A stretch of DNA of 49,123 bases, from contig NZ_NHSK01000161.1 in the NCBI RefSeq assembly GCF_016653355.1, positions 2,307 through 51,429 of the forward strand, in the 5' to 3' direction. The translations under genes and the position numbers were made by a program. Position 1 is the stretch's first letter. Each line of letters starts with the position of its first letter. Of this stretch, positions 1 through 49,123 are shown in pieces. The notes under the pieces were generated by a model. That model was given only the letters and a program-made list of their open reading frames with translations, was not told the DNA's origin and did not search any database. Source of the stretch: Rhodoplanes elegans (GTDB lineage: Bacteria > Pseudomonadota > Alphaproteobacteria > Rhizobiales > Xanthobacteraceae).

Positions 1-29
1 GTGAGGCTTCGGCCGCGACTGGGCTTTTT

Positions 30-203
30 CCCTCTCCCCGCCGTGCGGGGAGAGGGTGGCTCGCCGCGCAGCGGCGAGTCGGGTGAGGGGGCGTCTCCGC
101 AAGGCAGAGACTCGCGTGAGCCCGGACTCGCGGCGACGCCCCCTCACCCGACAACCGCGCTTATCGCGCGATTGTCGACCTCTCCCCGCACAGCGGGGAG
201 AGG
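30..203. repeat. REP-like palindromic repeat block upstream of cbiB
   Basis: Three nested inverted repeats fill this gene-free stretch. An 11-bp perfect stem with a 5-nt loop lies at 30-40/46-56 (CCTCTCCCCG type). An 18-bp perfect pair lies at 78-95/135-152. A second copy of the CCTCTCCCCGC hairpin lies at 179-189/193-203. Repeats of this look are common between genes of Hyphomicrobiales. No cobalamin-riboswitch core was recognised here, although the next gene is a cobalamin gene. The first 292 bases hold nothing else I can support. Confidence 0.7.
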
Positions 204-292
204 TGAGCTGGGGCCGCTCGTGACGCGACGGTGGTCTCGGTGTATGCCGCGCCCGCAATGACCGCCGCGATCCCGCGGTGCCGGGTGCCGCG

Positions 293-1273
293 ATGCTGGA
301 CGTCTCCGACCGTCTTCTCGTTCTCGTTCTCGCCGCCGCACTGGAGGCGTGGGTCGCCTATCCGGATGTCGCGTTCCGGGCGATCGGCCATCCGGTGTCG
401 TGGATCGGCGCGCTGATCGCCCGGCTCGACCAGACCCTCAACCGGCCGGGGTGGCCCGACGCGGTGCGACGCGGCGCCGGCGTCCTCACGGTCGCGCTGC
501 TGCTCATTGTCGCCGTCGTGGCCGGCGCCACGCTCGACGGGCTCGCAGCGGCAATCCGACCGGTCGGCCTCGTCGTGACGGTGATCGCGGTCGCGGTGCT
601 GATCGCCGCCGGCAGTCTCGACCGCCACGTGCGGGCGGTCGCCGACGCGCTCGATCGCGACGGGCTCGCCGGCGGCCGCCGGGCCGTGTCGATGATCGTC
701 GGGCGCGATCCGGCGACGCTCGACGAGGCCGCGGTGTGCCGCGCCGCCATCGAGAGCCTGGCCGAGAACGCCTCCGACGGCGTCACGGCGCCGGCCTTCT
801 GGTTCCTCATCGCCGGGCTGCCCGGCATGCTGGCCTACAAGGCGATCAACACGGCCGACTCGATGATCGGCCACAAGACGGCGCGGCATCGTGCCTTCGG
901 CTGGGCGGCGGCGCGGCTGGACGATCTCGTCAACCTGCCGGCCTCCCGGCTCACCGGCCTGATGCTGGTCGCGGCGGCCTTCGTCGTGCCGGGCGCATCG
1001 GCCCGCGGGGCGTGGACCGCGCTGCGCCGCGACGCCGGCCGGCACACCTCGCCGAACGCCGGCTGGCCGGAGGCCGCGATGGCCGGCGCGCTCGGCCTGC
1101 GGCTCGCAGGCCCCCGCGTCTACGGCGGCAACCGGGTCGAGGCCGCCTGGATGGGCGACGGCCGCGCCGCGGCGACACCGGCCGACATCCGCCGCGCGAT
1201 ACTGCTGTTCCGGGTGGCGTTCGGCGGGACCGCGGCTCTCCTGGCGGTCATCGCCATCCCGATGATGATCTGA
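293..1273 (+). CDS. cbiB: Adenosylcobinamide-phosphate synthase CbiB/CobD
   Basis: Inner-membrane protein of 326 residues that attaches the aminopropanol (phosphate) arm to adenosylcobyrate in late cobalamin synthesis. The family signature is clear: an N-terminal hydrophobic helix followed by a W-x-A-YPD segment, then HPVSWIG, the ESLAENASDG motif around residue 157, and the AYKAINTADSMIGH segment typical of CbiB. Length is normal for the family (about 310-330). I chose the ATG at 293 over the in-frame GTG at 278 because family members begin near the first hydrophobic segment. No other cobalamin gene is visible; the rest of any cob cluster would lie to the left of the window. Repeat DNA upstream separates it from whatever precedes. 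Confidence 0.93.
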   Translation: MLDVSDRLLVLVLAAALEAWVAYPDVAFRAIGHPVSWIGALIARLDQTLNRPGWPDAVRRGAGVLTVALLLIVAVVAGATLDGLAAAIRPVGLVVTVIAVAVLIAAGSLDRHVRAVADALDRDGLAGGRRAVSMIVGRDPATLDEAAVCRAAIESLAENASDGVTAPAFWFLIAGLPGMLAYKAINTADSMIGHKTARHRAFGWAAARLDDLVNLPASRLTGLMLVAAAFVVPGASARGAWTALRRDAGRHTSPNAGWPEAAMAGALGLRLAGPRVYGGNRVEAAWMGDGRAAATPADIRRAILLFRVAFGGTAALLAVIAIPMMI

Positions 1274-1301
1274 TCACGACAGCGGCGGGCTGCAACGTCC
1301 C

Positions 1302-2345
1302 TCACGCCGGCACGTAGCGGCGCCAGTTGTCGGTGCGCAGCGGCATCTCGGCGAACGTCTTGCGGCGGTCGGCGGCGCGGCCGATCAGGTCGCGCGCACT
1401 CACGTCCTTGCGGTCGAGATAGGCCGCGAGCGCGGCGAGCGAGTCCGAGAGGACCTCGAAGCCGCGCAGCATCACGGCGGACGACATCTCCACGGCGCTG
1501 GCGCCGGCCAGCATCATGCGGGCGACGTCGAGTCCGCTCTGCGCCCCGTTGGTGCCGATCAGCGGCGCCTCCGCGCCGAGCCTCGCGCGAGACAGCGCCA
1601 GCCACTGGCAGGTGAGGGGCAGGTTCCAGTGCCCGCCGACGCCGAGCGTGGTGCCGAGCATCGGTTCGAAGGTCTCGACATCGGGGATCAGACCGAGCGA
1701 ACGGCCCGCCATCACGACGGCCTCGCCGCCGGCCGCGACGGCCGCCGCCGCGAGCTCCGGCACGCGCTCGCTCTGGCCCGTGATCTTGATCCACAGCGGG
1801 ATCGTCACGGCGGCCCGCACGGCCCCGACGATGGTGGTGATGCGGGCCGGATCGAGCTCGGTCGCCACCGCGCCGGGCGCCTGGCTCGCATAGGGCGTGC
1901 CGATGTTCAGCTCGAGCACCCGAATGCCGGCCGCCTCCACCTGCCGGGCCATGGCGACGCAGGCGTCGAGATCGGCGAGGATCAGGCTCGCCACCGCGTA
2001 GGAGTCGAACGCCCTCGCCTCGCGGTCGAGCATCGCGGTCTGGTCGAGCCACGCCTCGAAGGAGAGCGGCGACAGGCCGGACCGGCAGGCGATGAAGGCG
2101 TGCGCCGGCGCGTCCTTGCTCCACGGGATCGGTCGCCACGCGTCGTCCAGCACCATGTACTCGGCGGCCTGGAGCTGACGGCGCGCCGCCTGCGACTCGT
2201 TGGTTGACTTCACCACCACGGCGCCGACGCCGGCTTTGAGCGCACGGCGCACGCCCTCCCGATCGATCAGATGCTCGGCCGATCCGGCGATCAGCGGGTT
2301 CTTCAACGCCACCCGGCCGATCGCCGTGCGCAGACGCTCGCTCAT
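1302..2345 (-). CDS. Dihydroorotate dehydrogenase-like FMN flavoprotein
   Basis: A 347-residue TIM-barrel flavoprotein related to class 1 dihydroorotate dehydrogenase and the FMN domain of dihydropyrimidine dehydrogenase (PreA/PydA). Support comes from the N-terminal LKNPLIAGSAEHL segment, the LELNIGTPYASQ loop where class 1 enzymes carry their catalytic loop, WIKITGQ, and the C-terminal GTNGAQSG...GASAVEMSSA phosphate-binding region. The loop lacks the usual Cys/Ser-Pro-Asn arrangement, so orotate chemistry is unlikely and the substrate is unknown. The ATG at 2345 fits family starts better than one twelve codons upstream. It lies 184 bp beyond the flavodoxin-DUF2478 gene on the same strand, so it may be the last gene of region A or have its own promoter. 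Confidence 0.75.
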   Translation of the reverse strand: MSERLRTAIGRVALKNPLIAGSAEHLIDREGVRRALKAGVGAVVVKSTNESQAARRQLQAAEYMVLDDAWRPIPWSKDAPAHAFIACRSGLSPLSFEAWLDQTAMLDREARAFDSYAVASLILADLDACVAMARQVEAAGIRVLELNIGTPYASQAPGAVATELDPARITTIVGAVRAAVTIPLWIKITGQSERVPELAAAAVAAGGEAVVMAGRSLGLIPDVETFEPMLGTTLGVGGHWNLPLTCQWLALSRARLGAEAPLIGTNGAQSGLDVARMMLAGASAVEMSSAVMLRGFEVLSDSLAALAAYLDRKDVSARDLIGRAADRRKTFAEMPLRTDNWRRYVPA

Positions 2346-2529
2346 CCGGCTCCCCGTTCGCTTCTTGTTGTTCGCGATCACAAAACGATGCGAACCATCA
2401 TAGGCGAAGCAAGGGCGGCTGGAAACCGCTCGGATCCGGGCGAGCGAGGTGGTCCTCCGGACTTGCGAGATTGTTCCGTGACCGCGAACAGACCCAGCGA
2501 TGGCGACGTGTTCTGACCGGCGGAAAGAA

Positions 2530-3762
2530 TCAGGCGGCCAGCCCTCGGACGGCCCGCCGCTCAGTCCACCACGCCTCCAGCGCGCCGAGATCGGCCGGCA
2601 GCATCAGGGCGAGATCGCCGGCGAACACGGCCCAGGCCTCCTCGGCCTTCGGGGTGACCACGCAGGCGACCGGCACGCCGGCCGCCACGGCCGCCTGGAA
2701 CGCCGCCGTGAGCCCGCCGCGTTCGGCCTCCTGGCCGCCGAACCGGCTGAGGATGACGAGATCGACGCCCTGCGCGATCTGCCGCTCGACGCCGGCGCAG
2801 GCGCGCGCCAGACCCGAGGTGTCGAGATTGCAGGCCTCCGAGCCGGGACCGAGATCCTGGTGGATGCCGATCACCTCGCCGGACGCGAGGTCGCGCAGCG
2901 CGCCGCCGCAGCCACAGGCCTCGCCGCCATGCCCGCCGTGACTGTGCGGACCGCCTCGCGTCGTGCCGTCCGGCGCCGGCGCGACGACCAGCCCGACGAC
3001 CGAAAGTCCCTCGGACATGCGGGCCTGGGCAAAGGCGATCAGCACGTCGGAGGCCCCGGTACCGGGGCCGCCGCGGATCGCGGCGATCAGCGGAAACGCG
3101 CCGGCCGTGCCCGGAGCCGCTATCGGCATCACGCGGGTGGAAGAAGAATCAGTGCACATCGGGCCGTCCTCGCCGGGCGTGATCCTGTAGCCGCTCGGGC
3201 ACAGGATACCATCGCCCCACGACTGCACAACCCGCGGGCCTGCCCAAGACTTCGTCACGCACGACGGGCAGGAGTTCGCCCGGACCTCCGGCAGCAGACT
3301 TGCGAAGGGGCACACCGTCTCGGCGGCGACCAACACCTCGTCGAGCCAGCGGCCGGCGACGTCCTCGGCGAGCTCCTTACCCGATGCATCGTGCAGGCCG
3401 CGCGGCGCCACGGCGCGGGCGCCGAGGCTTTCCAGCAGCTCCTGGAACGTGCGGCCGCCGAAGTTGAAGGTCTCGGCATACTGACTGTCGCCGAGCCCGA
3501 ACACGGCGAAGCGCTTTCCCGCGAGCGACGGCCGCGCCGCCGCCAGCGCGGCGTGGAACGGCTTCGCCGAGGCCGGCAGCTCGCCGTCCCCGTAGGTCGA
3601 GGTGACGATCAGAAAGAGCGCGTCGGTGTCGAACACCGACGGACCGGCGCCGTCCATGGCGACGACCTTGACGTGATGATCCGCCGAGAGGCGGTCGGCC
3701 AGGTCCTCGGCCAGCATCTCGGCGTTTCCGGTCTCGGTTCCGTAGAGAATCACGATGGTCAT
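2530..3762 (-). CDS. Flavodoxin domain fused to a Cys-rich linker and DUF2478
   Basis: One uninterrupted 410-residue frame with two recognisable ends. Residues 3-146 are a flavodoxin/CPR-type FMN domain: YGTETGNAE phosphate loop, TSTYGDGELP, and FGLGDSQYAETF. Residues about 222-402 resemble DUF2478, a P-loop-like family usually met near molybdenum genes: HQDLGPGSEACNLD, DLVILSRFGGQEAE, and a VPVACVVTP strand. Between them is a linker with C151, C165, C168, C188 and C203 in CxxC and single spacings, and a His/Cys-rich loop at 271-287, both possible metal sites. It follows the ferredoxin-reductase gene by 3 bp, so the two are surely co-expressed. I infer an electron carrier between that reductase and an oxygenase. 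The domain calls are from memory of family patterns. Confidence 0.75.
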   Translation of the reverse strand: MTIVILYGTETGNAEMLAEDLADRLSADHHVKVVAMDGAGPSVFDTDALFLIVTSTYGDGELPASAKPFHAALAAARPSLAGKRFAVFGLGDSQYAETFNFGGRTFQELLESLGARAVAPRGLHDASGKELAEDVAGRWLDEVLVAAETVCPFASLLPEVRANSCPSCVTKSWAGPRVVQSWGDGILCPSGYRITPGEDGPMCTDSSSTRVMPIAAPGTAGAFPLIAAIRGGPGTGASDVLIAFAQARMSEGLSVVGLVVAPAPDGTTRGGPHSHGGHGGEACGCGGALRDLASGEVIGIHQDLGPGSEACNLDTSGLARACAGVERQIAQGVDLVILSRFGGQEAERGGLTAAFQAAVAAGVPVACVVTPKAEEAWAVFAGDLALMLPADLGALEAWWTERRAVRGLAA

Positions 3763-3765
3763 GGG

Positions 3766-5055
3766 TCAGGCCGCGCGGTGGACGTGGACGATCATGTCGG
3801 ACGTGGAGCAGAGCTTCAAGCGCGCCCGGCCGGGCGGCGCCGCCGCCGTCTCGGCGGCCTCGATGTGCTTCCAATGCGCATAGGACACCGGCGTCACGCC
3901 GGCGGCCGCGAGACGCGCGAGAAGGCCGGCGCGCCCAGCGCGGGGGCTCGACGTGACCTCGGTGGTCGTGAGCGTGGCTGCAACCGTGTCGACCAACAGC
4001 TTCGCGTCGCGCCGCGCCTCCGGGATGGTGCCGACGGCGCCGCCGCGGAACCAGCCGACCGCGAACAGCCGCTCGCCGATCCGATGCGGCAGCGCGCCGG
4101 CGCCGTCGCCGGCCGACACGCCCACCGGATCGATCAGCGCGGCGCGGGAGTCGCAGCAGAAGCCGATCGCCGTGATCACGCTGGTCGCGGGCAGAGTCAG
4201 GCTCGCTCCATCGGCGGTCCTGAACCGCATCGCCTGCACGGCGCCGGCCGCGTCGCCGAGGATCTCGTCGGGCGAAAAACCGAACCGGAAGCGCACGACG
4301 CGGCGCGCATCGGCCGGGCCGGCACCATGGATCACCTTCAGGGCCGCGAGCCGCGCAGCCGCCTCGGCCGGCGCGTCCACGTCGAGATCGCCATGCACCT
4401 CGATACGGGCACCGGCGAGATGCGCCATCTCCTTGATCAGCGCCGGATCGAACCGGCAGGCGGCGGCGGAACCGCGCCCGACGACGTCGATGGTCTCGAT
4501 GCCGCAGACGTCGAGCGCCGTGGCGCGGGCCGGATCGAGATCGCTGCCGGAGAACTCGTCCGGAGTCTTCGCCAGCAGGCGGGCGATGTCGAGCGCGACA
4601 TTGCCGGCACCGACCACGACGACGTTGCGCCCGAGCGCCGGCGGTGTCGCGGGCTCACTCGGATGGCTGTTGATCCACCGCGTCAGCGCGCCGCTCGTGA
4701 TCACACCGGCGAGCCTCTCGCCCGGCACGCCGAGCCGGCGATCGACCGAGAGCCCCGCCGCCAGCACCACCGCATCGTAGAGGCCGAGCAGCGCGGCGAG
4801 CGACACGTCGCGGCCGATCTCGACGTTGCCGTGAAAGCCGACGCCGTCGCGCTCGAACAGCCGCTCGAACTGCCGGGTCACGGCCTTGGTGCCCTGATGA
4901 TCGGGCGCGACGCCGTACCGGATCAGCCCGTGCGGCACGGGGAGCTTCTCGATCACGTCGACGACCGCGCCCGGCACCGCCTTCACCAGCGCCTGCGCCG
5001 AGAACAGGCCGGACGGGCCGGCGCCGACGACCGCGATCTGACGAGGTCCGCTCAT
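3766..5055 (-). CDS. Adrenodoxin-reductase/FprA-type ferredoxin(flavodoxin)-NADP+ reductase
   Basis: FAD enzyme of 429 residues that passes electrons from NADPH to a ferredoxin or flavodoxin. It shows the FAD-binding VVGAGPSGLFSA at residues 8-19, the HGLIRYGVAPDHQGTK motif specific to the adrenodoxin-reductase/FprA group, the second dinucleotide fold VVVVGAGNVALDIARLL, and the closing AVGWFRGGAVGTIPEAR segment. The ATG at 5055 is taken because it sits directly before the FAD motif and overlaps the stop of the aldehyde dehydrogenase gene by 4 bases (ATGA). The next gene downstream encodes a flavodoxin domain, its most likely partner. The nearby Rieske oxygenase has no reductase gene of the usual kind, so this pair may serve it. 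Confidence 0.88.
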   Translation of the reverse strand: MSGPRQIAVVGAGPSGLFSAQALVKAVPGAVVDVIEKLPVPHGLIRYGVAPDHQGTKAVTRQFERLFERDGVGFHGNVEIGRDVSLAALLGLYDAVVLAAGLSVDRRLGVPGERLAGVITSGALTRWINSHPSEPATPPALGRNVVVVGAGNVALDIARLLAKTPDEFSGSDLDPARATALDVCGIETIDVVGRGSAAACRFDPALIKEMAHLAGARIEVHGDLDVDAPAEAAARLAALKVIHGAGPADARRVVRFRFGFSPDEILGDAAGAVQAMRFRTADGASLTLPATSVITAIGFCCDSRAALIDPVGVSAGDGAGALPHRIGERLFAVGWFRGGAVGTIPEARRDAKLLVDTVAATLTTTEVTSSPRAGRAGLLARLAAAGVTPVSYAHWKHIEAAETAAAPPGRARLKLCSTSDMIVHVHRAA

Positions 5056-6560
5056 GCTCCGCCTCCGAGAACCGACGCGGCCCACGGATACGGCCGCTCG
5101 CTCGTGTCCACGTACCACGACTTCTGGCTCATGTAGGCGCGCAGCCCGTCGCGCCCCTTCTCGCGGCCGAGGCCCGAGTCCTTCACGCCGCCGAACGGCG
5201 TCGCGATCGAGAACTGCTTGTAGGTGTTCACCCACACGGTCCCGGCCTGGACGGCACTCCCGACGCGCCGCGCGCGCAAAAGATCGCGCGTCCAGATCCC
5301 GCAGGCGAGGCCGAAGTCGTTGTCGTTGGCGACCGCGATCGCCTCCGCCTCGTCGTCGAACGGCATTACGACCAGCACCGGGCCGAAGATCTCCTCGCGG
5401 CAGATGCGCGCTGCGTTGCTCACGCCCGCCAGGATGGTCGGAGCGAAATAGATGCCCTGATCATAGACGTCGCCGCGCGGCGGCGCGCCGCCGGTGAGGA
5501 GGGTCGCGCCCTCCTCCAACCCAATCTTGACGTAGTCCGCGACGCTGTCGCGGTGGTCGTCATGAATCAGCGGGGCGACCTGGGTGGCCGGATCGAACGG
5601 ATGGCCGATGACCAGCCGCTCGGTCGCAGCGACCAGCCGCGCGACGAACTGCTCGTAGATCGCGCGCTCGACCAGCAGGCGCGAGCCGGCGATGCAGGAC
5701 TGGCCACTCGACGAGAAGATGCCGAACAGCACGCCGGCGATCGCGACGTCGAGATCGGCGTCGGCGAACACGATGGTCGCCGACTTGCCGCCGAGCTCGA
5801 GCGATACCGGCATCATCTTGTCGGCCGCCTTGCAGGCGATGCCGCGCCCGACCTCGGTGCCGCCCGTGAACGACACCTTTCCCACCGCCGGATGCCCGAC
5901 GAGTAGATCGCCGACCACGCTGCCGGAGCCGGGCAGGACCGAGAACAGACCCTTCGGCAGCCCCGACGCCTCGACGATGCGGGCGAGTTCGAGCGAGACC
6001 AGCGGGCTCCACGACGCGGGCTTCAGGAGCACGGCATTGCCGGCGGCGAGGGCCGGGGCGACTTTTTGCGCATCGCTCGCGATCGGCGAGTTCCACGGCG
6101 TGATCGCCGCGACGACGCCGATCGGCTCGTGCGCCGAAACGGAGAGATAGTCGCCACGCGCCGGCGTCAGCGCGTCCTCCGCCGTCTCCAGCACGGCGGC
6201 GAAGTAACGGAACGTGCCGGCGGCGCTGAGCGCCAGCGCCTTCGTCTCCTTCAGCGTCTTGCCGGTGTCGCGGCTCTGGACGTGGGCGATGCGGTCGGCG
6301 CTGTCGGCAATGCCCTGCGCGATGCGATAGAGATAGGTCGCGCGCTCGTGGGCCCTCAGGTTCCGCCAGGCCGGATCGCGCTGCGCCGCCTCGGCGCGGT
6401 CGATCGCCTCCAGCACGTCCTCGCGCGAGGCGCCGTGCAGCACCCGGTTGAGGCTGCGGTCGGCCGGGAAGATCGACGTGATCTCGGCGCCGCGCCCGGG
6501 CCGCCATTCGCCGCCGATAGAGAGGAGATCGGGCGGCATCTTGTCGTCGGCGATCAGCAT
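5052..6560 (-). CDS. NAD(P)-dependent aldehyde dehydrogenase
   Basis: A 502-residue member of the betaine/aromatic aldehyde dehydrogenase family that oxidises an aldehyde to the acid. All key residues are visible: N157 in TPWNSP, E255 in SLELGGKS, the nucleophile C289 in GQSCIAGSR, the FTGGTEVGR cofactor loop, and the C-terminal PFGGVKDSGLGRE motif. The ATG at 6560 gives the usual family length and has a GGGAG-like sequence upstream; the frame is open further but without family similarity. It sits just after the thiamine-diphosphate enzyme gene (34 bp), which suggests a decarboxylase-dehydrogenase couple turning a 2-oxoacid into an aldehyde and then an acid. The true substrate cannot be read from the sequence. 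Confidence 0.92.
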   Translation of the reverse strand: MLIADDKMPPDLLSIGGEWRPGRGAEITSIFPADRSLNRVLHGASREDVLEAIDRAEAAQRDPAWRNLRAHERATYLYRIAQGIADSADRIAHVQSRDTGKTLKETKALALSAAGTFRYFAAVLETAEDALTPARGDYLSVSAHEPIGVVAAITPWNSPIASDAQKVAPALAAGNAVLLKPASWSPLVSLELARIVEASGLPKGLFSVLPGSGSVVGDLLVGHPAVGKVSFTGGTEVGRGIACKAADKMMPVSLELGGKSATIVFADADLDVAIAGVLFGIFSSSGQSCIAGSRLLVERAIYEQFVARLVAATERLVIGHPFDPATQVAPLIHDDHRDSVADYVKIGLEEGATLLTGGAPPRGDVYDQGIYFAPTILAGVSNAARICREEIFGPVLVVMPFDDEAEAIAVANDNDFGLACGIWTRDLLRARRVGSAVQAGTVWVNTYKQFSIATPFGGVKDSGLGREKGRDGLRAYMSQKSWYVDTSERPYPWAASVLGGGA

Positions 6561-6594
6561 CTCTTTTACGTCTCCCAGGATCCGCGCGTCCTGA

Positions 6595-8286
6595 TCACGC
6601 GCCGCCGCCGGCGGCGCCGGCGGGCGGCCCACCGAACGGCTCGGCGAACGGACCGATCGCCGTCATGTCGACCTCGAGCAGCACCGGGCCCTTGGTCTCC
6701 AGGGCGCGCGCAAAGGCGGGCTCGAACGCCTCGACGGTACCGACCCGCACATGGGCGAGTCCGATCGAGCCGGCGAAGGCGCCGAAGTCGGGCGTGCGCA
6801 GCGTGCTGAAGCCGTAGCGGCTGCCGTACTGCGCGTCCTGGATGTTGCGGATGACCTGGTAGCTCCTGTCGTTCATCAGCACGAAGACGATGTCGCTCTC
6901 CTCCTCCACGGCGGTGAGCAGCTCGGAGAGGTTGAGCATCGCGCCGCCGTCGCCGACCAGCGCCACGGTCTTGGCGTCGGGCGACGCGCAGGCGGCGCCG
7001 ACCGCCATGGCGATGCCCATGCCGATGCCGCCGCCGAGCGCATGCACGCCGAGATGCCGCGCGCCGATCGCCACATACCGGTTGCCGAACGTGGAGTTGG
7101 CGATGGTGACGTCGCGGACGAACGGGTGCCCGCCCGGACCGACCCGCGCCAGCATCGCGTCGGCAATCACCTGATAAGGTCCGAGCCGGGTACGCAGCGC
7201 GCCCTCGGCGCGGGCACGCGCGACGCTCACCTCATAGCCGAAGCCGGGATCGACCTCGAGCGTCTCGGGGAGACGCGCCAGCAGGCCTTCGAGCACCAGG
7301 CGTGCATCCGCCGCAATGCCGAGATCGACCGCGTAGTTGCGCCCGATGCGGCTCGCATCGGCGTCGACCTGGACGAGCGGCGAGGGCAGCACCAGGGCGC
7401 CGTCGCGCGTCTCGTTACCGCGCAGCCGCGAGCCGACCACGATCATCAGATCGGCGCGGCGATAGACGCCTTGCGCCTCCGGCGTCATGTTGAAGGCGCC
7501 GAGACTGCGGGCGTGCCCTTCCGGCACCACGGCGCGGCCATTGGTGGAGGTGACGGCGCAGAAGCCGCGCTCGACCAGCGCGGTCGCGGCCTCGGCCGCC
7601 CCGCGCGCGCCGCCGCCGAGCCACAGCATCGGCCGCTTCGCCGCCTTCACCAGCGCGGCGAGCTGATCGAGCTCGTCGTCGTTCGGCGCCGTCCGCGGAA
7701 CGTTGAGCGAGACCCGCTTCGGGATGCGGGCGAGCGCGCGCTGGATGTCGACCGGCAGCTCGACGCTGACCGGGCCGGTCGGTGCGGTGAGCGCGGCGGT
7801 CGCGGCGGCCTTCAGCACGCCCAGCGCGTCGTTGGCGTCCCACACGCGAAAATAGCTCTTGGAGATCGCCTTGAGCATGTCGGGCTGGCGCGGCACGTCG
7901 TGGATGGCGGCGCGGTCGCGGTCCGCCCACGGGCTGTCGACCTGGGTCGTGATGTGCAGCACCGGCGCGCCGGCGGTGAGCGCCTCGACTTGCGAGCCGG
8001 CCGCGTTCGCGGCGGCCGTGCCGGTCGACGTGATCACGACACCGAGCGCGCCCGAGACCCGTGCGTAGGCGTCCGCCATGCTCATCGCGCCCGCCTCGCC
8101 GCGCGCCGGAACGAAGCGGATGCGGCGCTGGCGGAAGATCGCGTCGAGGATCGGCATGTTGTGGATCGAGATGACGCCGAACACGGTGCGGACGCCGATC
8201 TCGGCCAGGAACCGCGCGACGAGATCGCCGACCGGCTCCTCGGCGAGGCTCTCCTCGATGCGCGACAGCGGCAGCGAAATGGTCAT
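6595..8286 (-). CDS. Thiamine-diphosphate-dependent enzyme (acetolactate synthase/decarboxylase-like)
   Basis: A 563-residue enzyme with the three-domain layout of the acetolactate synthase, benzoylformate decarboxylase and oxalyl-CoA decarboxylase superfamily. The activating glutamate is E64 in ARGEAGA. A central Rossmann-like domain is visible around residues 190-330, and the ThDP/Mg motif starts at GDGGAMLNLSELLTA and ends at the Asn of LMNDRSY. The start at 8286 is the first ATG matching the family; the frame runs on upstream without similarity and overlaps the SDR gene. Placed between an SDR and an aldehyde dehydrogenase in a catabolic operon, a 2-oxoacid decarboxylase role is more likely than amino-acid synthesis. 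No regulatory subunit gene (ilvH-like) is present. Confidence 0.88.
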   Translation of the reverse strand: MTISLPLSRIEESLAEEPVGDLVARFLAEIGVRTVFGVISIHNMPILDAIFRQRRIRFVPARGEAGAMSMADAYARVSGALGVVITSTGTAAANAAGSQVEALTAGAPVLHITTQVDSPWADRDRAAIHDVPRQPDMLKAISKSYFRVWDANDALGVLKAAATAALTAPTGPVSVELPVDIQRALARIPKRVSLNVPRTAPNDDELDQLAALVKAAKRPMLWLGGGARGAAEAATALVERGFCAVTSTNGRAVVPEGHARSLGAFNMTPEAQGVYRRADLMIVVGSRLRGNETRDGALVLPSPLVQVDADASRIGRNYAVDLGIAADARLVLEGLLARLPETLEVDPGFGYEVSVARARAEGALRTRLGPYQVIADAMLARVGPGGHPFVRDVTIANSTFGNRYVAIGARHLGVHALGGGIGMGIAMAVGAACASPDAKTVALVGDGGAMLNLSELLTAVEEESDIVFVLMNDRSYQVIRNIQDAQYGSRYGFSTLRTPDFGAFAGSIGLAHVRVGTVEAFEPAFARALETKGPVLLEVDMTAIGPFAEPFGGPPAGAAGGGA

Positions 8287-8296
8287 GCTGGGGGTC

Positions 8297-9085
8297 CTAG
8301 ATGAATCGTGACACGCCGCCCGAGACCTCGAGCTGGGCGCCGGTGACGTAGCTGGCCGCGGGCGAGCCGAGGAACAGGATGGCGCGGGCTGCCTCGGCCG
8401 GATCGCCGAGCCGGCCGAGCGGAATGCCTTTTTCGCGCGCCAGCGCCGCGAACCATTTTTCACGCGACTCGGTCGTTCCGGCGGCATCGTAGCGGCGCTG
8501 CCACTGACCCGAGTCGACGAGACCGATCAGGATGGCATTGACCCGGATGCGCGGTGCGAGCTCGCGGGCCAGCGACTTCAGGAGGCTCTGCACCCCGGCA
8601 CGCGCCGCCGAGGTGCAGACCATGTGCGGTTCCGGCTGGTAGGCGAGCAGCGAGTTGACGCCGACGATCGCCGGCGAATCGCTTTCGTCGAGCAGTGGCC
8701 GGAACGCACGGATCGGATGAATCTGGCTGAAGAACTTCAGCTCGAGCTCGTCGCGCCAGTCGTCGTCCGTCGTGTCCGCGAAGGTCGAGACCCGCCCCTG
8801 CCCGGCATTGTTGACGAGCAGATCACATCGCCCGCGCCACTCCCGCACGCCTTGCGCAAACGCCTCCACCTCGGCCTTCACCAGCACGTCGCAGCGCTGC
8901 GCCAGCACGCGGGCCGCGCCGTGGCGGGCGGTCAGCTCCGCCGCAGCGGCGGCGAGGCGGGTGGCGTCACGCCCACACAACGCGACGTCCGCACCCTCGT
9001 CGAGCAGCAGGCGGCAGGCGGCGAGTCCGATCCCGGAGCTGCCTCCGGTGACCACGGCGACGCGACCCGACAGGCCGAGATCCAT
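8297..9085 (-). CDS. SDR-family protein with replaced catalytic Tyr/Lys
   Basis: A 262-residue Rossmann-fold protein with the NAD(P) loop TGGSSGIGLA near residue 13, a CDVLVKAEVEAF segment and LLVNNAGQGRV, so it clearly belongs to the short-chain dehydrogenase family. At the place of the usual Y-x-x-x-K it reads CTSAARAG, which aligns as Thr for Tyr and Arg for Lys. The following SLARELAPRIRVNAI segment is normal, so the alignment is secure. I recall other SDR proteins with this TSAARAG pattern, so it may be a subgroup rather than damage. It lies 4 bp from the dioxygenase gene and 10 bp from the ThDP enzyme gene. Activity as an ordinary alcohol dehydrogenase is doubtful. Confidence 0.85.
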   Translation of the reverse strand: MDLGLSGRVAVVTGGSSGIGLAACRLLLDEGADVALCGRDATRLAAAAAELTARHGAARVLAQRCDVLVKAEVEAFAQGVREWRGRCDLLVNNAGQGRVSTFADTTDDDWRDELELKFFSQIHPIRAFRPLLDESDSPAIVGVNSLLAYQPEPHMVCTSAARAGVQSLLKSLARELAPRIRVNAILIGLVDSGQWQRRYDAAGTTESREKWFAALAREKGIPLGRLGDPAEAARAILFLGSPAASYVTGAQLEVSGGVSRFI

Positions 9086-9089
9086 CCGA

Positions 9090-9998
9090 TCAGCTCCGCG
9101 CCGGGAAGCCGACGTCGGGACGGCCCTGCATGACGGCGCGCATCGCCGGCGTCGGCGGACCGGCCGTCATCCACACGTCCATCTTTTCCGGCACGTCGCG
9201 CGGCCACACCTGCGGCTCGTGCGTCGCCTCGTCGATCTGCTGCACCTCGGTGGTGAACTCGATGACGAAGCCCGACGGCGAGACGAAGTACGCGAACGGG
9301 TTGTTGCCCGGCCCGTGCCGGCCCGGCCCCCAGGCCGGCGCCTGGCCGAGCGTCTTCATGCGGCCGATGCCGCGCATGAAGGAATCGATGCTCGGCATCT
9401 CGAAGGCGACGTGATTGACGCTCGGATAGGTGCTCTGGTTCAGCGCGATCGAGTGGTGGTCGGCGGCGATCCGCAGGAACACCATCTGGGCGGCCGAGTA
9501 GTCGCTGATCCGCATGCCGAGCACATCGATGTAGAAGTCGCGGGTGCGCTCCATCTGCGGCGTGTTGAGCACGACATGCGTCACCTTGCGGGGCTTGGCG
9601 ATGTCGTCCTCGGTGTCGTTGTGCTGCGCCACGCCGGTGACGAAGCGCAGCCGGCGCTTGTCCGGATCGAGCACCATGAAGCCGAAGCCGCCGCCGGGTG
9701 TCGTCACCTCGGCCGGCGCGCCGAGCACGTCGACGCCCTTGGCGACGAGACCGGCGTGCAGCCGCTCGACATTCTCGCGGCTCGCCACCGCGAAGTTGAC
9801 GTAGTCGACGCCGAACACGTCGTCGTCGCGCAGTGCATAGATGTATTGCTCGGGCCCCGTGCCGCGGAAATAGAGCATTCCGTTCTCCTGCGCGGTCGGC
9901 ACGAGGCCCCAGTTCTTCACGTAGAAGTCGCGGGTCGCGGTCGCGCCGGTGGCGCGCATCGCGATGCCGCGCATGTGACTGATCAGGCCGCTCGTCAT
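9090..9998 (-). CDS. VOC-family extradiol (catechol 2,3-dioxygenase-like) dioxygenase
   Basis: A 302-residue protein made of two vicinal-oxygen-chelate modules (about 8-120 and 138-250), the layout of type I extradiol ring-cleavage dioxygenases. The C-terminal module carries the expected metal triad: H141 in KVTHVVLNT, H196 in SVNHVAFE, and E247 in GFVIEFTTE. An active-site Tyr/His-rich region lies between (ADHHSIAL). This supports an Fe(II) or Mn(II) enzyme cleaving a catechol-like diol next to one hydroxyl. In the operon it stands between an IclR regulator (4-bp overlap) and an SDR gene, with an alpha/beta hydrolase nearby that could act on the cleavage product. Substrate unknown; a non-dioxygenase VOC function cannot be excluded. 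Confidence 0.85.
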   Translation of the reverse strand: MTSGLISHMRGIAMRATGATATRDFYVKNWGLVPTAQENGMLYFRGTGPEQYIYALRDDDVFGVDYVNFAVASRENVERLHAGLVAKGVDVLGAPAEVTTPGGGFGFMVLDPDKRRLRFVTGVAQHNDTEDDIAKPRKVTHVVLNTPQMERTRDFYIDVLGMRISDYSAAQMVFLRIAADHHSIALNQSTYPSVNHVAFEMPSIDSFMRGIGRMKTLGQAPAWGPGRHGPGNNPFAYFVSPSGFVIEFTTEVQQIDEATHEPQVWPRDVPEKMDVWMTAGPPTPAMRAVMQGRPDVGFPARS

Positions 9999-10843
9999 GC
10001 GGTTCTCCTTCGTGTCGTCGGCGCTGCCGGCGCGGCCGGCTTCGCCACGTGGCCGAGGCGCTTCGAGATCTCGTCGGCGGCCGCGCGCACCGCCTCGCCG
10101 ATGCGGCTGCGGCGTCCGGGCTCCGCGGAAAACACCTGCGCCGGACCGGTGACGTTCACGGCGGCGACCGGCTCGCCGGTGCGGTCGAAGATCGGCCCGG
10201 CGAACGAGCTGACGCCCGAAACGTAATGGCTTTCGCTCCAGGCGAGCCCGGCGGCACGATCGGCCGCGAGCATCGCCTTGAAGGCGTCGAGCGTGCGCGG
10301 CGAATGCTTGGAATACGACGTGAAGGCGAGACCGCCGAACACGCGATCGATCTTCTCGTCGGGCCAGAACGCCACGATGATGCGGCCGAGCGTCGTCGCA
10401 TAGGCCGGCACGCGGCTGCCGACATGAATGTTGCTGGCGAGCGGCACGTTCGGCACCTGGCGGACCAGATAGAGCGCGTCGGTGCCGTCGAGCACGCCGA
10501 CATGGGCCGAGAGGCCGACCGACTCGGCGAGATGGGTGACGACCGGCATCGCCGTCTGCACCAGATCCTGCGAGTAGGAGGCGCCGGCCGCGATGCCGAC
10601 CAGACCGAGGCCGATGCGATAGCCGTCGCCCTGCGGGCGACGCTCGATGAAACGCTCGGCCTCCAACGTCTGCAGGAGCCGCATCAGCGTGGTGCGGTTG
10701 ATGGCGAGGGCGCGCGCCGTGCGGCTCATGTTGGTGACCGGATCGCCGTCGGCGATGGCGCGCAGGAGCCGGATCGCCCGCTCGACCGGCGGCACGCCGA
10801 CCGCGGCGGAAGCGGGGCTGTCGGGCAGGAGGAGATCGCTCAT
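9995..10843 (-). CDS. IclR-family transcriptional regulator (copy 1)
   Basis: A 282-residue regulator with an N-terminal winged helix (about residues 17-75; helix-turn-helix around SRTARALAINRTTLMRLL) and a C-terminal effector-binding GAF-like domain ending near residue 260. IclR proteins usually control aromatic or acid catabolism by binding a short palindrome. It sits inside the operon it probably controls, overlapping its neighbours by 4 bases on both sides. It is clearly paralogous to the IclR gene at 18064, sharing long blocks such as LEAERFIERRP and ADRAAGLAWS. The palindrome at 17123-17153 is the best candidate operator. The tail after LGHV is rich in Ala, Pro and Arg. Confidence 0.93.
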   Translation of the reverse strand: MSDLLLPDSPASAAVGVPPVERAIRLLRAIADGDPVTNMSRTARALAINRTTLMRLLQTLEAERFIERRPQGDGYRIGLGLVGIAAGASYSQDLVQTAMPVVTHLAESVGLSAHVGVLDGTDALYLVRQVPNVPLASNIHVGSRVPAYATTLGRIIVAFWPDEKIDRVFGGLAFTSYSKHSPRTLDAFKAMLAADRAAGLAWSESHYVSGVSSFAGPIFDRTGEPVAAVNVTGPAQVFSAEPGRRSRIGEAVRAAADEISKRLGHVAKPAAPAAPTTRRRTA

Positions 10844-11712
10844 TCCCGGCCTCCGTCGATGCCGAGATGCGACGCGAGCTTCGCGATCAGCGCGGCCACG
10901 ATGTTTGGTCGCTCCTGCGGCAGCGCGTGGCCGGCGCCGTCGACCAGCACAAGATCGTCACGAACGCGTGCGACCGGCGCGACCGCGGACGCCACCGTCG
11001 CGGACTGCGCCGACGGCGTGATGCGGTCCTCGGCCCCGCAGGCGACCAGCACCGGACAGGTGAGCGCCGCGACGTCGTCGATCAGCCGGCCGCAGCCGAG
11101 CATGCGGCTCGCCTGGCCGTAGCCCGGCATCGCCACGCTCGCCATTGCACGGGTGACGGCCGGCAGCACCGTGACGTCGGAGACCAGGCGCGGCGCGCGC
11201 AACCGCGCGAACTCCTCCGGCCCGAGCCGATCGAGATCGGATAGACGGGCCGCGACACTCTCGGGGAGATAGCCGCCAGGCGCAGTGCCGTAGCCGACCG
11301 CGGGCGACAGCAGCAGAACGCCGGCCACGTGCTCCGGGTGATTTCGTGCGAAAGCGGCCGCCATCAGGGCGCCGAGCGAATGGCCGACCACGATCGCCGG
11401 ACCGATGCCGAGCGCCGAGAGCAGCCCAGCGAGCCGCTCGGCGTAGTCCGCGGCCGACGGCCACGCGGCCGCGAGCGGGACCGAGGTGCCGTAGCCCGGC
11501 GCGTCCCAGGCGATCACGTCGAAGCGTGCGTCGAGCGCCTCCATCAGTGGAACGAAGGACGCGGCGTCGCTGCCGATGCCGTGCAGCAGCACGACCGGCA
11601 CGGCCTTGTCGCGTCCCGGCCGGTGCAGGTAGGCGATGCCGTCCGCGCGACCGCCGACGATGCCCTGCGCGGCCGCGCCCGTGGTCTCCAGGATGCGTGC
11701 TGCGCCGCTCAT
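10840..11712 (-). CDS. Alpha/beta-fold hydrolase
   Basis: A 290-residue serine hydrolase. The oxyanion segment VVLLHGIGSD lies at 40-49, the nucleophile elbow GHSLG puts the catalytic Ser at 112, and the remaining triad is D229 (GAEDRIT) and H262 (GAGHALPQ). Family members next to extradiol dioxygenases often cleave the C-C bond of the ring-fission product, and others act as enol-lactonases or esterases. The context with the VOC dioxygenase 0.8 kb downstream in the same operon favours the first role, but this is inference. It overlaps both neighbouring genes by 4 bases, so translation is probably coupled. Confidence 0.9.
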   Translation of the reverse strand: MSGAARILETTGAAAQGIVGGRADGIAYLHRPGRDKAVPVVLLHGIGSDAASFVPLMEALDARFDVIAWDAPGYGTSVPLAAAWPSAADYAERLAGLLSALGIGPAIVVGHSLGALMAAAFARNHPEHVAGVLLLSPAVGYGTAPGGYLPESVAARLSDLDRLGPEEFARLRAPRLVSDVTVLPAVTRAMASVAMPGYGQASRMLGCGRLIDDVAALTCPVLVACGAEDRITPSAQSATVASAVAPVARVRDDLVLVDGAGHALPQERPNIVAALIAKLASHLGIDGGRE

Positions 11713-12452
11713 GTGAACACGAACCCGGCGGAGACCGGCAGCACCTGACCGGTCAGCGGCAGGGCGCCTTCGCTGAGCAGGAAGGCGACGACGTCGACGA
11801 TGTCCTCCGGCGTCTGCGGGCCCGGCACGGCGCGGCCGTTCTCATAGAGCTGGTGCCGCTCCGCCGGCACGTAGTCGGTCGCCTCGCAGCGCATGATGCC
11901 GGGCGCCACCGCCGTGACGGCGATGCCCCGCGGCCCGAGCTCGCGGGCGAGCGAGCGGGTCATCGCCATCACGGCGCCCTTGCTGGCCGTGTAGGCGAGC
12001 AGCTTCGGCGCGCCCCAGAGGGCCGTATCCGACGCCAGATTGACGATGCGGCCGCCGCGGCCCATCAGCGGCGCGAGCGCCCGCGTCACCAGCCAGGTGC
12101 CGCGCACGTTCACGCGCTGGACCCGGTCCCACAGGTCGAGATCGATCTCGTCGAAGAGCTTGCCGCCGACATTGGTGGCGATCGCCGCGTTGTTGACGAG
12201 GCCGTCGATCGTCTCGTCCTGCGCCATGATCGCTTCAGCGAAGCGCGTGACCGACTCCGGCTCGCCGAGATCGACCGGCACGAAGCGCGCATCGATGTTC
12301 TGACGCACCAGCGCGGCCGTCGTCGCCTCGCCGGCCTCGACCCGAATGTCGGCCAGGATCAGGCGCGCGCCGCGGCGGCCACAGGCCTCCGCGATGGCGC
12401 GCCCGACCCCGCGGGCCGCTCCGGTGACGACGATGGTGCGTCCGTTCAGCAT
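11709..12452 (-). CDS. SDR-family NAD(P)-dependent oxidoreductase
   Basis: A classical 247-residue short-chain dehydrogenase with the nucleotide loop TGAARGVGRA near residue 10, VDLGEPESV, the NNAAIA motif, catalytic Ser in NLASDTALWG, and an intact Y-x-x-x-K (AYTASKGA). The ATG at 12452 is required: the same frame is open for hundreds of codons upstream, but only as an antisense shadow of the Rieske gene. Its place right after the Rieske oxygenase gene (32 bp) suggests oxidation of a cis-diol or alcohol intermediate to the catechol or ketone, as cis-diol dehydrogenases of the SDR family do. Confidence 0.9.
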   Translation of the reverse strand: MLNGRTIVVTGAARGVGRAIAEACGRRGARLILADIRVEAGEATTAALVRQNIDARFVPVDLGEPESVTRFAEAIMAQDETIDGLVNNAAIATNVGGKLFDEIDLDLWDRVQRVNVRGTWLVTRALAPLMGRGGRIVNLASDTALWGAPKLLAYTASKGAVMAMTRSLARELGPRGIAVTAVAPGIMRCEATDYVPAERHQLYENGRAVPGPQTPEDIVDVVAFLLSEGALPLTGQVLPVSAGFVFT

Positions 12453-12484
12453 GCGCCCTGCCCGCCTCCGCGCGTCACGTCCAC

Positions 12485-13528
12485 TCAGACCGCCGTGCGC
12501 GAAGCGGCGGCGTCTTCGGCGGCGATCTGCGCCTTGGCGGCACGGGTGAGCATCTGGCGCATGCGCGAGACGCCGATGTCGTGCTGATAGAGCATCTCGC
12601 GCATGCGGGCGTCGTCCGGCATGTCCTCCAGCATCTCGCGGTCCTGCTCGAGCACGTGCCAATGCCGCTCCTCCAGCATGGCGCGATAGAGGAAACGCCA
12701 CGCCTGCCGCGCGAGGCCGTCGATCTTGCGCATGCGCCAGAAGAAGACGTAGCAGTGCGTCTCGTCGATCGGCGTGGTGAAGCCGATGATGCGGAACACG
12801 CTGCCGGGACCGGCCGCCTTCGGATAGGGGATGTCGAGGCGGCAATAGGTCTGCGCCTCGGTGACCACCATGTGGGTCCAGTCGAAGTTCTCGCCCTGCT
12901 GCTGCACGCGCGAGACGACGAAGCCGTCGTCGGTGCGGTCGAGCTTCATCAGATCCTGCTTGGCGCCATAGGCGAGCGTGAAGCTCTGCGCGTGCAGGTA
13001 GCAGCCGTGCATCGGGTCGGCGAGGTTGTCGAGCGCGTAGCGATAGTTGCAGCCCCAGCGCGACATGCACAGGAAGCCCTCCCACGCCTCGTCGAGGAAC
13101 TCGGCCGGCGCCTGGAACGGCGGCGCGGTCGGGCGCTCGGCGCTCGGCATGTAGACGAACACGCAGTCGCGCATCTCGTGCACCGTGAACGACTCGATGG
13201 CGCGGCGGCCTTCGAGCGCGCATTCCGGCATCGCCGGCACCTGGACGATGGTGCCGGTGCCGTCGAGGATCACGCCGTGATAACGACAGGCGATGTTGCC
13301 CTCGTGCACCTCGCCGCGCGACAGCTTGGCGCCGCGATGCGGGCAGAAGTCCTCCAGGCACTTCACCTTGCCGGCGGCGTCGCGCCACAGCACGAGGTTG
13401 CGCCCCAGGATGGCGACGCCGTGCGGCCGCCCCGGCTTCACCTGCACGGACTTCGCGGCGGCGTACCACTGGCCGAGCAGGCCCTGGTTGATGCGGCGTT
13501 CGATGCGGTCCTTGAGATCCGTGGACAT
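12485..13528 (-). CDS. Rieske non-heme iron oxygenase, catalytic subunit
   Basis: A 347-residue single-component terminal oxygenase of the vanillate O-demethylase/phthalate dioxygenase type. The Rieske [2Fe-2S] ligands are C62-P-H64 and C81-R-Y-H84. The mononuclear iron site is D-N-x-x-D-P-x-H (residues 167-174) with a second His at 179, the bridging Asp being 167 or 171. There is no small beta subunit gene, which fits the trimeric alpha-only class. No gene for the usual FMN/2Fe-2S reductase lies nearby; the adrenodoxin-reductase-type flavoprotein and the flavodoxin fusion further down the operon could supply electrons. Substrate: an aromatic acid or ether is likely from context, but unproven. 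Confidence 0.92.
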   Translation of the reverse strand: MSTDLKDRIERRINQGLLGQWYAAAKSVQVKPGRPHGVAILGRNLVLWRDAAGKVKCLEDFCPHRGAKLSRGEVHEGNIACRYHGVILDGTGTIVQVPAMPECALEGRRAIESFTVHEMRDCVFVYMPSAERPTAPPFQAPAEFLDEAWEGFLCMSRWGCNYRYALDNLADPMHGCYLHAQSFTLAYGAKQDLMKLDRTDDGFVVSRVQQQGENFDWTHMVVTEAQTYCRLDIPYPKAAGPGSVFRIIGFTTPIDETHCYVFFWRMRKIDGLARQAWRFLYRAMLEERHWHVLEQDREMLEDMPDDARMREMLYQHDIGVSRMRQMLTRAAKAQIAAEDAAASRTAV

Positions 13529-13565
13529 GTGCTGCTCCGGGACGGCCTGTCGGTTCTGCGGGTGG

Positions 13566-14117
13566 TCAGTTCTTCGGCCGCTTGACCTTGGACAGCGGGT
13601 GGTCCTCCGGATAGGTCGGCGTCTCCGGCTTGGTGGAGCCGATGATCACCAGCATCAGCGCCTCCTCGATGCCCTCGTTGACGAGGCCGCGATACATGCC
13701 GGGCGGCACCGAGATGAGATCGCGCTCGCCGAGCACCGCCTCGAAGCGCTGGCCCTGGTGCTCGATCATGAAGCGCAGCTTGCGGCCGCGCAGCACGAAG
13801 AACACCTCCTCGGCATCCGTGTGGAGATGCAGCGGGCCCTCGCAGCCGGCCGGCAGCACCATGGTCGAGAAGGTGAAGTGCTCGGCCGGGACGACGTTGT
13901 CGTCGTGCGCCACGCCGGTCGCGCCGGTGCCGATGTAGCGCATCTGGGCGCGGCGATACTTCGGGTCGTAGTCGGCCTGGAACTTCAGCGCGTTCCAGTC
14001 GAGCTTGCGGGTGTCGTAGCGAGCGATGCGCGACTCGAGCCACTGCTCGAAGGTCTTGCCCTCGGGGATCGTCACGTCCTCGGGCATGATCTCGGCCATC
14101 TTCACGGGCTGGTTCAT
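13566..14117 (-). CDS. Cupin-domain protein
   Basis: A 183-residue protein with one cupin barrel at about residues 80-160. Metal-binding motif 1 reads PLHLHTDAEEVFFVLRG (two His and a Glu in the right spacing), and motif 2 is the weaker DLISVPPGMYRGLVN, where the usual His of PxGxxH is replaced. The N-terminal 75 residues are not recognised. Cupins in aromatic operons act as dioxygenases, hydrolases, isomerases or sensors, and nothing here decides among them. It is cotranscribed with the Rieske gene (37 bp apart) and the permease gene (30 bp). Confidence 0.85.
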   Translation of the reverse strand: MNQPVKMAEIMPEDVTIPEGKTFEQWLESRIARYDTRKLDWNALKFQADYDPKYRRAQMRYIGTGATGVAHDDNVVPAEHFTFSTMVLPAGCEGPLHLHTDAEEVFFVLRGRKLRFMIEHQGQRFEAVLGERDLISVPPGMYRGLVNEGIEEALMLVIIGSTKPETPTYPEDHPLSKVKRPKN

Positions 14118-14147
14118 GGACCTCTCCTTCGGCTCTGCTCCGCCACG

Positions 14148-14990
14148 TCAGTGGCTGGCACGGGGGATGTAGTGGAGGACGCGCTTCTCGATCGCGGCGA
14201 CCGCCATGTAGAGCGCGATGCCGATCACGGTCAGCAGGATGATGGCGTTGAACACCATCGCGGTGTTGGCCTGGCCTTCGCCATAGGTGATCAGGAAGCC
14301 GAGCCCGACATTGCCGCCGACGAACTCGCCGACCGTGACGCCGATGACGGCGAGCGTCGCGCCGATGCGCAGGCCCGCCATCAGGGCCGGCATCGAGGAC
14401 GGGAACTCGATCTTCCAGAAGATCGCGGCCCGGCTCATGTTGTAGGCGCGGGCGAGATTGACGAGGTCGCGATCGACCGTCTTCATCGACTGGAGCACGT
14501 TGACGAGGATCGGGAAGAACACGATCAGCAGGGTGACCAGCAGCTTCGGCCACGCCGTGTAGCCGAACCACATGATGAACAGCGGCGCGAAGGCGACCTT
14601 GGGGGCGATCTGCAGGGTGAGCAGATAGGGCGAGATCGCCCGCTCCCACATGGCCGAGAGACCGAGCGCGTAGCCGAAGGCCGCGCCGAAGGCGCTGCCC
14701 AGCGCGAAGCCGACCACCGACACCCACAGCGTGGTGAAGAAGTGGCGGGCGAGGTTCTCCTGCGCGACCATGCGGCCGAACTCGGCGAGGCAGTCGCCGA
14801 GCGTCGGGATGATGTAGCGCGGCACCCCGAGCAGCGGCGGCGCGTACTGCCAAGCGGCGAGCACCACCACGGCGATCGTCAACGTCAGGGCGATGTCCGG
14901 CGCCATCTGGGCGAGCGACGCGTTCGCGGCCGCGAGTCGGCGTCTCGTGCGGCCCGAGGCGGCGTCGGCGTCGAGAACGTTCACGCTCAT
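14148..14990 (-). CDS. ABC transporter permease (NitT/TauT family)
   Basis: A 280-residue inner-membrane permease of the SsuC/TauC type with about six membrane segments. The cytoplasmic coupling loop, NLARAYNMSRAAIFWKIEFPSSMP at about residues 180-203, has the EAA-type pattern contacted by the ATPase. The first 25 residues are a cytoplasmic, Arg-rich start. The ATG at 14990 lies 14 bp after the stop of the binding-protein gene. With the ATPase (16056) and binding protein (15005) it forms a full importer. These systems import sulfonates, nitrate, taurine or aromatic acids such as phthalate, and the catabolic setting favours the last group. Confidence 0.92.
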   Translation of the reverse strand: MSVNVLDADAASGRTRRRLAAANASLAQMAPDIALTLTIAVVVLAAWQYAPPLLGVPRYIIPTLGDCLAEFGRMVAQENLARHFFTTLWVSVVGFALGSAFGAAFGYALGLSAMWERAISPYLLTLQIAPKVAFAPLFIMWFGYTAWPKLLVTLLIVFFPILVNVLQSMKTVDRDLVNLARAYNMSRAAIFWKIEFPSSMPALMAGLRIGATLAVIGVTVGEFVGGNVGLGFLITYGEGQANTAMVFNAIILLTVIGIALYMAVAAIEKRVLHYIPRASH

Positions 14991-15004
14991 CGGATCGCTC
15001 CCGC

Positions 15005-15979
15005 TCACTTGACGAACTGGTTGGTGTAGAGCTCGGCGACCGGCACGGCCGTCTGCACGATGCCGTTGTCGACGTAGAACTTCTGCACGGCGGCGATGCG
15101 CTTCGGATCGAGCTTGCCGAGCTCCGTCGGGTCCTCGGTGCGATACACGAGCGTGTTGTAGCGCTGCATGATGTCGAGGATCTGCGCCTCGCGGCCGGCG
15201 TGCTGCGGCATCGCCTTCACGTATTCGGCGGCCGCCTTCTTGGGGTCGGACTGGATGTCGCGCACCGCCTTCAGGGTCGCCCGCACGAAGCCCTCCACCA
15301 CCTTCGGCTTCTTGGCGATGGTCTCGTCGGAGGCGAGCAGCGCCTGCGCCATCGCCGGGAAGATCTTGGTGATCGGATAGATGTCGACGCCGATGCCGGC
15401 CTCCTCGATCGCCGCGGTCCATTCCGGCACGCCCGAGATGGCGGCGAGGTCGCCGGAGATCATCAGCTTAACCATGCCGGCGGGGCCGACCGCCTCGATC
15501 GAGACGTCCTCCTTCTTCAGGCCGGCGCTGGCGAGGGCGGCGAGCGCGTTGTAGTAGGTCGTGTCCTGGAACGAGAGCACGCCGATCTTCTTGCCCTTCA
15601 GCTCGGCGAGCGACTTCACGCCGGCGTCCTTGCGCACGATGATCTGGGTGAGCGCCTGGCCGCCGAGTACCGCGACCGCCTTCACGGGCAGGCCGTTAGC
15701 GCGGACGATCACGGGCGTGTCGCCGATGCCGCCGCCGAGCTCGGCATTGCCGACCGCGACCTGCTTGGCGACGTCGGCGCCGCCCTTGCCGACCTGGAAC
15801 GTCACGTCGAGCCCCTCGGCCGCGTAGTAGCCGCGCGCCTGCGCGAGCTGGAACGGCGCGAAAGCCGGCAGCACGCCGGGTGCCGGGAACAGATAGGTCA
15901 TCTTCTCGGCGGCCTGCGCCGTCGTCGCGGCGAGCAGCAGGGCCGCGCCGGCGGCCAGTCGGATCGGCAGGGAGGGCAT
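15005..15979 (-). CDS. ABC transporter substrate-binding protein (NMT1/SsuA-like)
   Basis: A 324-residue periplasmic protein. A Sec signal peptide is plain: Arg at residue 7, hydrophobic core AAGAALLLAATT, and a likely cut after AQA near residue 23. The mature part shows the NMT1/SsuA pattern: FAPFQLAQARGYYAAEGLDV, GKGGADVAKQVAVGNAELG, and LAELKGKKIGVLS. It should deliver a small organic acid or sulfonate to the permease encoded next. Upstream, 76 bp separate it from the ATPase gene. The ligand cannot be read from sequence. Confidence 0.92.
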   Translation of the reverse strand: MPSLPIRLAAGAALLLAATTAQAAEKMTYLFPAPGVLPAFAPFQLAQARGYYAAEGLDVTFQVGKGGADVAKQVAVGNAELGGGIGDTPVIVRANGLPVKAVAVLGGQALTQIIVRKDAGVKSLAELKGKKIGVLSFQDTTYYNALAALASAGLKKEDVSIEAVGPAGMVKLMISGDLAAISGVPEWTAAIEEAGIGVDIYPITKIFPAMAQALLASDETIAKKPKVVEGFVRATLKAVRDIQSDPKKAAAEYVKAMPQHAGREAQILDIMQRYNTLVYRTEDPTELGKLDPKRIAAVQKFYVDNGIVQTAVPVAELYTNQFVK

Positions 15980-16055
15980 CGGGGGTCTCCTTGATGGCCC
16001 GGCGGGGGTCTTCGGTCGCGGTCGTCAGTCCCGGAAGAACAGCTCGCGGAGAGTC

Positions 16056-16835
16056 TCAGGCGGCGCGCTCGGCGAGATGCAGGGTGTTGAACAGATGATC
16101 GATGTACTCGTGGGCGCGCGGCATGCGGCCGCGCCCCATCGGATCGCCGCGCTGCGGCAGATCGATCGGAAGCTCCTCGACGAGCCGGCCAGGCCGCTCG
16201 CTCATCACGACGACGCGGTCCGACATCAGCACGGCCTCGGCGAGATCGTGCGTGATCAGCACCGTTGTGACACCGGTCGCCACGATGGTGCGGGCGAAAC
16301 TCTCCTGCAGGATCATCTTGGTCTGCGCATCGAGCGCCGAGAACGGCTCGTCGAGCAACACCACGTCGGGCTCGACCGCGAGCGTGCGGGCGAGCGCGGC
16401 GCGCTGGCGCATGCCGCCGGAAAGCTGATGCGGGTAATGGTGCGCGAAGTCGGCGAGACGGCAACGCTCCAGCTCGCGCATCGCCCGCTCGCGCCGCTCG
16501 GCCTGCGCGATGCCGCGCGACTCGAGGCCAAACTCGACGTTGGACACGATGGTGCGCCACGGCAGCAGCAGATCCTTCTGCAGCATGAAGCCGACATGCC
16601 GGGTAGGCCCGGTGACGCGCTCGCCGCCGATTCGCACCTCGCCCTCGCTCGGCCCGTCGAGACCGGCGACCATGTTGAGGATCGTGCTCTTGCCGCAGCC
16701 GGACGGACCGACAACGGCGACGATCTCGCCGGCGCCGACATGGAAGGTCAGCTTCTCGACGGCCGTGAACTCGTCGCGCTTGCCGGCGATCGGGAAGCGC
16801 TTGGTCACGCCGATGAAGTCAAGCGCCAAAACCAT
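16056..16835 (-). CDS. ABC transporter ATPase (NitT/TauT family)
   Basis: A 259-residue ATPase of the SsuB/TauB type. Walker A is GPSGCGKST (about residues 43-51), the signature LSGGMRQRAALARTL is followed by Walker B VVLLDEPFSALD, and the switch His sits in LITHDLAEAV. It energises the permease/binding-protein pair encoded downstream. The ATG at 16835 gives the normal family start (FIGVTKRF) and overlaps the small gene upstream by 17 bases in another frame, so translation is probably coupled. Confidence 0.93.
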   Translation of the reverse strand: MVLALDFIGVTKRFPIAGKRDEFTAVEKLTFHVGAGEIVAVVGPSGCGKSTILNMVAGLDGPSEGEVRIGGERVTGPTRHVGFMLQKDLLLPWRTIVSNVEFGLESRGIAQAERRERAMRELERCRLADFAHHYPHQLSGGMRQRAALARTLAVEPDVVLLDEPFSALDAQTKMILQESFARTIVATGVTTVLITHDLAEAVLMSDRVVVMSERPGRLVEELPIDLPQRGDPMGRGRMPRAHEYIDHLFNTLHLAERAA

Positions 16836-17127
16836 GAGCCGCGTAAGCCTCGTCGAGAGATGCGTTGATGGCGGTCAGCTCGGCCTCAAGCAGATCAACG
16901 GTCCAGGTCGTCGACCGGCTCGCCGGCGCGACGATCTGCTGCGCGGAGAGCTGCTGCGCGACGGCGGCGAAGTCGTGCGTGCCGGCCGCGAAGATGCGCT
17001 CGAGCGCGACGGCGAGCGCCGCCTCGTCGGCGCCGAGGTCACGTCCACGGGACTGATGCGCGAGGTCGGAATGCGGTCTGGGCATCGGGGGTCGCCTGTT
17101 CGCTGCCGCTCGTTCGGGCCTGTTCAT
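16819..17127 (-). CDS. Small protein, possible recombinase-like helix-turn-helix
   Basis: A 102-residue protein at the head of the region A operon. Residues about 30-95 (AALAVALERIFAAGTHDFAAVAQQL...WTVDLLEAELTAI) resemble the small recombinase-like helix-turn-helix proteins sometimes found beside ring-hydroxylating oxygenase genes; this is recall, not a search. The ATG at 17127 lies inside the left arm of the palindrome at 17123-17153 and has no ribosome site, so either the mRNA is leaderless or translation begins at the ATG at 17085 (88 residues). It overlaps the ATPase gene by 17 bases. Function unknown; a DNA-binding role is possible but unproven. Confidence 0.6.
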   Translation of the reverse strand: MNRPERAAANRRPPMPRPHSDLAHQSRGRDLGADEAALAVALERIFAAGTHDFAAVAQQLSAQQIVAPASRSTTWTVDLLEAELTAINASLDEAYAAHGFGA

Positions 17128-17153
17128 TATTGAACAGATCGTTCAATGATGAA
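17123..17153. promoter_or_regulatory. Candidate IclR-type operator at head of region A operon
   Basis: Two 13-base arms, TTCATTATTGAAC (17123-17135) and GTTCAATGATGAA (17141-17153), match in 12 of 13 positions as an inverted repeat around a 5-base spacer. The core TGAAC-N5-GTTCA has the size and AT content of IclR-family sites. The sequence is an AT-rich island in very GC-rich DNA and directly precedes the first gene of a 16-kb operon that contains an iclR gene. Which of the two IclR proteins binds it is not known. Confidence 0.6.
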
Positions 17154-17320
17154 TAGGCTAGGGTCGGACCTGCGGCGTCGTCAAGCTCAATTCCGCATCA
17201 ATACGTATGCCGCAGTGCGAGTTTGTTGTGCGGCGCAATGGGCGGCCGCGAGCAGCCGCGGCCCGACCACGCCCGGCGGTGCGGGCAGTTGCGACGTGAT
17301 CAGTTCGTGGAATCTTGTGG

Positions 17321-17418
17321 GGTGGGCAAAGGCGCGCCGCAGGCGCGTCGTGCCCACGCGGTCGTGACGAACCGGACCGGACGGCGTGGGCACGTCGCGT
17401 TCCGCGCCTTTGCCCACC
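17321..17418. repeat. REP-like nested inverted repeat
   Basis: A 16-bp perfect inverted repeat (17321-17336 with 17403-17418) encloses an 11-bp perfect one (17349-17359 with 17384-17394). The unit begins and ends with GGTGGGCAAAGG/CCTTTGCCCACC, and a short relative of it lies at 45131-45152. It could fold as a cruciform or a two-stem RNA, and it lies just past the stop of the pentapeptide-repeat gene and before the region A operon. Together with the operator it fills the 311-bp gap 17128-17438. Confidence 0.7.
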
Positions 17419-17438
17419 CTACGCTCGATGCGTTCCTG

Positions 17439-18044
17439 TCAGCTCCAGCGATAGCCGAAGCTGCGGATGCCGGAGAGCGCGGGCTGGCCGGAGAGGAGGC
17501 GCGGCAGCTTGACGCCGGTGAGCCAGGTGCGGCCGTGCACCTCCATGCCGGCGGTGTTGCAGCGGCCGTCGAACTGGGCGTCGTGACACCACAGGCCGCC
17601 GAAGCACTCGTTGTCCTCGAACGAGGCCGGCCCATGGAAGCGGGTGCGCTCGAGCGACAGATTGCCGAGAACCTGCAGGCGGTCGAGAAACGCCGCGCCG
17701 TGGAACGCGGCGAGATCGAAGTCGCCGACGCCGTGAAACTCGCTGCCCGAGAAGGTGGCGTCGCCCATGAAGGTCGCGCCGTCGAACCGCGCGTCGTTGC
17801 CGAACACGGCGCCGGAGAAGTCGACCTTCATGGCGAACCGGCAGTCGCGAAACCACGCGAGCCCGCCGAATACGGCGCCGCGCGCGATCACGGGCGCCTC
17901 GAAGCGCGTGCCGGTGAGATCGACATTGCCGATCCGGGCGCCGGCGAGATCGAGCGGCTCGTCGACGACGAGGCCACGCAGGTCGCAGGCGTGTCCGACG
18001 GTGAGCGGCGCCGTCATGGCGGCGCGCAGTTCGGCGGCTCTCAT
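17439..18044 (-). CDS. Pentapeptide-repeat protein
   Basis: A 201-residue protein whose middle (about 30-150) is a run of five-residue repeats with Phe or Leu at the centre, for example ARFDGATFMGDATFSG and a preceding VDFSGAVFGN. Such stretches fold as a right-handed square beta-helix. Pentapeptide proteins have diverse and mostly unknown roles; some mimic DNA or bind membranes. Several Cys residues (CDLRG, RDCRF, NECFGGLWC, GRCN) are spaced through it. The ATG at 18044 is preceded by a good AGGAG site, and the frame upstream is a shadow of the IclR gene. It follows that gene by 19 bp and is presumably its operon mate. Confidence 0.8.
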   Translation of the reverse strand: MRAAELRAAMTAPLTVGHACDLRGLVVDEPLDLAGARIGNVDLTGTRFEAPVIARGAVFGGLAWFRDCRFAMKVDFSGAVFGNDARFDGATFMGDATFSGSEFHGVGDFDLAAFHGAAFLDRLQVLGNLSLERTRFHGPASFEDNECFGGLWCHDAQFDGRCNTAGMEVHGRTWLTGVKLPRLLSGQPALSGIRSFGYRWS

Positions 18045-18063
18045 GTGGTCTCCTGTTCGGATG

Positions 18064-18996
18064 TCACACGCGGGGGCTTTTCTTGGTCGGAGTCTTGGTC
18101 CGAGACGGTTGCTTCGCGGCGGGCCGGGCGCGCCGGGGCGCGCGATCCTCGGACGCCGCCGCCGACTTGGCAAGATCGATGCCGGATCGCCCGGGGTCGG
18201 CCGCACCGGAGGAGACATGCCCGAGTCGCGCGGAAATCTCCGCCGCCGCCTCGCGCACCGCGACGCCGAGCCGCGCCTTGGCGGCGCCGGCCGCGGGAAA
18301 CTGGCCGCTCGGTCCGGTCACGTTGATGGCGGCGACGACGGCCCCCGCAGGACCGAGCACGGCGGCGGCGACCGAGTCGATGCCGGGCTCGAAGTTCTCG
18401 CGGCTCCAGGCGAGGCCGGCGGCGCGATCGGCGGCGATCTGGGCCTCGAGCTTGGCCAGCGTCGTCGCCGTCTTGTCGGTGAAGGCCTTCAGGGCGCCGC
18501 GGCCGTAGAGCGCCGTCACGGCGGCCGCCGGCAGATGTGCCAGGATGATCCGCCCCATGGTGGTCGCATGGGCGGGCAGCCGGCTGCCGACCCGGATGTT
18601 GCTGACCACCGGTAGGTCGGGCGCGCGGCGCAGCAGATAGAGCACGTCGTGGCCGTCAAGCACGCCGAGATGGGCCGAGAGGCCGAACGTCTCGGACAGG
18701 CGCGCGAGCACGGGCGTGGCGACCTGCACCAGATCCTGACCCGCGAGCGCGCGCGCCGCGAGGCCGATGAAGCCGACGCCGACCTGGAAGCCATCGCCGC
18801 CCGGACGCCGCTCGATGAAGCGTTCCGCCTCCAGCGTGCACAGGAGCCGGATCAGCGTGGTGCGGTTGATGCCGAGCGCCTTGGCCGTGACGCTGGTGTT
18901 GGTCACCGCGTCGCCCTCGACGACGGCGCGCAGGAGCCGCACGGCGCGCTGCGCCGGCGGCGCGATGTAGAGCGTCTCGGACTTGCGCGGCGGCAT
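18064..18996 (-). CDS. IclR-family transcriptional regulator (copy 2) with basic tail
   Basis: A 310-residue regulator with the same layout as the IclR protein at 9995: winged helix at about 12-75 (SVTAKALGINRTTLIRLL) and an effector domain to about residue 260, sharing LCTLEAERFIERRP, GLSAHLGVLDG and ADRAAGLAWS-like blocks. It differs by a 35-40 residue C-terminal tail rich in Lys, Arg, Ala, Pro and Thr (PRRARPAAKQPSRTKTPTKK), resembling a histone-H1-like DNA-binding tail. The start at 18996 matches copy 1; the frame upstream is antisense to a different frame of the next gene. It lies 20 bp after the decarboxylase-family gene. Confidence 0.92.
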   Translation of the reverse strand: MPPRKSETLYIAPPAQRAVRLLRAVVEGDAVTNTSVTAKALGINRTTLIRLLCTLEAERFIERRPGGDGFQVGVGFIGLAARALAGQDLVQVATPVLARLSETFGLSAHLGVLDGHDVLYLLRRAPDLPVVSNIRVGSRLPAHATTMGRIILAHLPAAAVTALYGRGALKAFTDKTATTLAKLEAQIAADRAAGLAWSRENFEPGIDSVAAAVLGPAGAVVAAINVTGPSGQFPAAGAAKARLGVAVREAAAEISARLGHVSSGAADPGRSGIDLAKSAAASEDRAPRRARPAAKQPSRTKTPTKKSPRV

Positions 18997-19016
18997 CGGC
19001 CCGGCCTGTCGGATGA

Positions 19017-20006
19017 TCAGATCTTGAACTCGGTGAGGGTGCTCGGCGCGAACAGCTCCTCCGGCGTGAACAGGCGGTCGATCAGCCCCTGCTCCCTCGC
19101 GTACTGCATCAGCATGGCGACCGAGGGCCAGTTGGCGTCGAGGCCCTCGGGCCAAAAATCCTCGCCGAACACCGCGATGGTCTCCTCCAGGGCCGGCAGG
19201 TACCAGGGCAGGCTGTAGGGCAGCGCGTTGACGTCGCGCATGCGCTCCAAGGCGCGCCGGGAGCTCTCGCGGAACGCCTTGAACAGGCTCATGGCGATCC
19301 ACGGCTCGCGCTCGTAGAGGGCGCGCCGGATCACGACCGTGTGCATGATCGGCACGATCCGCGTGCGCTCGTACCAGGCGCGCTCGTCCGCCGGATAGTT
19401 CGGGAACAGCCGCACGATGTCGGGATGGCCCTGGCGGAAGACCGAGGGCACGCGCGGCCCCATCATGGCGTCGATCTCGCCGGCGGCCAGCATGCCGACC
19501 AGGCTCTTGCCGGGTGGGATCGGCAGAATCTCCACGTCGGCGTCGACCGTGATCTCCATCCGATCGGCGCGGTTCGGCTCCTCGATGCCGCCGACCCGCC
19601 AGCGCATCGCGCCGGGCGGCACGCCGTAGTCGTGCTCGAACAGGCCGCGGAGCCACAGCGCCGCCGTCATGGCGTATTCGGGCACGCCCATGATCTTGCC
19701 GGCGAGGTCCTCGGGCTTGCGGATGCCGCTGTTGCGGTTGACGAAGACGAAGCCGTGGCGGAAGCAGCGCGACGGGAACAGCGGGATCGCCACGTAATCG
19801 TGGCCGATCCCGCGCGCCCGGGCGATCATGTGATAGGCGAGCGAGCACTCGGCGACGTCGAACTCGCCGTAGCGCAGGAGCCGCCAGAACACCTCCTCGA
19901 TCGGCAGCTCGACATAGGTGAGCGACAGCCCCTCCGGCCGCACCGACCCGTCGATCAGGGATCGCGTGCGGTCATAGAAGCCGCCCGCCATGGTCACCTG
20001 GAGCAT
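19017..20006 (-). CDS. 4,5-dihydroxyphthalate decarboxylase family/ABC-binding-protein-like protein
   Basis: A 329-residue protein of the Pht5 group, which has a periplasmic-binding-protein fold but lacks a signal peptide. The family start LQVTMAGGFYDRTRSLIDG is followed by VRPEGLSLTYVELP, EFDVAECSLAYH, and LFPSRCFRHGFVFVN. Known members decarboxylate 4,5-dihydroxyphthalate; many relatives have no proven role and are often called binding proteins. I use the ATG at 20006, which matches the family start; the ATG at 19991 is an alternative. It leads a unit with the IclR and pentapeptide genes. An aromatic acid substrate fits the neighbourhood. Confidence 0.85.
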   Translation of the reverse strand: MLQVTMAGGFYDRTRSLIDGSVRPEGLSLTYVELPIEEVFWRLLRYGEFDVAECSLAYHMIARARGIGHDYVAIPLFPSRCFRHGFVFVNRNSGIRKPEDLAGKIMGVPEYAMTAALWLRGLFEHDYGVPPGAMRWRVGGIEEPNRADRMEITVDADVEILPIPPGKSLVGMLAAGEIDAMMGPRVPSVFRQGHPDIVRLFPNYPADERAWYERTRIVPIMHTVVIRRALYEREPWIAMSLFKAFRESSRRALERMRDVNALPYSLPWYLPALEETIAVFGEDFWPEGLDANWPSVAMLMQYAREQGLIDRLFTPEELFAPSTLTEFKI

Positions 20007-20180
20007 TCCTGCCGTCCCCCGTCTCGCAAAACAGGGGGCAGAATGGCGTGCCGCAGCGGCGCGGTCCACCGCGGTGCGTGACTGTCGGGCGCGGCTGTGC
20101 TGCACCGCAGCACCGAGATCACGGCCCCACGCGGCGCGTGCCCATCACGTCCGGTTCTACCCCATCGAGAAAAGTTGCCT

Positions 20181-20207
20181 CATCAGTAATCATTCTGATG
20201 CTTTTTT
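20181..20207 (+). promoter_or_regulatory. Small hairpin with T-run in divergent spacer
   Basis: CATCAG (20181-20186) and CTGATG (20195-20200) form a 6-bp inverted repeat around an AT-rich 8-base loop, followed by six T. It resembles a weak terminator on the + strand, but no + strand gene precedes it, so an operator or leader element for the gene at 20282 is as likely. The rest of 20007-20281 shows nothing I can support. Confidence 0.3.
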
Positions 20208-20281
20208 CCTCGTTCGGCACGAGATCTCCACCGTCCGGCCAGGATGTCCATGCAGACTGCGCCGCATCTCGGGAGGACGAG

Positions 20282-20467
20282 ATGACCGATTGCAACTACC
20301 GCGGTTACCGCATCATCACCAAACGCGACGAGACCTGGAAGGCCGAGATCTACGCGCCCGGCACCTACGGGGTCGTCGAGACCATCACCACCCCCCAGCA
20401 GGACGAGCGAAGCGTGATCCTGATGGCGCAGGCCCGGATCGACCAGGACTGCCCCCGCCACTGCTGA
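20282..20467 (+). CDS. Small hypothetical protein
   Basis: A 61-residue protein with a strong GGAGG ribosome site 6 bases before the ATG, which is why I choose this start over upstream in-frame ATGs. Sequence features: a basic start (YRGYRIITKRDETWKAEIYAPGT) likely forming a beta hairpin, then a helix (SVILMAQARIDQD), ending in CPRHC. No family recognised. It is convergent with the leuD-like gene, whose stop lies 31 bp further on. Codon use looks like its neighbours, so it is probably a real host gene. Confidence 0.65.
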   Translation: MTDCNYRGYRIITKRDETWKAEIYAPGTYGVVETITTPQQDERSVILMAQARIDQDCPRHC

Positions 20468-20498
20468 CGACCTTCCCGCCTGACGGTCCGGCCGCGCG

Positions 20499-21113
20499 TC
20501 ATCCCTGATCGCGCGGCAGGCTCCACGGATGCACGGCCGCCCGTTCCGCCGCGAAAGCGCGGATCGCCGCGGCGTGGCTCAGCGTCAGGTCGATGTCGTC
20601 CCAGCCGTTCAACAGCTTGGTCCGCCACACCTCGTCGACGGCGAATGGGATCGTCTCGCCGCCGGCCCGGATGGTTCGCGTCTCTAGATCGACCGAGACG
20701 CGCCGGCCGGCCGCGGCGTGATCGAGCAGGCGCTCCGCCGCGTCGTCGTCGACGCGCGCCGGCAGCAGCCCGTTGTTGACCGCGTTGGAGGCGAAGATGT
20801 CGCCGAAGCTCGGCGCGACGACGCAGCGGAAGCCGAAGTCGACCAGCGCATAGACGGCCGCCTCGCGCGAAGACCCGCTGCCGAAGTTGCGCCGCGCGAC
20901 CAGCACGCGCGCGCCCGCGAAAGCGGGATCGTCGAGCGTGAGGCCGCGTGCCGATCCGTCGGTCGCGAAGCGCAGGTCGTGCAGCAGGAAGCCGCCGTAG
21001 CCGGCGGCGCGCGGCTGCTTCATGAAGCGCGCCGGGATGAGCTGGTCGGTGTCGACATTGGCCAGCGGCAGCGGGCAGGCGATCGCCTCGTCGAGGCCTT
21101 TGAACGGCTGCAT
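20499..21113 (-). CDS. LeuD-like small subunit of an aconitase-family hydratase
   Basis: A 204-residue swivel-domain protein of the LeuD group. It shows the N-terminal NVDTDQLIPARFMK motif, RNFGSGSSREAAVYAL (active-site Ser loop), and FGDIFASNAVNNGLLP. It pairs with the large subunit encoded directly upstream, sharing one base at the TGATG junction. In leucine synthesis the pair interconverts isopropylmalates. Here it ends a catabolic operon with a lyase and hydantoinase genes, so hydration of an alkylmaleate or related diacid is more likely. No leuA or leuB is in sight. Last gene of the region C operon. Confidence 0.9.
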   Translation of the reverse strand: MQPFKGLDEAIACPLPLANVDTDQLIPARFMKQPRAAGYGGFLLHDLRFATDGSARGLTLDDPAFAGARVLVARRNFGSGSSREAAVYALVDFGFRCVVAPSFGDIFASNAVNNGLLPARVDDDAAERLLDHAAAGRRVSVDLETRTIRAGGETIPFAVDEVWRTKLLNGWDDIDLTLSHAAAIRAFAAERAAVHPWSLPRDQG

Positions 21114-22558
21114 CACAGTCTCCCGGCGAGCAGCGGACGGACATCGGCGAGATGCCCGGTGACGGCCGCGGCCGCCGCCATGGCGGGCGACATCAGGTGG
21201 GTGCGGGCGCCGAGTCCCTGGCGGTTCTTGAAGTTGCGGTTGGTGGTCGAGGCGCAGCGCTCGCCCGAGGGCACCAGATCGCCGTTCATGCCGACGCACA
21301 TCGAGCAGCCCGAATCGGCCCATTCGAGACCGGCGGCGACAAAAATGCGGTCGAGGCCCTCCTGCTCGGCCTGCTGCTTCACCAGCGACGAGCCCGGCGA
21401 GACGAGCCCCGGCACCCGCGCGGTGCGGCCGGCCAGCACGGCCGCCGCGGCGCGCAGATCCTCGATCCGCGAATTGGTGCAGGAGCCGATGAACACCCGG
21501 TCGATCGCGACCTCGGCCAGCGGCCGGCCCGGCACCAGCGCCATGTAGGCGAGCGCATCGCGGACATGGGCGGCGCGCGCCGGATCGGGAATGCGGTCCG
21601 GGTCCGGGACCGTCGCGTCGATCGGTAGCGCGTCCTGCGGGCTGGTGCCCCAGGTGACGGTCGGCACGATCTCGTCGCCCCGGAACGTGAACTCCTTCTC
21701 GAACACCGCGTCGGGGTCGCTGGCGAGCGCTAGCCAGTCGGCGGCGGCGCGCTCGAACGCCTCGCCCTCCGGCGCGAACGGCCGTCCGCGTAGAAACTCG
21801 ATCGTGGTCGCATCCGGGGCCACCATGCCGCAGCGGCCGCCGCCCTCGATCGAGAGGTTGCACAGCGTCAGCCGCCCCTCCATCGAGAGCCCCGTGACGG
21901 CGGACCCAGCATACTCGATCGCGTGGCCCTGCGCGCCGTCGGCGCCGAGCTTGGCGATCCAGGTGAGCGCCATGTCCTTGGCGCCGACGCCCGGCGTGAG
22001 CGCCCCGTCGATCACGATGCGCATGCGCTTCGGCTTGCGCTGCCAGAGCGTCTGGGTGATCAGCACATGCGCCACCTCCGACGCGCCGATGCCGAAGGCG
22101 AGCGTGCCGAAGGCGCCGTGCGTCGAGGTGTGGCTGTCGCCGCAGACCATCACGAGGCCGGGCAGCGTGAGCCCCTGCTCCGGCCCGACCACGTGAACGA
22201 TGCCCTGGCGCGGATCGCCGAGGCCGAACAGCTTTATACCGTGACGCGCCGTGTTGGCGACCAGGCGATCGACCATCACCTTGACGCTCTCGTCGGCGAT
22301 CCGCGGGCGTCCGCGCGTCGGCACGTAGTGATCCGCCACCCCGAAGGTGAGATCGGGCCGCGCCACCGTCGCGTCGCGGGCGGCGAGCTGGGCGAAGGCG
22401 TGGTGCGAGCCCTCGTGCAGGACATGGCGGTCGACGAACAGCAGCGTCTGGCCGTCCGCGCGGGTGACGACCGCGTGGGCGTCCCACAGCTTGTCGAGCA
22501 GGGTTTTCGGCGCGCCGCGCGCGATCGCGCTGGTGATGGCGTCAGCCGGCATGGGCAT
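21113..22558 (-). CDS. LeuC-like large subunit of an aconitase-family hydratase
   Basis: A 481-residue [4Fe-4S] hydro-lyase subunit of LeuC type. Cluster ligands are visible in GSCTNSR and in SGCSMCVGMN; VVGPEQGLTLPGLVMVCGDSHTSTHGAFG and the RTHLMSPAMAAAAAV end are typical. Start: two ATGs (22558, 22552) follow a GGGGAG site; I take the first, which overlaps the FAD gene by 17 bases. With the LeuD-like protein it should hydrate or isomerise a small dicarboxylate. Because the operon also encodes an isocitrate-lyase-family lyase, a dimethylmaleate-hydratase-like or alkylmalate function is attractive, but LeuC sequence alone cannot show it. Confidence 0.9.
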   Translation of the reverse strand: MPMPADAITSAIARGAPKTLLDKLWDAHAVVTRADGQTLLFVDRHVLHEGSHHAFAQLAARDATVARPDLTFGVADHYVPTRGRPRIADESVKVMVDRLVANTARHGIKLFGLGDPRQGIVHVVGPEQGLTLPGLVMVCGDSHTSTHGAFGTLAFGIGASEVAHVLITQTLWQRKPKRMRIVIDGALTPGVGAKDMALTWIAKLGADGAQGHAIEYAGSAVTGLSMEGRLTLCNLSIEGGGRCGMVAPDATTIEFLRGRPFAPEGEAFERAAADWLALASDPDAVFEKEFTFRGDEIVPTVTWGTSPQDALPIDATVPDPDRIPDPARAAHVRDALAYMALVPGRPLAEVAIDRVFIGSCTNSRIEDLRAAAAVLAGRTARVPGLVSPGSSLVKQQAEQEGLDRIFVAAGLEWADSGCSMCVGMNGDLVPSGERCASTTNRNFKNRQGLGARTHLMSPAMAAAAAVTGHLADVRPLLAGRL

Positions 22559-23975
22559 CGTCTCCCCGAGGCACGGGCTTCGCCTTGACGGCGCAGGCCG
22601 CGACCAGCCCGGCGGTGCGGCCGAGGCCGACCGCCGACAACAGGCCATTGCCCGAGAGATAGCCACTCGCCTGCGATCCCGAAACACCGCAAGCGGCGCC
22701 GCCGACGGCGAAGAGATTCGGCAAAGCCGTGCCGTCGTCGCGGAGCACCCTTGCATCGGTGCCGACGACGAGCCCACCCTGCGTATGCAGGAGTGCGCCC
22801 GTCACCTTCACGGCCCGGTACGGTGGCACCAACGGCGGGGTCCGCGAGAAGTCGCGGCCGAACGCGTCGGTCGCCTTCGCGCATTGCGCCGCCTCGACGG
22901 CGCACAGCGTCGCCGTCAGCGTCGCGACCGGCAGGCCGAGCCGCTCGGCGAGCTCCGGGATCGACGCCGCCGTCACCACGGCCCCGGCCGCCTCGGCCTG
23001 GCGAAAGTCCTCGAAGCCGCGCGCCACCGCGGCGATGCGCTCGTCGAAGATCGTGAAGGCGATGCCGTCCGGCTGCGCCACCACGGCGGCGGCCTGCTCG
23101 GAGTATCCGAGCGTCTCGTCGGCGAAGCGGCGGCCGTCGCGGTTCACCTGCACGCCGCCCTGGGTGATCGTCGCCCAGGTGATCTGGATGCCGTGCGGAT
23201 GCGCAATGGCGCCGTGCCCCTGATGGCCGGAGAGATGCCGGGTCGCGGCGCCGAGCGCCTCGCCCCAGACGAGCGCATCGCCCTGGTTGCCTTCGTGGCC
23301 AAAGAACAGCGCGTCGGCGAGCTCGGGAATGTGGCGCGCCACCAGCGCCGGGTTGCCGCCGTAGCCGCTGCAGGCCAGCACCAGCGCGCCGCAACCGACC
23401 TCGTCGCGGCTGTCGTCCGGCCGCACGACGCCGATCCCGCGCACGCGCCCGTCCGGATCGGCGTAGAGCGTGTCGACCCGCGCGTCCGTCATGATCATCA
23501 CGCCGGTCTCCTCGGCGGCCGCGCTCAGCCGCTCGATCAGCTCGACGCCGGATCGAGTCGGAAGTCCGTGCATCCGGTACGTCGAGTGGCCTGGATACAG
23601 AAACTCCGTGATCACGTCGAACGGCAGGCCATGCGCGTCGGCGAGCCATTCGAGCGTCGGGCCGATCGTCTCGGCGAGATGCGTCACCACGCACGCGTCC
23701 GGCTCGCGATGCGCCTTGGCGAGGATGTCGGCGGCGAACAGCTCGGCCGTGTCGACGATGCCGGCCGCGGCCTGCCAGCGCGTCGCCGGCGCCGGGATCA
23801 GGCCAGCCGACATGGCCGTCGAGCCGCGCGGCACGGGATCGCGCTCCAGCACCAGCACGTCGACATCGGCGGCGCGCGCCGCGAGCGCCGCGACGAGCCC
23901 GGCGGCGCCAGCGCCGATCACCACCACGGGCATCGACACCTCGAAGTGTCGGCCCGCTGCCGGGACCACGGTCAT
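22542..23975 (-). CDS. FAD-dependent dehydrogenase/reductase (fumarate reductase flavoprotein-like)
   Basis: A 477-residue flavoprotein of the FAD_binding_2 group, which includes ketosteroid dehydrogenase, tricarballylate dehydrogenase and fumarate or urocanate reductase. The FAD loop VVIGAGAAGLVAA is at about 18-30, ERDPVPRGSTAMSAG follows, a second FAD contact is ACSGYGGNP, and the C-terminal TQGGLVVGTDARVL and QASGYLSGNGLLSAVGLGR segments close the site. No signal peptide or haem motif is present, so it is probably cytoplasmic. It should introduce or reduce a C=C bond next to a carboxyl or carbonyl. The ATG at 23975 overlaps the isochorismatase-like gene by 4 bases. Confidence 0.88.
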   Translation of the reverse strand: MTVVPAAGRHFEVSMPVVVIGAGAAGLVAALAARAADVDVLVLERDPVPRGSTAMSAGLIPAPATRWQAAAGIVDTAELFAADILAKAHREPDACVVTHLAETIGPTLEWLADAHGLPFDVITEFLYPGHSTYRMHGLPTRSGVELIERLSAAAEETGVMIMTDARVDTLYADPDGRVRGIGVVRPDDSRDEVGCGALVLACSGYGGNPALVARHIPELADALFFGHEGNQGDALVWGEALGAATRHLSGHQGHGAIAHPHGIQITWATITQGGVQVNRDGRRFADETLGYSEQAAAVVAQPDGIAFTIFDERIAAVARGFEDFRQAEAAGAVVTAASIPELAERLGLPVATLTATLCAVEAAQCAKATDAFGRDFSRTPPLVPPYRAVKVTGALLHTQGGLVVGTDARVLRDDGTALPNLFAVGGAACGVSGSQASGYLSGNGLLSAVGLGRTAGLVAACAVKAKPVPRGDDAHAG

Positions 23976-24595
23976 GCACCAGCCTCGGCGCGAATCTCGG
24001 CCAGGACCTCGGCGACGGTCGTGATGCGCGCGACCGGGCGAAGCGCCTCGATCGCGGTCGCATGCACGGCCGGCGTGAATGCGGCGCAGCCGTCCGTCAG
24101 CACCGTGATCTCGAACTCGCGCACATGCGCGTCGCGCACCGTCGACGCGACACCGCCATTGGTGACGATGCCGCAAGCGATCAGCCGCTCGATGCCGGTC
24201 TTGCGCAGCACCCATTCGAGCCGCGTCATGTAGAAGGCCGAGTAGGCGATCTTCTCCACCGAGACGTCGGCCGGCTGCAGCGCGTCGACGAGCTGGTGGC
24301 CCCAGGCGCCGGGTAGGAAGTCGCCCTTCTTCAGGAACGGGCGGAGTTGCTTGAGATGCGGCGAGATCATCGGCTCGCCGCCGCGGCCCGGCACCAGCGT
24401 GAACTGGGTCGAGACGACCAGCCCACCTGCGGCGCGCAGTGCGGCGGCGAGCGGCTTGATTCGCGCCGGCAATGCAGCGATCTCCGGCACGCTCTGGCCG
24501 GCGCGGCCATAGGCGCCGTCGGGGTGCAGGAAGTCGTTCTGCAGATCGACGATCAGCAGCGCGGTCTTGTCGGTCGGAACGGCGGCGATGCTCAC
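23972..24595 (-). CDS. Isochorismatase-fold hydrolase lacking the catalytic Cys
   Basis: A 207-residue protein of the isochorismatase/cysteine-hydrolase family. The catalytic Asp is D17 (LIVDLQNDF) and the Lys is K115 (VEKIAYSAF). The third residue, Cys in the amidases (T-N-x-C-V), is Gly148 here, in IVTNGGVASTVRDA. True isochorismatases also lack this Cys, and I recall other proteins with TNGGVASTVRDA, so it may be a subgroup with a different reaction. The start is a GTG at 24595, whose GTGA overlaps the stop of the hydantoinase A gene; no ATG is available. In context an amide or N-carbamoyl hydrolase was expected, but the residue pattern argues against it. Confidence 0.88.
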   Translation of the reverse strand: MSIAAVPTDKTALLIVDLQNDFLHPDGAYGRAGQSVPEIAALPARIKPLAAALRAAGGLVVSTQFTLVPGRGGEPMISPHLKQLRPFLKKGDFLPGAWGHQLVDALQPADVSVEKIAYSAFYMTRLEWVLRKTGIERLIACGIVTNGGVASTVRDAHVREFEITVLTDGCAAFTPAVHATAIEALRPVARITTVAEVLAEIRAEAGA

Positions 24596-26697
24596 GACAC
24601 AGCCTCCTGGCTCGCCTGCGGCGCCTCCTTGCGCTCGACGATCACGTTGCCGAGCGCATCGACGCGGGTGACGAGATCGGGATCGATCACGGTGGTGGCG
24701 TCCGGTTGCTCCAGCACGGCCGGTCCCGGAACCACGGCGCCGACCGGCAGGTCGAGCCGCGCATAGATCGCGGTGTCGTGCCAGCCGCCGTCGAACCACA
24801 CCGGCCGGCTGCCCTGGCGGGCGCGCTCCATCGAAGCCTCGGGTCCGGGCGCCAGCGCGGCGAGGTCGAAGCGCGGCCGCCGGCCGATCGCCGCGGTGCG
24901 CAGATTGACGATCTTCACCGGCACGCTGGGCAGCAGGCGGCTGAACGACGCCTGATAGGCACGGTCGAACGCACTCCTGATCAGCTCGGCCGAAACCCCG
25001 GTGGTGTCGCCGGCGCCGCCGGCCGTGATGGTCACGGGCAGCGGCACGGCGATCGTGTGGGTCTGGCCGACATAATGCATGTCGAGCTCGAAGACGAGAT
25101 CGATGCGCTCCATCGCGAGGCCGGCGTCCTCGACCACGGCGCGTGCCGCCGCGGCTTCGCTCACCATGCGGCGGTCGAGCGCCGCGGCGTCGAGACCAGC
25201 GAGCGTGAGGTTCACGGTCTGCACCTGGTCGTGGCGGATGTCGGCGATGACGCAGCCGAGCGCCGAGGTGACGCCGGGATAGCGCGGCACCAGCGCGCCC
25301 TTGAGCCCGACATCCTTGATCATCGCGCCGACATGCAGGGCGCCGCCGCCGCCGAACGGCACCGCGACGAACCTGCCCGGATCGTGGCCGCGCTCGATCG
25401 ACACCAGCCGGATGGCGCCCGCCATCTTGCCGTTGGCGACCCGCACGATCGCCTCGGCGGCTGCATGCGCGTCGAGCCCGAGCGGCGCGCCGACGTCGCG
25501 CAGGATCGCGGCCCTCGCCGCCTCGACGTCCAGCGAGGCGAGCTTGCCGCCGATCGGACGCGCCGCGTTGATGCGGCCGAGCACGACGTTAGCGTCGGTG
25601 AGCGTCGGCCGATCGCCGCCCTGGCCGTAGCAGACCGGGCCCGGCCGCGAGCCGGCGCTGTGTGGGCCGACCTGCAGGAGACCACCCGCGTCGACATGGG
25701 CGATCGAGCCGCCGCCGGCGCCGATCGTGGTGATCTCGATCATCGGCGTGCGCACGACGAGACCGAAGTCGATCGTCGTCTGCGGGGCGAGCGCGGTCTC
25801 GCCGCCGACCACCAGCGACACGTCGAACGAGGTGCCGCCGAGATCACCCGTGATCACGTCCGGGAAGCCGGCCTCGCGCGCGATCGCGGCGGCGGCGATG
25901 ACGCCGGCCGCCGGGCCCGACAGCGCGGTGCGCACCGGCAGGCGGCGCGCCGTCGCGGTCGACATGATGCCGCCGTTCGACTGCACGATGTGGAAGCGCC
26001 CGGCGAAGCCGCCCGCCTGCAGGGCGCCGTCGAGCTTCTCCAGATAGCTGCCGACGACCGGCTGCAGATAGGCATTGAGGGCGGTCGTCGAGGTGCGCTC
26101 GAACTCGCGGATCTCGGGCAGGATCTGGCTCGAGCAGGCGATGTTGGCGTTCGGCCACGCGGCGGTCGCGGCGGCGAGCGCCGCCTGCTCGTTCGCCGGA
26201 TTGGCGTAGGCGTTGATGAACACGATGGCGAGCGCCTGCGCGCCCTTGGCGGCGAGCGTCCGCGCCGCCGCCGCGACCTCGTCCGGATCGATCGCCGTCA
26301 CCACGCTGCCGTCGGCATGGGTGCGCTCGGCGACCTCTATCCTCAGATCACGATCGACCACCGGCTCGAAGTCGCCCCACAAGCCCCAGGTGTGGCGGCG
26401 GTCGCGCCGGCGCATCTCCAGCACGTCGCGGAAGCCGCGCGACGTGATCAGGCCGATGCGGGCGCCCTTGCGCTCGAGCAGCGCGTTGGTGCCGACCGTG
26501 GTGCCGTGGACGATCGACGAAAGCTCCGACACCGGCCCGAACGTCGTGAGGCCGCCCATGAAGCCGACGGCTTCGTCACCGCGATTCGACGGCACTTTCG
26601 CCGTGCGGAAGCGGCGCTCCGCCTCGTCGTAGAAGAACAGATCCGTGAAGGTGCCGCCCACGTCGACGCCGACGGTGCGGCCCGGTGCCGTGCTCAC
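24592..26697 (-). CDS. Hydantoinase/oxoprolinase family subunit A (HyuA-like)
   Basis: A 701-residue protein with the actin-like ATPase fold of the HyuA group: DVGGTFTDLFFYD at about 10-22, HGTTVGTNALLERKGARIGLITSRGF, a central GPAAGVIAAA, and DLGGTSFDVSLV. With HyuB it forms ATP-dependent enzymes that open cyclic amides (hydantoins, 5-oxoproline, caprolactam) or carboxylate ketones (acetone, acetophenone). The length matches stand-alone HyuA. Start at 26697 (ATGA overlap with hyuB). The presence of a lyase and a LeuCD-like hydratase favours an imide or lactam that yields a dicarboxylate, but this is inference. Confidence 0.93.
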   Translation of the reverse strand: MSTAPGRTVGVDVGGTFTDLFFYDEAERRFRTAKVPSNRGDEAVGFMGGLTTFGPVSELSSIVHGTTVGTNALLERKGARIGLITSRGFRDVLEMRRRDRRHTWGLWGDFEPVVDRDLRIEVAERTHADGSVVTAIDPDEVAAAARTLAAKGAQALAIVFINAYANPANEQAALAAATAAWPNANIACSSQILPEIREFERTSTTALNAYLQPVVGSYLEKLDGALQAGGFAGRFHIVQSNGGIMSTATARRLPVRTALSGPAAGVIAAAAIAREAGFPDVITGDLGGTSFDVSLVVGGETALAPQTTIDFGLVVRTPMIEITTIGAGGGSIAHVDAGGLLQVGPHSAGSRPGPVCYGQGGDRPTLTDANVVLGRINAARPIGGKLASLDVEAARAAILRDVGAPLGLDAHAAAEAIVRVANGKMAGAIRLVSIERGHDPGRFVAVPFGGGGALHVGAMIKDVGLKGALVPRYPGVTSALGCVIADIRHDQVQTVNLTLAGLDAAALDRRMVSEAAAARAVVEDAGLAMERIDLVFELDMHYVGQTHTIAVPLPVTITAGGAGDTTGVSAELIRSAFDRAYQASFSRLLPSVPVKIVNLRTAAIGRRPRFDLAALAPGPEASMERARQGSRPVWFDGGWHDTAIYARLDLPVGAVVPGPAVLEQPDATTVIDPDLVTRVDALGNVIVERKEAPQASQEAVS

Positions 26698-28448
26698 GCT
26701 GCTTCTCCTTCACGCTTCTCGCCGACACGCGTCTCACCGACCGTCGCGCCATCGGCGACCGGCCGCCCGGCCGCATCGACATGCACGCCGTAGCGGCTCA
26801 AGGCCGCGTCCGGGCTGACCAGCCCGAAGCGCACGTCGCGCGCGACCCGCTCCGGATCGCGGGCGACCGGATCGCCCCATCCGCCGCCGCCGGGCGTCTC
26901 CAGGCGCACCCGCCGGCCCGCCTTGATTCTCACGTCGGTGACCTTGGACACCATCGGCGGAGACCGTTCGCCGTCGTCGGTCTGCCAGTGGAACAAATTC
27001 AACGCCGCCGGATCACCGCCGGCGACCCCGAACGGCGCGACCTTGCCGCGCTCGCCGAGCAGCGACACCTCCGCATCGGACAGGACCTCGATCTCGTAGA
27101 CGGCGCCGACGCCACCGCGATGCTCGCCCGCGCCGGCACTGTCGGGCCGCAAGGCCCACTGCGTGAACTTGATCGGATAAGCGGCCTCCAGAATCTCCAG
27201 CGGCGGAATCGTCGCCGTGGAGATCGGATTGTTGGCGTGGTTGAGGCCGTCGCTCTGCGGATTGCCGCCGAGCCCGCCGCCGAAGAACGAGAACATCACC
27301 CAGCGGCTGCCGTCGGCGCGGTGCCCCGCGATGGAGAGCGCGTTGATGGTGCCGAACGGGCCGGCCGTGGCGCGCGCCGGGTCGGCCTTGGCGAGCGCGC
27401 CGAACACCACGCCGATCAGGCGGAGGATCGTCTCGGTATAGCCAGCGACCGGCTTCGGCGCCTTGGCGCCGAGCAGCGTCGTGTCCGGAATCACGAAGTC
27501 GATGGGCCGCAGGCAGCCGGCATTGGCCGGCACCTCGACGAACACGTGCTTCAACGCGACGTAACAGGCCGCGACCGCGGTGGCGCGCGAGATGTTGATC
27601 GGCCCCTGCGGCGGGGCCGAGGAGCGCGAGAAGTCGAGCACCATGCCGCCGTCGCGGATCGTCAGATCCAATCCAATGGTGAGCTTCTCGTCGGTGATCC
27701 CGTCGTTGTCGAGAAAGTCCTCGAAGCTGTAGGTGCCATCCGGCAGCGAGCGGAGCGCGGCGCGCATCAGCGCCTCGGCGCGGTCCGAGAAGGCGTCGAA
27801 GGCGGCCGAGACAGTCGCGTCGCCATACTCGTCGAGCAGCGCATGAAAACGCCGCTCGCCGAGATCGAGAGCGTTGAGCTGACCGTTGAGGTCGCCCCAG
27901 TTGGATAGCGGCACCCGCGTGTTGGCGGCCAGGATGTCAAGAATGTCCTGATTCATCGTACCGGCTGCGATCAACTTCACGGGCGGAAAGCGCACGCCCT
28001 CCTGGAAGCTCTCGGTCGCCTTCGGGTTGTAGCCACCCGGCACGTTGCCGCCGATGTCGAGCCAGTGGCCGACCGAGGCGAGCCAGCAGAACAGCGTTCC
28101 GTTCCGGAACACAGGGCGCACCAGCCTGAAGTCGTTGAGATGCGTGCCGCCGTCGTACGGATCGTTGAACAGGAAGGTGTCGCCGGGCGAAAGACCGCCG
28201 CGCGTCTTCACCAAGTCGATCACCGACCTCACGGCGAACGCCATGGCGCCGACGAAGATCGGCAGGCCCTTGGTGCCCTGCACCAGCGTGTCGCCGGTCT
28301 CGGCGTGGTAGAGGCCGTGGCAGGCGTCGCGCGCCTCGGCGATGATCGGGTTGAAGGCCGAGCGGTAGAGTGTCGCGTCCATCTCGTCGGCGATCTGCTC
28401 CAGCCGGCCGCCCAGCACGGCGAGCGTGACGGGATCGATGGCGGTCAC
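26694..28448 (-). CDS. Hydantoinase/oxoprolinase family subunit B (HyuB-like)
   Basis: A 584-residue protein of the HyuB group: the N-terminal DPVTLAVLGGRLEQIADEMD segment, SAFNPIIAEARDACHGLY, FLFNDPYDGGTHLNDF (likely metal and substrate site), and near the C-terminus LETPGGGGWGDPVARDPE. It is the partner of the HyuA protein encoded directly downstream with a 4-base overlap. The two families cannot be assigned a substrate from sequence, since hydantoinases, oxoprolinases, lactamases and ketone carboxylases share it. The last 25 residues are Gly/Glu/Val-rich and less conserved. Confidence 0.93.
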   Translation of the reverse strand: MTAIDPVTLAVLGGRLEQIADEMDATLYRSAFNPIIAEARDACHGLYHAETGDTLVQGTKGLPIFVGAMAFAVRSVIDLVKTRGGLSPGDTFLFNDPYDGGTHLNDFRLVRPVFRNGTLFCWLASVGHWLDIGGNVPGGYNPKATESFQEGVRFPPVKLIAAGTMNQDILDILAANTRVPLSNWGDLNGQLNALDLGERRFHALLDEYGDATVSAAFDAFSDRAEALMRAALRSLPDGTYSFEDFLDNDGITDEKLTIGLDLTIRDGGMVLDFSRSSAPPQGPINISRATAVAACYVALKHVFVEVPANAGCLRPIDFVIPDTTLLGAKAPKPVAGYTETILRLIGVVFGALAKADPARATAGPFGTINALSIAGHRADGSRWVMFSFFGGGLGGNPQSDGLNHANNPISTATIPPLEILEAAYPIKFTQWALRPDSAGAGEHRGGVGAVYEIEVLSDAEVSLLGERGKVAPFGVAGGDPAALNLFHWQTDDGERSPPMVSKVTDVRIKAGRRVRLETPGGGGWGDPVARDPERVARDVRFGLVSPDAALSRYGVHVDAAGRPVADGATVGETRVGEKREGEAA

Positions 28449-29344
28449 GCGGCAGTCTCCTCGTCGGTGGCCGAATGATCACGGCCGAAGTGATCGTAGC
28501 CGGCGCCGAGCGCCAACATCTCGGGCGTGCCGATCAGCGTGTTGAGCGCGGAAAAGTCGAACATGCGGTCGGCGAACGCGGCATTGCTGCCCGTGGCGGC
28601 GAGCGAGGCGTAATAGGCCTGGGCGGTGCGGGCGAGCGCCCGCACGATGCCGCCCGGAAAGATGACGATGCGGAAGCCGAGCGCGCCCAGCTCGGCGGCC
28701 GGCATCAGCGGCGTGTCGCCGCCCTCGACCATGTTGACGAGCAGCGGCCGCGTGCCGGCCAGCGCCGCGACGAGGCGGTCGAGCTGATCACGCGAGCGCG
28801 GCGCCTCGACGAACAGCACGTCGGCGCCCGCCTCGGCATAGAGGCGCGCCCGCTCCACGGCACGCTCGAAACCCTCCACGGCGACGGCGTCGGTGCGGGC
28901 GACGATCAGGGTCTCGTCGCTCGCGCGGGCATCGACGGCGGCCTTCACCTTGCCGGCCATCTCGGCGGCCGGGATCAGCGTCTTGTCGCGCAGATGGCCG
29001 CAGCGCTTGGGGAACGACTGGTCCTCGAGTTGGATCGCGGTCGCGCCGGCGCGCTCGAACAGCCGCACGGTGCGCTGCACGTTGAGCGCGTTGCCATAGC
29101 CGTTGTCGGCATCGACGATCAGCGCCGTCGGCACCCGGTCGCGCACCAAGGTGATCACCTCGGCGACCTCGGACATCGTCACGAGCCCGATGTCGGGGCA
29201 TCCGAGCCGCGTATAGGCGATGGCGGCGCCGGAGAGATAGAGCGCCTCGAAACCCGCCGCTGCTGCGAGGGAGGCCGTGAGCGCGTCGTAGATGCCGGGC
29301 GCGACGATCGTCCCGCCGCTGTCGAGCCGATGCTTCAGGGTCAT
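28445..29344 (-). CDS. PEP-mutase/isocitrate-lyase family lyase
   Basis: A 299-residue (beta/alpha)8 enzyme. Mg-binding acids are D78/D80 in VDADNGYGN and E107-D108 in QLEDQSFPK; the general-acid Cys is C115 in the KRCGH motif, which marks true C-C lyases such as 2-methylisocitrate lyase and 2,3-dimethylmalate lyase rather than PEP mutase. It should cleave a 2-hydroxy diacid to pyruvate or glyoxylate plus an acid. It is the first enzyme gene after the transporter genes, and its 4-base overlap with hyuB ties it to the degradation block. With the LeuCD-like hydratase it mirrors the dimethylmaleate hydratase-lyase pair of nicotinate fermentation. Confidence 0.88.
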   Translation of the reverse strand: MTLKHRLDSGGTIVAPGIYDALTASLAAAAGFEALYLSGAAIAYTRLGCPDIGLVTMSEVAEVITLVRDRVPTALIVDADNGYGNALNVQRTVRLFERAGATAIQLEDQSFPKRCGHLRDKTLIPAAEMAGKVKAAVDARASDETLIVARTDAVAVEGFERAVERARLYAEAGADVLFVEAPRSRDQLDRLVAALAGTRPLLVNMVEGGDTPLMPAAELGALGFRIVIFPGGIVRALARTAQAYYASLAATGSNAAFADRMFDFSALNTLIGTPEMLALGAGYDHFGRDHSATDEETAA

Positions 29345-29379
29345 GGCTTCTTTCCTGTCTTTTCGGCCCCAGCGGCTCC

Positions 29380-29486
29380 TGCGTTCCCTCCCCTCTTGTG
29401 GAGGAGGGACAGGGAGGGAGGTGAGCCACGAACGCTGAATGCGAGGCTCACCCCCCTCTCCACCTCTCCCCCACAAGGGGGGAGAG
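29380..29486. repeat. REP-like palindromes inside region C operon
   Basis: Inverted repeats GTGAGCC/GGCTCAC (29421-29427 with 29445-29451) and CTCTCCCCC/GGGGGAGAG (29464-29472 with 29478-29486) fill the only long gap (190 bp) in the operon. They could act as mRNA-stabilising or attenuating stems between the transporter and the enzyme genes. They resemble the CTCTCCCC palindromes at 30-203. Confidence 0.6.
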
Positions 29487-29534
29487 AGCAGGCTGCGGAT
29501 CGCGGTTGCATCCTCATCCACACGGCCCGGCTCC

Positions 29535-30236
29535 TCACAATCCCAGATACACGCGCCGCAGATCCGGGTCGGCGGCGACGTCCCGGGCCGTGCCGGACAG
29601 CGCCACGACGCCGTTCTCGATTACGTAGGCGCGCGCCGCGATCTCCAGCGACTGCACGACGTTCTGCTCGACCAGCATGATGGCGAGGCCCTCCTGGTTG
29701 AGGCGGCGGATCAGCGCGAACATCTCCTCGACCAGCAGGGGCGAGAGGCCGAGCGACGGCTCGTCGAGAATCAGCAGTCGCGGCTCGCCCATCAGCCCCC
29801 GGCCGATCGCGAGCATCTGCTGCTCGCCGCCCGACAGCGTTCCGGCGAGCTGCGAGGTGCGCTCGCGCAGGCGCGGAAACGTTGTGAACACCCGCTTGAG
29901 ATTGGCGTCGCGGTTCGCCCGCCCGCGGCGGTAGCAGCCGAGCTCGAGATTCTCCCGCACGCTCATCGTGGGGAAGATCTTTCGACCCTCCGGGACGTGG
30001 ATCAGGCCCGCCGCGACGATCGTCTTGTCGGGGAGGCGATCGATGCGGGTGCCGTCGAATCGTATCGTGCCGCCGCGGGCCGGCAGCACGCCGGACAGGA
30101 CGTTGTTGAGGGTCGTCTTGCCGACCCCGTTGGCGCCGAGCACCGCGACGATCTCGCCGGCGTCGACCCGCAGGTCGATGCCGCGCAGCACCGTGGTGCC
30201 GCCGTAGCCGGCCTCCAGCCCCTCAACCTCGAGCAT
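29535..30236 (-). CDS. Branched-chain-type ABC transporter ATPase (LivF-like)
   Basis: A 233-residue ATPase of the LivF type: Walker A GANGVGKTT, signature LSGGEQQMLAIGRGLM, Walker B LLILDEPSLGLSP, and the LivF-typical VPEGRKIFPTMSVRENLELG. It works with LivG (30223) on the LivH/LivM permease. The start at 30236 overlaps the livG stop by 14 bases. It is the last transporter gene before the 190-bp repeat-filled gap. Confidence 0.93.
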   Translation of the reverse strand: MLEVEGLEAGYGGTTVLRGIDLRVDAGEIVAVLGANGVGKTTLNNVLSGVLPARGGTIRFDGTRIDRLPDKTIVAAGLIHVPEGRKIFPTMSVRENLELGCYRRGRANRDANLKRVFTTFPRLRERTSQLAGTLSGGEQQMLAIGRGLMGEPRLLILDEPSLGLSPLLVEEMFALIRRLNQEGLAIMLVEQNVVQSLEIAARAYVIENGVVALSGTARDVAADPDLRRVYLGL

Positions 30237-30972
30237 GGGCGCCTCCGGCGGCGATGCGGGCGGCGGCGCCGTGGCCCAGATAGGCCTCGATCACCTGCGG
30301 ATCGGCGCAGACGTGCTGCGGCGTGCCGTGGGCGACGTGACGGCCTTGCGCGATCACGTACACGGTCTCGCAGAGGTTCATCACGGCCTGCATGATGTGC
30401 TCGATCATGAAGATGGTGACGCCGTCGTCGCGGATCGCGCGCAGCACCGGGATCATGTCGCGCACCTCGGACGGGTTGAGGCCGGCCAAGACCTCGTCGA
30501 GCAGCAAAAGGCGCGGCTCGGTCGCGAGCGCACGCGCGACTTCCAGCCGTTTCCGACCGGCGACGGTCAGGGCCGCGGCCGGCTTGTCGAGCTCGTGAGA
30601 GAGCCCGACCCGCTCGGCGACAGCGGCCGCGCGGTCCATCGCGTCGGCGCGACGCGCGTGGCGCAGATAGGCGCCGACCGCGATGTTCTCGTGCACCGAG
30701 AGGCCGGCGAACGGCTGAGTGATCTGGAACGTGCGGGCGATGCCGCGCCGCGCGCGTCTGTAGGGCGCCTCGTCGGTCAGGTCGACGCCGTCGAGCAGCA
30801 CGCGCCCGCCGGTCGGATGCAGGAAGCCGGCCAGCATGGCGAAGACCGTGGTCTTGCCGGCGCCGTTCGGCCCGATCAGGCCGGTCAGCGAGCCCTCCGC
30901 GACATGGAGCGAGACATCGTCGACGGCGACGAGGCCGGAGAATTTCTTCGTGAGGCCTTCGGCGACCAGCAT
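30223..30972 (-). CDS. Branched-chain-type ABC transporter ATPase (LivG-like)
   Basis: A 249-residue ATPase of the LivG type: GPNGAGKTT, RRGIARTFQITQPFAGLSVHENIAVG, a degenerate signature LTVAGRKRLEVARALA in place of LSGGQ (usual for many LivG), and LLLLDEVLAGLNP. The ATG at 30972 lies one base after the stop of livM. The C-terminal tail after EAYLGHG is short and Ala-rich. Confidence 0.92.
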   Translation of the reverse strand: MLVAEGLTKKFSGLVAVDDVSLHVAEGSLTGLIGPNGAGKTTVFAMLAGFLHPTGGRVLLDGVDLTDEAPYRRARRGIARTFQITQPFAGLSVHENIAVGAYLRHARRADAMDRAAAVAERVGLSHELDKPAAALTVAGRKRLEVARALATEPRLLLLDEVLAGLNPSEVRDMIPVLRAIRDDGVTIFMIEHIMQAVMNLCETVYVIAQGRHVAHGTPQHVCADPQVIEAYLGHGAAARIAAGGAHARG

Positions 30973-30973
30973 G

Positions 30974-31963
30974 TCAGGCCTCCACCGCAGGCTTGCGTCC
31001 GCGCCCGGTGGTGCGCAGGCGACCCGCGAGCCGCGACAGGCCGCCCATGAGCCCACCGGGCAGGAAGGCGATGACCAGAATCAGCACCACGCCGAAGACG
31101 ACGAGGTCGATCCCCGGCACGCTGCCGGCGATGCCCTTGGTCGCCTCGCCGAGCCCGTGCAGCGCCAGCGCGCCGATCAGCGGTCCGAAGACCGTGCCGG
31201 CGCCGCCGACCAGCGGCGCCAGCAGCGCCTCGACCGAGATCCACGGGCCGTAGGCGACGGTGGCGTCGACGAACAGGAAATACTGCGCGTAGAGGCAGCC
31301 GGCGAGCGCCGTGAGCGCCGCCGACAGCGCGATGGCGCCGAGCTTCACCCGCATCGGATCAACGCCGAGCGCCTCGGCGGCCTGCTCGTTCTCGCGCACC
31401 GCGATCAGATGGGCGCCGAACCGCGAGCGCGTCAGCCAGGTCGAGATCACCAGGCCGATTCCGACGAAGCCGAGCACCAGCATGCAGGTGATGCGGCGAT
31501 CGGCGAACTGCAGGGTCGCGACGCCGGGGTCGAGCCTGATCAGAAGACCGGCAGCGCCGCCGGTGAAGCCGACCGCATTGGCGACGACCCGGAACACCTC
31601 GGCGAAGGCGAGCGTCACCAGGGCGAAGTAGGAGCCGCGCAGCCCGGACCGGAACGACAGGAACCCGATGAACAGCCCGACCGCGACACCGGCGGCGACG
31701 CCGCAGAGGAGTCCGACCCAGGCGTTGACGCCGAGCTGCACCTGCAGGATCGCGGTCGCGTAGGCGCCGGTGCCGAAGAAGGCCGCGTGGCCGAACGAGT
31801 ACTGGCCGCCGAAGCCACCGAGGATGTTCCAGCCCTGCGCGGCGAGCGCCACGATCAGCATGTAGACGAGGAAGTTCAGCGTCGCGTTGGAGACACCGAG
31901 CCACGGCACCACGGCGAACACCGCGACGACGAGGAGCGGGCGCAGGAGATCGGTCGCGGTCAT
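30974..31963 (-). CDS. Branched-chain-type ABC transporter permease (LivM-like)
   Basis: A 329-residue permease with about nine membrane segments and the LivM marks GGFGGQYSFGHAAFFGTGAYA and the loop AVRENEQAAEALGVDPMRVKL that contacts the ATPases. The ATG at 31963 overlaps livH by 4 bases (ATGA). Upstream in the same frame lies only a shadow of livH. Confidence 0.93.
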   Translation of the reverse strand: MTATDLLRPLLVVAVFAVVPWLGVSNATLNFLVYMLIVALAAQGWNILGGFGGQYSFGHAAFFGTGAYATAILQVQLGVNAWVGLLCGVAAGVAVGLFIGFLSFRSGLRGSYFALVTLAFAEVFRVVANAVGFTGGAAGLLIRLDPGVATLQFADRRITCMLVLGFVGIGLVISTWLTRSRFGAHLIAVRENEQAAEALGVDPMRVKLGAIALSAALTALAGCLYAQYFLFVDATVAYGPWISVEALLAPLVGGAGTVFGPLIGALALHGLGEATKGIAGSVPGIDLVVFGVVLILVIAFLPGGLMGGLSRLAGRLRTTGRGRKPAVEA

Positions 31964-32832
31964 GCGCGCGCTCCAAACAGGCCGGTGGGTCGCACGAGCA
32001 GGACCACGATGAAAATGAGGAAGATGCCGAGCTGACCGAGGCTGTCGCCGAGATAGAGGCTCGACAGGCTCTCGACCGCGCCGATCAGCAGGCCGCCGAT
32101 CAGCGCGCCGACCACCGAGCCCATGCCGCCCAGCACGACGATCGTGAAGGCGACCAGCACGAAGGCACCGCCGATGCGCGGATTGACGTAGAAGGTGGGC
32201 ATCAAGAGGCTCGCCGCGACCGCGAGGCAGACACAGCCGATGCCGAACGTCACGGCGTAGACGTGATCGACGTCGATGCCGACAAGCCGCGCCCCGGTCT
32301 TCTCCCGCGCCACGGCGCGGATCGCCTTGCCGATGTCGGTGCGGTTGAGCACGAGCCACAGCAGCGCCGTCATCACCAATGTCACGACGAAGCCGACGAG
32401 CCGCGGTTGCGACAGCAGGAGCGGGCCGATCGAAACGACCTCGAGCGCGTAGTCGCTCGCCACCGTGCGGGTGTCGGACTTGAAGCCGGCGAGCAGCGCG
32501 TTCTCCAGAACGATGGCGAGCCCGAGCGTCACCAGAAGAATGTTGCCGTCGTCGTGCCGGCTCGCCGGGCCGATGACGAGCCGCTGCATGCCGTAGCCGA
32601 GGCCGAACATCAGCGGGCCGACGATCAGCACGGCCGCGTAGGGGTCGATGCCGAGCCACGCCCACGCCGCCCACACCATGAACATGGCGCAGGTGAGCAG
32701 CGCGCCGTGCGCGAAGTTGATGATGTGCAGCACGCCGTAGACCAGCGTGAGGCCGAGCGCGACGAGGGCATAGACACCGCCGGTCAGCAGACCGTTCAGC
32801 ACGGCCTCGAGCACGATCTGGGGTGAGTACAT
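31960..32832 (-). CDS. Branched-chain-type ABC transporter permease (LivH-like)
   Basis: A 290-residue permease with about eight membrane segments: LLTGGVYALVALGLTLVYGVLHIINFAHG at the start, AVAREKTGARLVGIDVDHV in the coupling loop, and VLGGMGSVVGALIGGLLIG near the end. It follows the binding-protein gene after 92 bp, a gap that holds two strong hairpins. The start at 32832 gives the normal LivH length. Confidence 0.93.
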   Translation of the reverse strand: MYSPQIVLEAVLNGLLTGGVYALVALGLTLVYGVLHIINFAHGALLTCAMFMVWAAWAWLGIDPYAAVLIVGPLMFGLGYGMQRLVIGPASRHDDGNILLVTLGLAIVLENALLAGFKSDTRTVASDYALEVVSIGPLLLSQPRLVGFVVTLVMTALLWLVLNRTDIGKAIRAVAREKTGARLVGIDVDHVYAVTFGIGCVCLAVAASLLMPTFYVNPRIGGAFVLVAFTIVVLGGMGSVVGALIGGLLIGAVESLSSLYLGDSLGQLGIFLIFIVVLLVRPTGLFGARA

Positions 32833-32861
32833 GGACGGTCCGGCGGCGCGCGGGGGTGGGG

Positions 32862-32918
32862 CGGCGGAGCGGAGCTCCGCCGTCGTCGGGACGTGAGCGG
32901 CGGCAGGGCGGCCGCCGC
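32862..32918 (-). promoter_or_regulatory. Two GC-rich hairpins between binding-protein and permease genes
   Basis: CGGCGGAG/CTCCGCCG (32862-32869 with 32875-32882, 5-nt loop) and GCGGCGGC/GCCGCCGC (32897-32904 with 32911-32918, 6-nt loop). There is no T-run, so they are not full terminators. Stems placed after a binding-protein gene commonly protect its mRNA and lower permease expression; that is the likely role here. Confidence 0.45.
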
Positions 32919-32924
32919 GCAGGA

Positions 32925-34157
32925 TCAGGCCTTCAGCGGGAAGACCGGCTTCACCTGGGCGAAGGCGTCCGGATAGATCACCTTCACGTCGTTGTCCTGG
33001 ATCTGGGTGTTGAGCGGCAGCGCGCTGACGTTCTGGCCCTCGACGAACTTCGAGCGTCCGTACGGCATCACCCCGCTGCCGAAGTCGCGGCTCGACAGCG
33101 CCGCGATCAGCTTGTCGGAGGCGACGCCACCGGCCACCTCGATCGCCTCGGCCATCAGCATCACGGCCGAGTAGTTGAGCGGCACGTTGTAGACATAGGA
33201 CTTTCCGGCCGCCTCGGTGCGGGCCCGGATGTCGGCCGACTTCGGGTTCTTCGGGTCGTGCCAGTGGTTGCAGTCGATCACGCCGTCGGCGGCCTGCGGG
33301 AACTCCTTGACGAAGCGCAGGCTGGAGGCGCCGCCGCCGAAGATCGCATAGATCGCCTTCGGCCGAATGCGCTGCTGCTGCATGGTGCGAGCGAGCAGCA
33401 CGAACTCGCCGTAGTAGTTCGACGGGATCACGAGGTCGGGCTTGAGCGAGCGGATGCGCAGCGCGATGTTCGACATGTCGCGCGCCGGCGTCGGGTGCGA
33501 GATCGTCTCCAGCACCTCGAAGCCGAGCTTGGGCAGCTCGGAGCCGAGCAGCTTGGCGAGGCCGGAGCCGAACAGCCCGTCCTCGTGGACGATCACCACG
33601 GTCTTCACCGGCTTGCCGGCGGCGTCGTTCAAGGTGACGAGATTCTTCAGCGCGACCTCGGTCGCCATGCTGAAGCTCGGCGCCATGCGGAACGTGTTCT
33701 TGAGGCCGCGCTTGGTGATCGCGTCGGCGACACCGACGTCGACCAGATAAGGAAGGTCGTAGCGGGCTGCCGCCTGTGTCGCGGTCATGCACAGGCCACT
33801 GCCGAAGCCGCCGACGATCGCCGCCACCTTCTCGCCCTGCAGGCGCTCGACCTCCTGGGCCGCGGCCTCGGGGTTCGAGCGGTTGTCGGCGAACACCATC
33901 TCGATCTTGGCGCCGCCCAGCGCCTTCAGGCCGCCGGCCGCGTTGATGTCGGCGATGGCGAGCTCGGCACCGAGCCGGCCGAGGTCGCCCGCCTCGGCGA
34001 GCGCGCCCGTCACCGGCTGGATGATGCCGAGCTTCACGGCCGGCGCCTGCGCCCGCAGCACGGTCGGGGCCGCGACCAGGGCCGCGCCGGCGGCACCGGC
34101 CTTCAGCACTGCGCGGCGCGAGAGCGCGGCGGCGAGCCGGCGATCGGACGATGTCAT
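32925..34157 (-). CDS. Branched-chain-type ABC transporter substrate-binding protein
   Basis: A 410-residue periplasmic-binding protein of the LivJ/amide-urea type. It starts with a Tat-like signal (SRRAVLKAGAAGAALVAAP, probable cut after the LRAQA near residue 38). The mature part reads VKLGIIQPVTGALAEAGDLGRLGAELAIADINAAGG, then VAAIVGGFGSG and VHEDGLFGSG. Ligand unknown; it is expected to be the compound degraded by the operon. The ATG at 34157 overlaps the GntR stop by 4 bases, so regulator and transporter are cotranscribed. Confidence 0.93.
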   Translation of the reverse strand: MTSSDRRLAAALSRRAVLKAGAAGAALVAAPTVLRAQAPAVKLGIIQPVTGALAEAGDLGRLGAELAIADINAAGGLKALGGAKIEMVFADNRSNPEAAAQEVERLQGEKVAAIVGGFGSGLCMTATQAAARYDLPYLVDVGVADAITKRGLKNTFRMAPSFSMATEVALKNLVTLNDAAGKPVKTVVIVHEDGLFGSGLAKLLGSELPKLGFEVLETISHPTPARDMSNIALRIRSLKPDLVIPSNYYGEFVLLARTMQQQRIRPKAIYAIFGGGASSLRFVKEFPQAADGVIDCNHWHDPKNPKSADIRARTEAAGKSYVYNVPLNYSAVMLMAEAIEVAGGVASDKLIAALSSRDFGSGVMPYGRSKFVEGQNVSALPLNTQIQDNDVKVIYPDAFAQVKPVFPLKA

Positions 34158-34993
34158 GGACGGGTCCCTTTCTTGCTGGCGGTCCGCTTCGGACGGGGGG
34201 CGCTGGACTCGGAAGACGGGCCGCTCGTGCACACCACGGTCGGGGTCCACCGACGGGTGCCGTCGGCTCCGGTGCGGACGAGGTCCATCTGAAAGGCGTA
34301 ACGGTCGGGCCGGTAGAGCGCGTGCAGGTGCTCGACGCCACGGCCGGACGGCTCGTAGACGACGCGGGTGAGCGAAATCACGGGGTCGCCGGGCGCGAGG
34401 TCGAGCGCCTCCGCCGTCTCGGGACCGACCAGACTGGCGCTGATCGACTGCGTCGCGCGCTCGGCGACGACGCCGGAGCGCTCCATCAGCTCGAGCAGCG
34501 GAATGGTCGCGAGGTCGCGCTCCGAATAGGTGAGGCCGATGCGCTCCGGCACATGCGTCGTCAGATAGGAGAACGGCTGCCCGTCGATCAGCCGCACCCG
34601 CACCGAGCGCTGCACGCGCTCGCCGCGGGCGAGGCCGAGCGGCTCGGCGATCGAGGCCGGCGGCACCACATAGGCGAAGGACAGGAGCTTCACCGCGGTG
34701 GTGCGGCCCATCTCGATCAGGTTGGAGAGCACGTTCGAGAAGTCGGCGACGATCGGCCGCGACGCCGGCACGTCCTCGACGAAGGTGCCGGAGCCGACGC
34801 GCCGCCGCACCAGCCCTTCGTCGGCGAGCAGATCGAGGGCGCGCCGCACGGTGACACGCGAGACGCCGTGCTCCTGCGCCAGCGCCGGCTCGCTCGGCAG
34901 CCGCCCGCCCGGCGCCACCGCACCGGTGACGATGCGGTCGCGCAGCAGCAGATAGAGCCGGCGTGTCTTGAGAAGCTCGACGGCGGCCGTCAA
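34154..34993 (-). CDS. GntR-family transcriptional regulator (HutC/UTRA type), TTG start
   Basis: A 279-residue repressor with an N-terminal winged helix (GGRLPSEPALAQEHGVSRVTVRRALDLL, about 29-56) and a UTRA effector domain (about 90-245). No ATG lies near the conserved start. A TTG at 34993 follows a GGGAG site by a normal spacing, so I choose it; the frame is open much further upstream but without similarity. It heads the region C operon and should repress it until the substrate or an intermediate binds. The palindrome at 35072-35099 is a candidate site. Confidence 0.88.
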   Translation of the reverse strand: MTAAVELLKTRRLYLLLRDRIVTGAVAPGGRLPSEPALAQEHGVSRVTVRRALDLLADEGLVRRRVGSGTFVEDVPASRPIVADFSNVLSNLIEMGRTTAVKLLSFAYVVPPASIAEPLGLARGERVQRSVRVRLIDGQPFSYLTTHVPERIGLTYSERDLATIPLLELMERSGVVAERATQSISASLVGPETAEALDLAPGDPVISLTRVVYEPSGRGVEHLHALYRPDRYAFQMDLVRTGADGTRRWTPTVVCTSGPSSESSAPRPKRTASKKGTRP

Positions 34994-35071
34994 ACGGGGC
35001 TCCCGGTTCGTTCGGGCGAGATGACACGGCGCGCCGGGTCTGGGCGGGCCGGAGTGAATTGTATCAAAAAC

Positions 35072-35099
35072 CAGACAGCTTCTGTCAACGCGCTGTCTG
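35072..35099. promoter_or_regulatory. Candidate GntR operator upstream of region C operon
   Basis: CAGACAGC (35072-35079) and GCTGTCTG (35092-35099) are perfect 8-base arms with a 12-base spacer, and GACAG-CTT-CTGTC is nested in the left half. It lies 79 bases before the TTG of the gntR gene, in the AT-richer part of the intergenic region (35000-35315). HutC-type GntR proteins bind such palindromes, so autoregulation is likely. Confidence 0.5.
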
Positions 35100-35294
35100 C
35101 CGATATGGTGGGCAGTCGCCGCTCGATCCGGCCGCATTGTGCGCCATTCCGCACTGCACTGCTCAATCGAGCAGCCATGGAATGCACGGATCTTCCACGA
35201 ACCTGTCTCATCGATGGGATCGGTCGGAGTCACCGCGATACGATGACGCAGCCGTGACGCCGGCAGATCCGCAACCTCTTCACGGGTTGGGATC

Positions 35295-35317
35295 ATCCGG
35301 GCTAACATTACCCGGAT
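35295..35317 (+). promoter_or_regulatory. Inverted repeat over the start codon of a small gene; possible leaderless promoter
   Basis: ATCCGGG (35295-35301) and CCCGGAT (35311-35317) form a 7-bp inverted repeat whose right arm includes the first two bases of the ATG at 35316. The loop contains TAACAT (35303-35308), a possible -10 element 7 bases before the ATG, with TTCACG (35279-35284) 18 bases further up as a weak -35. No ribosome site is visible, which would suit a leaderless mRNA. Confidence 0.3.
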
Positions 35318-35570
35318 GGCACAGCTCACCCCCGTCCAACTGAGGCTTTCGCAAGCCGAGCGCCGGGTCGCCTGCGACCGGCGCCACATCGCGCTGCAGC
35401 AAATGTTCGTCGACGGGCTCGAGGCCCGCGGCTTCGACCCGACCGGCGCGCGCCTGGTGCTCGGCCAGCTCGCCGAGACGTTACAAATCAGCCTCGCGGT
35501 TCGGGCGCGCATGCGGGCGCTGGCCGGAGTCGCGGAAACCGACGACCCGCGACAATCCGCGGCGGCGTGA
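35316..35570 (+). CDS. Small hypothetical protein
   Basis: An 84-residue, mostly helical protein (LTPVQLRLSQAERRVACDRR, then two further helices around GLEARGFDP and LVLGQLAETLQISL). No family recognised; no membrane segment or signal. It stands alone between divergently and convergently placed regulator genes (gntR on the left, marR on the right), and its end faces the marR stop 50 bp away. Codon use is like the rest of the window. See the note on its possible leaderless start. Confidence 0.55.
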   Translation: MAQLTPVQLRLSQAERRVACDRRHIALQQMFVDGLEARGFDPTGARLVLGQLAETLQISLAVRARMRALAGVAETDDPRQSAAA

Positions 35571-35619
35571 CGCCCGGGCGTCGCCGCGGTCGGACGTCGT
35601 CCGATCGGGCGGAGGGGGG

Positions 35620-36153
35620 TCAGCCCTCGTCGCGGTCGCCCATCATGGCGGCGATCTCGCGCAGCGGGGCGAACAGTCCGGCATAGACGTCGGCGCCGAG
35701 GCGTTCGACGATGCGCTGCTCGTGATCGGCCGATATGCGGTGCAGCTTTCGCATCAGCAACCGGCCGTCCGCCGTGAGCGAGAGCGCATGGGCGCGGCGG
35801 TCGCGCGCAGTCGCTTCGCGGCGCACGAGGCCGCGCGCCTCGAGCGCGTCGATCATCGCCACCAGATTGGTCTTCTTGATGCCGAGCGCATCGGCGATGC
35901 GGGTCTGGCTCAGACCCGCGTTGCGCTCGATCACGGTGAGGATCGAGTACTGGGCCGGGCGGATGTCGAGCGCCTCGAAGCGCGAGAAGAAGTCCTGGAA
36001 GACGGCGAGCTGGGCGCGACGCAGGACGTAGCCGACCCGCTGGTCGAGCGGACCGAAATCGATGGACGTCTTCGCCGGGGAATCGGCGGGTCGCGGCTCG
36101 GCGCCGTCGCGCCCGACCGGTTTCGTCGTTCTCGCGCGCAGAGAAGAGTCCAT
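35620..36153 (-). CDS. MarR-family transcriptional regulator (CouR/FerR/PhdR-like role)
   Basis: A 177-residue MarR protein: VGYVLRRAQLAVFQDFFSRFEALDIRPAQYSIL, recognition region LSQTRIADALGIKKTNLVAMIDALE, and wing VRREATARDRRAHALSLTADGR. The N-terminal 30 residues are unordered. It is divergent from the region D operon. MarR repressors (CouR, FerR, PhdR) that release DNA on binding hydroxycinnamoyl-CoA control such clusters in several bacteria, so the same is likely here. The ATG at 36153 gives normal family length; one 14 codons upstream is possible. Confidence 0.9.
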   Translation of the reverse strand: MDSSLRARTTKPVGRDGAEPRPADSPAKTSIDFGPLDQRVGYVLRRAQLAVFQDFFSRFEALDIRPAQYSILTVIERNAGLSQTRIADALGIKKTNLVAMIDALEARGLVRREATARDRRAHALSLTADGRLLMRKLHRISADHEQRIVERLGADVYAGLFAPLREIAAMMGDRDEG

Positions 36154-36251
36154 TGTCTCGGGACCTGAGAGTTGGAGATCCGGCCGGCGAGGCATTTCGA
36201 CACAGGCGGCCGCCGGCCGACTGCTTCCGCGAAATTACGCAGGGCCGGCGG

Positions 36252-36277
36252 TTGACGCAACATAATAGTTATATAAG
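36252..36277. promoter_or_regulatory. AT-rich divergent promoter/operator region between marR and region D operon
   Basis: In otherwise GC-rich DNA, 36252-36277 holds TTGACG followed by an AT-rich run with ATAATAGTTAT and the perfect palindrome TTATATAA (36269-36276). The TTGACG to TATAAG distance (14) is short for one promoter, so two overlapping divergent promoters or a MarR operator are both possible. It lies about 85 bases before the ATG at 36361. Confidence 0.4.
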
Positions 36278-36360
36278 ATCACCATCAGGCGAAGACGTCC
36301 GGCCGCCACGCGCAAACTAACGGACGCACGCCGAGGAAACGTCACATCGAGGAGAGGGCC

Positions 36361-37539
36361 ATGCCCCTTGAGATTCGCGCGCTTCTCGCCGGCGCGGCCG
36401 TGTCGGCACTGCTCGTCGGTGCCGCCCATGCGCAGGCCGGTGCGACCGCCGACGGCGGCACCGTCAACATCGGCATCACGGTGTCGCAGACCGGCCCCGC
36501 CGCGGCGCTCGGCATCCCGCAGAAGAACAGCGTCGCCCAGCTTCCCAAGAAGGTCGGCCCCTACACGGTCGAGTACACGGTGCTGGACGACGCCACCGAT
36601 CCGACCAAGGCGGTCGCCAACGCCCGCAAGCTGATCGCCGAGCAGAAGATCGACTATCTGCTCGGCTCCTCGGCGACGCCGGCGACGCTCGCGCTGGTCG
36701 ACGTCGCCGCCGAGACCAAGACCCCCTACTGCGCCATGGTGCCGACCCGCTCGCTGGTCGATCCGATGGACGACAAGCGCCGCTGGGTGTTCAAGGCCGT
36801 GCAGGACGACACCATCATGGCCGAGGCGCTCGCCGAGCACATGGCGAAGAACGGCGTCAAGACGATCGGCTTCCTCGGCTACACGGACGGCTACGGCCAG
36901 GGCTGGCTCGACGCCGTCGGCAAGGTGATGCCGGGCAAGGGCATCCAGGTGGTCGCGACCGAGCGGTTCCAGCGCACCGACACCAGCGTCACCGGGCAGG
37001 CGCTCAAGATCGTCGCCGCCAATCCCGACGCCGTGCTGATCGCGGCCTCGGGCACGCCCGCCGTGATGCCGCAGAAGGCGCTGAAGGAGCAGGGGTACCG
37101 CAAACCCATCTACCAGACGCACGGCGTCTCCACGATGGAGTTCGTGCGGGTCGGCGGCAAGGACGTCGACGGCACCGTGTTCCCGGCCGGCCCGGTGGTG
37201 ATCGCCGACCAGCTTCCGGACTCCAATCCGATCAAGAAGGTCGCGCTCGACTACATCAAGGGCTACGAGGCGAACAACAAGTCGCCCGTCGCCGGCTTCG
37301 GCGCCCACATGGTCGATTGCGCGCTGCTGATGATCGACGCGCTCGGCCGGATGAACAGCACCGCGAAGCCCGGCACGCCGGAGTTCCGCGCCGCGCTACG
37401 CGACGCCATCGAGGGCTCGAAGGAGGTCGTCGGCAATCACGGCGTCTTCACCTTCTCGCCGACCGACCATGCCGGTCTCGACAAGCGCTCGCGCGTGCTG
37501 ATCAAGATCGACGGCGGCAAGTGGACGCTGCTGCCCTGA
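36361..37539 (+). CDS. ABC transporter substrate-binding protein (aromatic acid/branched-chain type)
   Basis: A 392-residue periplasmic protein with a Sec signal peptide (LLAGAAVSALLVGAAHAQA, cut near residue 25). The mature part begins VNIGITVSQTGPAAALGIPQKN and contains DYLLGSSATPATLALVDVAAE and IGFLGYTDGYGQGW. It belongs to the LivJ-like group that includes p-coumarate and other aromatic-acid binding proteins of Rhodopseudomonas (CouP type). An AGGAGAGG ribosome site precedes the ATG. First gene of the region D operon, divergent from marR. Ligand: probably a hydroxycinnamate or phenylpropanoid, by context. Confidence 0.92.
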   Translation: MPLEIRALLAGAAVSALLVGAAHAQAGATADGGTVNIGITVSQTGPAAALGIPQKNSVAQLPKKVGPYTVEYTVLDDATDPTKAVANARKLIAEQKIDYLLGSSATPATLALVDVAAETKTPYCAMVPTRSLVDPMDDKRRWVFKAVQDDTIMAEALAEHMAKNGVKTIGFLGYTDGYGQGWLDAVGKVMPGKGIQVVATERFQRTDTSVTGQALKIVAANPDAVLIAASGTPAVMPQKALKEQGYRKPIYQTHGVSTMEFVRVGGKDVDGTVFPAGPVVIADQLPDSNPIKKVALDYIKGYEANNKSPVAGFGAHMVDCALLMIDALGRMNSTAKPGTPEFRAALRDAIEGSKEVVGNHGVFTFSPTDHAGLDKRSRVLIKIDGGKWTLLP

Positions 37540-37597
37540 CCTGACGCCGGCGCCGGGCGTTCCGGCGATCTCGAGTCTCTTGGTGTCGACACGTGAC

Positions 37598-37618
37598 GCA
37601 CCGGCCGCCGGCCGGTGC
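37598..37618 (+). promoter_or_regulatory. Strong hairpin between binding-protein and permease genes
   Basis: GCACCGGCC (37598-37606) and GGCCGGTGC (37610-37618) form a perfect 9-bp stem with a 3-base loop and no T-run. It sits in the 141-bp gap after the binding-protein gene, the same place as the hairpins in the region C transporter. It probably stabilises the upstream mRNA or attenuates downstream expression. Confidence 0.5.
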
Positions 37619-37680
37619 GGGGACGTGGCGGAGACGTCGTGGCTCGCTCCGAGGCGGCCCGACCGCATGGCGAGCCCGGC

Positions 37681-38721
37681 ATGAACACGACGATCGCACT
37701 CTTTCTTCTGCAGGACGGCGTCATCAACGGCGCCGTCTACGGGCTGCTCGGCGTCACGCTGGTGATGGTCTTCACCATCACGCGGGTGATCTTCGTACCG
37801 CAGGGCGAGTTCGTCGCCTGGGGCGCCCTCACCTTCGCGGCGCTCGAGGCCGGCAAGGTGCCGGGCACCGCCTGGCTGCTCGTCGTCCTCGGCGTCGCCG
37901 CCGCGATCCTCGAACTGGTCCGCGAGCGGGCCGCGCTCACGCCGCGCCGGGTCGGCCTGATCCTCGCCCGCGACGTCGCCCTGCCGGCCGCCGTGCTGGC
38001 CGGGGTCGTGCTGCTGGCGCCGCTCCAGCCCGGCACGGTGGCCGGCCTCGTGCTGACGCTGGTGCTGCTCGTGCCGATGGGACCGCTCGTCTACCGGCTC
38101 GCCTTCCAGCCGCTTGCCGACGCCTCGGTGCTGGTGCTGTTCATCGCGGCGATCGGCGTGCACATCGCGCTGGTCGGGCTCGGCCTCGTGTTCTTCGGCG
38201 CCGAGGGTTTTCGCACCACGCCGTTCTCCGATGCGATCGTCCCGTTCGGTCCCGCGGTGATCAAGGCGCAAGGGATCTGGGTGCTCGCCGTGACGGCGCT
38301 GCTGCTCGCAGGCCTCTGGGCGTTCTTCGAGTTCACGCTCGCCGGCAAGGCGCTGCGCGCCACCGCCGTCAACCGGCTCGGCGCCCGCCTCGTCGGCATC
38401 CCGACGCGCGCCACCGGCCGCGCCGCCTTCGCGCTCGCCGCCGCGATCGGGGCGCTGTCCGGCGTGCTGATCGGCCCCCTGACGACGATCTACTACGACA
38501 CCGGCTTCCTGATCGGCCTGAAGGGCTTCGTCGCCGCCATCATGGGCGGGCTGGCGAGCTATCCGCTCACGGCGCTGGCCGCCGTGCTGGTCGGGCTCCT
38601 CGAATCCTTCTCGGCCTTCGTCGCGAGCCCGTTCAAGGAGGTCATCGTCTTCTCGCTGATCATCCCGGTGCTGCTGTGGCGCTCGCTCGCCGCCGGCCAT
38701 CAGGACGAGGAAGAGACCTGA
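37681..38721 (+). CDS. Branched-chain-type ABC transporter permease (LivH-like)
   Basis: A 346-residue permease with LivH marks: [33 protein letters not shown] at the start, [19 protein letters not shown] in the coupling loop, and [27 protein letters not shown]. It is about 50 residues longer than typical LivH because of an insert at about 60-130 with two extra hydrophobic stretches. The ATG at 37681 is the first fitting start. Its stop shares a base with the start of the fused livM-livG gene (TGATG). Confidence 0.92.
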
Positions 38722-40517
38722 TGCGCGCGCCCGACACGCCCCCGTCCCGACCGCTTCTCCACCACCTGCCGCGCGTCGCCGCGATCGGCGCGATCGCGAT
38801 CGTGCCGCTGGTGCCGGGCATTCCCGATTTCTGGATCACGCTCGCCGGCTACATCGGGCTGTCGAGCCTGGTCGCCATCGGGCTCGTGCTGCTCACCGGC
38901 GTCGGCGGCATGACGTCCTTCGGCCAGGCCGCCTTCGTCGGCTTCGGCGCCTACACAACCGCGGTGCTGACCAAGGACTTCGGCCTCTCGCCCTGGCTGA
39001 CGCTACCGGCGTCGCTCGCCACCACGGGCGCCATGGCGCTCCTCATCGGCGCCGTCACGGTACGGCTCTCCGGCCATTTCCTGCCGCTCGGCACCATCGC
39101 CTGGGGCATCGCCTTCTTCTATCTGTTCGGCAACGTGGAGGCGCTCGGCCGCTTCGACGGCATCAACGGCATCCCGCCGCTCGACGTCTTCGGCACTCCG
39201 CTGATCGATGCGCGCGCCGTATTCTATCCGATCTGGATCGCCGTGATCCTCGCCGTGATCCTCAGCGAGAACCTGCTCGACAGCCGCATGGGCCGGGCGA
39301 TCCGGGCGCTCCGCGACGGGCGGCTCGCCGCCGAGTCGTTCGGCATCGACACGGCACGCGTGAAGCTCGTCGTGTTCGTCTACGCGGCGCTGCTCGCCGG
39401 TCTCTCCGGCTGGCTCTACGCCCATGTCCAGCGCGCCGTCTCGCCGTCGCCCTTCGGGCTGAATGCCGGCATCGAGTATCTGCTGATGGCGGTGCTCGGT
39501 GGCGCCGGCCACGTGCTCGGCGGTGTGCTCGGCGCCGGCATCGTGACGCTGCTGAAGGATCAGCTCCAGGACGTCCTGCCGAAGCTGATCGGCGCCGACG
39601 GCAGCTTCGAGACCATCGTGTTCGGCATTCTCATGGTGGTCGTGCTCCAAGTGGCGCGCGACGGCCTGTGGCCCTTGGTGATGCGGCTGCTGCCGAAGGC
39701 CCCCCCGAAGACCGTTGCGGCCGGCGTGCCGCTGCCGGCCCGCACGATGCCCGAGCGCGGCTCGCCGCTGCTCGCCGTCGTAAACGCGCGAAAACAGTTC
39801 GGCGGGCTGGTCGCCGTCAACGACGTCAGCTTCAAGGTGAAGGCAGGCGAGATCGTCGGGCTGATCGGGCCGAACGGCGCCGGCAAGAGCACGACCTTCA
39901 ACCTGCTCACCGGCGTGCTGCCGGCGACGACGGGCGAGATCACGCTCTCGGGCGAGCGGATCGAGCGATCCAGCGCGCGGGCGATCGCGCGGCGTGGCGT
40001 CGCCCGCACGTTCCAGCACGTCAAGCTCGCCCGCCAGATGACCGTGCTGGAGAACGTCGCGCTCGGCGCCCATCTGCGCGGCCGGGCCGGCGTCGTCGCC
40101 GCGATGCTGCGGCTCGACCGCGCCGACGAGACCCGGCTGCTCGGCGAGGCGACCCGCCAGCTCGACCGCGTCGGGCTCGGCGCCCATCTGCACAAGCCGG
40201 CGACCTCGCTGGCGCTCGGCCAGCAGCGCGTCGCCGAGATCGCCCGCGCGCTCTGCCTCGATCCGCAGCTCCTCCTCCTCGACGAGCCGGCCGCCGGCCT
40301 GCGCTTCGCCGAAAAGCAGCAGCTCGGCGCCTTGCTGGCGCGACTGCGCGACGAGGGCGTCTCGATCCTGCTGGTCGAGCACGACATGGACTTCGTAATG
40401 AAGCTCACCGACCACATCGTCGTGCTCGACTTCGGCAAGAAGATCGCCGAGGGCCCGCCGGCCGCCGTCGCTGCCGATCCCGCCGTGCTCGAAGCCTATC
40501 TCGGAGGTGTCGAATGA
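38721..40517 (+). CDS. Fused LivM permease-LivG ATPase
   Basis: A 598-residue fusion. Residues 1-325 are a LivM permease (GGMTSFGQAAFVGFGAYTTAV, ALRDGRLAAESFGIDTARVKL); about 350-598 are a LivG ATPase (Walker A GPNGAGKST, RRGVARTFQHVKLARQMTVLENV, LALGQQRVAEIARAL in the signature position, LLLLDEPAAGL). A Pro/Ala-rich linker joins them (LPKAPPKTVAAGVPLPARTM). Such fusions occur in aromatic-acid importers. The ATG at 38721 shares one base with the livH stop; the long open stretch upstream is antisense or out-of-frame shadow. It overlaps livF by 4 bases. Confidence 0.93.
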   Translation: MRAPDTPPSRPLLHHLPRVAAIGAIAIVPLVPGIPDFWITLAGYIGLSSLVAIGLVLLTGVGGMTSFGQAAFVGFGAYTTAVLTKDFGLSPWLTLPASLATTGAMALLIGAVTVRLSGHFLPLGTIAWGIAFFYLFGNVEALGRFDGINGIPPLDVFGTPLIDARAVFYPIWIAVILAVILSENLLDSRMGRAIRALRDGRLAAESFGIDTARVKLVVFVYAALLAGLSGWLYAHVQRAVSPSPFGLNAGIEYLLMAVLGGAGHVLGGVLGAGIVTLLKDQLQDVLPKLIGADGSFETIVFGILMVVVLQVARDGLWPLVMRLLPKAPPKTVAAGVPLPARTMPERGSPLLAVVNARKQFGGLVAVNDVSFKVKAGEIVGLIGPNGAGKSTTFNLLTGVLPATTGEITLSGERIERSSARAIARRGVARTFQHVKLARQMTVLENVALGAHLRGRAGVVAAMLRLDRADETRLLGEATRQLDRVGLGAHLHKPATSLALGQQRVAEIARALCLDPQLLLLDEPAAGLRFAEKQQLGALLARLRDEGVSILLVEHDMDFVMKLTDHIVVLDFGKKIAEGPPAAVAADPAVLEAYLGGVE

Positions 40518-41296
40518 CCGCCTCGTCTCTCGTCGACCCGACGCCTGCCGTCGGAGCCGAGCCGCGCCCCGCGCCCGCCGACGCGATCCTCGCGGTCGAC
40601 GACGTGTCGGTCAGCTACGGCCGCGTCGAGGCGGTGCGGCGCGTGTCGCTCACCATTCCGCGCGGCGGCATCGTCACCATCATCGGCGCCAACGGGGCCG
40701 GCAAGACGACGCTGCTGAACGCCATCGCCGGCGTGCTACCGGCCGCCGGCAGCATCCGGCTCGACGGCCGCGACATCGCGGGCGAGGACGTCGAGACGCG
40801 GGTCGGCGACGGGCTCTGCCTGGTCCCGGAGAAGCGCGAGCTGTTCCCCACCATGTCGGTCGAGGACAATCTGCGGCTCGGCGCCTGGCGGCTCGGCAGC
40901 CGCGCCGCCGGCGAGGGATTGGCCGGCGTGTTCGAGCGCTTCCCGCGCCTGAAGGAACGCCGTCGCCAGCACGCCGGCACGCTGTCGGGCGGCGAGCGGC
41001 AGATGCTCGCCATGGGCCGCGCCCTGATGGGCCGCCCGCGCGTCCTGATGCTCGACGAGCCGAGCCTCGGTCTCGCCCCGCGCATCGTCAAGGACGTGCT
41101 GCGCATCGTCACCGATTTGCGCCAGACCGGCGTCTCGATCCTGCTCGTCGAGCAGAACGCCCGGGCCGCCCTGCAGGTCGCCGACTACGCCTATGTGATG
41201 GAGCTCGGCGAGATCACGATCCATGGCCCGGCGGCCGAGCTCGCGCAGGACCGCCGCGTCATCGACAGCTATCTCGGGCTCGGCGCCCGGCATTGA
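40514..41296 (+). CDS. Branched-chain-type ABC transporter ATPase (LivF-like)
   Basis: A 260-residue LivF ATPase: Walker A GANGAGKTT, VPEKRELFPTMSVEDNLRLGAW, signature LSGGERQMLAMGRALM, Walker B VLMLDEPSLGLAP. The first 25 residues are an Ala/Pro-rich extension. It completes the importer with the binding protein, LivH and LivM-LivG. A 63-bp gap leads to the enoyl-CoA hydratase gene. Confidence 0.93.
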   Translation: MTASSLVDPTPAVGAEPRPAPADAILAVDDVSVSYGRVEAVRRVSLTIPRGGIVTIIGANGAGKTTLLNAIAGVLPAAGSIRLDGRDIAGEDVETRVGDGLCLVPEKRELFPTMSVEDNLRLGAWRLGSRAAGEGLAGVFERFPRLKERRRQHAGTLSGGERQMLAMGRALMGRPRVLMLDEPSLGLAPRIVKDVLRIVTDLRQTGVSILLVEQNARAALQVADYAYVMELGEITIHGPAAELAQDRRVIDSYLGLGARH

Positions 41297-41359
41297 ACGC
41301 CGCCGCTCGGCCCGCCGAGCGCACGGACCGAAAGCGATTTTCCGACCAGGACCGCCATC

Positions 41360-42151
41360 ATGCTGGACATCGGACTGCCTCCCACCCTGACCGCCGAGAT
41401 CGACGGCGAGATCGCGCTTCTGCGCCTGTCGCGCCCGCACAAGCGCAACGCCCTCGATCTCGCCACCATCCAGGGCCTGCACCGGTTCTTCGCGCATCTG
41501 CCGTCCGGCGTGCGGGCCGTCGTGCTCTCCGGCGAGGGCGAGCACTTCTGCGCCGGCCTCGATCTGGAGGACGTGGTCGAGCCGGACGACATCCTCGAGG
41601 TGATCCATCACTCGCAGACCTGGCACCAGGCGTTCCACGAGATCCAGTTCGGCCGCGTGCCCGTGGTCGCCGCCCTGCACGGCGCCGTCGTCGGGGGTGG
41701 CTTCGAACTCGCCGCCGCGACCCACATCCGGGTCGCCGAGCCGTCGACCTATTACGCGCTGCCCGAGGGCCAGCGCGGCATCTTCCTCGGCGGCGGCGGA
41801 TCGGTCCGCATCCCGCGGCTGATCGGCGTGCCGCTGGTTCAGGATCTGATGCTGACCGGCCGCACGCTCTCGGCCGAGGAGGGCCGCGTGCACGGCGCGA
41901 GCCAGTATCTGGTCGGCGCCGGCGAAGGGCTAGCGCACGCGACCAAGCTCGCGCGAAAGATCGCCCGCAACGCCGAGATGACCAATTTCGCCGTGCTGCA
42001 TGCGCTGCCGCGCATCGCCGCGAGCGATCCGGCGGCCGGCTTCTTCACCGAGTCGCTGATGGCCGCCATCGCGGCCGGCACGCCCGAGGCCCAGCAGCGG
42101 CTGCGGGACTTTCTGGAGAAGCGCGCCGGCAAGGTGAAGCCGGGGCTGTGA
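41360..42151 (+). CDS. Enoyl-CoA hydratase/isomerase-family protein
   Basis: A 263-residue crotonase-fold protein: LSRPHKRNALD, oxyanion loop GEGEHFCAGLDL and GAVVGGGFELAAATH, active-site region LPEGQRGIFLGGGGSVRIPRLIG. It lacks the features of feruloyl-CoA hydratase-lyase that I remember (its N-terminal and active-site loops differ), so plain hydration of a cinnamoyl-CoA to the 3-hydroxyacyl-CoA is more likely than retro-aldol cleavage. It precedes the CoA-ligase gene and would act right after it. Confidence 0.88.
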   Translation: MLDIGLPPTLTAEIDGEIALLRLSRPHKRNALDLATIQGLHRFFAHLPSGVRAVVLSGEGEHFCAGLDLEDVVEPDDILEVIHHSQTWHQAFHEIQFGRVPVVAALHGAVVGGGFELAAATHIRVAEPSTYYALPEGQRGIFLGGGGSVRIPRLIGVPLVQDLMLTGRTLSAEEGRVHGASQYLVGAGEGLAHATKLARKIARNAEMTNFAVLHALPRIAASDPAAGFFTESLMAAIAAGTPEAQQRLRDFLEKRAGKVKPGL

Positions 42152-42235
42152 CGCTCGCGCCGTGCCGCCGGCCGTGATGACGCCGGTCCGCACGCGCGCA
42201 CGCCGCACCGAGAAGAAACGGTCGGGAGGACGATC

Positions 42236-44110
42236 ATGACGACGATCGAGATGTTGCATGCGCCAGAGGTCCGGCAGTGCGGGCCGTCCGAGGTCGAGCT
42301 GATCCGCCGCGACGACGGCGTCATGATCGTGCGCTCTCCGCATCCGCTGCCGCCCTATCATCGCTCGATGACCGACCGGCTCGACCACTGGGCCGCGGTG
42401 GCGCCCGACCGGCCCTATCTGGCCGAGCGCGACGGCACCGGCGCGTGGCGTCACGTCACCTATGCGGAGGCGCGGTCGCTCGCCCGCTCGATCGCGCAGG
42501 CGCTGATCGACCGCGGCCTCTCGCCCGAGCGTCCGCTCGCCATCCTGTCCGGCAACAGCATCGACCACGCGCTGCTCGGCCTCGGCGCCATGATCGCGGG
42601 CGTTCCCTACGCCTCGGTCTCGCCGCCCTACTCGCTCGCCTCGACCGACTTCACCAAGCTGCGCGCCATTCTCGGCGTGCTGACGCCGGGGCTGGTGTTC
42701 GCCTCTAGCGGCGCGATGTTCGCACGCGCCATCACGGCGACCGTGCCAGAGGACGTCGAGCTCGTGGTCAGCGAGGACGCGCTGATCGACCGGCCGACGA
42801 CGCCGATCTCGGCGCTGCTCAACACGCCGGCCGGACCGGCGGTCGACGCCGCGCACGCCGCGGTCGGCCCGGACACCATCGCCAAGCTCCTGTTCACGTC
42901 GGGCTCCACTGGCGACCCGAAGGGCGTGATCAACACCCAGCTGATGCTCACCAGCAACCAGGCGATGATCAACACGGCGTTCCCGACGCTCGCCGAGGAG
43001 CCGCTCGTGCTGGTCGACTGGCTGCCGTGGAGCCACACTTACGGGGCGAACCACAATTTCGGCGTCACGCTGATGAATGGCGGCACGCTGCACATCGACC
43101 AGGGCAAGCCGCTGCCCGGACTGATCGAGGAGACGGTCCGCAATCTGCGCGAGATCGCGCCCACGGCCTATTACAACGTGCCGAAGGGCTTCGAGATGCT
43201 GCTGCCCTATCTGCGCGACGACGCCGACCTTCGCCGCACCTTCTTCAGCCGGCTGAAGTTCCTGCTCTACGCGGGCGCCGCACTGTCGACCGTGGTGCGG
43301 CAGGAGTACGAGCGCATGGCGATCGCCGAGCGCGGCGAGCGCATCCCGATGTTCACGTCGCTCGGCTCGACCGAGACGGCACCGTCGGCGCTCAGCGTCA
43401 CGGCCAAGGCCTGCGCGCCGGGCGTCGTCGGCATCCCGAACGTCGGCGTCGAGATGAAGCTGGTGCCGTCGGCCGGCAAGCTCGAGGCGCGCATCAAGAG
43501 CCCGTCGATCACGCCGGGCTACTGGCGGCGCCCCGACCTCACCGCCACGGCCTTCGACGAGGAGGGCTTCTACCGGCTGGGCGACGCGGTACGCTTCGCC
43601 GATCCGGACGACCCGGAGAAGGGCTTCCTGTTCGATGGCCGCATCGCCGAGGACTTCAAGCTCGCCACCGGCACCTGGGTCAGCGTCGGGCCGCTGCGTG
43701 CCCGCGCCATCGAGAGGCTGGCGCCGCTGATCCGCGACCTCGTCATCGCCGGCCACGACCGCGACGACGTGACGGCGCTGCTGATCCCCGACCTCGCGGC
43801 GTGCCGGTCGGCGTTCCGGGCCGACGCCGCGGTGAGCGACGCCGCGATCCTGGGGAGCGCCGTGCTGCGCGCCCAGATCGCCGAGCGCCTCGCCGCCCTG
43901 AACGCCGGCGTGCACGGCTCGTCGTTCCGCATCGAGCGCGCCCTCGTGCTGACCGAGCCGCCCTCGATCGACGCCGGCGAGGTGACCGACAAGGGCTCGA
44001 TCAACCAGCGCGCCGTCATCGCGCGGCGCGCCGCGCTGGTCGAGGAGCTCTATGCCGACGAGCTGTCGGACCGGGTGATCCTGCCGGCCGGCCACGGGGA
44101 GCATGCATGA
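42236..44110 (+). CDS. Feruloyl-CoA synthetase-type acyl-CoA ligase
   Basis: A 624-residue adenylate-forming enzyme. The AMP motif is LLFTSGSTGDPKGV (218-231), followed by LPWSHTYGANHNF, YYNVPKGFEML, and a C-terminal catalytic Lys in the TDKGSINQ segment. The length and the VSPPYSLASTDFTKL block match the feruloyl/p-coumaroyl-CoA synthetase group rather than 4CL or benzoate ligases. It activates a cinnamic acid or related phenylpropanoid with ATP and CoA as the first cytoplasmic step. The GGGAGGACGATC site before the ATG is good. Its stop overlaps the amidohydrolase start by 4 bases. Confidence 0.92.
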   Translation: MTTIEMLHAPEVRQCGPSEVELIRRDDGVMIVRSPHPLPPYHRSMTDRLDHWAAVAPDRPYLAERDGTGAWRHVTYAEARSLARSIAQALIDRGLSPERPLAILSGNSIDHALLGLGAMIAGVPYASVSPPYSLASTDFTKLRAILGVLTPGLVFASSGAMFARAITATVPEDVELVVSEDALIDRPTTPISALLNTPAGPAVDAAHAAVGPDTIAKLLFTSGSTGDPKGVINTQLMLTSNQAMINTAFPTLAEEPLVLVDWLPWSHTYGANHNFGVTLMNGGTLHIDQGKPLPGLIEETVRNLREIAPTAYYNVPKGFEMLLPYLRDDADLRRTFFSRLKFLLYAGAALSTVVRQEYERMAIAERGERIPMFTSLGSTETAPSALSVTAKACAPGVVGIPNVGVEMKLVPSAGKLEARIKSPSITPGYWRRPDLTATAFDEEGFYRLGDAVRFADPDDPEKGFLFDGRIAEDFKLATGTWVSVGPLRARAIERLAPLIRDLVIAGHDRDDVTALLIPDLAACRSAFRADAAVSDAAILGSAVLRAQIAERLAALNAGVHGSSFRIERALVLTEPPSIDAGEVTDKGSINQRAVIARRAALVEELYADELSDRVILPAGHGEHA

Positions 44111-44973
44111 ACATCGACGATCTCGTCGCCATCGACGTCCACACCCATGCCGAGGTGTCGTGCCGGCATCCGCACGACCCAGCCTGGGCGCCCTACGAGG
44201 AGGCGGCCAACAAGTACTTCAAGGCCGGCAAGCGACCGACCATCGCCGAGACCATCGCATATTATCGCGAGCGCCGCATCGGGCTCGTGATGTTCACGGT
44301 GGACTGCGAGCACGAGATCGGCGCCCGCCGCATCCCGAACGAAGAGGTCGCAGATGCCGCGCGTGACAACAGCGACATCATGATGGCGTTCGCCAGCATC
44401 GATCCGCACAAAGGCAGGCTCGGGGTGCGCGAGGCGCGCGACCTGATCGAGGCCGGCGTCGTCAAGGGCTTCAAGTTCCACCCGACCCTGCAGGGCTTCT
44501 TCCCCAACGACCGGATGGCCTATCCGCTCTACGAGGTGATCGCCCACCACAAGCTGCCGGCCGTGTTCCACTCCGGCCATTCGGGCATCGGCACCGGCAT
44601 GCCGGGCGGCGGCGGGCTGCGGCTGAAATACTCGAACCCGATCCATCTCGACGACGTCGCGGCCGACTTCCCGGACATGACCATCATCATCGCGCACCCG
44701 TCCTGGCCGTGGCAGGACGAGGCGCTGTCGGTGTGTCTGCACAAGCCGAACGTCTATATCGACCTGTCGGGCTGGATGCCGAAATACTTCCCCACCGAGC
44801 TGGTGCGCTACGCCAACAGCCAGCTCAAGCACAAGATGCTGTTCGGCTCCGACTTCCCGCTGATCGCGCCGGACCGCTGGATCAAGGATTTTGCCGACGC
44901 CGGCTTCAAGCCGGAGGTGCACGACCTGATTCTGAAGCAGAACGCGATCCGGGCGCTCAAGCTGGCGGCGTGA
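44107..44973 (+). CDS. Amidohydrolase-2 family protein, likely aryl beta-ketoacyl-CoA hydrolase
   Basis: A 288-residue TIM-barrel hydrolase with metal ligands in VHTHAEV (H12, H14), FKFHPT, VFHSGHSG, IIAHPSWPW, and a final Asp in LFGSDFPL. Members of this family in hydroxycinnamate clusters (CouO of Rhodococcus, PhdB of Corynebacterium, as I recall them) cleave the beta-ketoacyl-CoA to an aromatic acid and acetyl-CoA, in place of a thiolase. The direct overlap with the ligase gene and the hydratase, SDR and acyl-CoA dehydrogenase genes around it fit this role. A decarboxylase (ACMSD-like) function is the main alternative. Confidence 0.85.
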   Translation: MNIDDLVAIDVHTHAEVSCRHPHDPAWAPYEEAANKYFKAGKRPTIAETIAYYRERRIGLVMFTVDCEHEIGARRIPNEEVADAARDNSDIMMAFASIDPHKGRLGVREARDLIEAGVVKGFKFHPTLQGFFPNDRMAYPLYEVIAHHKLPAVFHSGHSGIGTGMPGGGGLRLKYSNPIHLDDVAADFPDMTIIIAHPSWPWQDEALSVCLHKPNVYIDLSGWMPKYFPTELVRYANSQLKHKMLFGSDFPLIAPDRWIKDFADAGFKPEVHDLILKQNAIRALKLAA

Positions 44974-45008
44974 GTGCGCCGCGCCCCGTCGACGAAGTGC
45001 TGTGCTCC

Positions 45009-45152
45009 CTCCGCTCGTCCCCGCGAAAGCGGGGACCCAGGGCTCCGGGGTGTGGCCTCTGGATTCCCGCTTACGCGGGAATGAGCGGAGTTCTGGGCCG
45101 GCGAAGACCGGCCTCACGATCAGGACCGCGTGGGCACGCTTCGCTTTGCCCA
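45009..45152. repeat. REP-like repeat block in region D operon
   Basis: CTCCGCTC (45009-45016) pairs with GAGCGGAG (45083-45090) around two inner hairpins, CCCCGCGAAAGCGGGG and TTCCCGCTTACGCGGGAA. A second unit, TGGGCA...TGCCCA (45131-45152), matches the type at 17321. Such elements are widespread intergenic repeats in proteobacteria. They fill the 218-bp gap between the amidohydrolase and SDR genes, so the last two genes may be expressed at a different level. Confidence 0.7.
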
Positions 45153-45191
45153 CCCTACAAGCCACTCGAAGAGCGAGCGGGGAGACCCTTC

Positions 45192-45953
45192 ATGGACGTG
45201 AACGGACAGGTCGCGATCGTGACGGGCGGCGGATCGGGGCTTGGCGCGGCGACGGCCGAGCGGCTCGCCCGCGCCGGCGCCAGGGTCGCGGTCCTCGACG
45301 TGAATCGCGACGGCGCGACCGCCGTAGCGGCACGCATCGGCGGCCACGCGGTGCGCTGCGACGTGGCGAGCGCCGACGAGGCGGCCGCCGCCGTCGCCGC
45401 CGCGGCCGAGCGGCACGGCCCGGCCCGCATCCTCGTCAACTGCGCCGGGATCGGCACGGCGAAGCGCATCCTGGGCCGCGACGGGCCGATGGAGCTGGCC
45501 GACTTCGAGCGGGTGATCCGGGTCAACCTGATCGGCTCGTTCAACATGCTCCGGCTCGCCGCCGCCGGCATGGCGGGGCTCGACCCGCTCGCCGACGGTG
45601 AGCGCGGCGTGATAATCTCCACCGCGTCGGTCGCCGCCTACGAGGGCCAGATCGGCCAGGCTGCCTATGCGGCCTCGAAAGGTGGTATCGTGTCGCTGAC
45701 GCTGCCGGCGGCGCGCGAGCTGGCGCAGTTCGGCATCCGGGTGCTCGCCATCGCGCCGGGCCTGTTCCTGACGCCGCTGATGGGCACGCTGCCGGCCGAC
45801 GTGCAGGCGAGCCTCGCCGCCGCGGTGCCGTTCCCGAAGCGGCTCGGCCGCCCGGAGGAATATGCCGACCTGGTGATGGCCTGCGTCGGCAACGTGGCGC
45901 TCAACGGCGAGGTGATCCGCCTCGACGGCGCGCTGCGACTGGCGCCGCGCTGA
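45192..45953 (+). CDS. SDR-family 3-hydroxyacyl-CoA dehydrogenase-like protein
   Basis: A 253-residue short-chain dehydrogenase of the type-2 3-hydroxyacyl-CoA dehydrogenase (HSD10) kind: IVTGGGSGLGAATAERLA, VNCAGIGTAKRILG, STASVAAYEGQIGQAAYAASKGGI (Ser, Tyr and Lys all present), and PGLFLTPLMGTLP. It would oxidise the 3-hydroxyacyl-CoA made by the hydratase to the 3-keto form used by the amidohydrolase. The ATG at 45192 has a GGAG site just upstream. A 109-bp gap precedes the acyl-CoA dehydrogenase gene. Confidence 0.9.
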   Translation: MDVNGQVAIVTGGGSGLGAATAERLARAGARVAVLDVNRDGATAVAARIGGHAVRCDVASADEAAAAVAAAAERHGPARILVNCAGIGTAKRILGRDGPMELADFERVIRVNLIGSFNMLRLAAAGMAGLDPLADGERGVIISTASVAAYEGQIGQAAYAASKGGIVSLTLPAARELAQFGIRVLAIAPGLFLTPLMGTLPADVQASLAAAVPFPKRLGRPEEYADLVMACVGNVALNGEVIRLDGALRLAPR

Positions 45954-46062
45954 CGCGGCCCCGCATGTTCGGCGGCCTGTCGGTCGCCATCGTTGTTTCC
46001 GAACTGCCGGAATTGCCGTTCCCGATCGCACTGCTCAGAACGCCACTGCTCAGGACGCCGCC

Positions 46063-47859
46063 ATGGATTATATCGCGCCCGTCAAGGCCATTCATCTCGC
46101 CCTCGACGACGTCGCCGGCCTCGCCGACGACCTCGCCGCCGGCCTGCACGGCGATCTCGATCACGAGATGCCGGCCCACATCCTGGAAGAGGCCGGGCGC
46201 TTCGCCGGCGAGACGCTGGCGCCGGTCGACCGCGAAGGCGACCGCGTCGGCGCCCGCTTCGCCAACGGCACCGTCACGCTGCCGGATGGCTGGCCGGCGA
46301 TCTACAAGGCGTGGGCGGAGGCCGGCTGGAACACGGTCGACCTGCCGCCCGAATGGGGCGGCATGGGGCTGCCGGTACGGCTCGCCACCGCCTGCATGGA
46401 GATGTGGACCAGCGCCTGCATGTCGTTCTCGCTCGGCCCGGTGCTGACGCAGGGCGCGGTCGATGCGCTCGAGCTGCACGCCGACCGGGCCCTGAAGGAA
46501 AAGTATCTGCCCAAGCTCGTCGCCGGCGAATGGACCGCCACCATGGCGTTGACCGAGCCGCAGGCCGGCTCGGATCTCGCCGCGGTGCGCACCCGCGCCG
46601 TGAAGGCCGAGGACGGCACCTACCGACTCAGCGGCCAGAAGATCTTCATCACCTATGCGGAGCACGACCTCGCCGAGAACATCGTGCATCTGGTGCTGGC
46701 GCGGCTCGCCGATGCGCCGCCCGGCACCAAGGGGCTGTCGCTGTTCCTGGTGCCGAAGTTCCTGGTCGGCGACGACGGCACGCTCGGCGCCCGCAACGAC
46801 GTGTGGTGCACGGGCATCGAGGACAAGCTCGGCATCCATGCGAGCCCGACCTGCAGCCTCGCCTTCGGCGATCACGGCGGCGCCGTCGGCTGGCTGGTCG
46901 GGGCGGAGAACCGCGGCCTCGCCTGCATGTTCACGATGATGAACAAGGCGCGGCTGTTCACCGGCGTACAGGGCGTCGCGGTCGCCGAGCGCGCCTATCA
47001 GCGGGCCCTCGCCTACGCCAAGACGCGCCGCCAGGGCCGCGCCGCCGGGGCGCCGCCCGATCAGTCGAGCCTCATCGTGGCGCACGCGGACGTGCGCCGC
47101 ACCCTGATGACCATGAAGGCCATGACGGCCGCGGCGCGAGCCATCGCCTATGCGGCCGCGGCGGCGATCGACCGGGCCCGCCACGCGCGGACCGCCGACG
47201 AGCGCGAGGCGGCCGAGCGGCTCGCGGGCCTCTTGACGCCGGTGACCAAGGCCTGCTGCAGCGACACCGGGGTCGAGGTCGCCTCGCTCGGCATCCAGAT
47301 CCACGGTGGCATGGGCTTCGTCGAGGACACGGGCGCGGCCCAGCAGTATCGCGACGCCCGCATCGTGCCGATCTACGAAGGCACCAACGGCATCCAGGCG
47401 ATCGACCTCGTGACCCGCAAGATTTTGGGGCCCGGCGGCGCGATCACCGAGGCGACGATCGCGGTTTATCGGGAGGTCGGGACGGCGGCGGGCGCGATCG
47501 CCGAGCCGCGGCTGCGCCTGCTCGGCGGAATCGTCGGCGAGGCGGCCGACGCGCTGGCGCAGGCGACCGCCTGGCTGCGCGCGCCGGAGCGCACGCCGGA
47601 GGAGCTGCTCGCCGTCGCCACGCCCTATCTGCGGCTGTTCGGCCTCGCGGCCGGCGTCGCCTATCTGGCCAAGGCCGCGCTCGCGGCGCGGGCGCGGCGC
47701 GAGGCCGGCGACAATGATCCGATCCACGCCGACACCATCGCCACGGCCTATTTCTACGCCCAGGCGATCGCCGTCGGCGCCCCGGCCCTCGCCCGTGTGG
47801 TGATCGCGAGCGCCGATGCGCTGCCCGGCCCCGAGAGCCTCTCGGACTTCGCCGCCTAG
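46063..47859 (+). CDS. Acyl-CoA dehydrogenase with C-terminal extension
   Basis: A 598-residue flavoprotein of the larger acyl-CoA dehydrogenase group (DmdC-like layout). Central motifs are [18 protein letters not shown] (FAD loop), [36 protein letters not shown], and [13 protein letters not shown] carrying the catalytic Glu. The last 130 residues form the extra C-terminal domain of this subgroup. In region D it would desaturate a phenylpropanoyl-CoA (from dihydrocinnamates) to the cinnamoyl-CoA, feeding the hydratase. The ATG at 46063 is the only start consistent with the family. Confidence 0.92.
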
Positions 47860-47883
47860 TCCGTCGCCCCTGCTCTGATGGCC

Positions 47884-47930
47884 CCTCATGCTGAGGCGCG
47901 GACCGAGGGTCCGCGTCCCGAACCATGAGG
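47884..47930. repeat. Palindromic repeat after region D operon
   Basis: CCTCATG (47884-47890) and CATGAGG (47924-47930) enclose a perfect GCGGACC-GAG-GGTCCGC hairpin (47898-47914). The form resembles repeats common in Bradyrhizobium-like genomes. It follows the acyl-CoA dehydrogenase stop by about 25 bases and may help end or stabilise the transcript, but there is no T-run. Confidence 0.6.
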
Positions 47931-48050
47931 CCTCGGCTCGCCCCCAAGGGGCTCGCCATTTGGAGGTAGCTTGGAACCGGATGGATTCGCAGTTTCCCGA
48001 AGGCGCGCTTCTCGTCTGGAATGTTAGGCTGATTACTTTCGGGGGGAGCC

Positions 48051-48341
48051 ATGCCGCGCACGCCGGGTCTGCGTCGTTACTCGTTTCGTCTGCACGTCAA
48101 CGACCGGCGCCTGGAGAACGAGCTCGACGGCAGCTTCGCCTCCGACGCCGACGCCGTGCAGGAGGCCCACTCGATCGCCTTCGAGCTGGTGCACGCCGAT
48201 GCGTGGTGGCTGACCGTCAAGGCGACCATCATCGTCTCCGACGATGCCGCGAACGAGCACGCCGTGCCGGTCCGCGAAGGCGCCGAGCACTATCGGCTCG
48301 CCACCATGGCGCGGACCGACGGGCCGGCTCGCCTGTCCTGA
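48051..48341 (+). CDS. Small hypothetical protein (weak DUF6894-like pattern)
   Basis: A 96-residue protein with the layout of the small DUF6894-type proteins common in Hyphomicrobiales: a beta start (RRYSFRLHVNDRRLENELDGSFASD), a helix (DADAVQEAHSIAFELV), then strands (WWLTVKATIIVSDD). The match is by pattern only. The ATG at 48051 follows GGGGGGAG by 4 bases, a strong ribosome site. It stands alone between the repeat at 47884 and the gcvT gene. Function unknown. Confidence 0.6.
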   Translation: MPRTPGLRRYSFRLHVNDRRLENELDGSFASDADAVQEAHSIAFELVHADAWWLTVKATIIVSDDAANEHAVPVREGAEHYRLATMARTDGPARLS

Positions 48342-48512
48342 TCCCTCCGACGCCGACCGACGCCCCCTCCTGGTCACGCGCGGCCGGCGCCCTGCGACGA
48401 AACCACGGCGGAACGAGGCTCGCGTCTTGCGCCGCACCACCCGCGTCCGGCAGATTGCGCCGCCCGTCGATGCCGTCGACAGAGGCCGACCGCATCACGC
48501 CAGGACCGCGTC

Positions 48513-49123
48513 ATGACCGACACCGCCCCCTCCACCCACGAGCTCCGCCACACGCCGCTCGATGCGCTGCATCGCCGGCGCGGCGCCCGCATGGTGCCGT
48601 TCGCCGGCTACGCGATGCCGGTGCAATACCCGGCCGGCATCCTCGCCGAGCATCTCCACACGCGCGAGAAGGCCGGCCTGTTCGACGTATCGCACATGGG
48701 CCAGATCGTACTGCGCGCACCCTCGGGACAGGCCGAGGACGCGGCGCGCGCGCTGGAGACGCTCGTGCCGGCCGACATCGTCGCGCTGCCACCGGGCCGG
48801 CAGCGTTACGCGCTGTTCACCGATGCGGCCGGCGGCATCCTCGACGACCTGATGGTGTCGAACCAGGGCGACCACCTGTTTCTCGTCGTCAACGCCGCCT
48901 GCAAGGCGGCCGACGAAGCGCATCTTCGCACGGCGCTCGCCGGACGCTGCACCGTCGAGCCGCTGGCCGACCACGCCCTGATCGCCCTGCAGGGTCCGAA
49001 GGCCGAGGCGGGGCTCGCCGCGCTCGCGCCCGCCGTCGCGGCCATGCAGTTCATGGACTCGCGGCCGGTCACGATTCTCGGCGAGTCCTGCCTGGTGTCG
49101 CGCTCCGGCTACACGGGCGAAGA
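48513..49123 (+). CDS. gcvT: Glycine cleavage system T protein (aminomethyltransferase), 5' part
   Basis: The frame runs from the ATG at 48513 off the window end, giving 203 of about 370 expected residues. It shows the GcvT start: TPLDALHRRRGARMVPFAGYAMPVQYPAGILAEH, REKAGLFDVSHMGQI, and LMVSNQGDHLFLVVNAACK (folate and aminomethyl site). GcvT moves the methylene group of glycine to tetrahydrofolate. gcvH and gcvP would be expected just beyond the window. I looked for a glycine riboswitch in 48342-48512 and saw no convincing one. Confidence 0.92.
   Translation, partial: MTDTAPSTHELRHTPLDALHRRRGARMVPFAGYAMPVQYPAGILAEHLHTREKAGLFDVSHMGQIVLRAPSGQAEDAARALETLVPADIVALPPGRQRYALFTDAAGGILDDLMVSNQGDHLFLVVNAACKAADEAHLRTALAGRCTVEPLADHALIALQGPKAEAGLAALAPAVAAMQFMDSRPVTILGESCLVSRSGYTGE

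Follow-up and report, generated by a model that had tools for sequence, protein, structure and literature searches.

A conserved and putatively inducible operon of Rhodoplanes elegans with the likely makings of a cyclic amide catabolic pathway

The operon considered here consists of 13 close-packed genes on the minus strand at positions 20499-34993 of the window, by which we mean the whole analysed stretch of Rhodoplanes elegans DNA (49,123 bases). Nine of the 12 gene junctions are overlaps, one is a 1-nt gap and two are wider, namely SBP-LivH (92 nt) and LivF-lyase (190 nt). A GntR-family regulator with a UTRA domain (34154..34993; Pfam UTRA 3.9e-33, GntR 6.5e-21), for which no NCBIfam model reached its cut-off among the 25 matches listed, is preceded by a candidate operator, the perfect inverted repeat GACAG-AAG-CTGTC (35074..35086, minus strand, 81-93 nt upstream of the GntR start). 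Next come the five importer genes: a LIV-type solute-binding protein or SBP (32925..34157; Pfam Peripla_BP_6 6e-49), which matches Leu/Ile/Val-binding proteins in PDB, the LivH-like (31960..32832) and LivM-like (30974..31963) permeases, and the LivG-like (30223..30972) and LivF-like (29535..30236) ATPases. Pfam was applied to nine of the 13 proteins, and these last four were identified by reading their translations and by comparison with annotated orthologs at related loci; orthologs of LivH adjoin HyuAB, and the one at L153 is annotated as a branched-chain permease. The remaining genes encode a lyase of the ICL/PEP-mutase family (28445..29344; PEP_mutase 3.7e-46), HyuB, the metal subunit of the ATP-dependent cyclic-amide hydrolase family (26694..28448; Hydantoinase_B 1.5e-170), the ATP subunit HyuA (24592..26697; Hydantoinase_A 2.7e-86, with N, middle and C domains), an isochorismatase-fold protein, Iso, with the sequence TNGGV and without the catalytic Cys (23972..24595; Isochorismatase 1.4e-42), an FAD-binding dehydrogenase with a flavocytochrome-c-type fold lacking the haem domain (22542..23975; FAD_binding_2 4.8e-46), and the large LeuC-like (21113..22558; aconitase family, Aconitase 5.2e-152) and small LeuD-like (20499..21113; Aconitase_C 6.5e-20, NCBIfam PRK01641 above its cut-off) subunits of a hydratase. 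Gene coordinates, Pfam and orthologs thus agree with the initial annotation, which had described 13 overlapping or nearly touching same-strand genes of these families and a KRCGH motif in the lyase (residues 113-117). The SBP2 and IclR genes located downstream (18064-20006) were excluded as operon members: SBP2 has no match in the 30 unnamed-set and 80 named loci, and IclR-like matches occur in 2 of the 80.

The initial annotation had called for a synteny search, and the genes do turn out to be kept together. An Iso ortholog (62-100% identity, at least 260 bits) is present in 31 of 198 family genomes, R. elegans included, with the next-best match falling far below this group at 95 bits. Judging by its neighbours, it almost always adjoins HyuA/HyuB, and the locus is conserved. 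At the 30 other Iso loci, counting orthologs at 70% or more query coverage (at four of these loci the stretch read was under 15 kb), we found HyuA at 28, HyuB at 27, the lyase and LivF at 25 each, SBP, LivH, LivM and LivG at 24 each, LeuC at 19, LeuD and GntR at 18 each and the FAD enzyme at 10. At the 80 named loci, genes were counted with tblastn at E <= 1e-10 and any identity, over a 10-kb flank that in many cases loses GntR and the upstream LeuCD; the lyase is missing in seven of them, some truncated by contig ends. The otherwise intact L043, with only a 43% relative upstream, and L062 likewise lack the lyase, and at L068 Iso stands without the other operon genes. An MmgE/PrpD gene is found at 50 of 110 loci, in 49 of them between LivF and the lyase. 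The cluster occurs across many genera of Alphaproteobacteria and also in some betaproteobacteria, and one actinobacterium has a related set; several carriers belong to genera that are often plant-associated. Since strain duplicates are shared by the unnamed and named loci (for example, L039/L070), the 116 orthologs discussed below exceed the number of independent genomes.

The predicted ring-opening enzyme has intact ATP and metal sites. HyuA has the ATP motifs DxGGTxTD (12-19), DxGGT (285-289) and GxxPGP (349-354); five motif positions are invariant in all readable sequences of its 114 orthologs, D285, G349 and P352 being present in 112 of 112 and D12 in 99 of 99. The HyuB metal site D41/H103/D106/H128, matched by motif to D41/H99/D102/H124 of CapB, is retained in 109 of 109 readable sequences of 111 orthologs. 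Caprolactamase needs both of these, the ATP motifs as well as the Asp-His-Asp-His tetrad (PMC8453981). CapAB, N-methylhydantoinase and 5-oxoprolinase, the characterised HyuA-HyuB family, share with the operon both subunits, the ATP motifs and the metal tetrad. They differ from it in that the operon proteins score far below the caprolactamase equivalog cut-offs of NCBIfam (CapA 503 and CapB 326 bits, each against 1000), which dismisses an identity with caprolactamase, and in that a hydratase and a lyase stand alongside. No additional carboxylase subunit was recognised in the operon, either in the translations or by Pfam of nine proteins.

Iso, unlike an ordinary cysteine amidase, lacks the catalytic Cys: the corresponding position (TN-x-C-V motif) is Gly in 116 of 116 orthologs, whereas D17 and K115, at the catalytic Asp and Lys positions, are kept in all 116. 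A family labelled 'cysteine hydrolase' has therefore lost its Cys in every ortholog examined, and this invariant loss suits a half-amidase poorly. RutB and the biuret and triuret hydrolases resemble Iso in fold and in the Asp and Lys positions but not at the Cys, and a Foldseek search with the Iso model placed triuret, biuret and ureidoacrylate hydrolases nearest. Gly for Cys with Asp and Lys retained is also the pattern of isochorismatases (EntB, PhzD). It is therefore conceivable, though rather improbable, that HyuAB opens an unsaturated lactam, a pyrrolinone or tetrahydropyridone, as the substrate of the operon and that the Cys-less Iso hydrolyses the enamine so formed, much as isochorismatase acts on an enol ether. 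The invariant pattern in the 116 orthologs favours this, as do HyuAB relatives that open lactams (PMC8453981). Against it speaks the isochorismatase-fold protein of the PuuE-type loci described below, which does carry the Cys. The metal hydrolases that replace HyuAB count against it as well, as they are not known to act on unactivated lactams.

The pairing of a LeuCD-like hydratase with an ICL-family lyase, put forward in the initial annotation, is upheld. The three Fe-S cysteines of LeuC are present in 56 of 56 readable sequences of 57 orthologs, and K[RK]CGH in 103 of 103 lyase orthologs above 55% identity. The best PDB match of the lyase is the petal death protein (3.8e-57), 2,3-dimethylmalate lyase also being found (2.5e-50); the NCBIfam model of methylisocitrate lyase PrpB gave 274 bits against a cut-off of 354. 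Could the operon simply belong to a named pathway, such as leucine synthesis, nicotinate fermentation or the use of 5-oxoproline or caprolactam? LeuC and LeuD do score above the NCBIfam leuC/leuD cut-offs, and the closest functional pair is that of Eubacterium barkeri nicotinate fermentation, in which dimethylmaleate hydratase (DmdAB) is followed by 2,3-dimethylmalate lyase, likewise a LeuCD-type hydratase with an ICL-family lyase. Nevertheless, we regard a named pathway as very unlikely. The operon LeuCD is a second copy; a separate leuC (54% identity), beside ffh, rpsP, rimM and trmD (neighbour names read from translations), and a separate leuD lie elsewhere in the genome, which speaks against leucine synthesis, a possibility that the initial annotation had itself named as refuting. 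The upstream enzymes of nicotinate fermentation are absent from the operon, neither B12 mutase nor enamidase being present among the nine Pfam-scanned proteins, and ring opening would fall to HyuAB; the CapA/CapB scores argue against caprolactam. A probably catabolic LeuCD that still passes leuC/leuD cut-offs is also a caution for annotation.

The FAD enzyme aligns to flavocytochromes c. At both positions where fumarate reductases have their catalytic and substrate-binding Arg, it has Tyr, contrary to what is expected of fumarate reductase/flavocytochrome c flavoproteins; Y291 and Y439 are present in 73 of 73 readable sequences of 75 orthologs. Its predicted model (mean pLDDT 68.7) was too poor for use. 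Orthologs scoring at least 449 bits occur in 21 of 198 genomes, 17 with Iso and the other four with the amidohydrolase described below, a co-occurrence with a hypergeometric probability of 5e-19 (for 36 of 198 genomes); this count leaves out G045, G053 and G079 (317-332 bits, 43-44% identity), of which only G079 has Iso. Since 14 of the 31 Iso-bearing genomes have no FAD ortholog at this score, the FAD step is not obligatory. Flavin oxidation as originally worded thus has to be revised on two counts, the other being an active site that is not of the succinate dehydrogenase type.

Exchanges of the hydrolase turned out to be the most informative. In 7 of 20 genomes of another genus (g3), a hydantoinase/allantoinase-type amidohydrolase, nearest to allantoinase, hydantoinase and dihydroorotase, stands after the operon's lyase and takes the place of the HyuB-HyuA-Iso block; at L157 it spans 4074-5618. 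These loci keep the lyase (7/7), the importer (6/7), LeuC or LeuD (4/7) and the FAD enzyme (1/7), several contigs ending early. Genome searches found no Iso ortholog in any of the seven and only distant HyuA paralogs (33-43% identity, compared with 81-100% in three controls). The amidohydrolase search covered genus g3 and one order sample; the latter gave 0 of 397, an uninformative answer as no genome of the carrier genus was listed. Moreover, at 5 of 45 class-level alphaproteobacterial loci a PuuE-allantoinase-like hydrolase is encoded no more than 3 kb from a related lyase (on the opposite strand at L214), together with a distant LeuC (29-36% identity) and a LeuD; three of the five also have a Cys-bearing isochorismatase-fold protein, and no Iso or HyuB ortholog was found in the five genomes. 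Three racemase/second-PrpD loci (L179, L222, L223) and L192 were rejected as further substitutions, Iso orthologs being present elsewhere in those genomes. Three unrelated families of cyclic-amide hydrolases near one hydratase-lyase theme point to opening of a cyclic amide and alkylmalate-type cleavage at the end. The ring opening proposed in the initial annotation is thereby strengthened, and the substitutions argue for hydrolysis rather than carboxylation by HyuAB. On the other hand, 20 of the 45 class-level loci have no ring-opening hydrolase in view (one has a Cys protein, three have racemases, three the FAD enzyme with or without LeuCD, and 13 none of these), so that the lyase alone is no marker of the pathway.

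The same three families are equally known for hydantoins or allantoin, which weighs against preferring an imide over a ureide. A cyclic ureide bearing an acidic side chain, either a hydantoin or a dihydropyrimidine, would be opened by HyuAB or the amidohydrolase to a ureido acid, Iso would act on the ureido group, and the skeleton would proceed via LeuCD and the lyase. The replacing enzymes, though all below NCBIfam cut-offs and assigned by their nearest NCBIfam and PDB matches, lie closest to allantoinase, hydantoinase and PuuE; the Foldseek neighbours of Iso and the Asp/Glu/hydantoin racemase-family genes at L100 fit as well. However, loss of urea or carbamate and deamination would be required before LeuCD, no gene for which was recognised in the operon, and Iso lacks the Cys of ureido hydrolases. 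We consider a ureide a serious but fairly unlikely alternative.

The general scheme, from a cyclic amide through a C4-diacid skeleton to malate-type cleavage, is probably correct. A more specific reading, that the operon is inducible and serves the catabolism of a substituted cyclic imide, with the alkylsuccinimide or alkylmaleimide type as the likeliest, has in our estimation slightly less than an even chance, and it is the simplest one free of gaps. We infer every reaction, the order of steps and the substrate from gene content, sites, conservation and substitutions, which are read directly from sequence. The LIV-type importer would bring in the substrate, whose ring HyuAB would open at the expense of ATP. 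The Cys-less Iso might help to release nitrogen from the half-amide, perhaps with a neighbouring carboxylate as nucleophile, or by enamide hydrolysis. If the substrate is saturated, the FAD enzyme may introduce a C=C next to the carbonyl; the LeuCD-like hydratase would then hydrate the alkylmaleate so formed, and cleavage of the alkylmalate by the lyase would yield a 2-oxoacid and a carboxylate. As a whole, the original interpretation is supported in part: a dedicated operon kept in synteny, cyclic-amide opening and the hydratase-lyase pair are backed by the data, and an ordinary Cys amidase, an obligatory succinate-type FAD step and a fixed importer are not. Importer genes are kept at most loci, but their type varies, a TRAP system standing in their place in the Sulfitobacter version. 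SBP searches in PDB pointed to no ligand. Because the usual ligands of LIV and TRAP binding proteins are acids or amino acids, an otherwise neutral imide would have to carry an additional carboxylate, which counts against the imide reading. The loci without the lyase, the operon genomes without a FAD ortholog, the isolated Iso of L068, the invariant Cys loss and the class-level lyase loci with no ring-opening hydrolase in view count against it too. In its favour, besides the substitutions, the conserved HyuAB sites, the co-occurrence of the FAD enzyme with Iso or the amidohydrolase, and the MmgE/PrpD gene, the back end is exchanged for equivalents in two relatives. Tistrella has an acyl-CoA dehydrogenase together with a CoA-transferase closest to the succinate-glutarate type, and neither the lyase nor the FAD enzyme was matched in its 30.6 kb. 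The Rhodococcus set has a CoA-transferase, a CoA-ester lyase and a MaoC protein; its HyuA and HyuB show just 35% and 28% identity, low values that count against the reading.

The bacterial cyclic imide pathway, which employs an imidase and a half-amidase, similarly reaches a dicarboxylate by two hydrolytic steps; here HyuAB and the Cys-less Iso would replace the metal imidase and the amidase, and the end is of the alkylmalate type. The itaconate/methylsuccinate degradation cluster (PMC12290011) shares the alkyl-C4-diacid logic and an MmgE/PrpD partner, a member of that family isomerising methylsuccinate there, and the versions of our cluster with CoA enzymes look similar to it; it differs from the window, which has a CoA-free hydratase and lyase and a ring-opening front end. 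Among the papers listed from the open-licence PMC literature, judged by title and opening of the abstract, no description of the 13-gene set was found, in line with the original remark on named pathways; within those bounds, it is a widespread, probably catabolic locus without a described function. The substitution pattern narrows an open annotation to a few testable substrates. It is tempting to speculate about hematinic acid and methyl-ethyl-maleimide, maleimides from chlorophyll, haem and bilin breakdown, which might undergo opening, hydration as 2,3-dialkylmaleates and lyase cleavage, although we hold this to be a long shot. If true, it would fill a gap in how bacteria feed tetrapyrrole debris into central metabolism, and Iso, without its Cys, would represent a new enzyme activity. 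PMC7318184 reports hematinic acid in leaves, where its authors could not detect maleimides.

As for regulation, GntR would act as a repressor until its ligand binds, and the putative operator fits the autoregulation claimed initially. It is the sole ACAG-N1-6-CTGT site in the window. Seventeen of the 52 GntR-upstream rows compared gave listed matches, of which eight were dropped as locus-edge artefacts (offsets beyond -250); among the nine left, the window included, two share one genome. The core is missing from most rows; at eight other loci (seven genomes) it is placed some 37-99 nt ahead of the GntR gene. The same GACAG-AAG-CTGTC repeat also scored as a terminator-like hairpin.

We found no description of this gene set in the literature searched; the operon brings known enzyme families together in a new way, and one of these families has lost its nucleophile. 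Judged from gene content, and with confidence just short of even, we suggest that it could provide, without a missing step, for the catabolism of a cyclic imide of a substituted C4-diacid. The imide would undergo two hydrolytic steps, an optional desaturation, hydration and a final cleavage. If so, a widespread pathway becomes directly open to testing.

The operon runs on the minus strand from the GntR/UTRA regulator (34993) to the end of the LeuD-like protein (20499), in a window that spans contig positions 2307-51429 and has a GC content of 70.6%. Genes overlap at 9 of the 12 junctions and are 1 nt apart at another, which agrees with the tightly packed, one-strand set of thirteen genes proposed in the initial annotation. 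A 190-nt gap upstream of the lyase (29345-29534) marks the place where other genomes have an MmgE/PrpD gene, which is present in 50 of 110 loci and lies between LivF and the lyase in 49. By reading, the gap resembles an intergenic element; no second copy of its sequence was found in the few stretches of the same genome compared. The perfect inverted repeat GACAG-AAG-CTGTC (35074-35086), the sole ACAG-N1-6-CTGT site in the window, is a candidate operator consistent with autoregulation by GntR. Eight other loci also have its core, at a distance of about 37-99 nt ahead of GntR, and the motif is missing from most loci compared. Flanking genes on the same strand are a MarR-like regulator upstream (35620-36153, by reading) and, downstream, a binding-protein-like gene (19017-20006, weak SsuA-family match) and an IclR-type regulator (18064-18996, by reading). 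Neither the MarR-like nor the binding-protein-like gene had a match in 30 family loci or 80 named-genome loci.

A search for conserved synteny, the check proposed with the initial annotation, turned out in favor of the operon. The isochorismatase-fold protein (Iso) has orthologs at ≥260 bits in 31 of the 198 family genomes, and since the next match falls to 95 bits, these form a clean ortholog group. At coverage of at least 70%, the 30 other family loci contain HyuA in 28, HyuB in 27, the lyase in 25 and each importer gene in 24-25. At least 558 stretches in named genomes encode a relative (E ≤ 1e-3); the 80 loci kept from these, including Microvirga, Methylobacterium, Azospirillum, Rhizobium, Bradyrhizobium, Bosea and roseomonads, contain HyuA (79), HyuB (77), the lyase (73), each importer gene (69-74), FAD (61) and LeuCD (33). 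More distant forms are carried on plasmids of Sulfitobacter, where a TRAP system takes the importer's place, and of Variovorax and Paraburkholderia, where LeuC is replaced by a far more distant one (35-36% identity). TTT-type binding proteins lie near the set in some other loci. In Tistrella, LeuCD comes after genes for an acyl-CoA dehydrogenase and for a CoA-transferase closest to the succinate-glutarate type, and neither lyase nor FAD matches were found in 30.6 kb. Leucine synthesis is an unlikely role, because the genome has another leuC and another leuD; this other leuC adjoins ffh, rpsP, rimM and trmD (names from reading of translations).

HyuA and HyuB resemble caprolactamase in keeping its ATP and metal residues, respectively. 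An unsaturated lactam, in place of an imide, is in our estimate an improbable substrate. LeuC retains the Fe-S cysteines, and the KRCGH motif previously noted in the lyase, whose nearest match is petal death protein, holds as K[RK]CGH. The structures nearest to the predicted Iso model (mean pLDDT 79) are triuret, biuret and ureidoacrylate hydrolases. In 116 of 116 Iso orthologs, Asp17 and Lys115 are conserved and the Cys position is occupied by Gly.

The ring-opening block itself is exchanged in some genomes. In 7 of 20 genomes of another genus, the lyase (present in all seven, preceded by importer genes in six) is followed by an amidohydrolase in place of HyuB-HyuA-Iso, with allantoinase, D-hydantoinase and dihydroorotase as nearest relatives. 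Beside such relatives a ureide has to be weighed as the substrate, which we regard as unlikely, though less so than the lactam. Several of these contigs end early; LeuC or LeuD is visible in four loci (L157, L173, L174, L177), and FAD follows in one (L157). In these seven genomes HyuA matches are distant paralogs only, and no Iso ortholog was found. A class-level survey anchored on the lyase found it in 46 of 385 genomes, our own included, and 45 loci were read: HyuA is present at >50% identity in 20, a PuuE-type hydrolase lies within 3 kb of the lyase in five (on the opposite strand in one), and no ring-opening hydrolase is in view at 20. Among the last, a Cys-containing isochorismatase-fold protein occurs alone at one (L187), racemases with a second PrpD at three, FAD at three (L192, L197, L206) and none of these at 13. 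The Cys-containing protein is also found at three of the five PuuE loci. The LeuC of the PuuE loci falls in a remote subfamily (29-36% identity), and L215 and L220, which are among these five loci, additionally encode an acyl-CoA dehydrogenase that shares 71% identity with the Tistrella enzyme. The six genomes with a PuuE-type hydrolase or the Cys-containing protein yielded no orthologs of Iso (best matches ≤72 bits) or HyuB (matches of 31-44% identity). A Rhodococcus plasmid carries within about 15 kb HyuA (35%), HyuB (28%), an amidase, an amidohydrolase (59.6%), an FAD protein (42%), PrpD, a CoA-transferase, a CoA-ester lyase and MaoC.

The FAD gene, which would serve the optional desaturation, has an ortholog at ≥449 bits in 21 of the 198 family genomes, 17 with the Iso gene and the remaining four (G183, G049, G115, G131) with the amidohydrolase. 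This association (5e-19, assuming independence) omits three genomes at 317-332 bits, one of them with Iso. At the same threshold 14 of the 31 Iso genomes are without the gene, and in three genomes (G003, G012, G056) it is sited apart from the HyuAB locus. The protein is alignable to flavocytochromes c, with Tyr at both Arg positions; Tyr at such positions is typical of ketosteroid dehydrogenases.

Other loci show companion genes. At L060, L050, L055 and L058 the operon is adjoined by an aromatic-hydroxylase-like FAD monooxygenase, a TTT-type binding protein and a protein distantly like, or similar in look to, EutA/arylmalonate decarboxylase, perhaps a sister pathway with a common end; L060 and L050 have additional lyase copies, that of L060 with LeuCD. 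Two tandem Asp/Glu/hydantoin racemase-family genes lie within or beside the operon at L100 (10641-12103), L179, L222 and L223, the first gene of L100 being 78-79% identical to its counterparts at the other three. A tautomerase plus SnoaL-like domain protein accompanies the operon at L149 (10669-11235, domain scan), and similar short genes come after Iso at L090, L094, L139 and L147. Lyase homologs (56-58%) at L196, L199 and L211 adjoin, by reading, tautomerase, UbiX-like and class II aldolase-like genes, apparently a different pathway.
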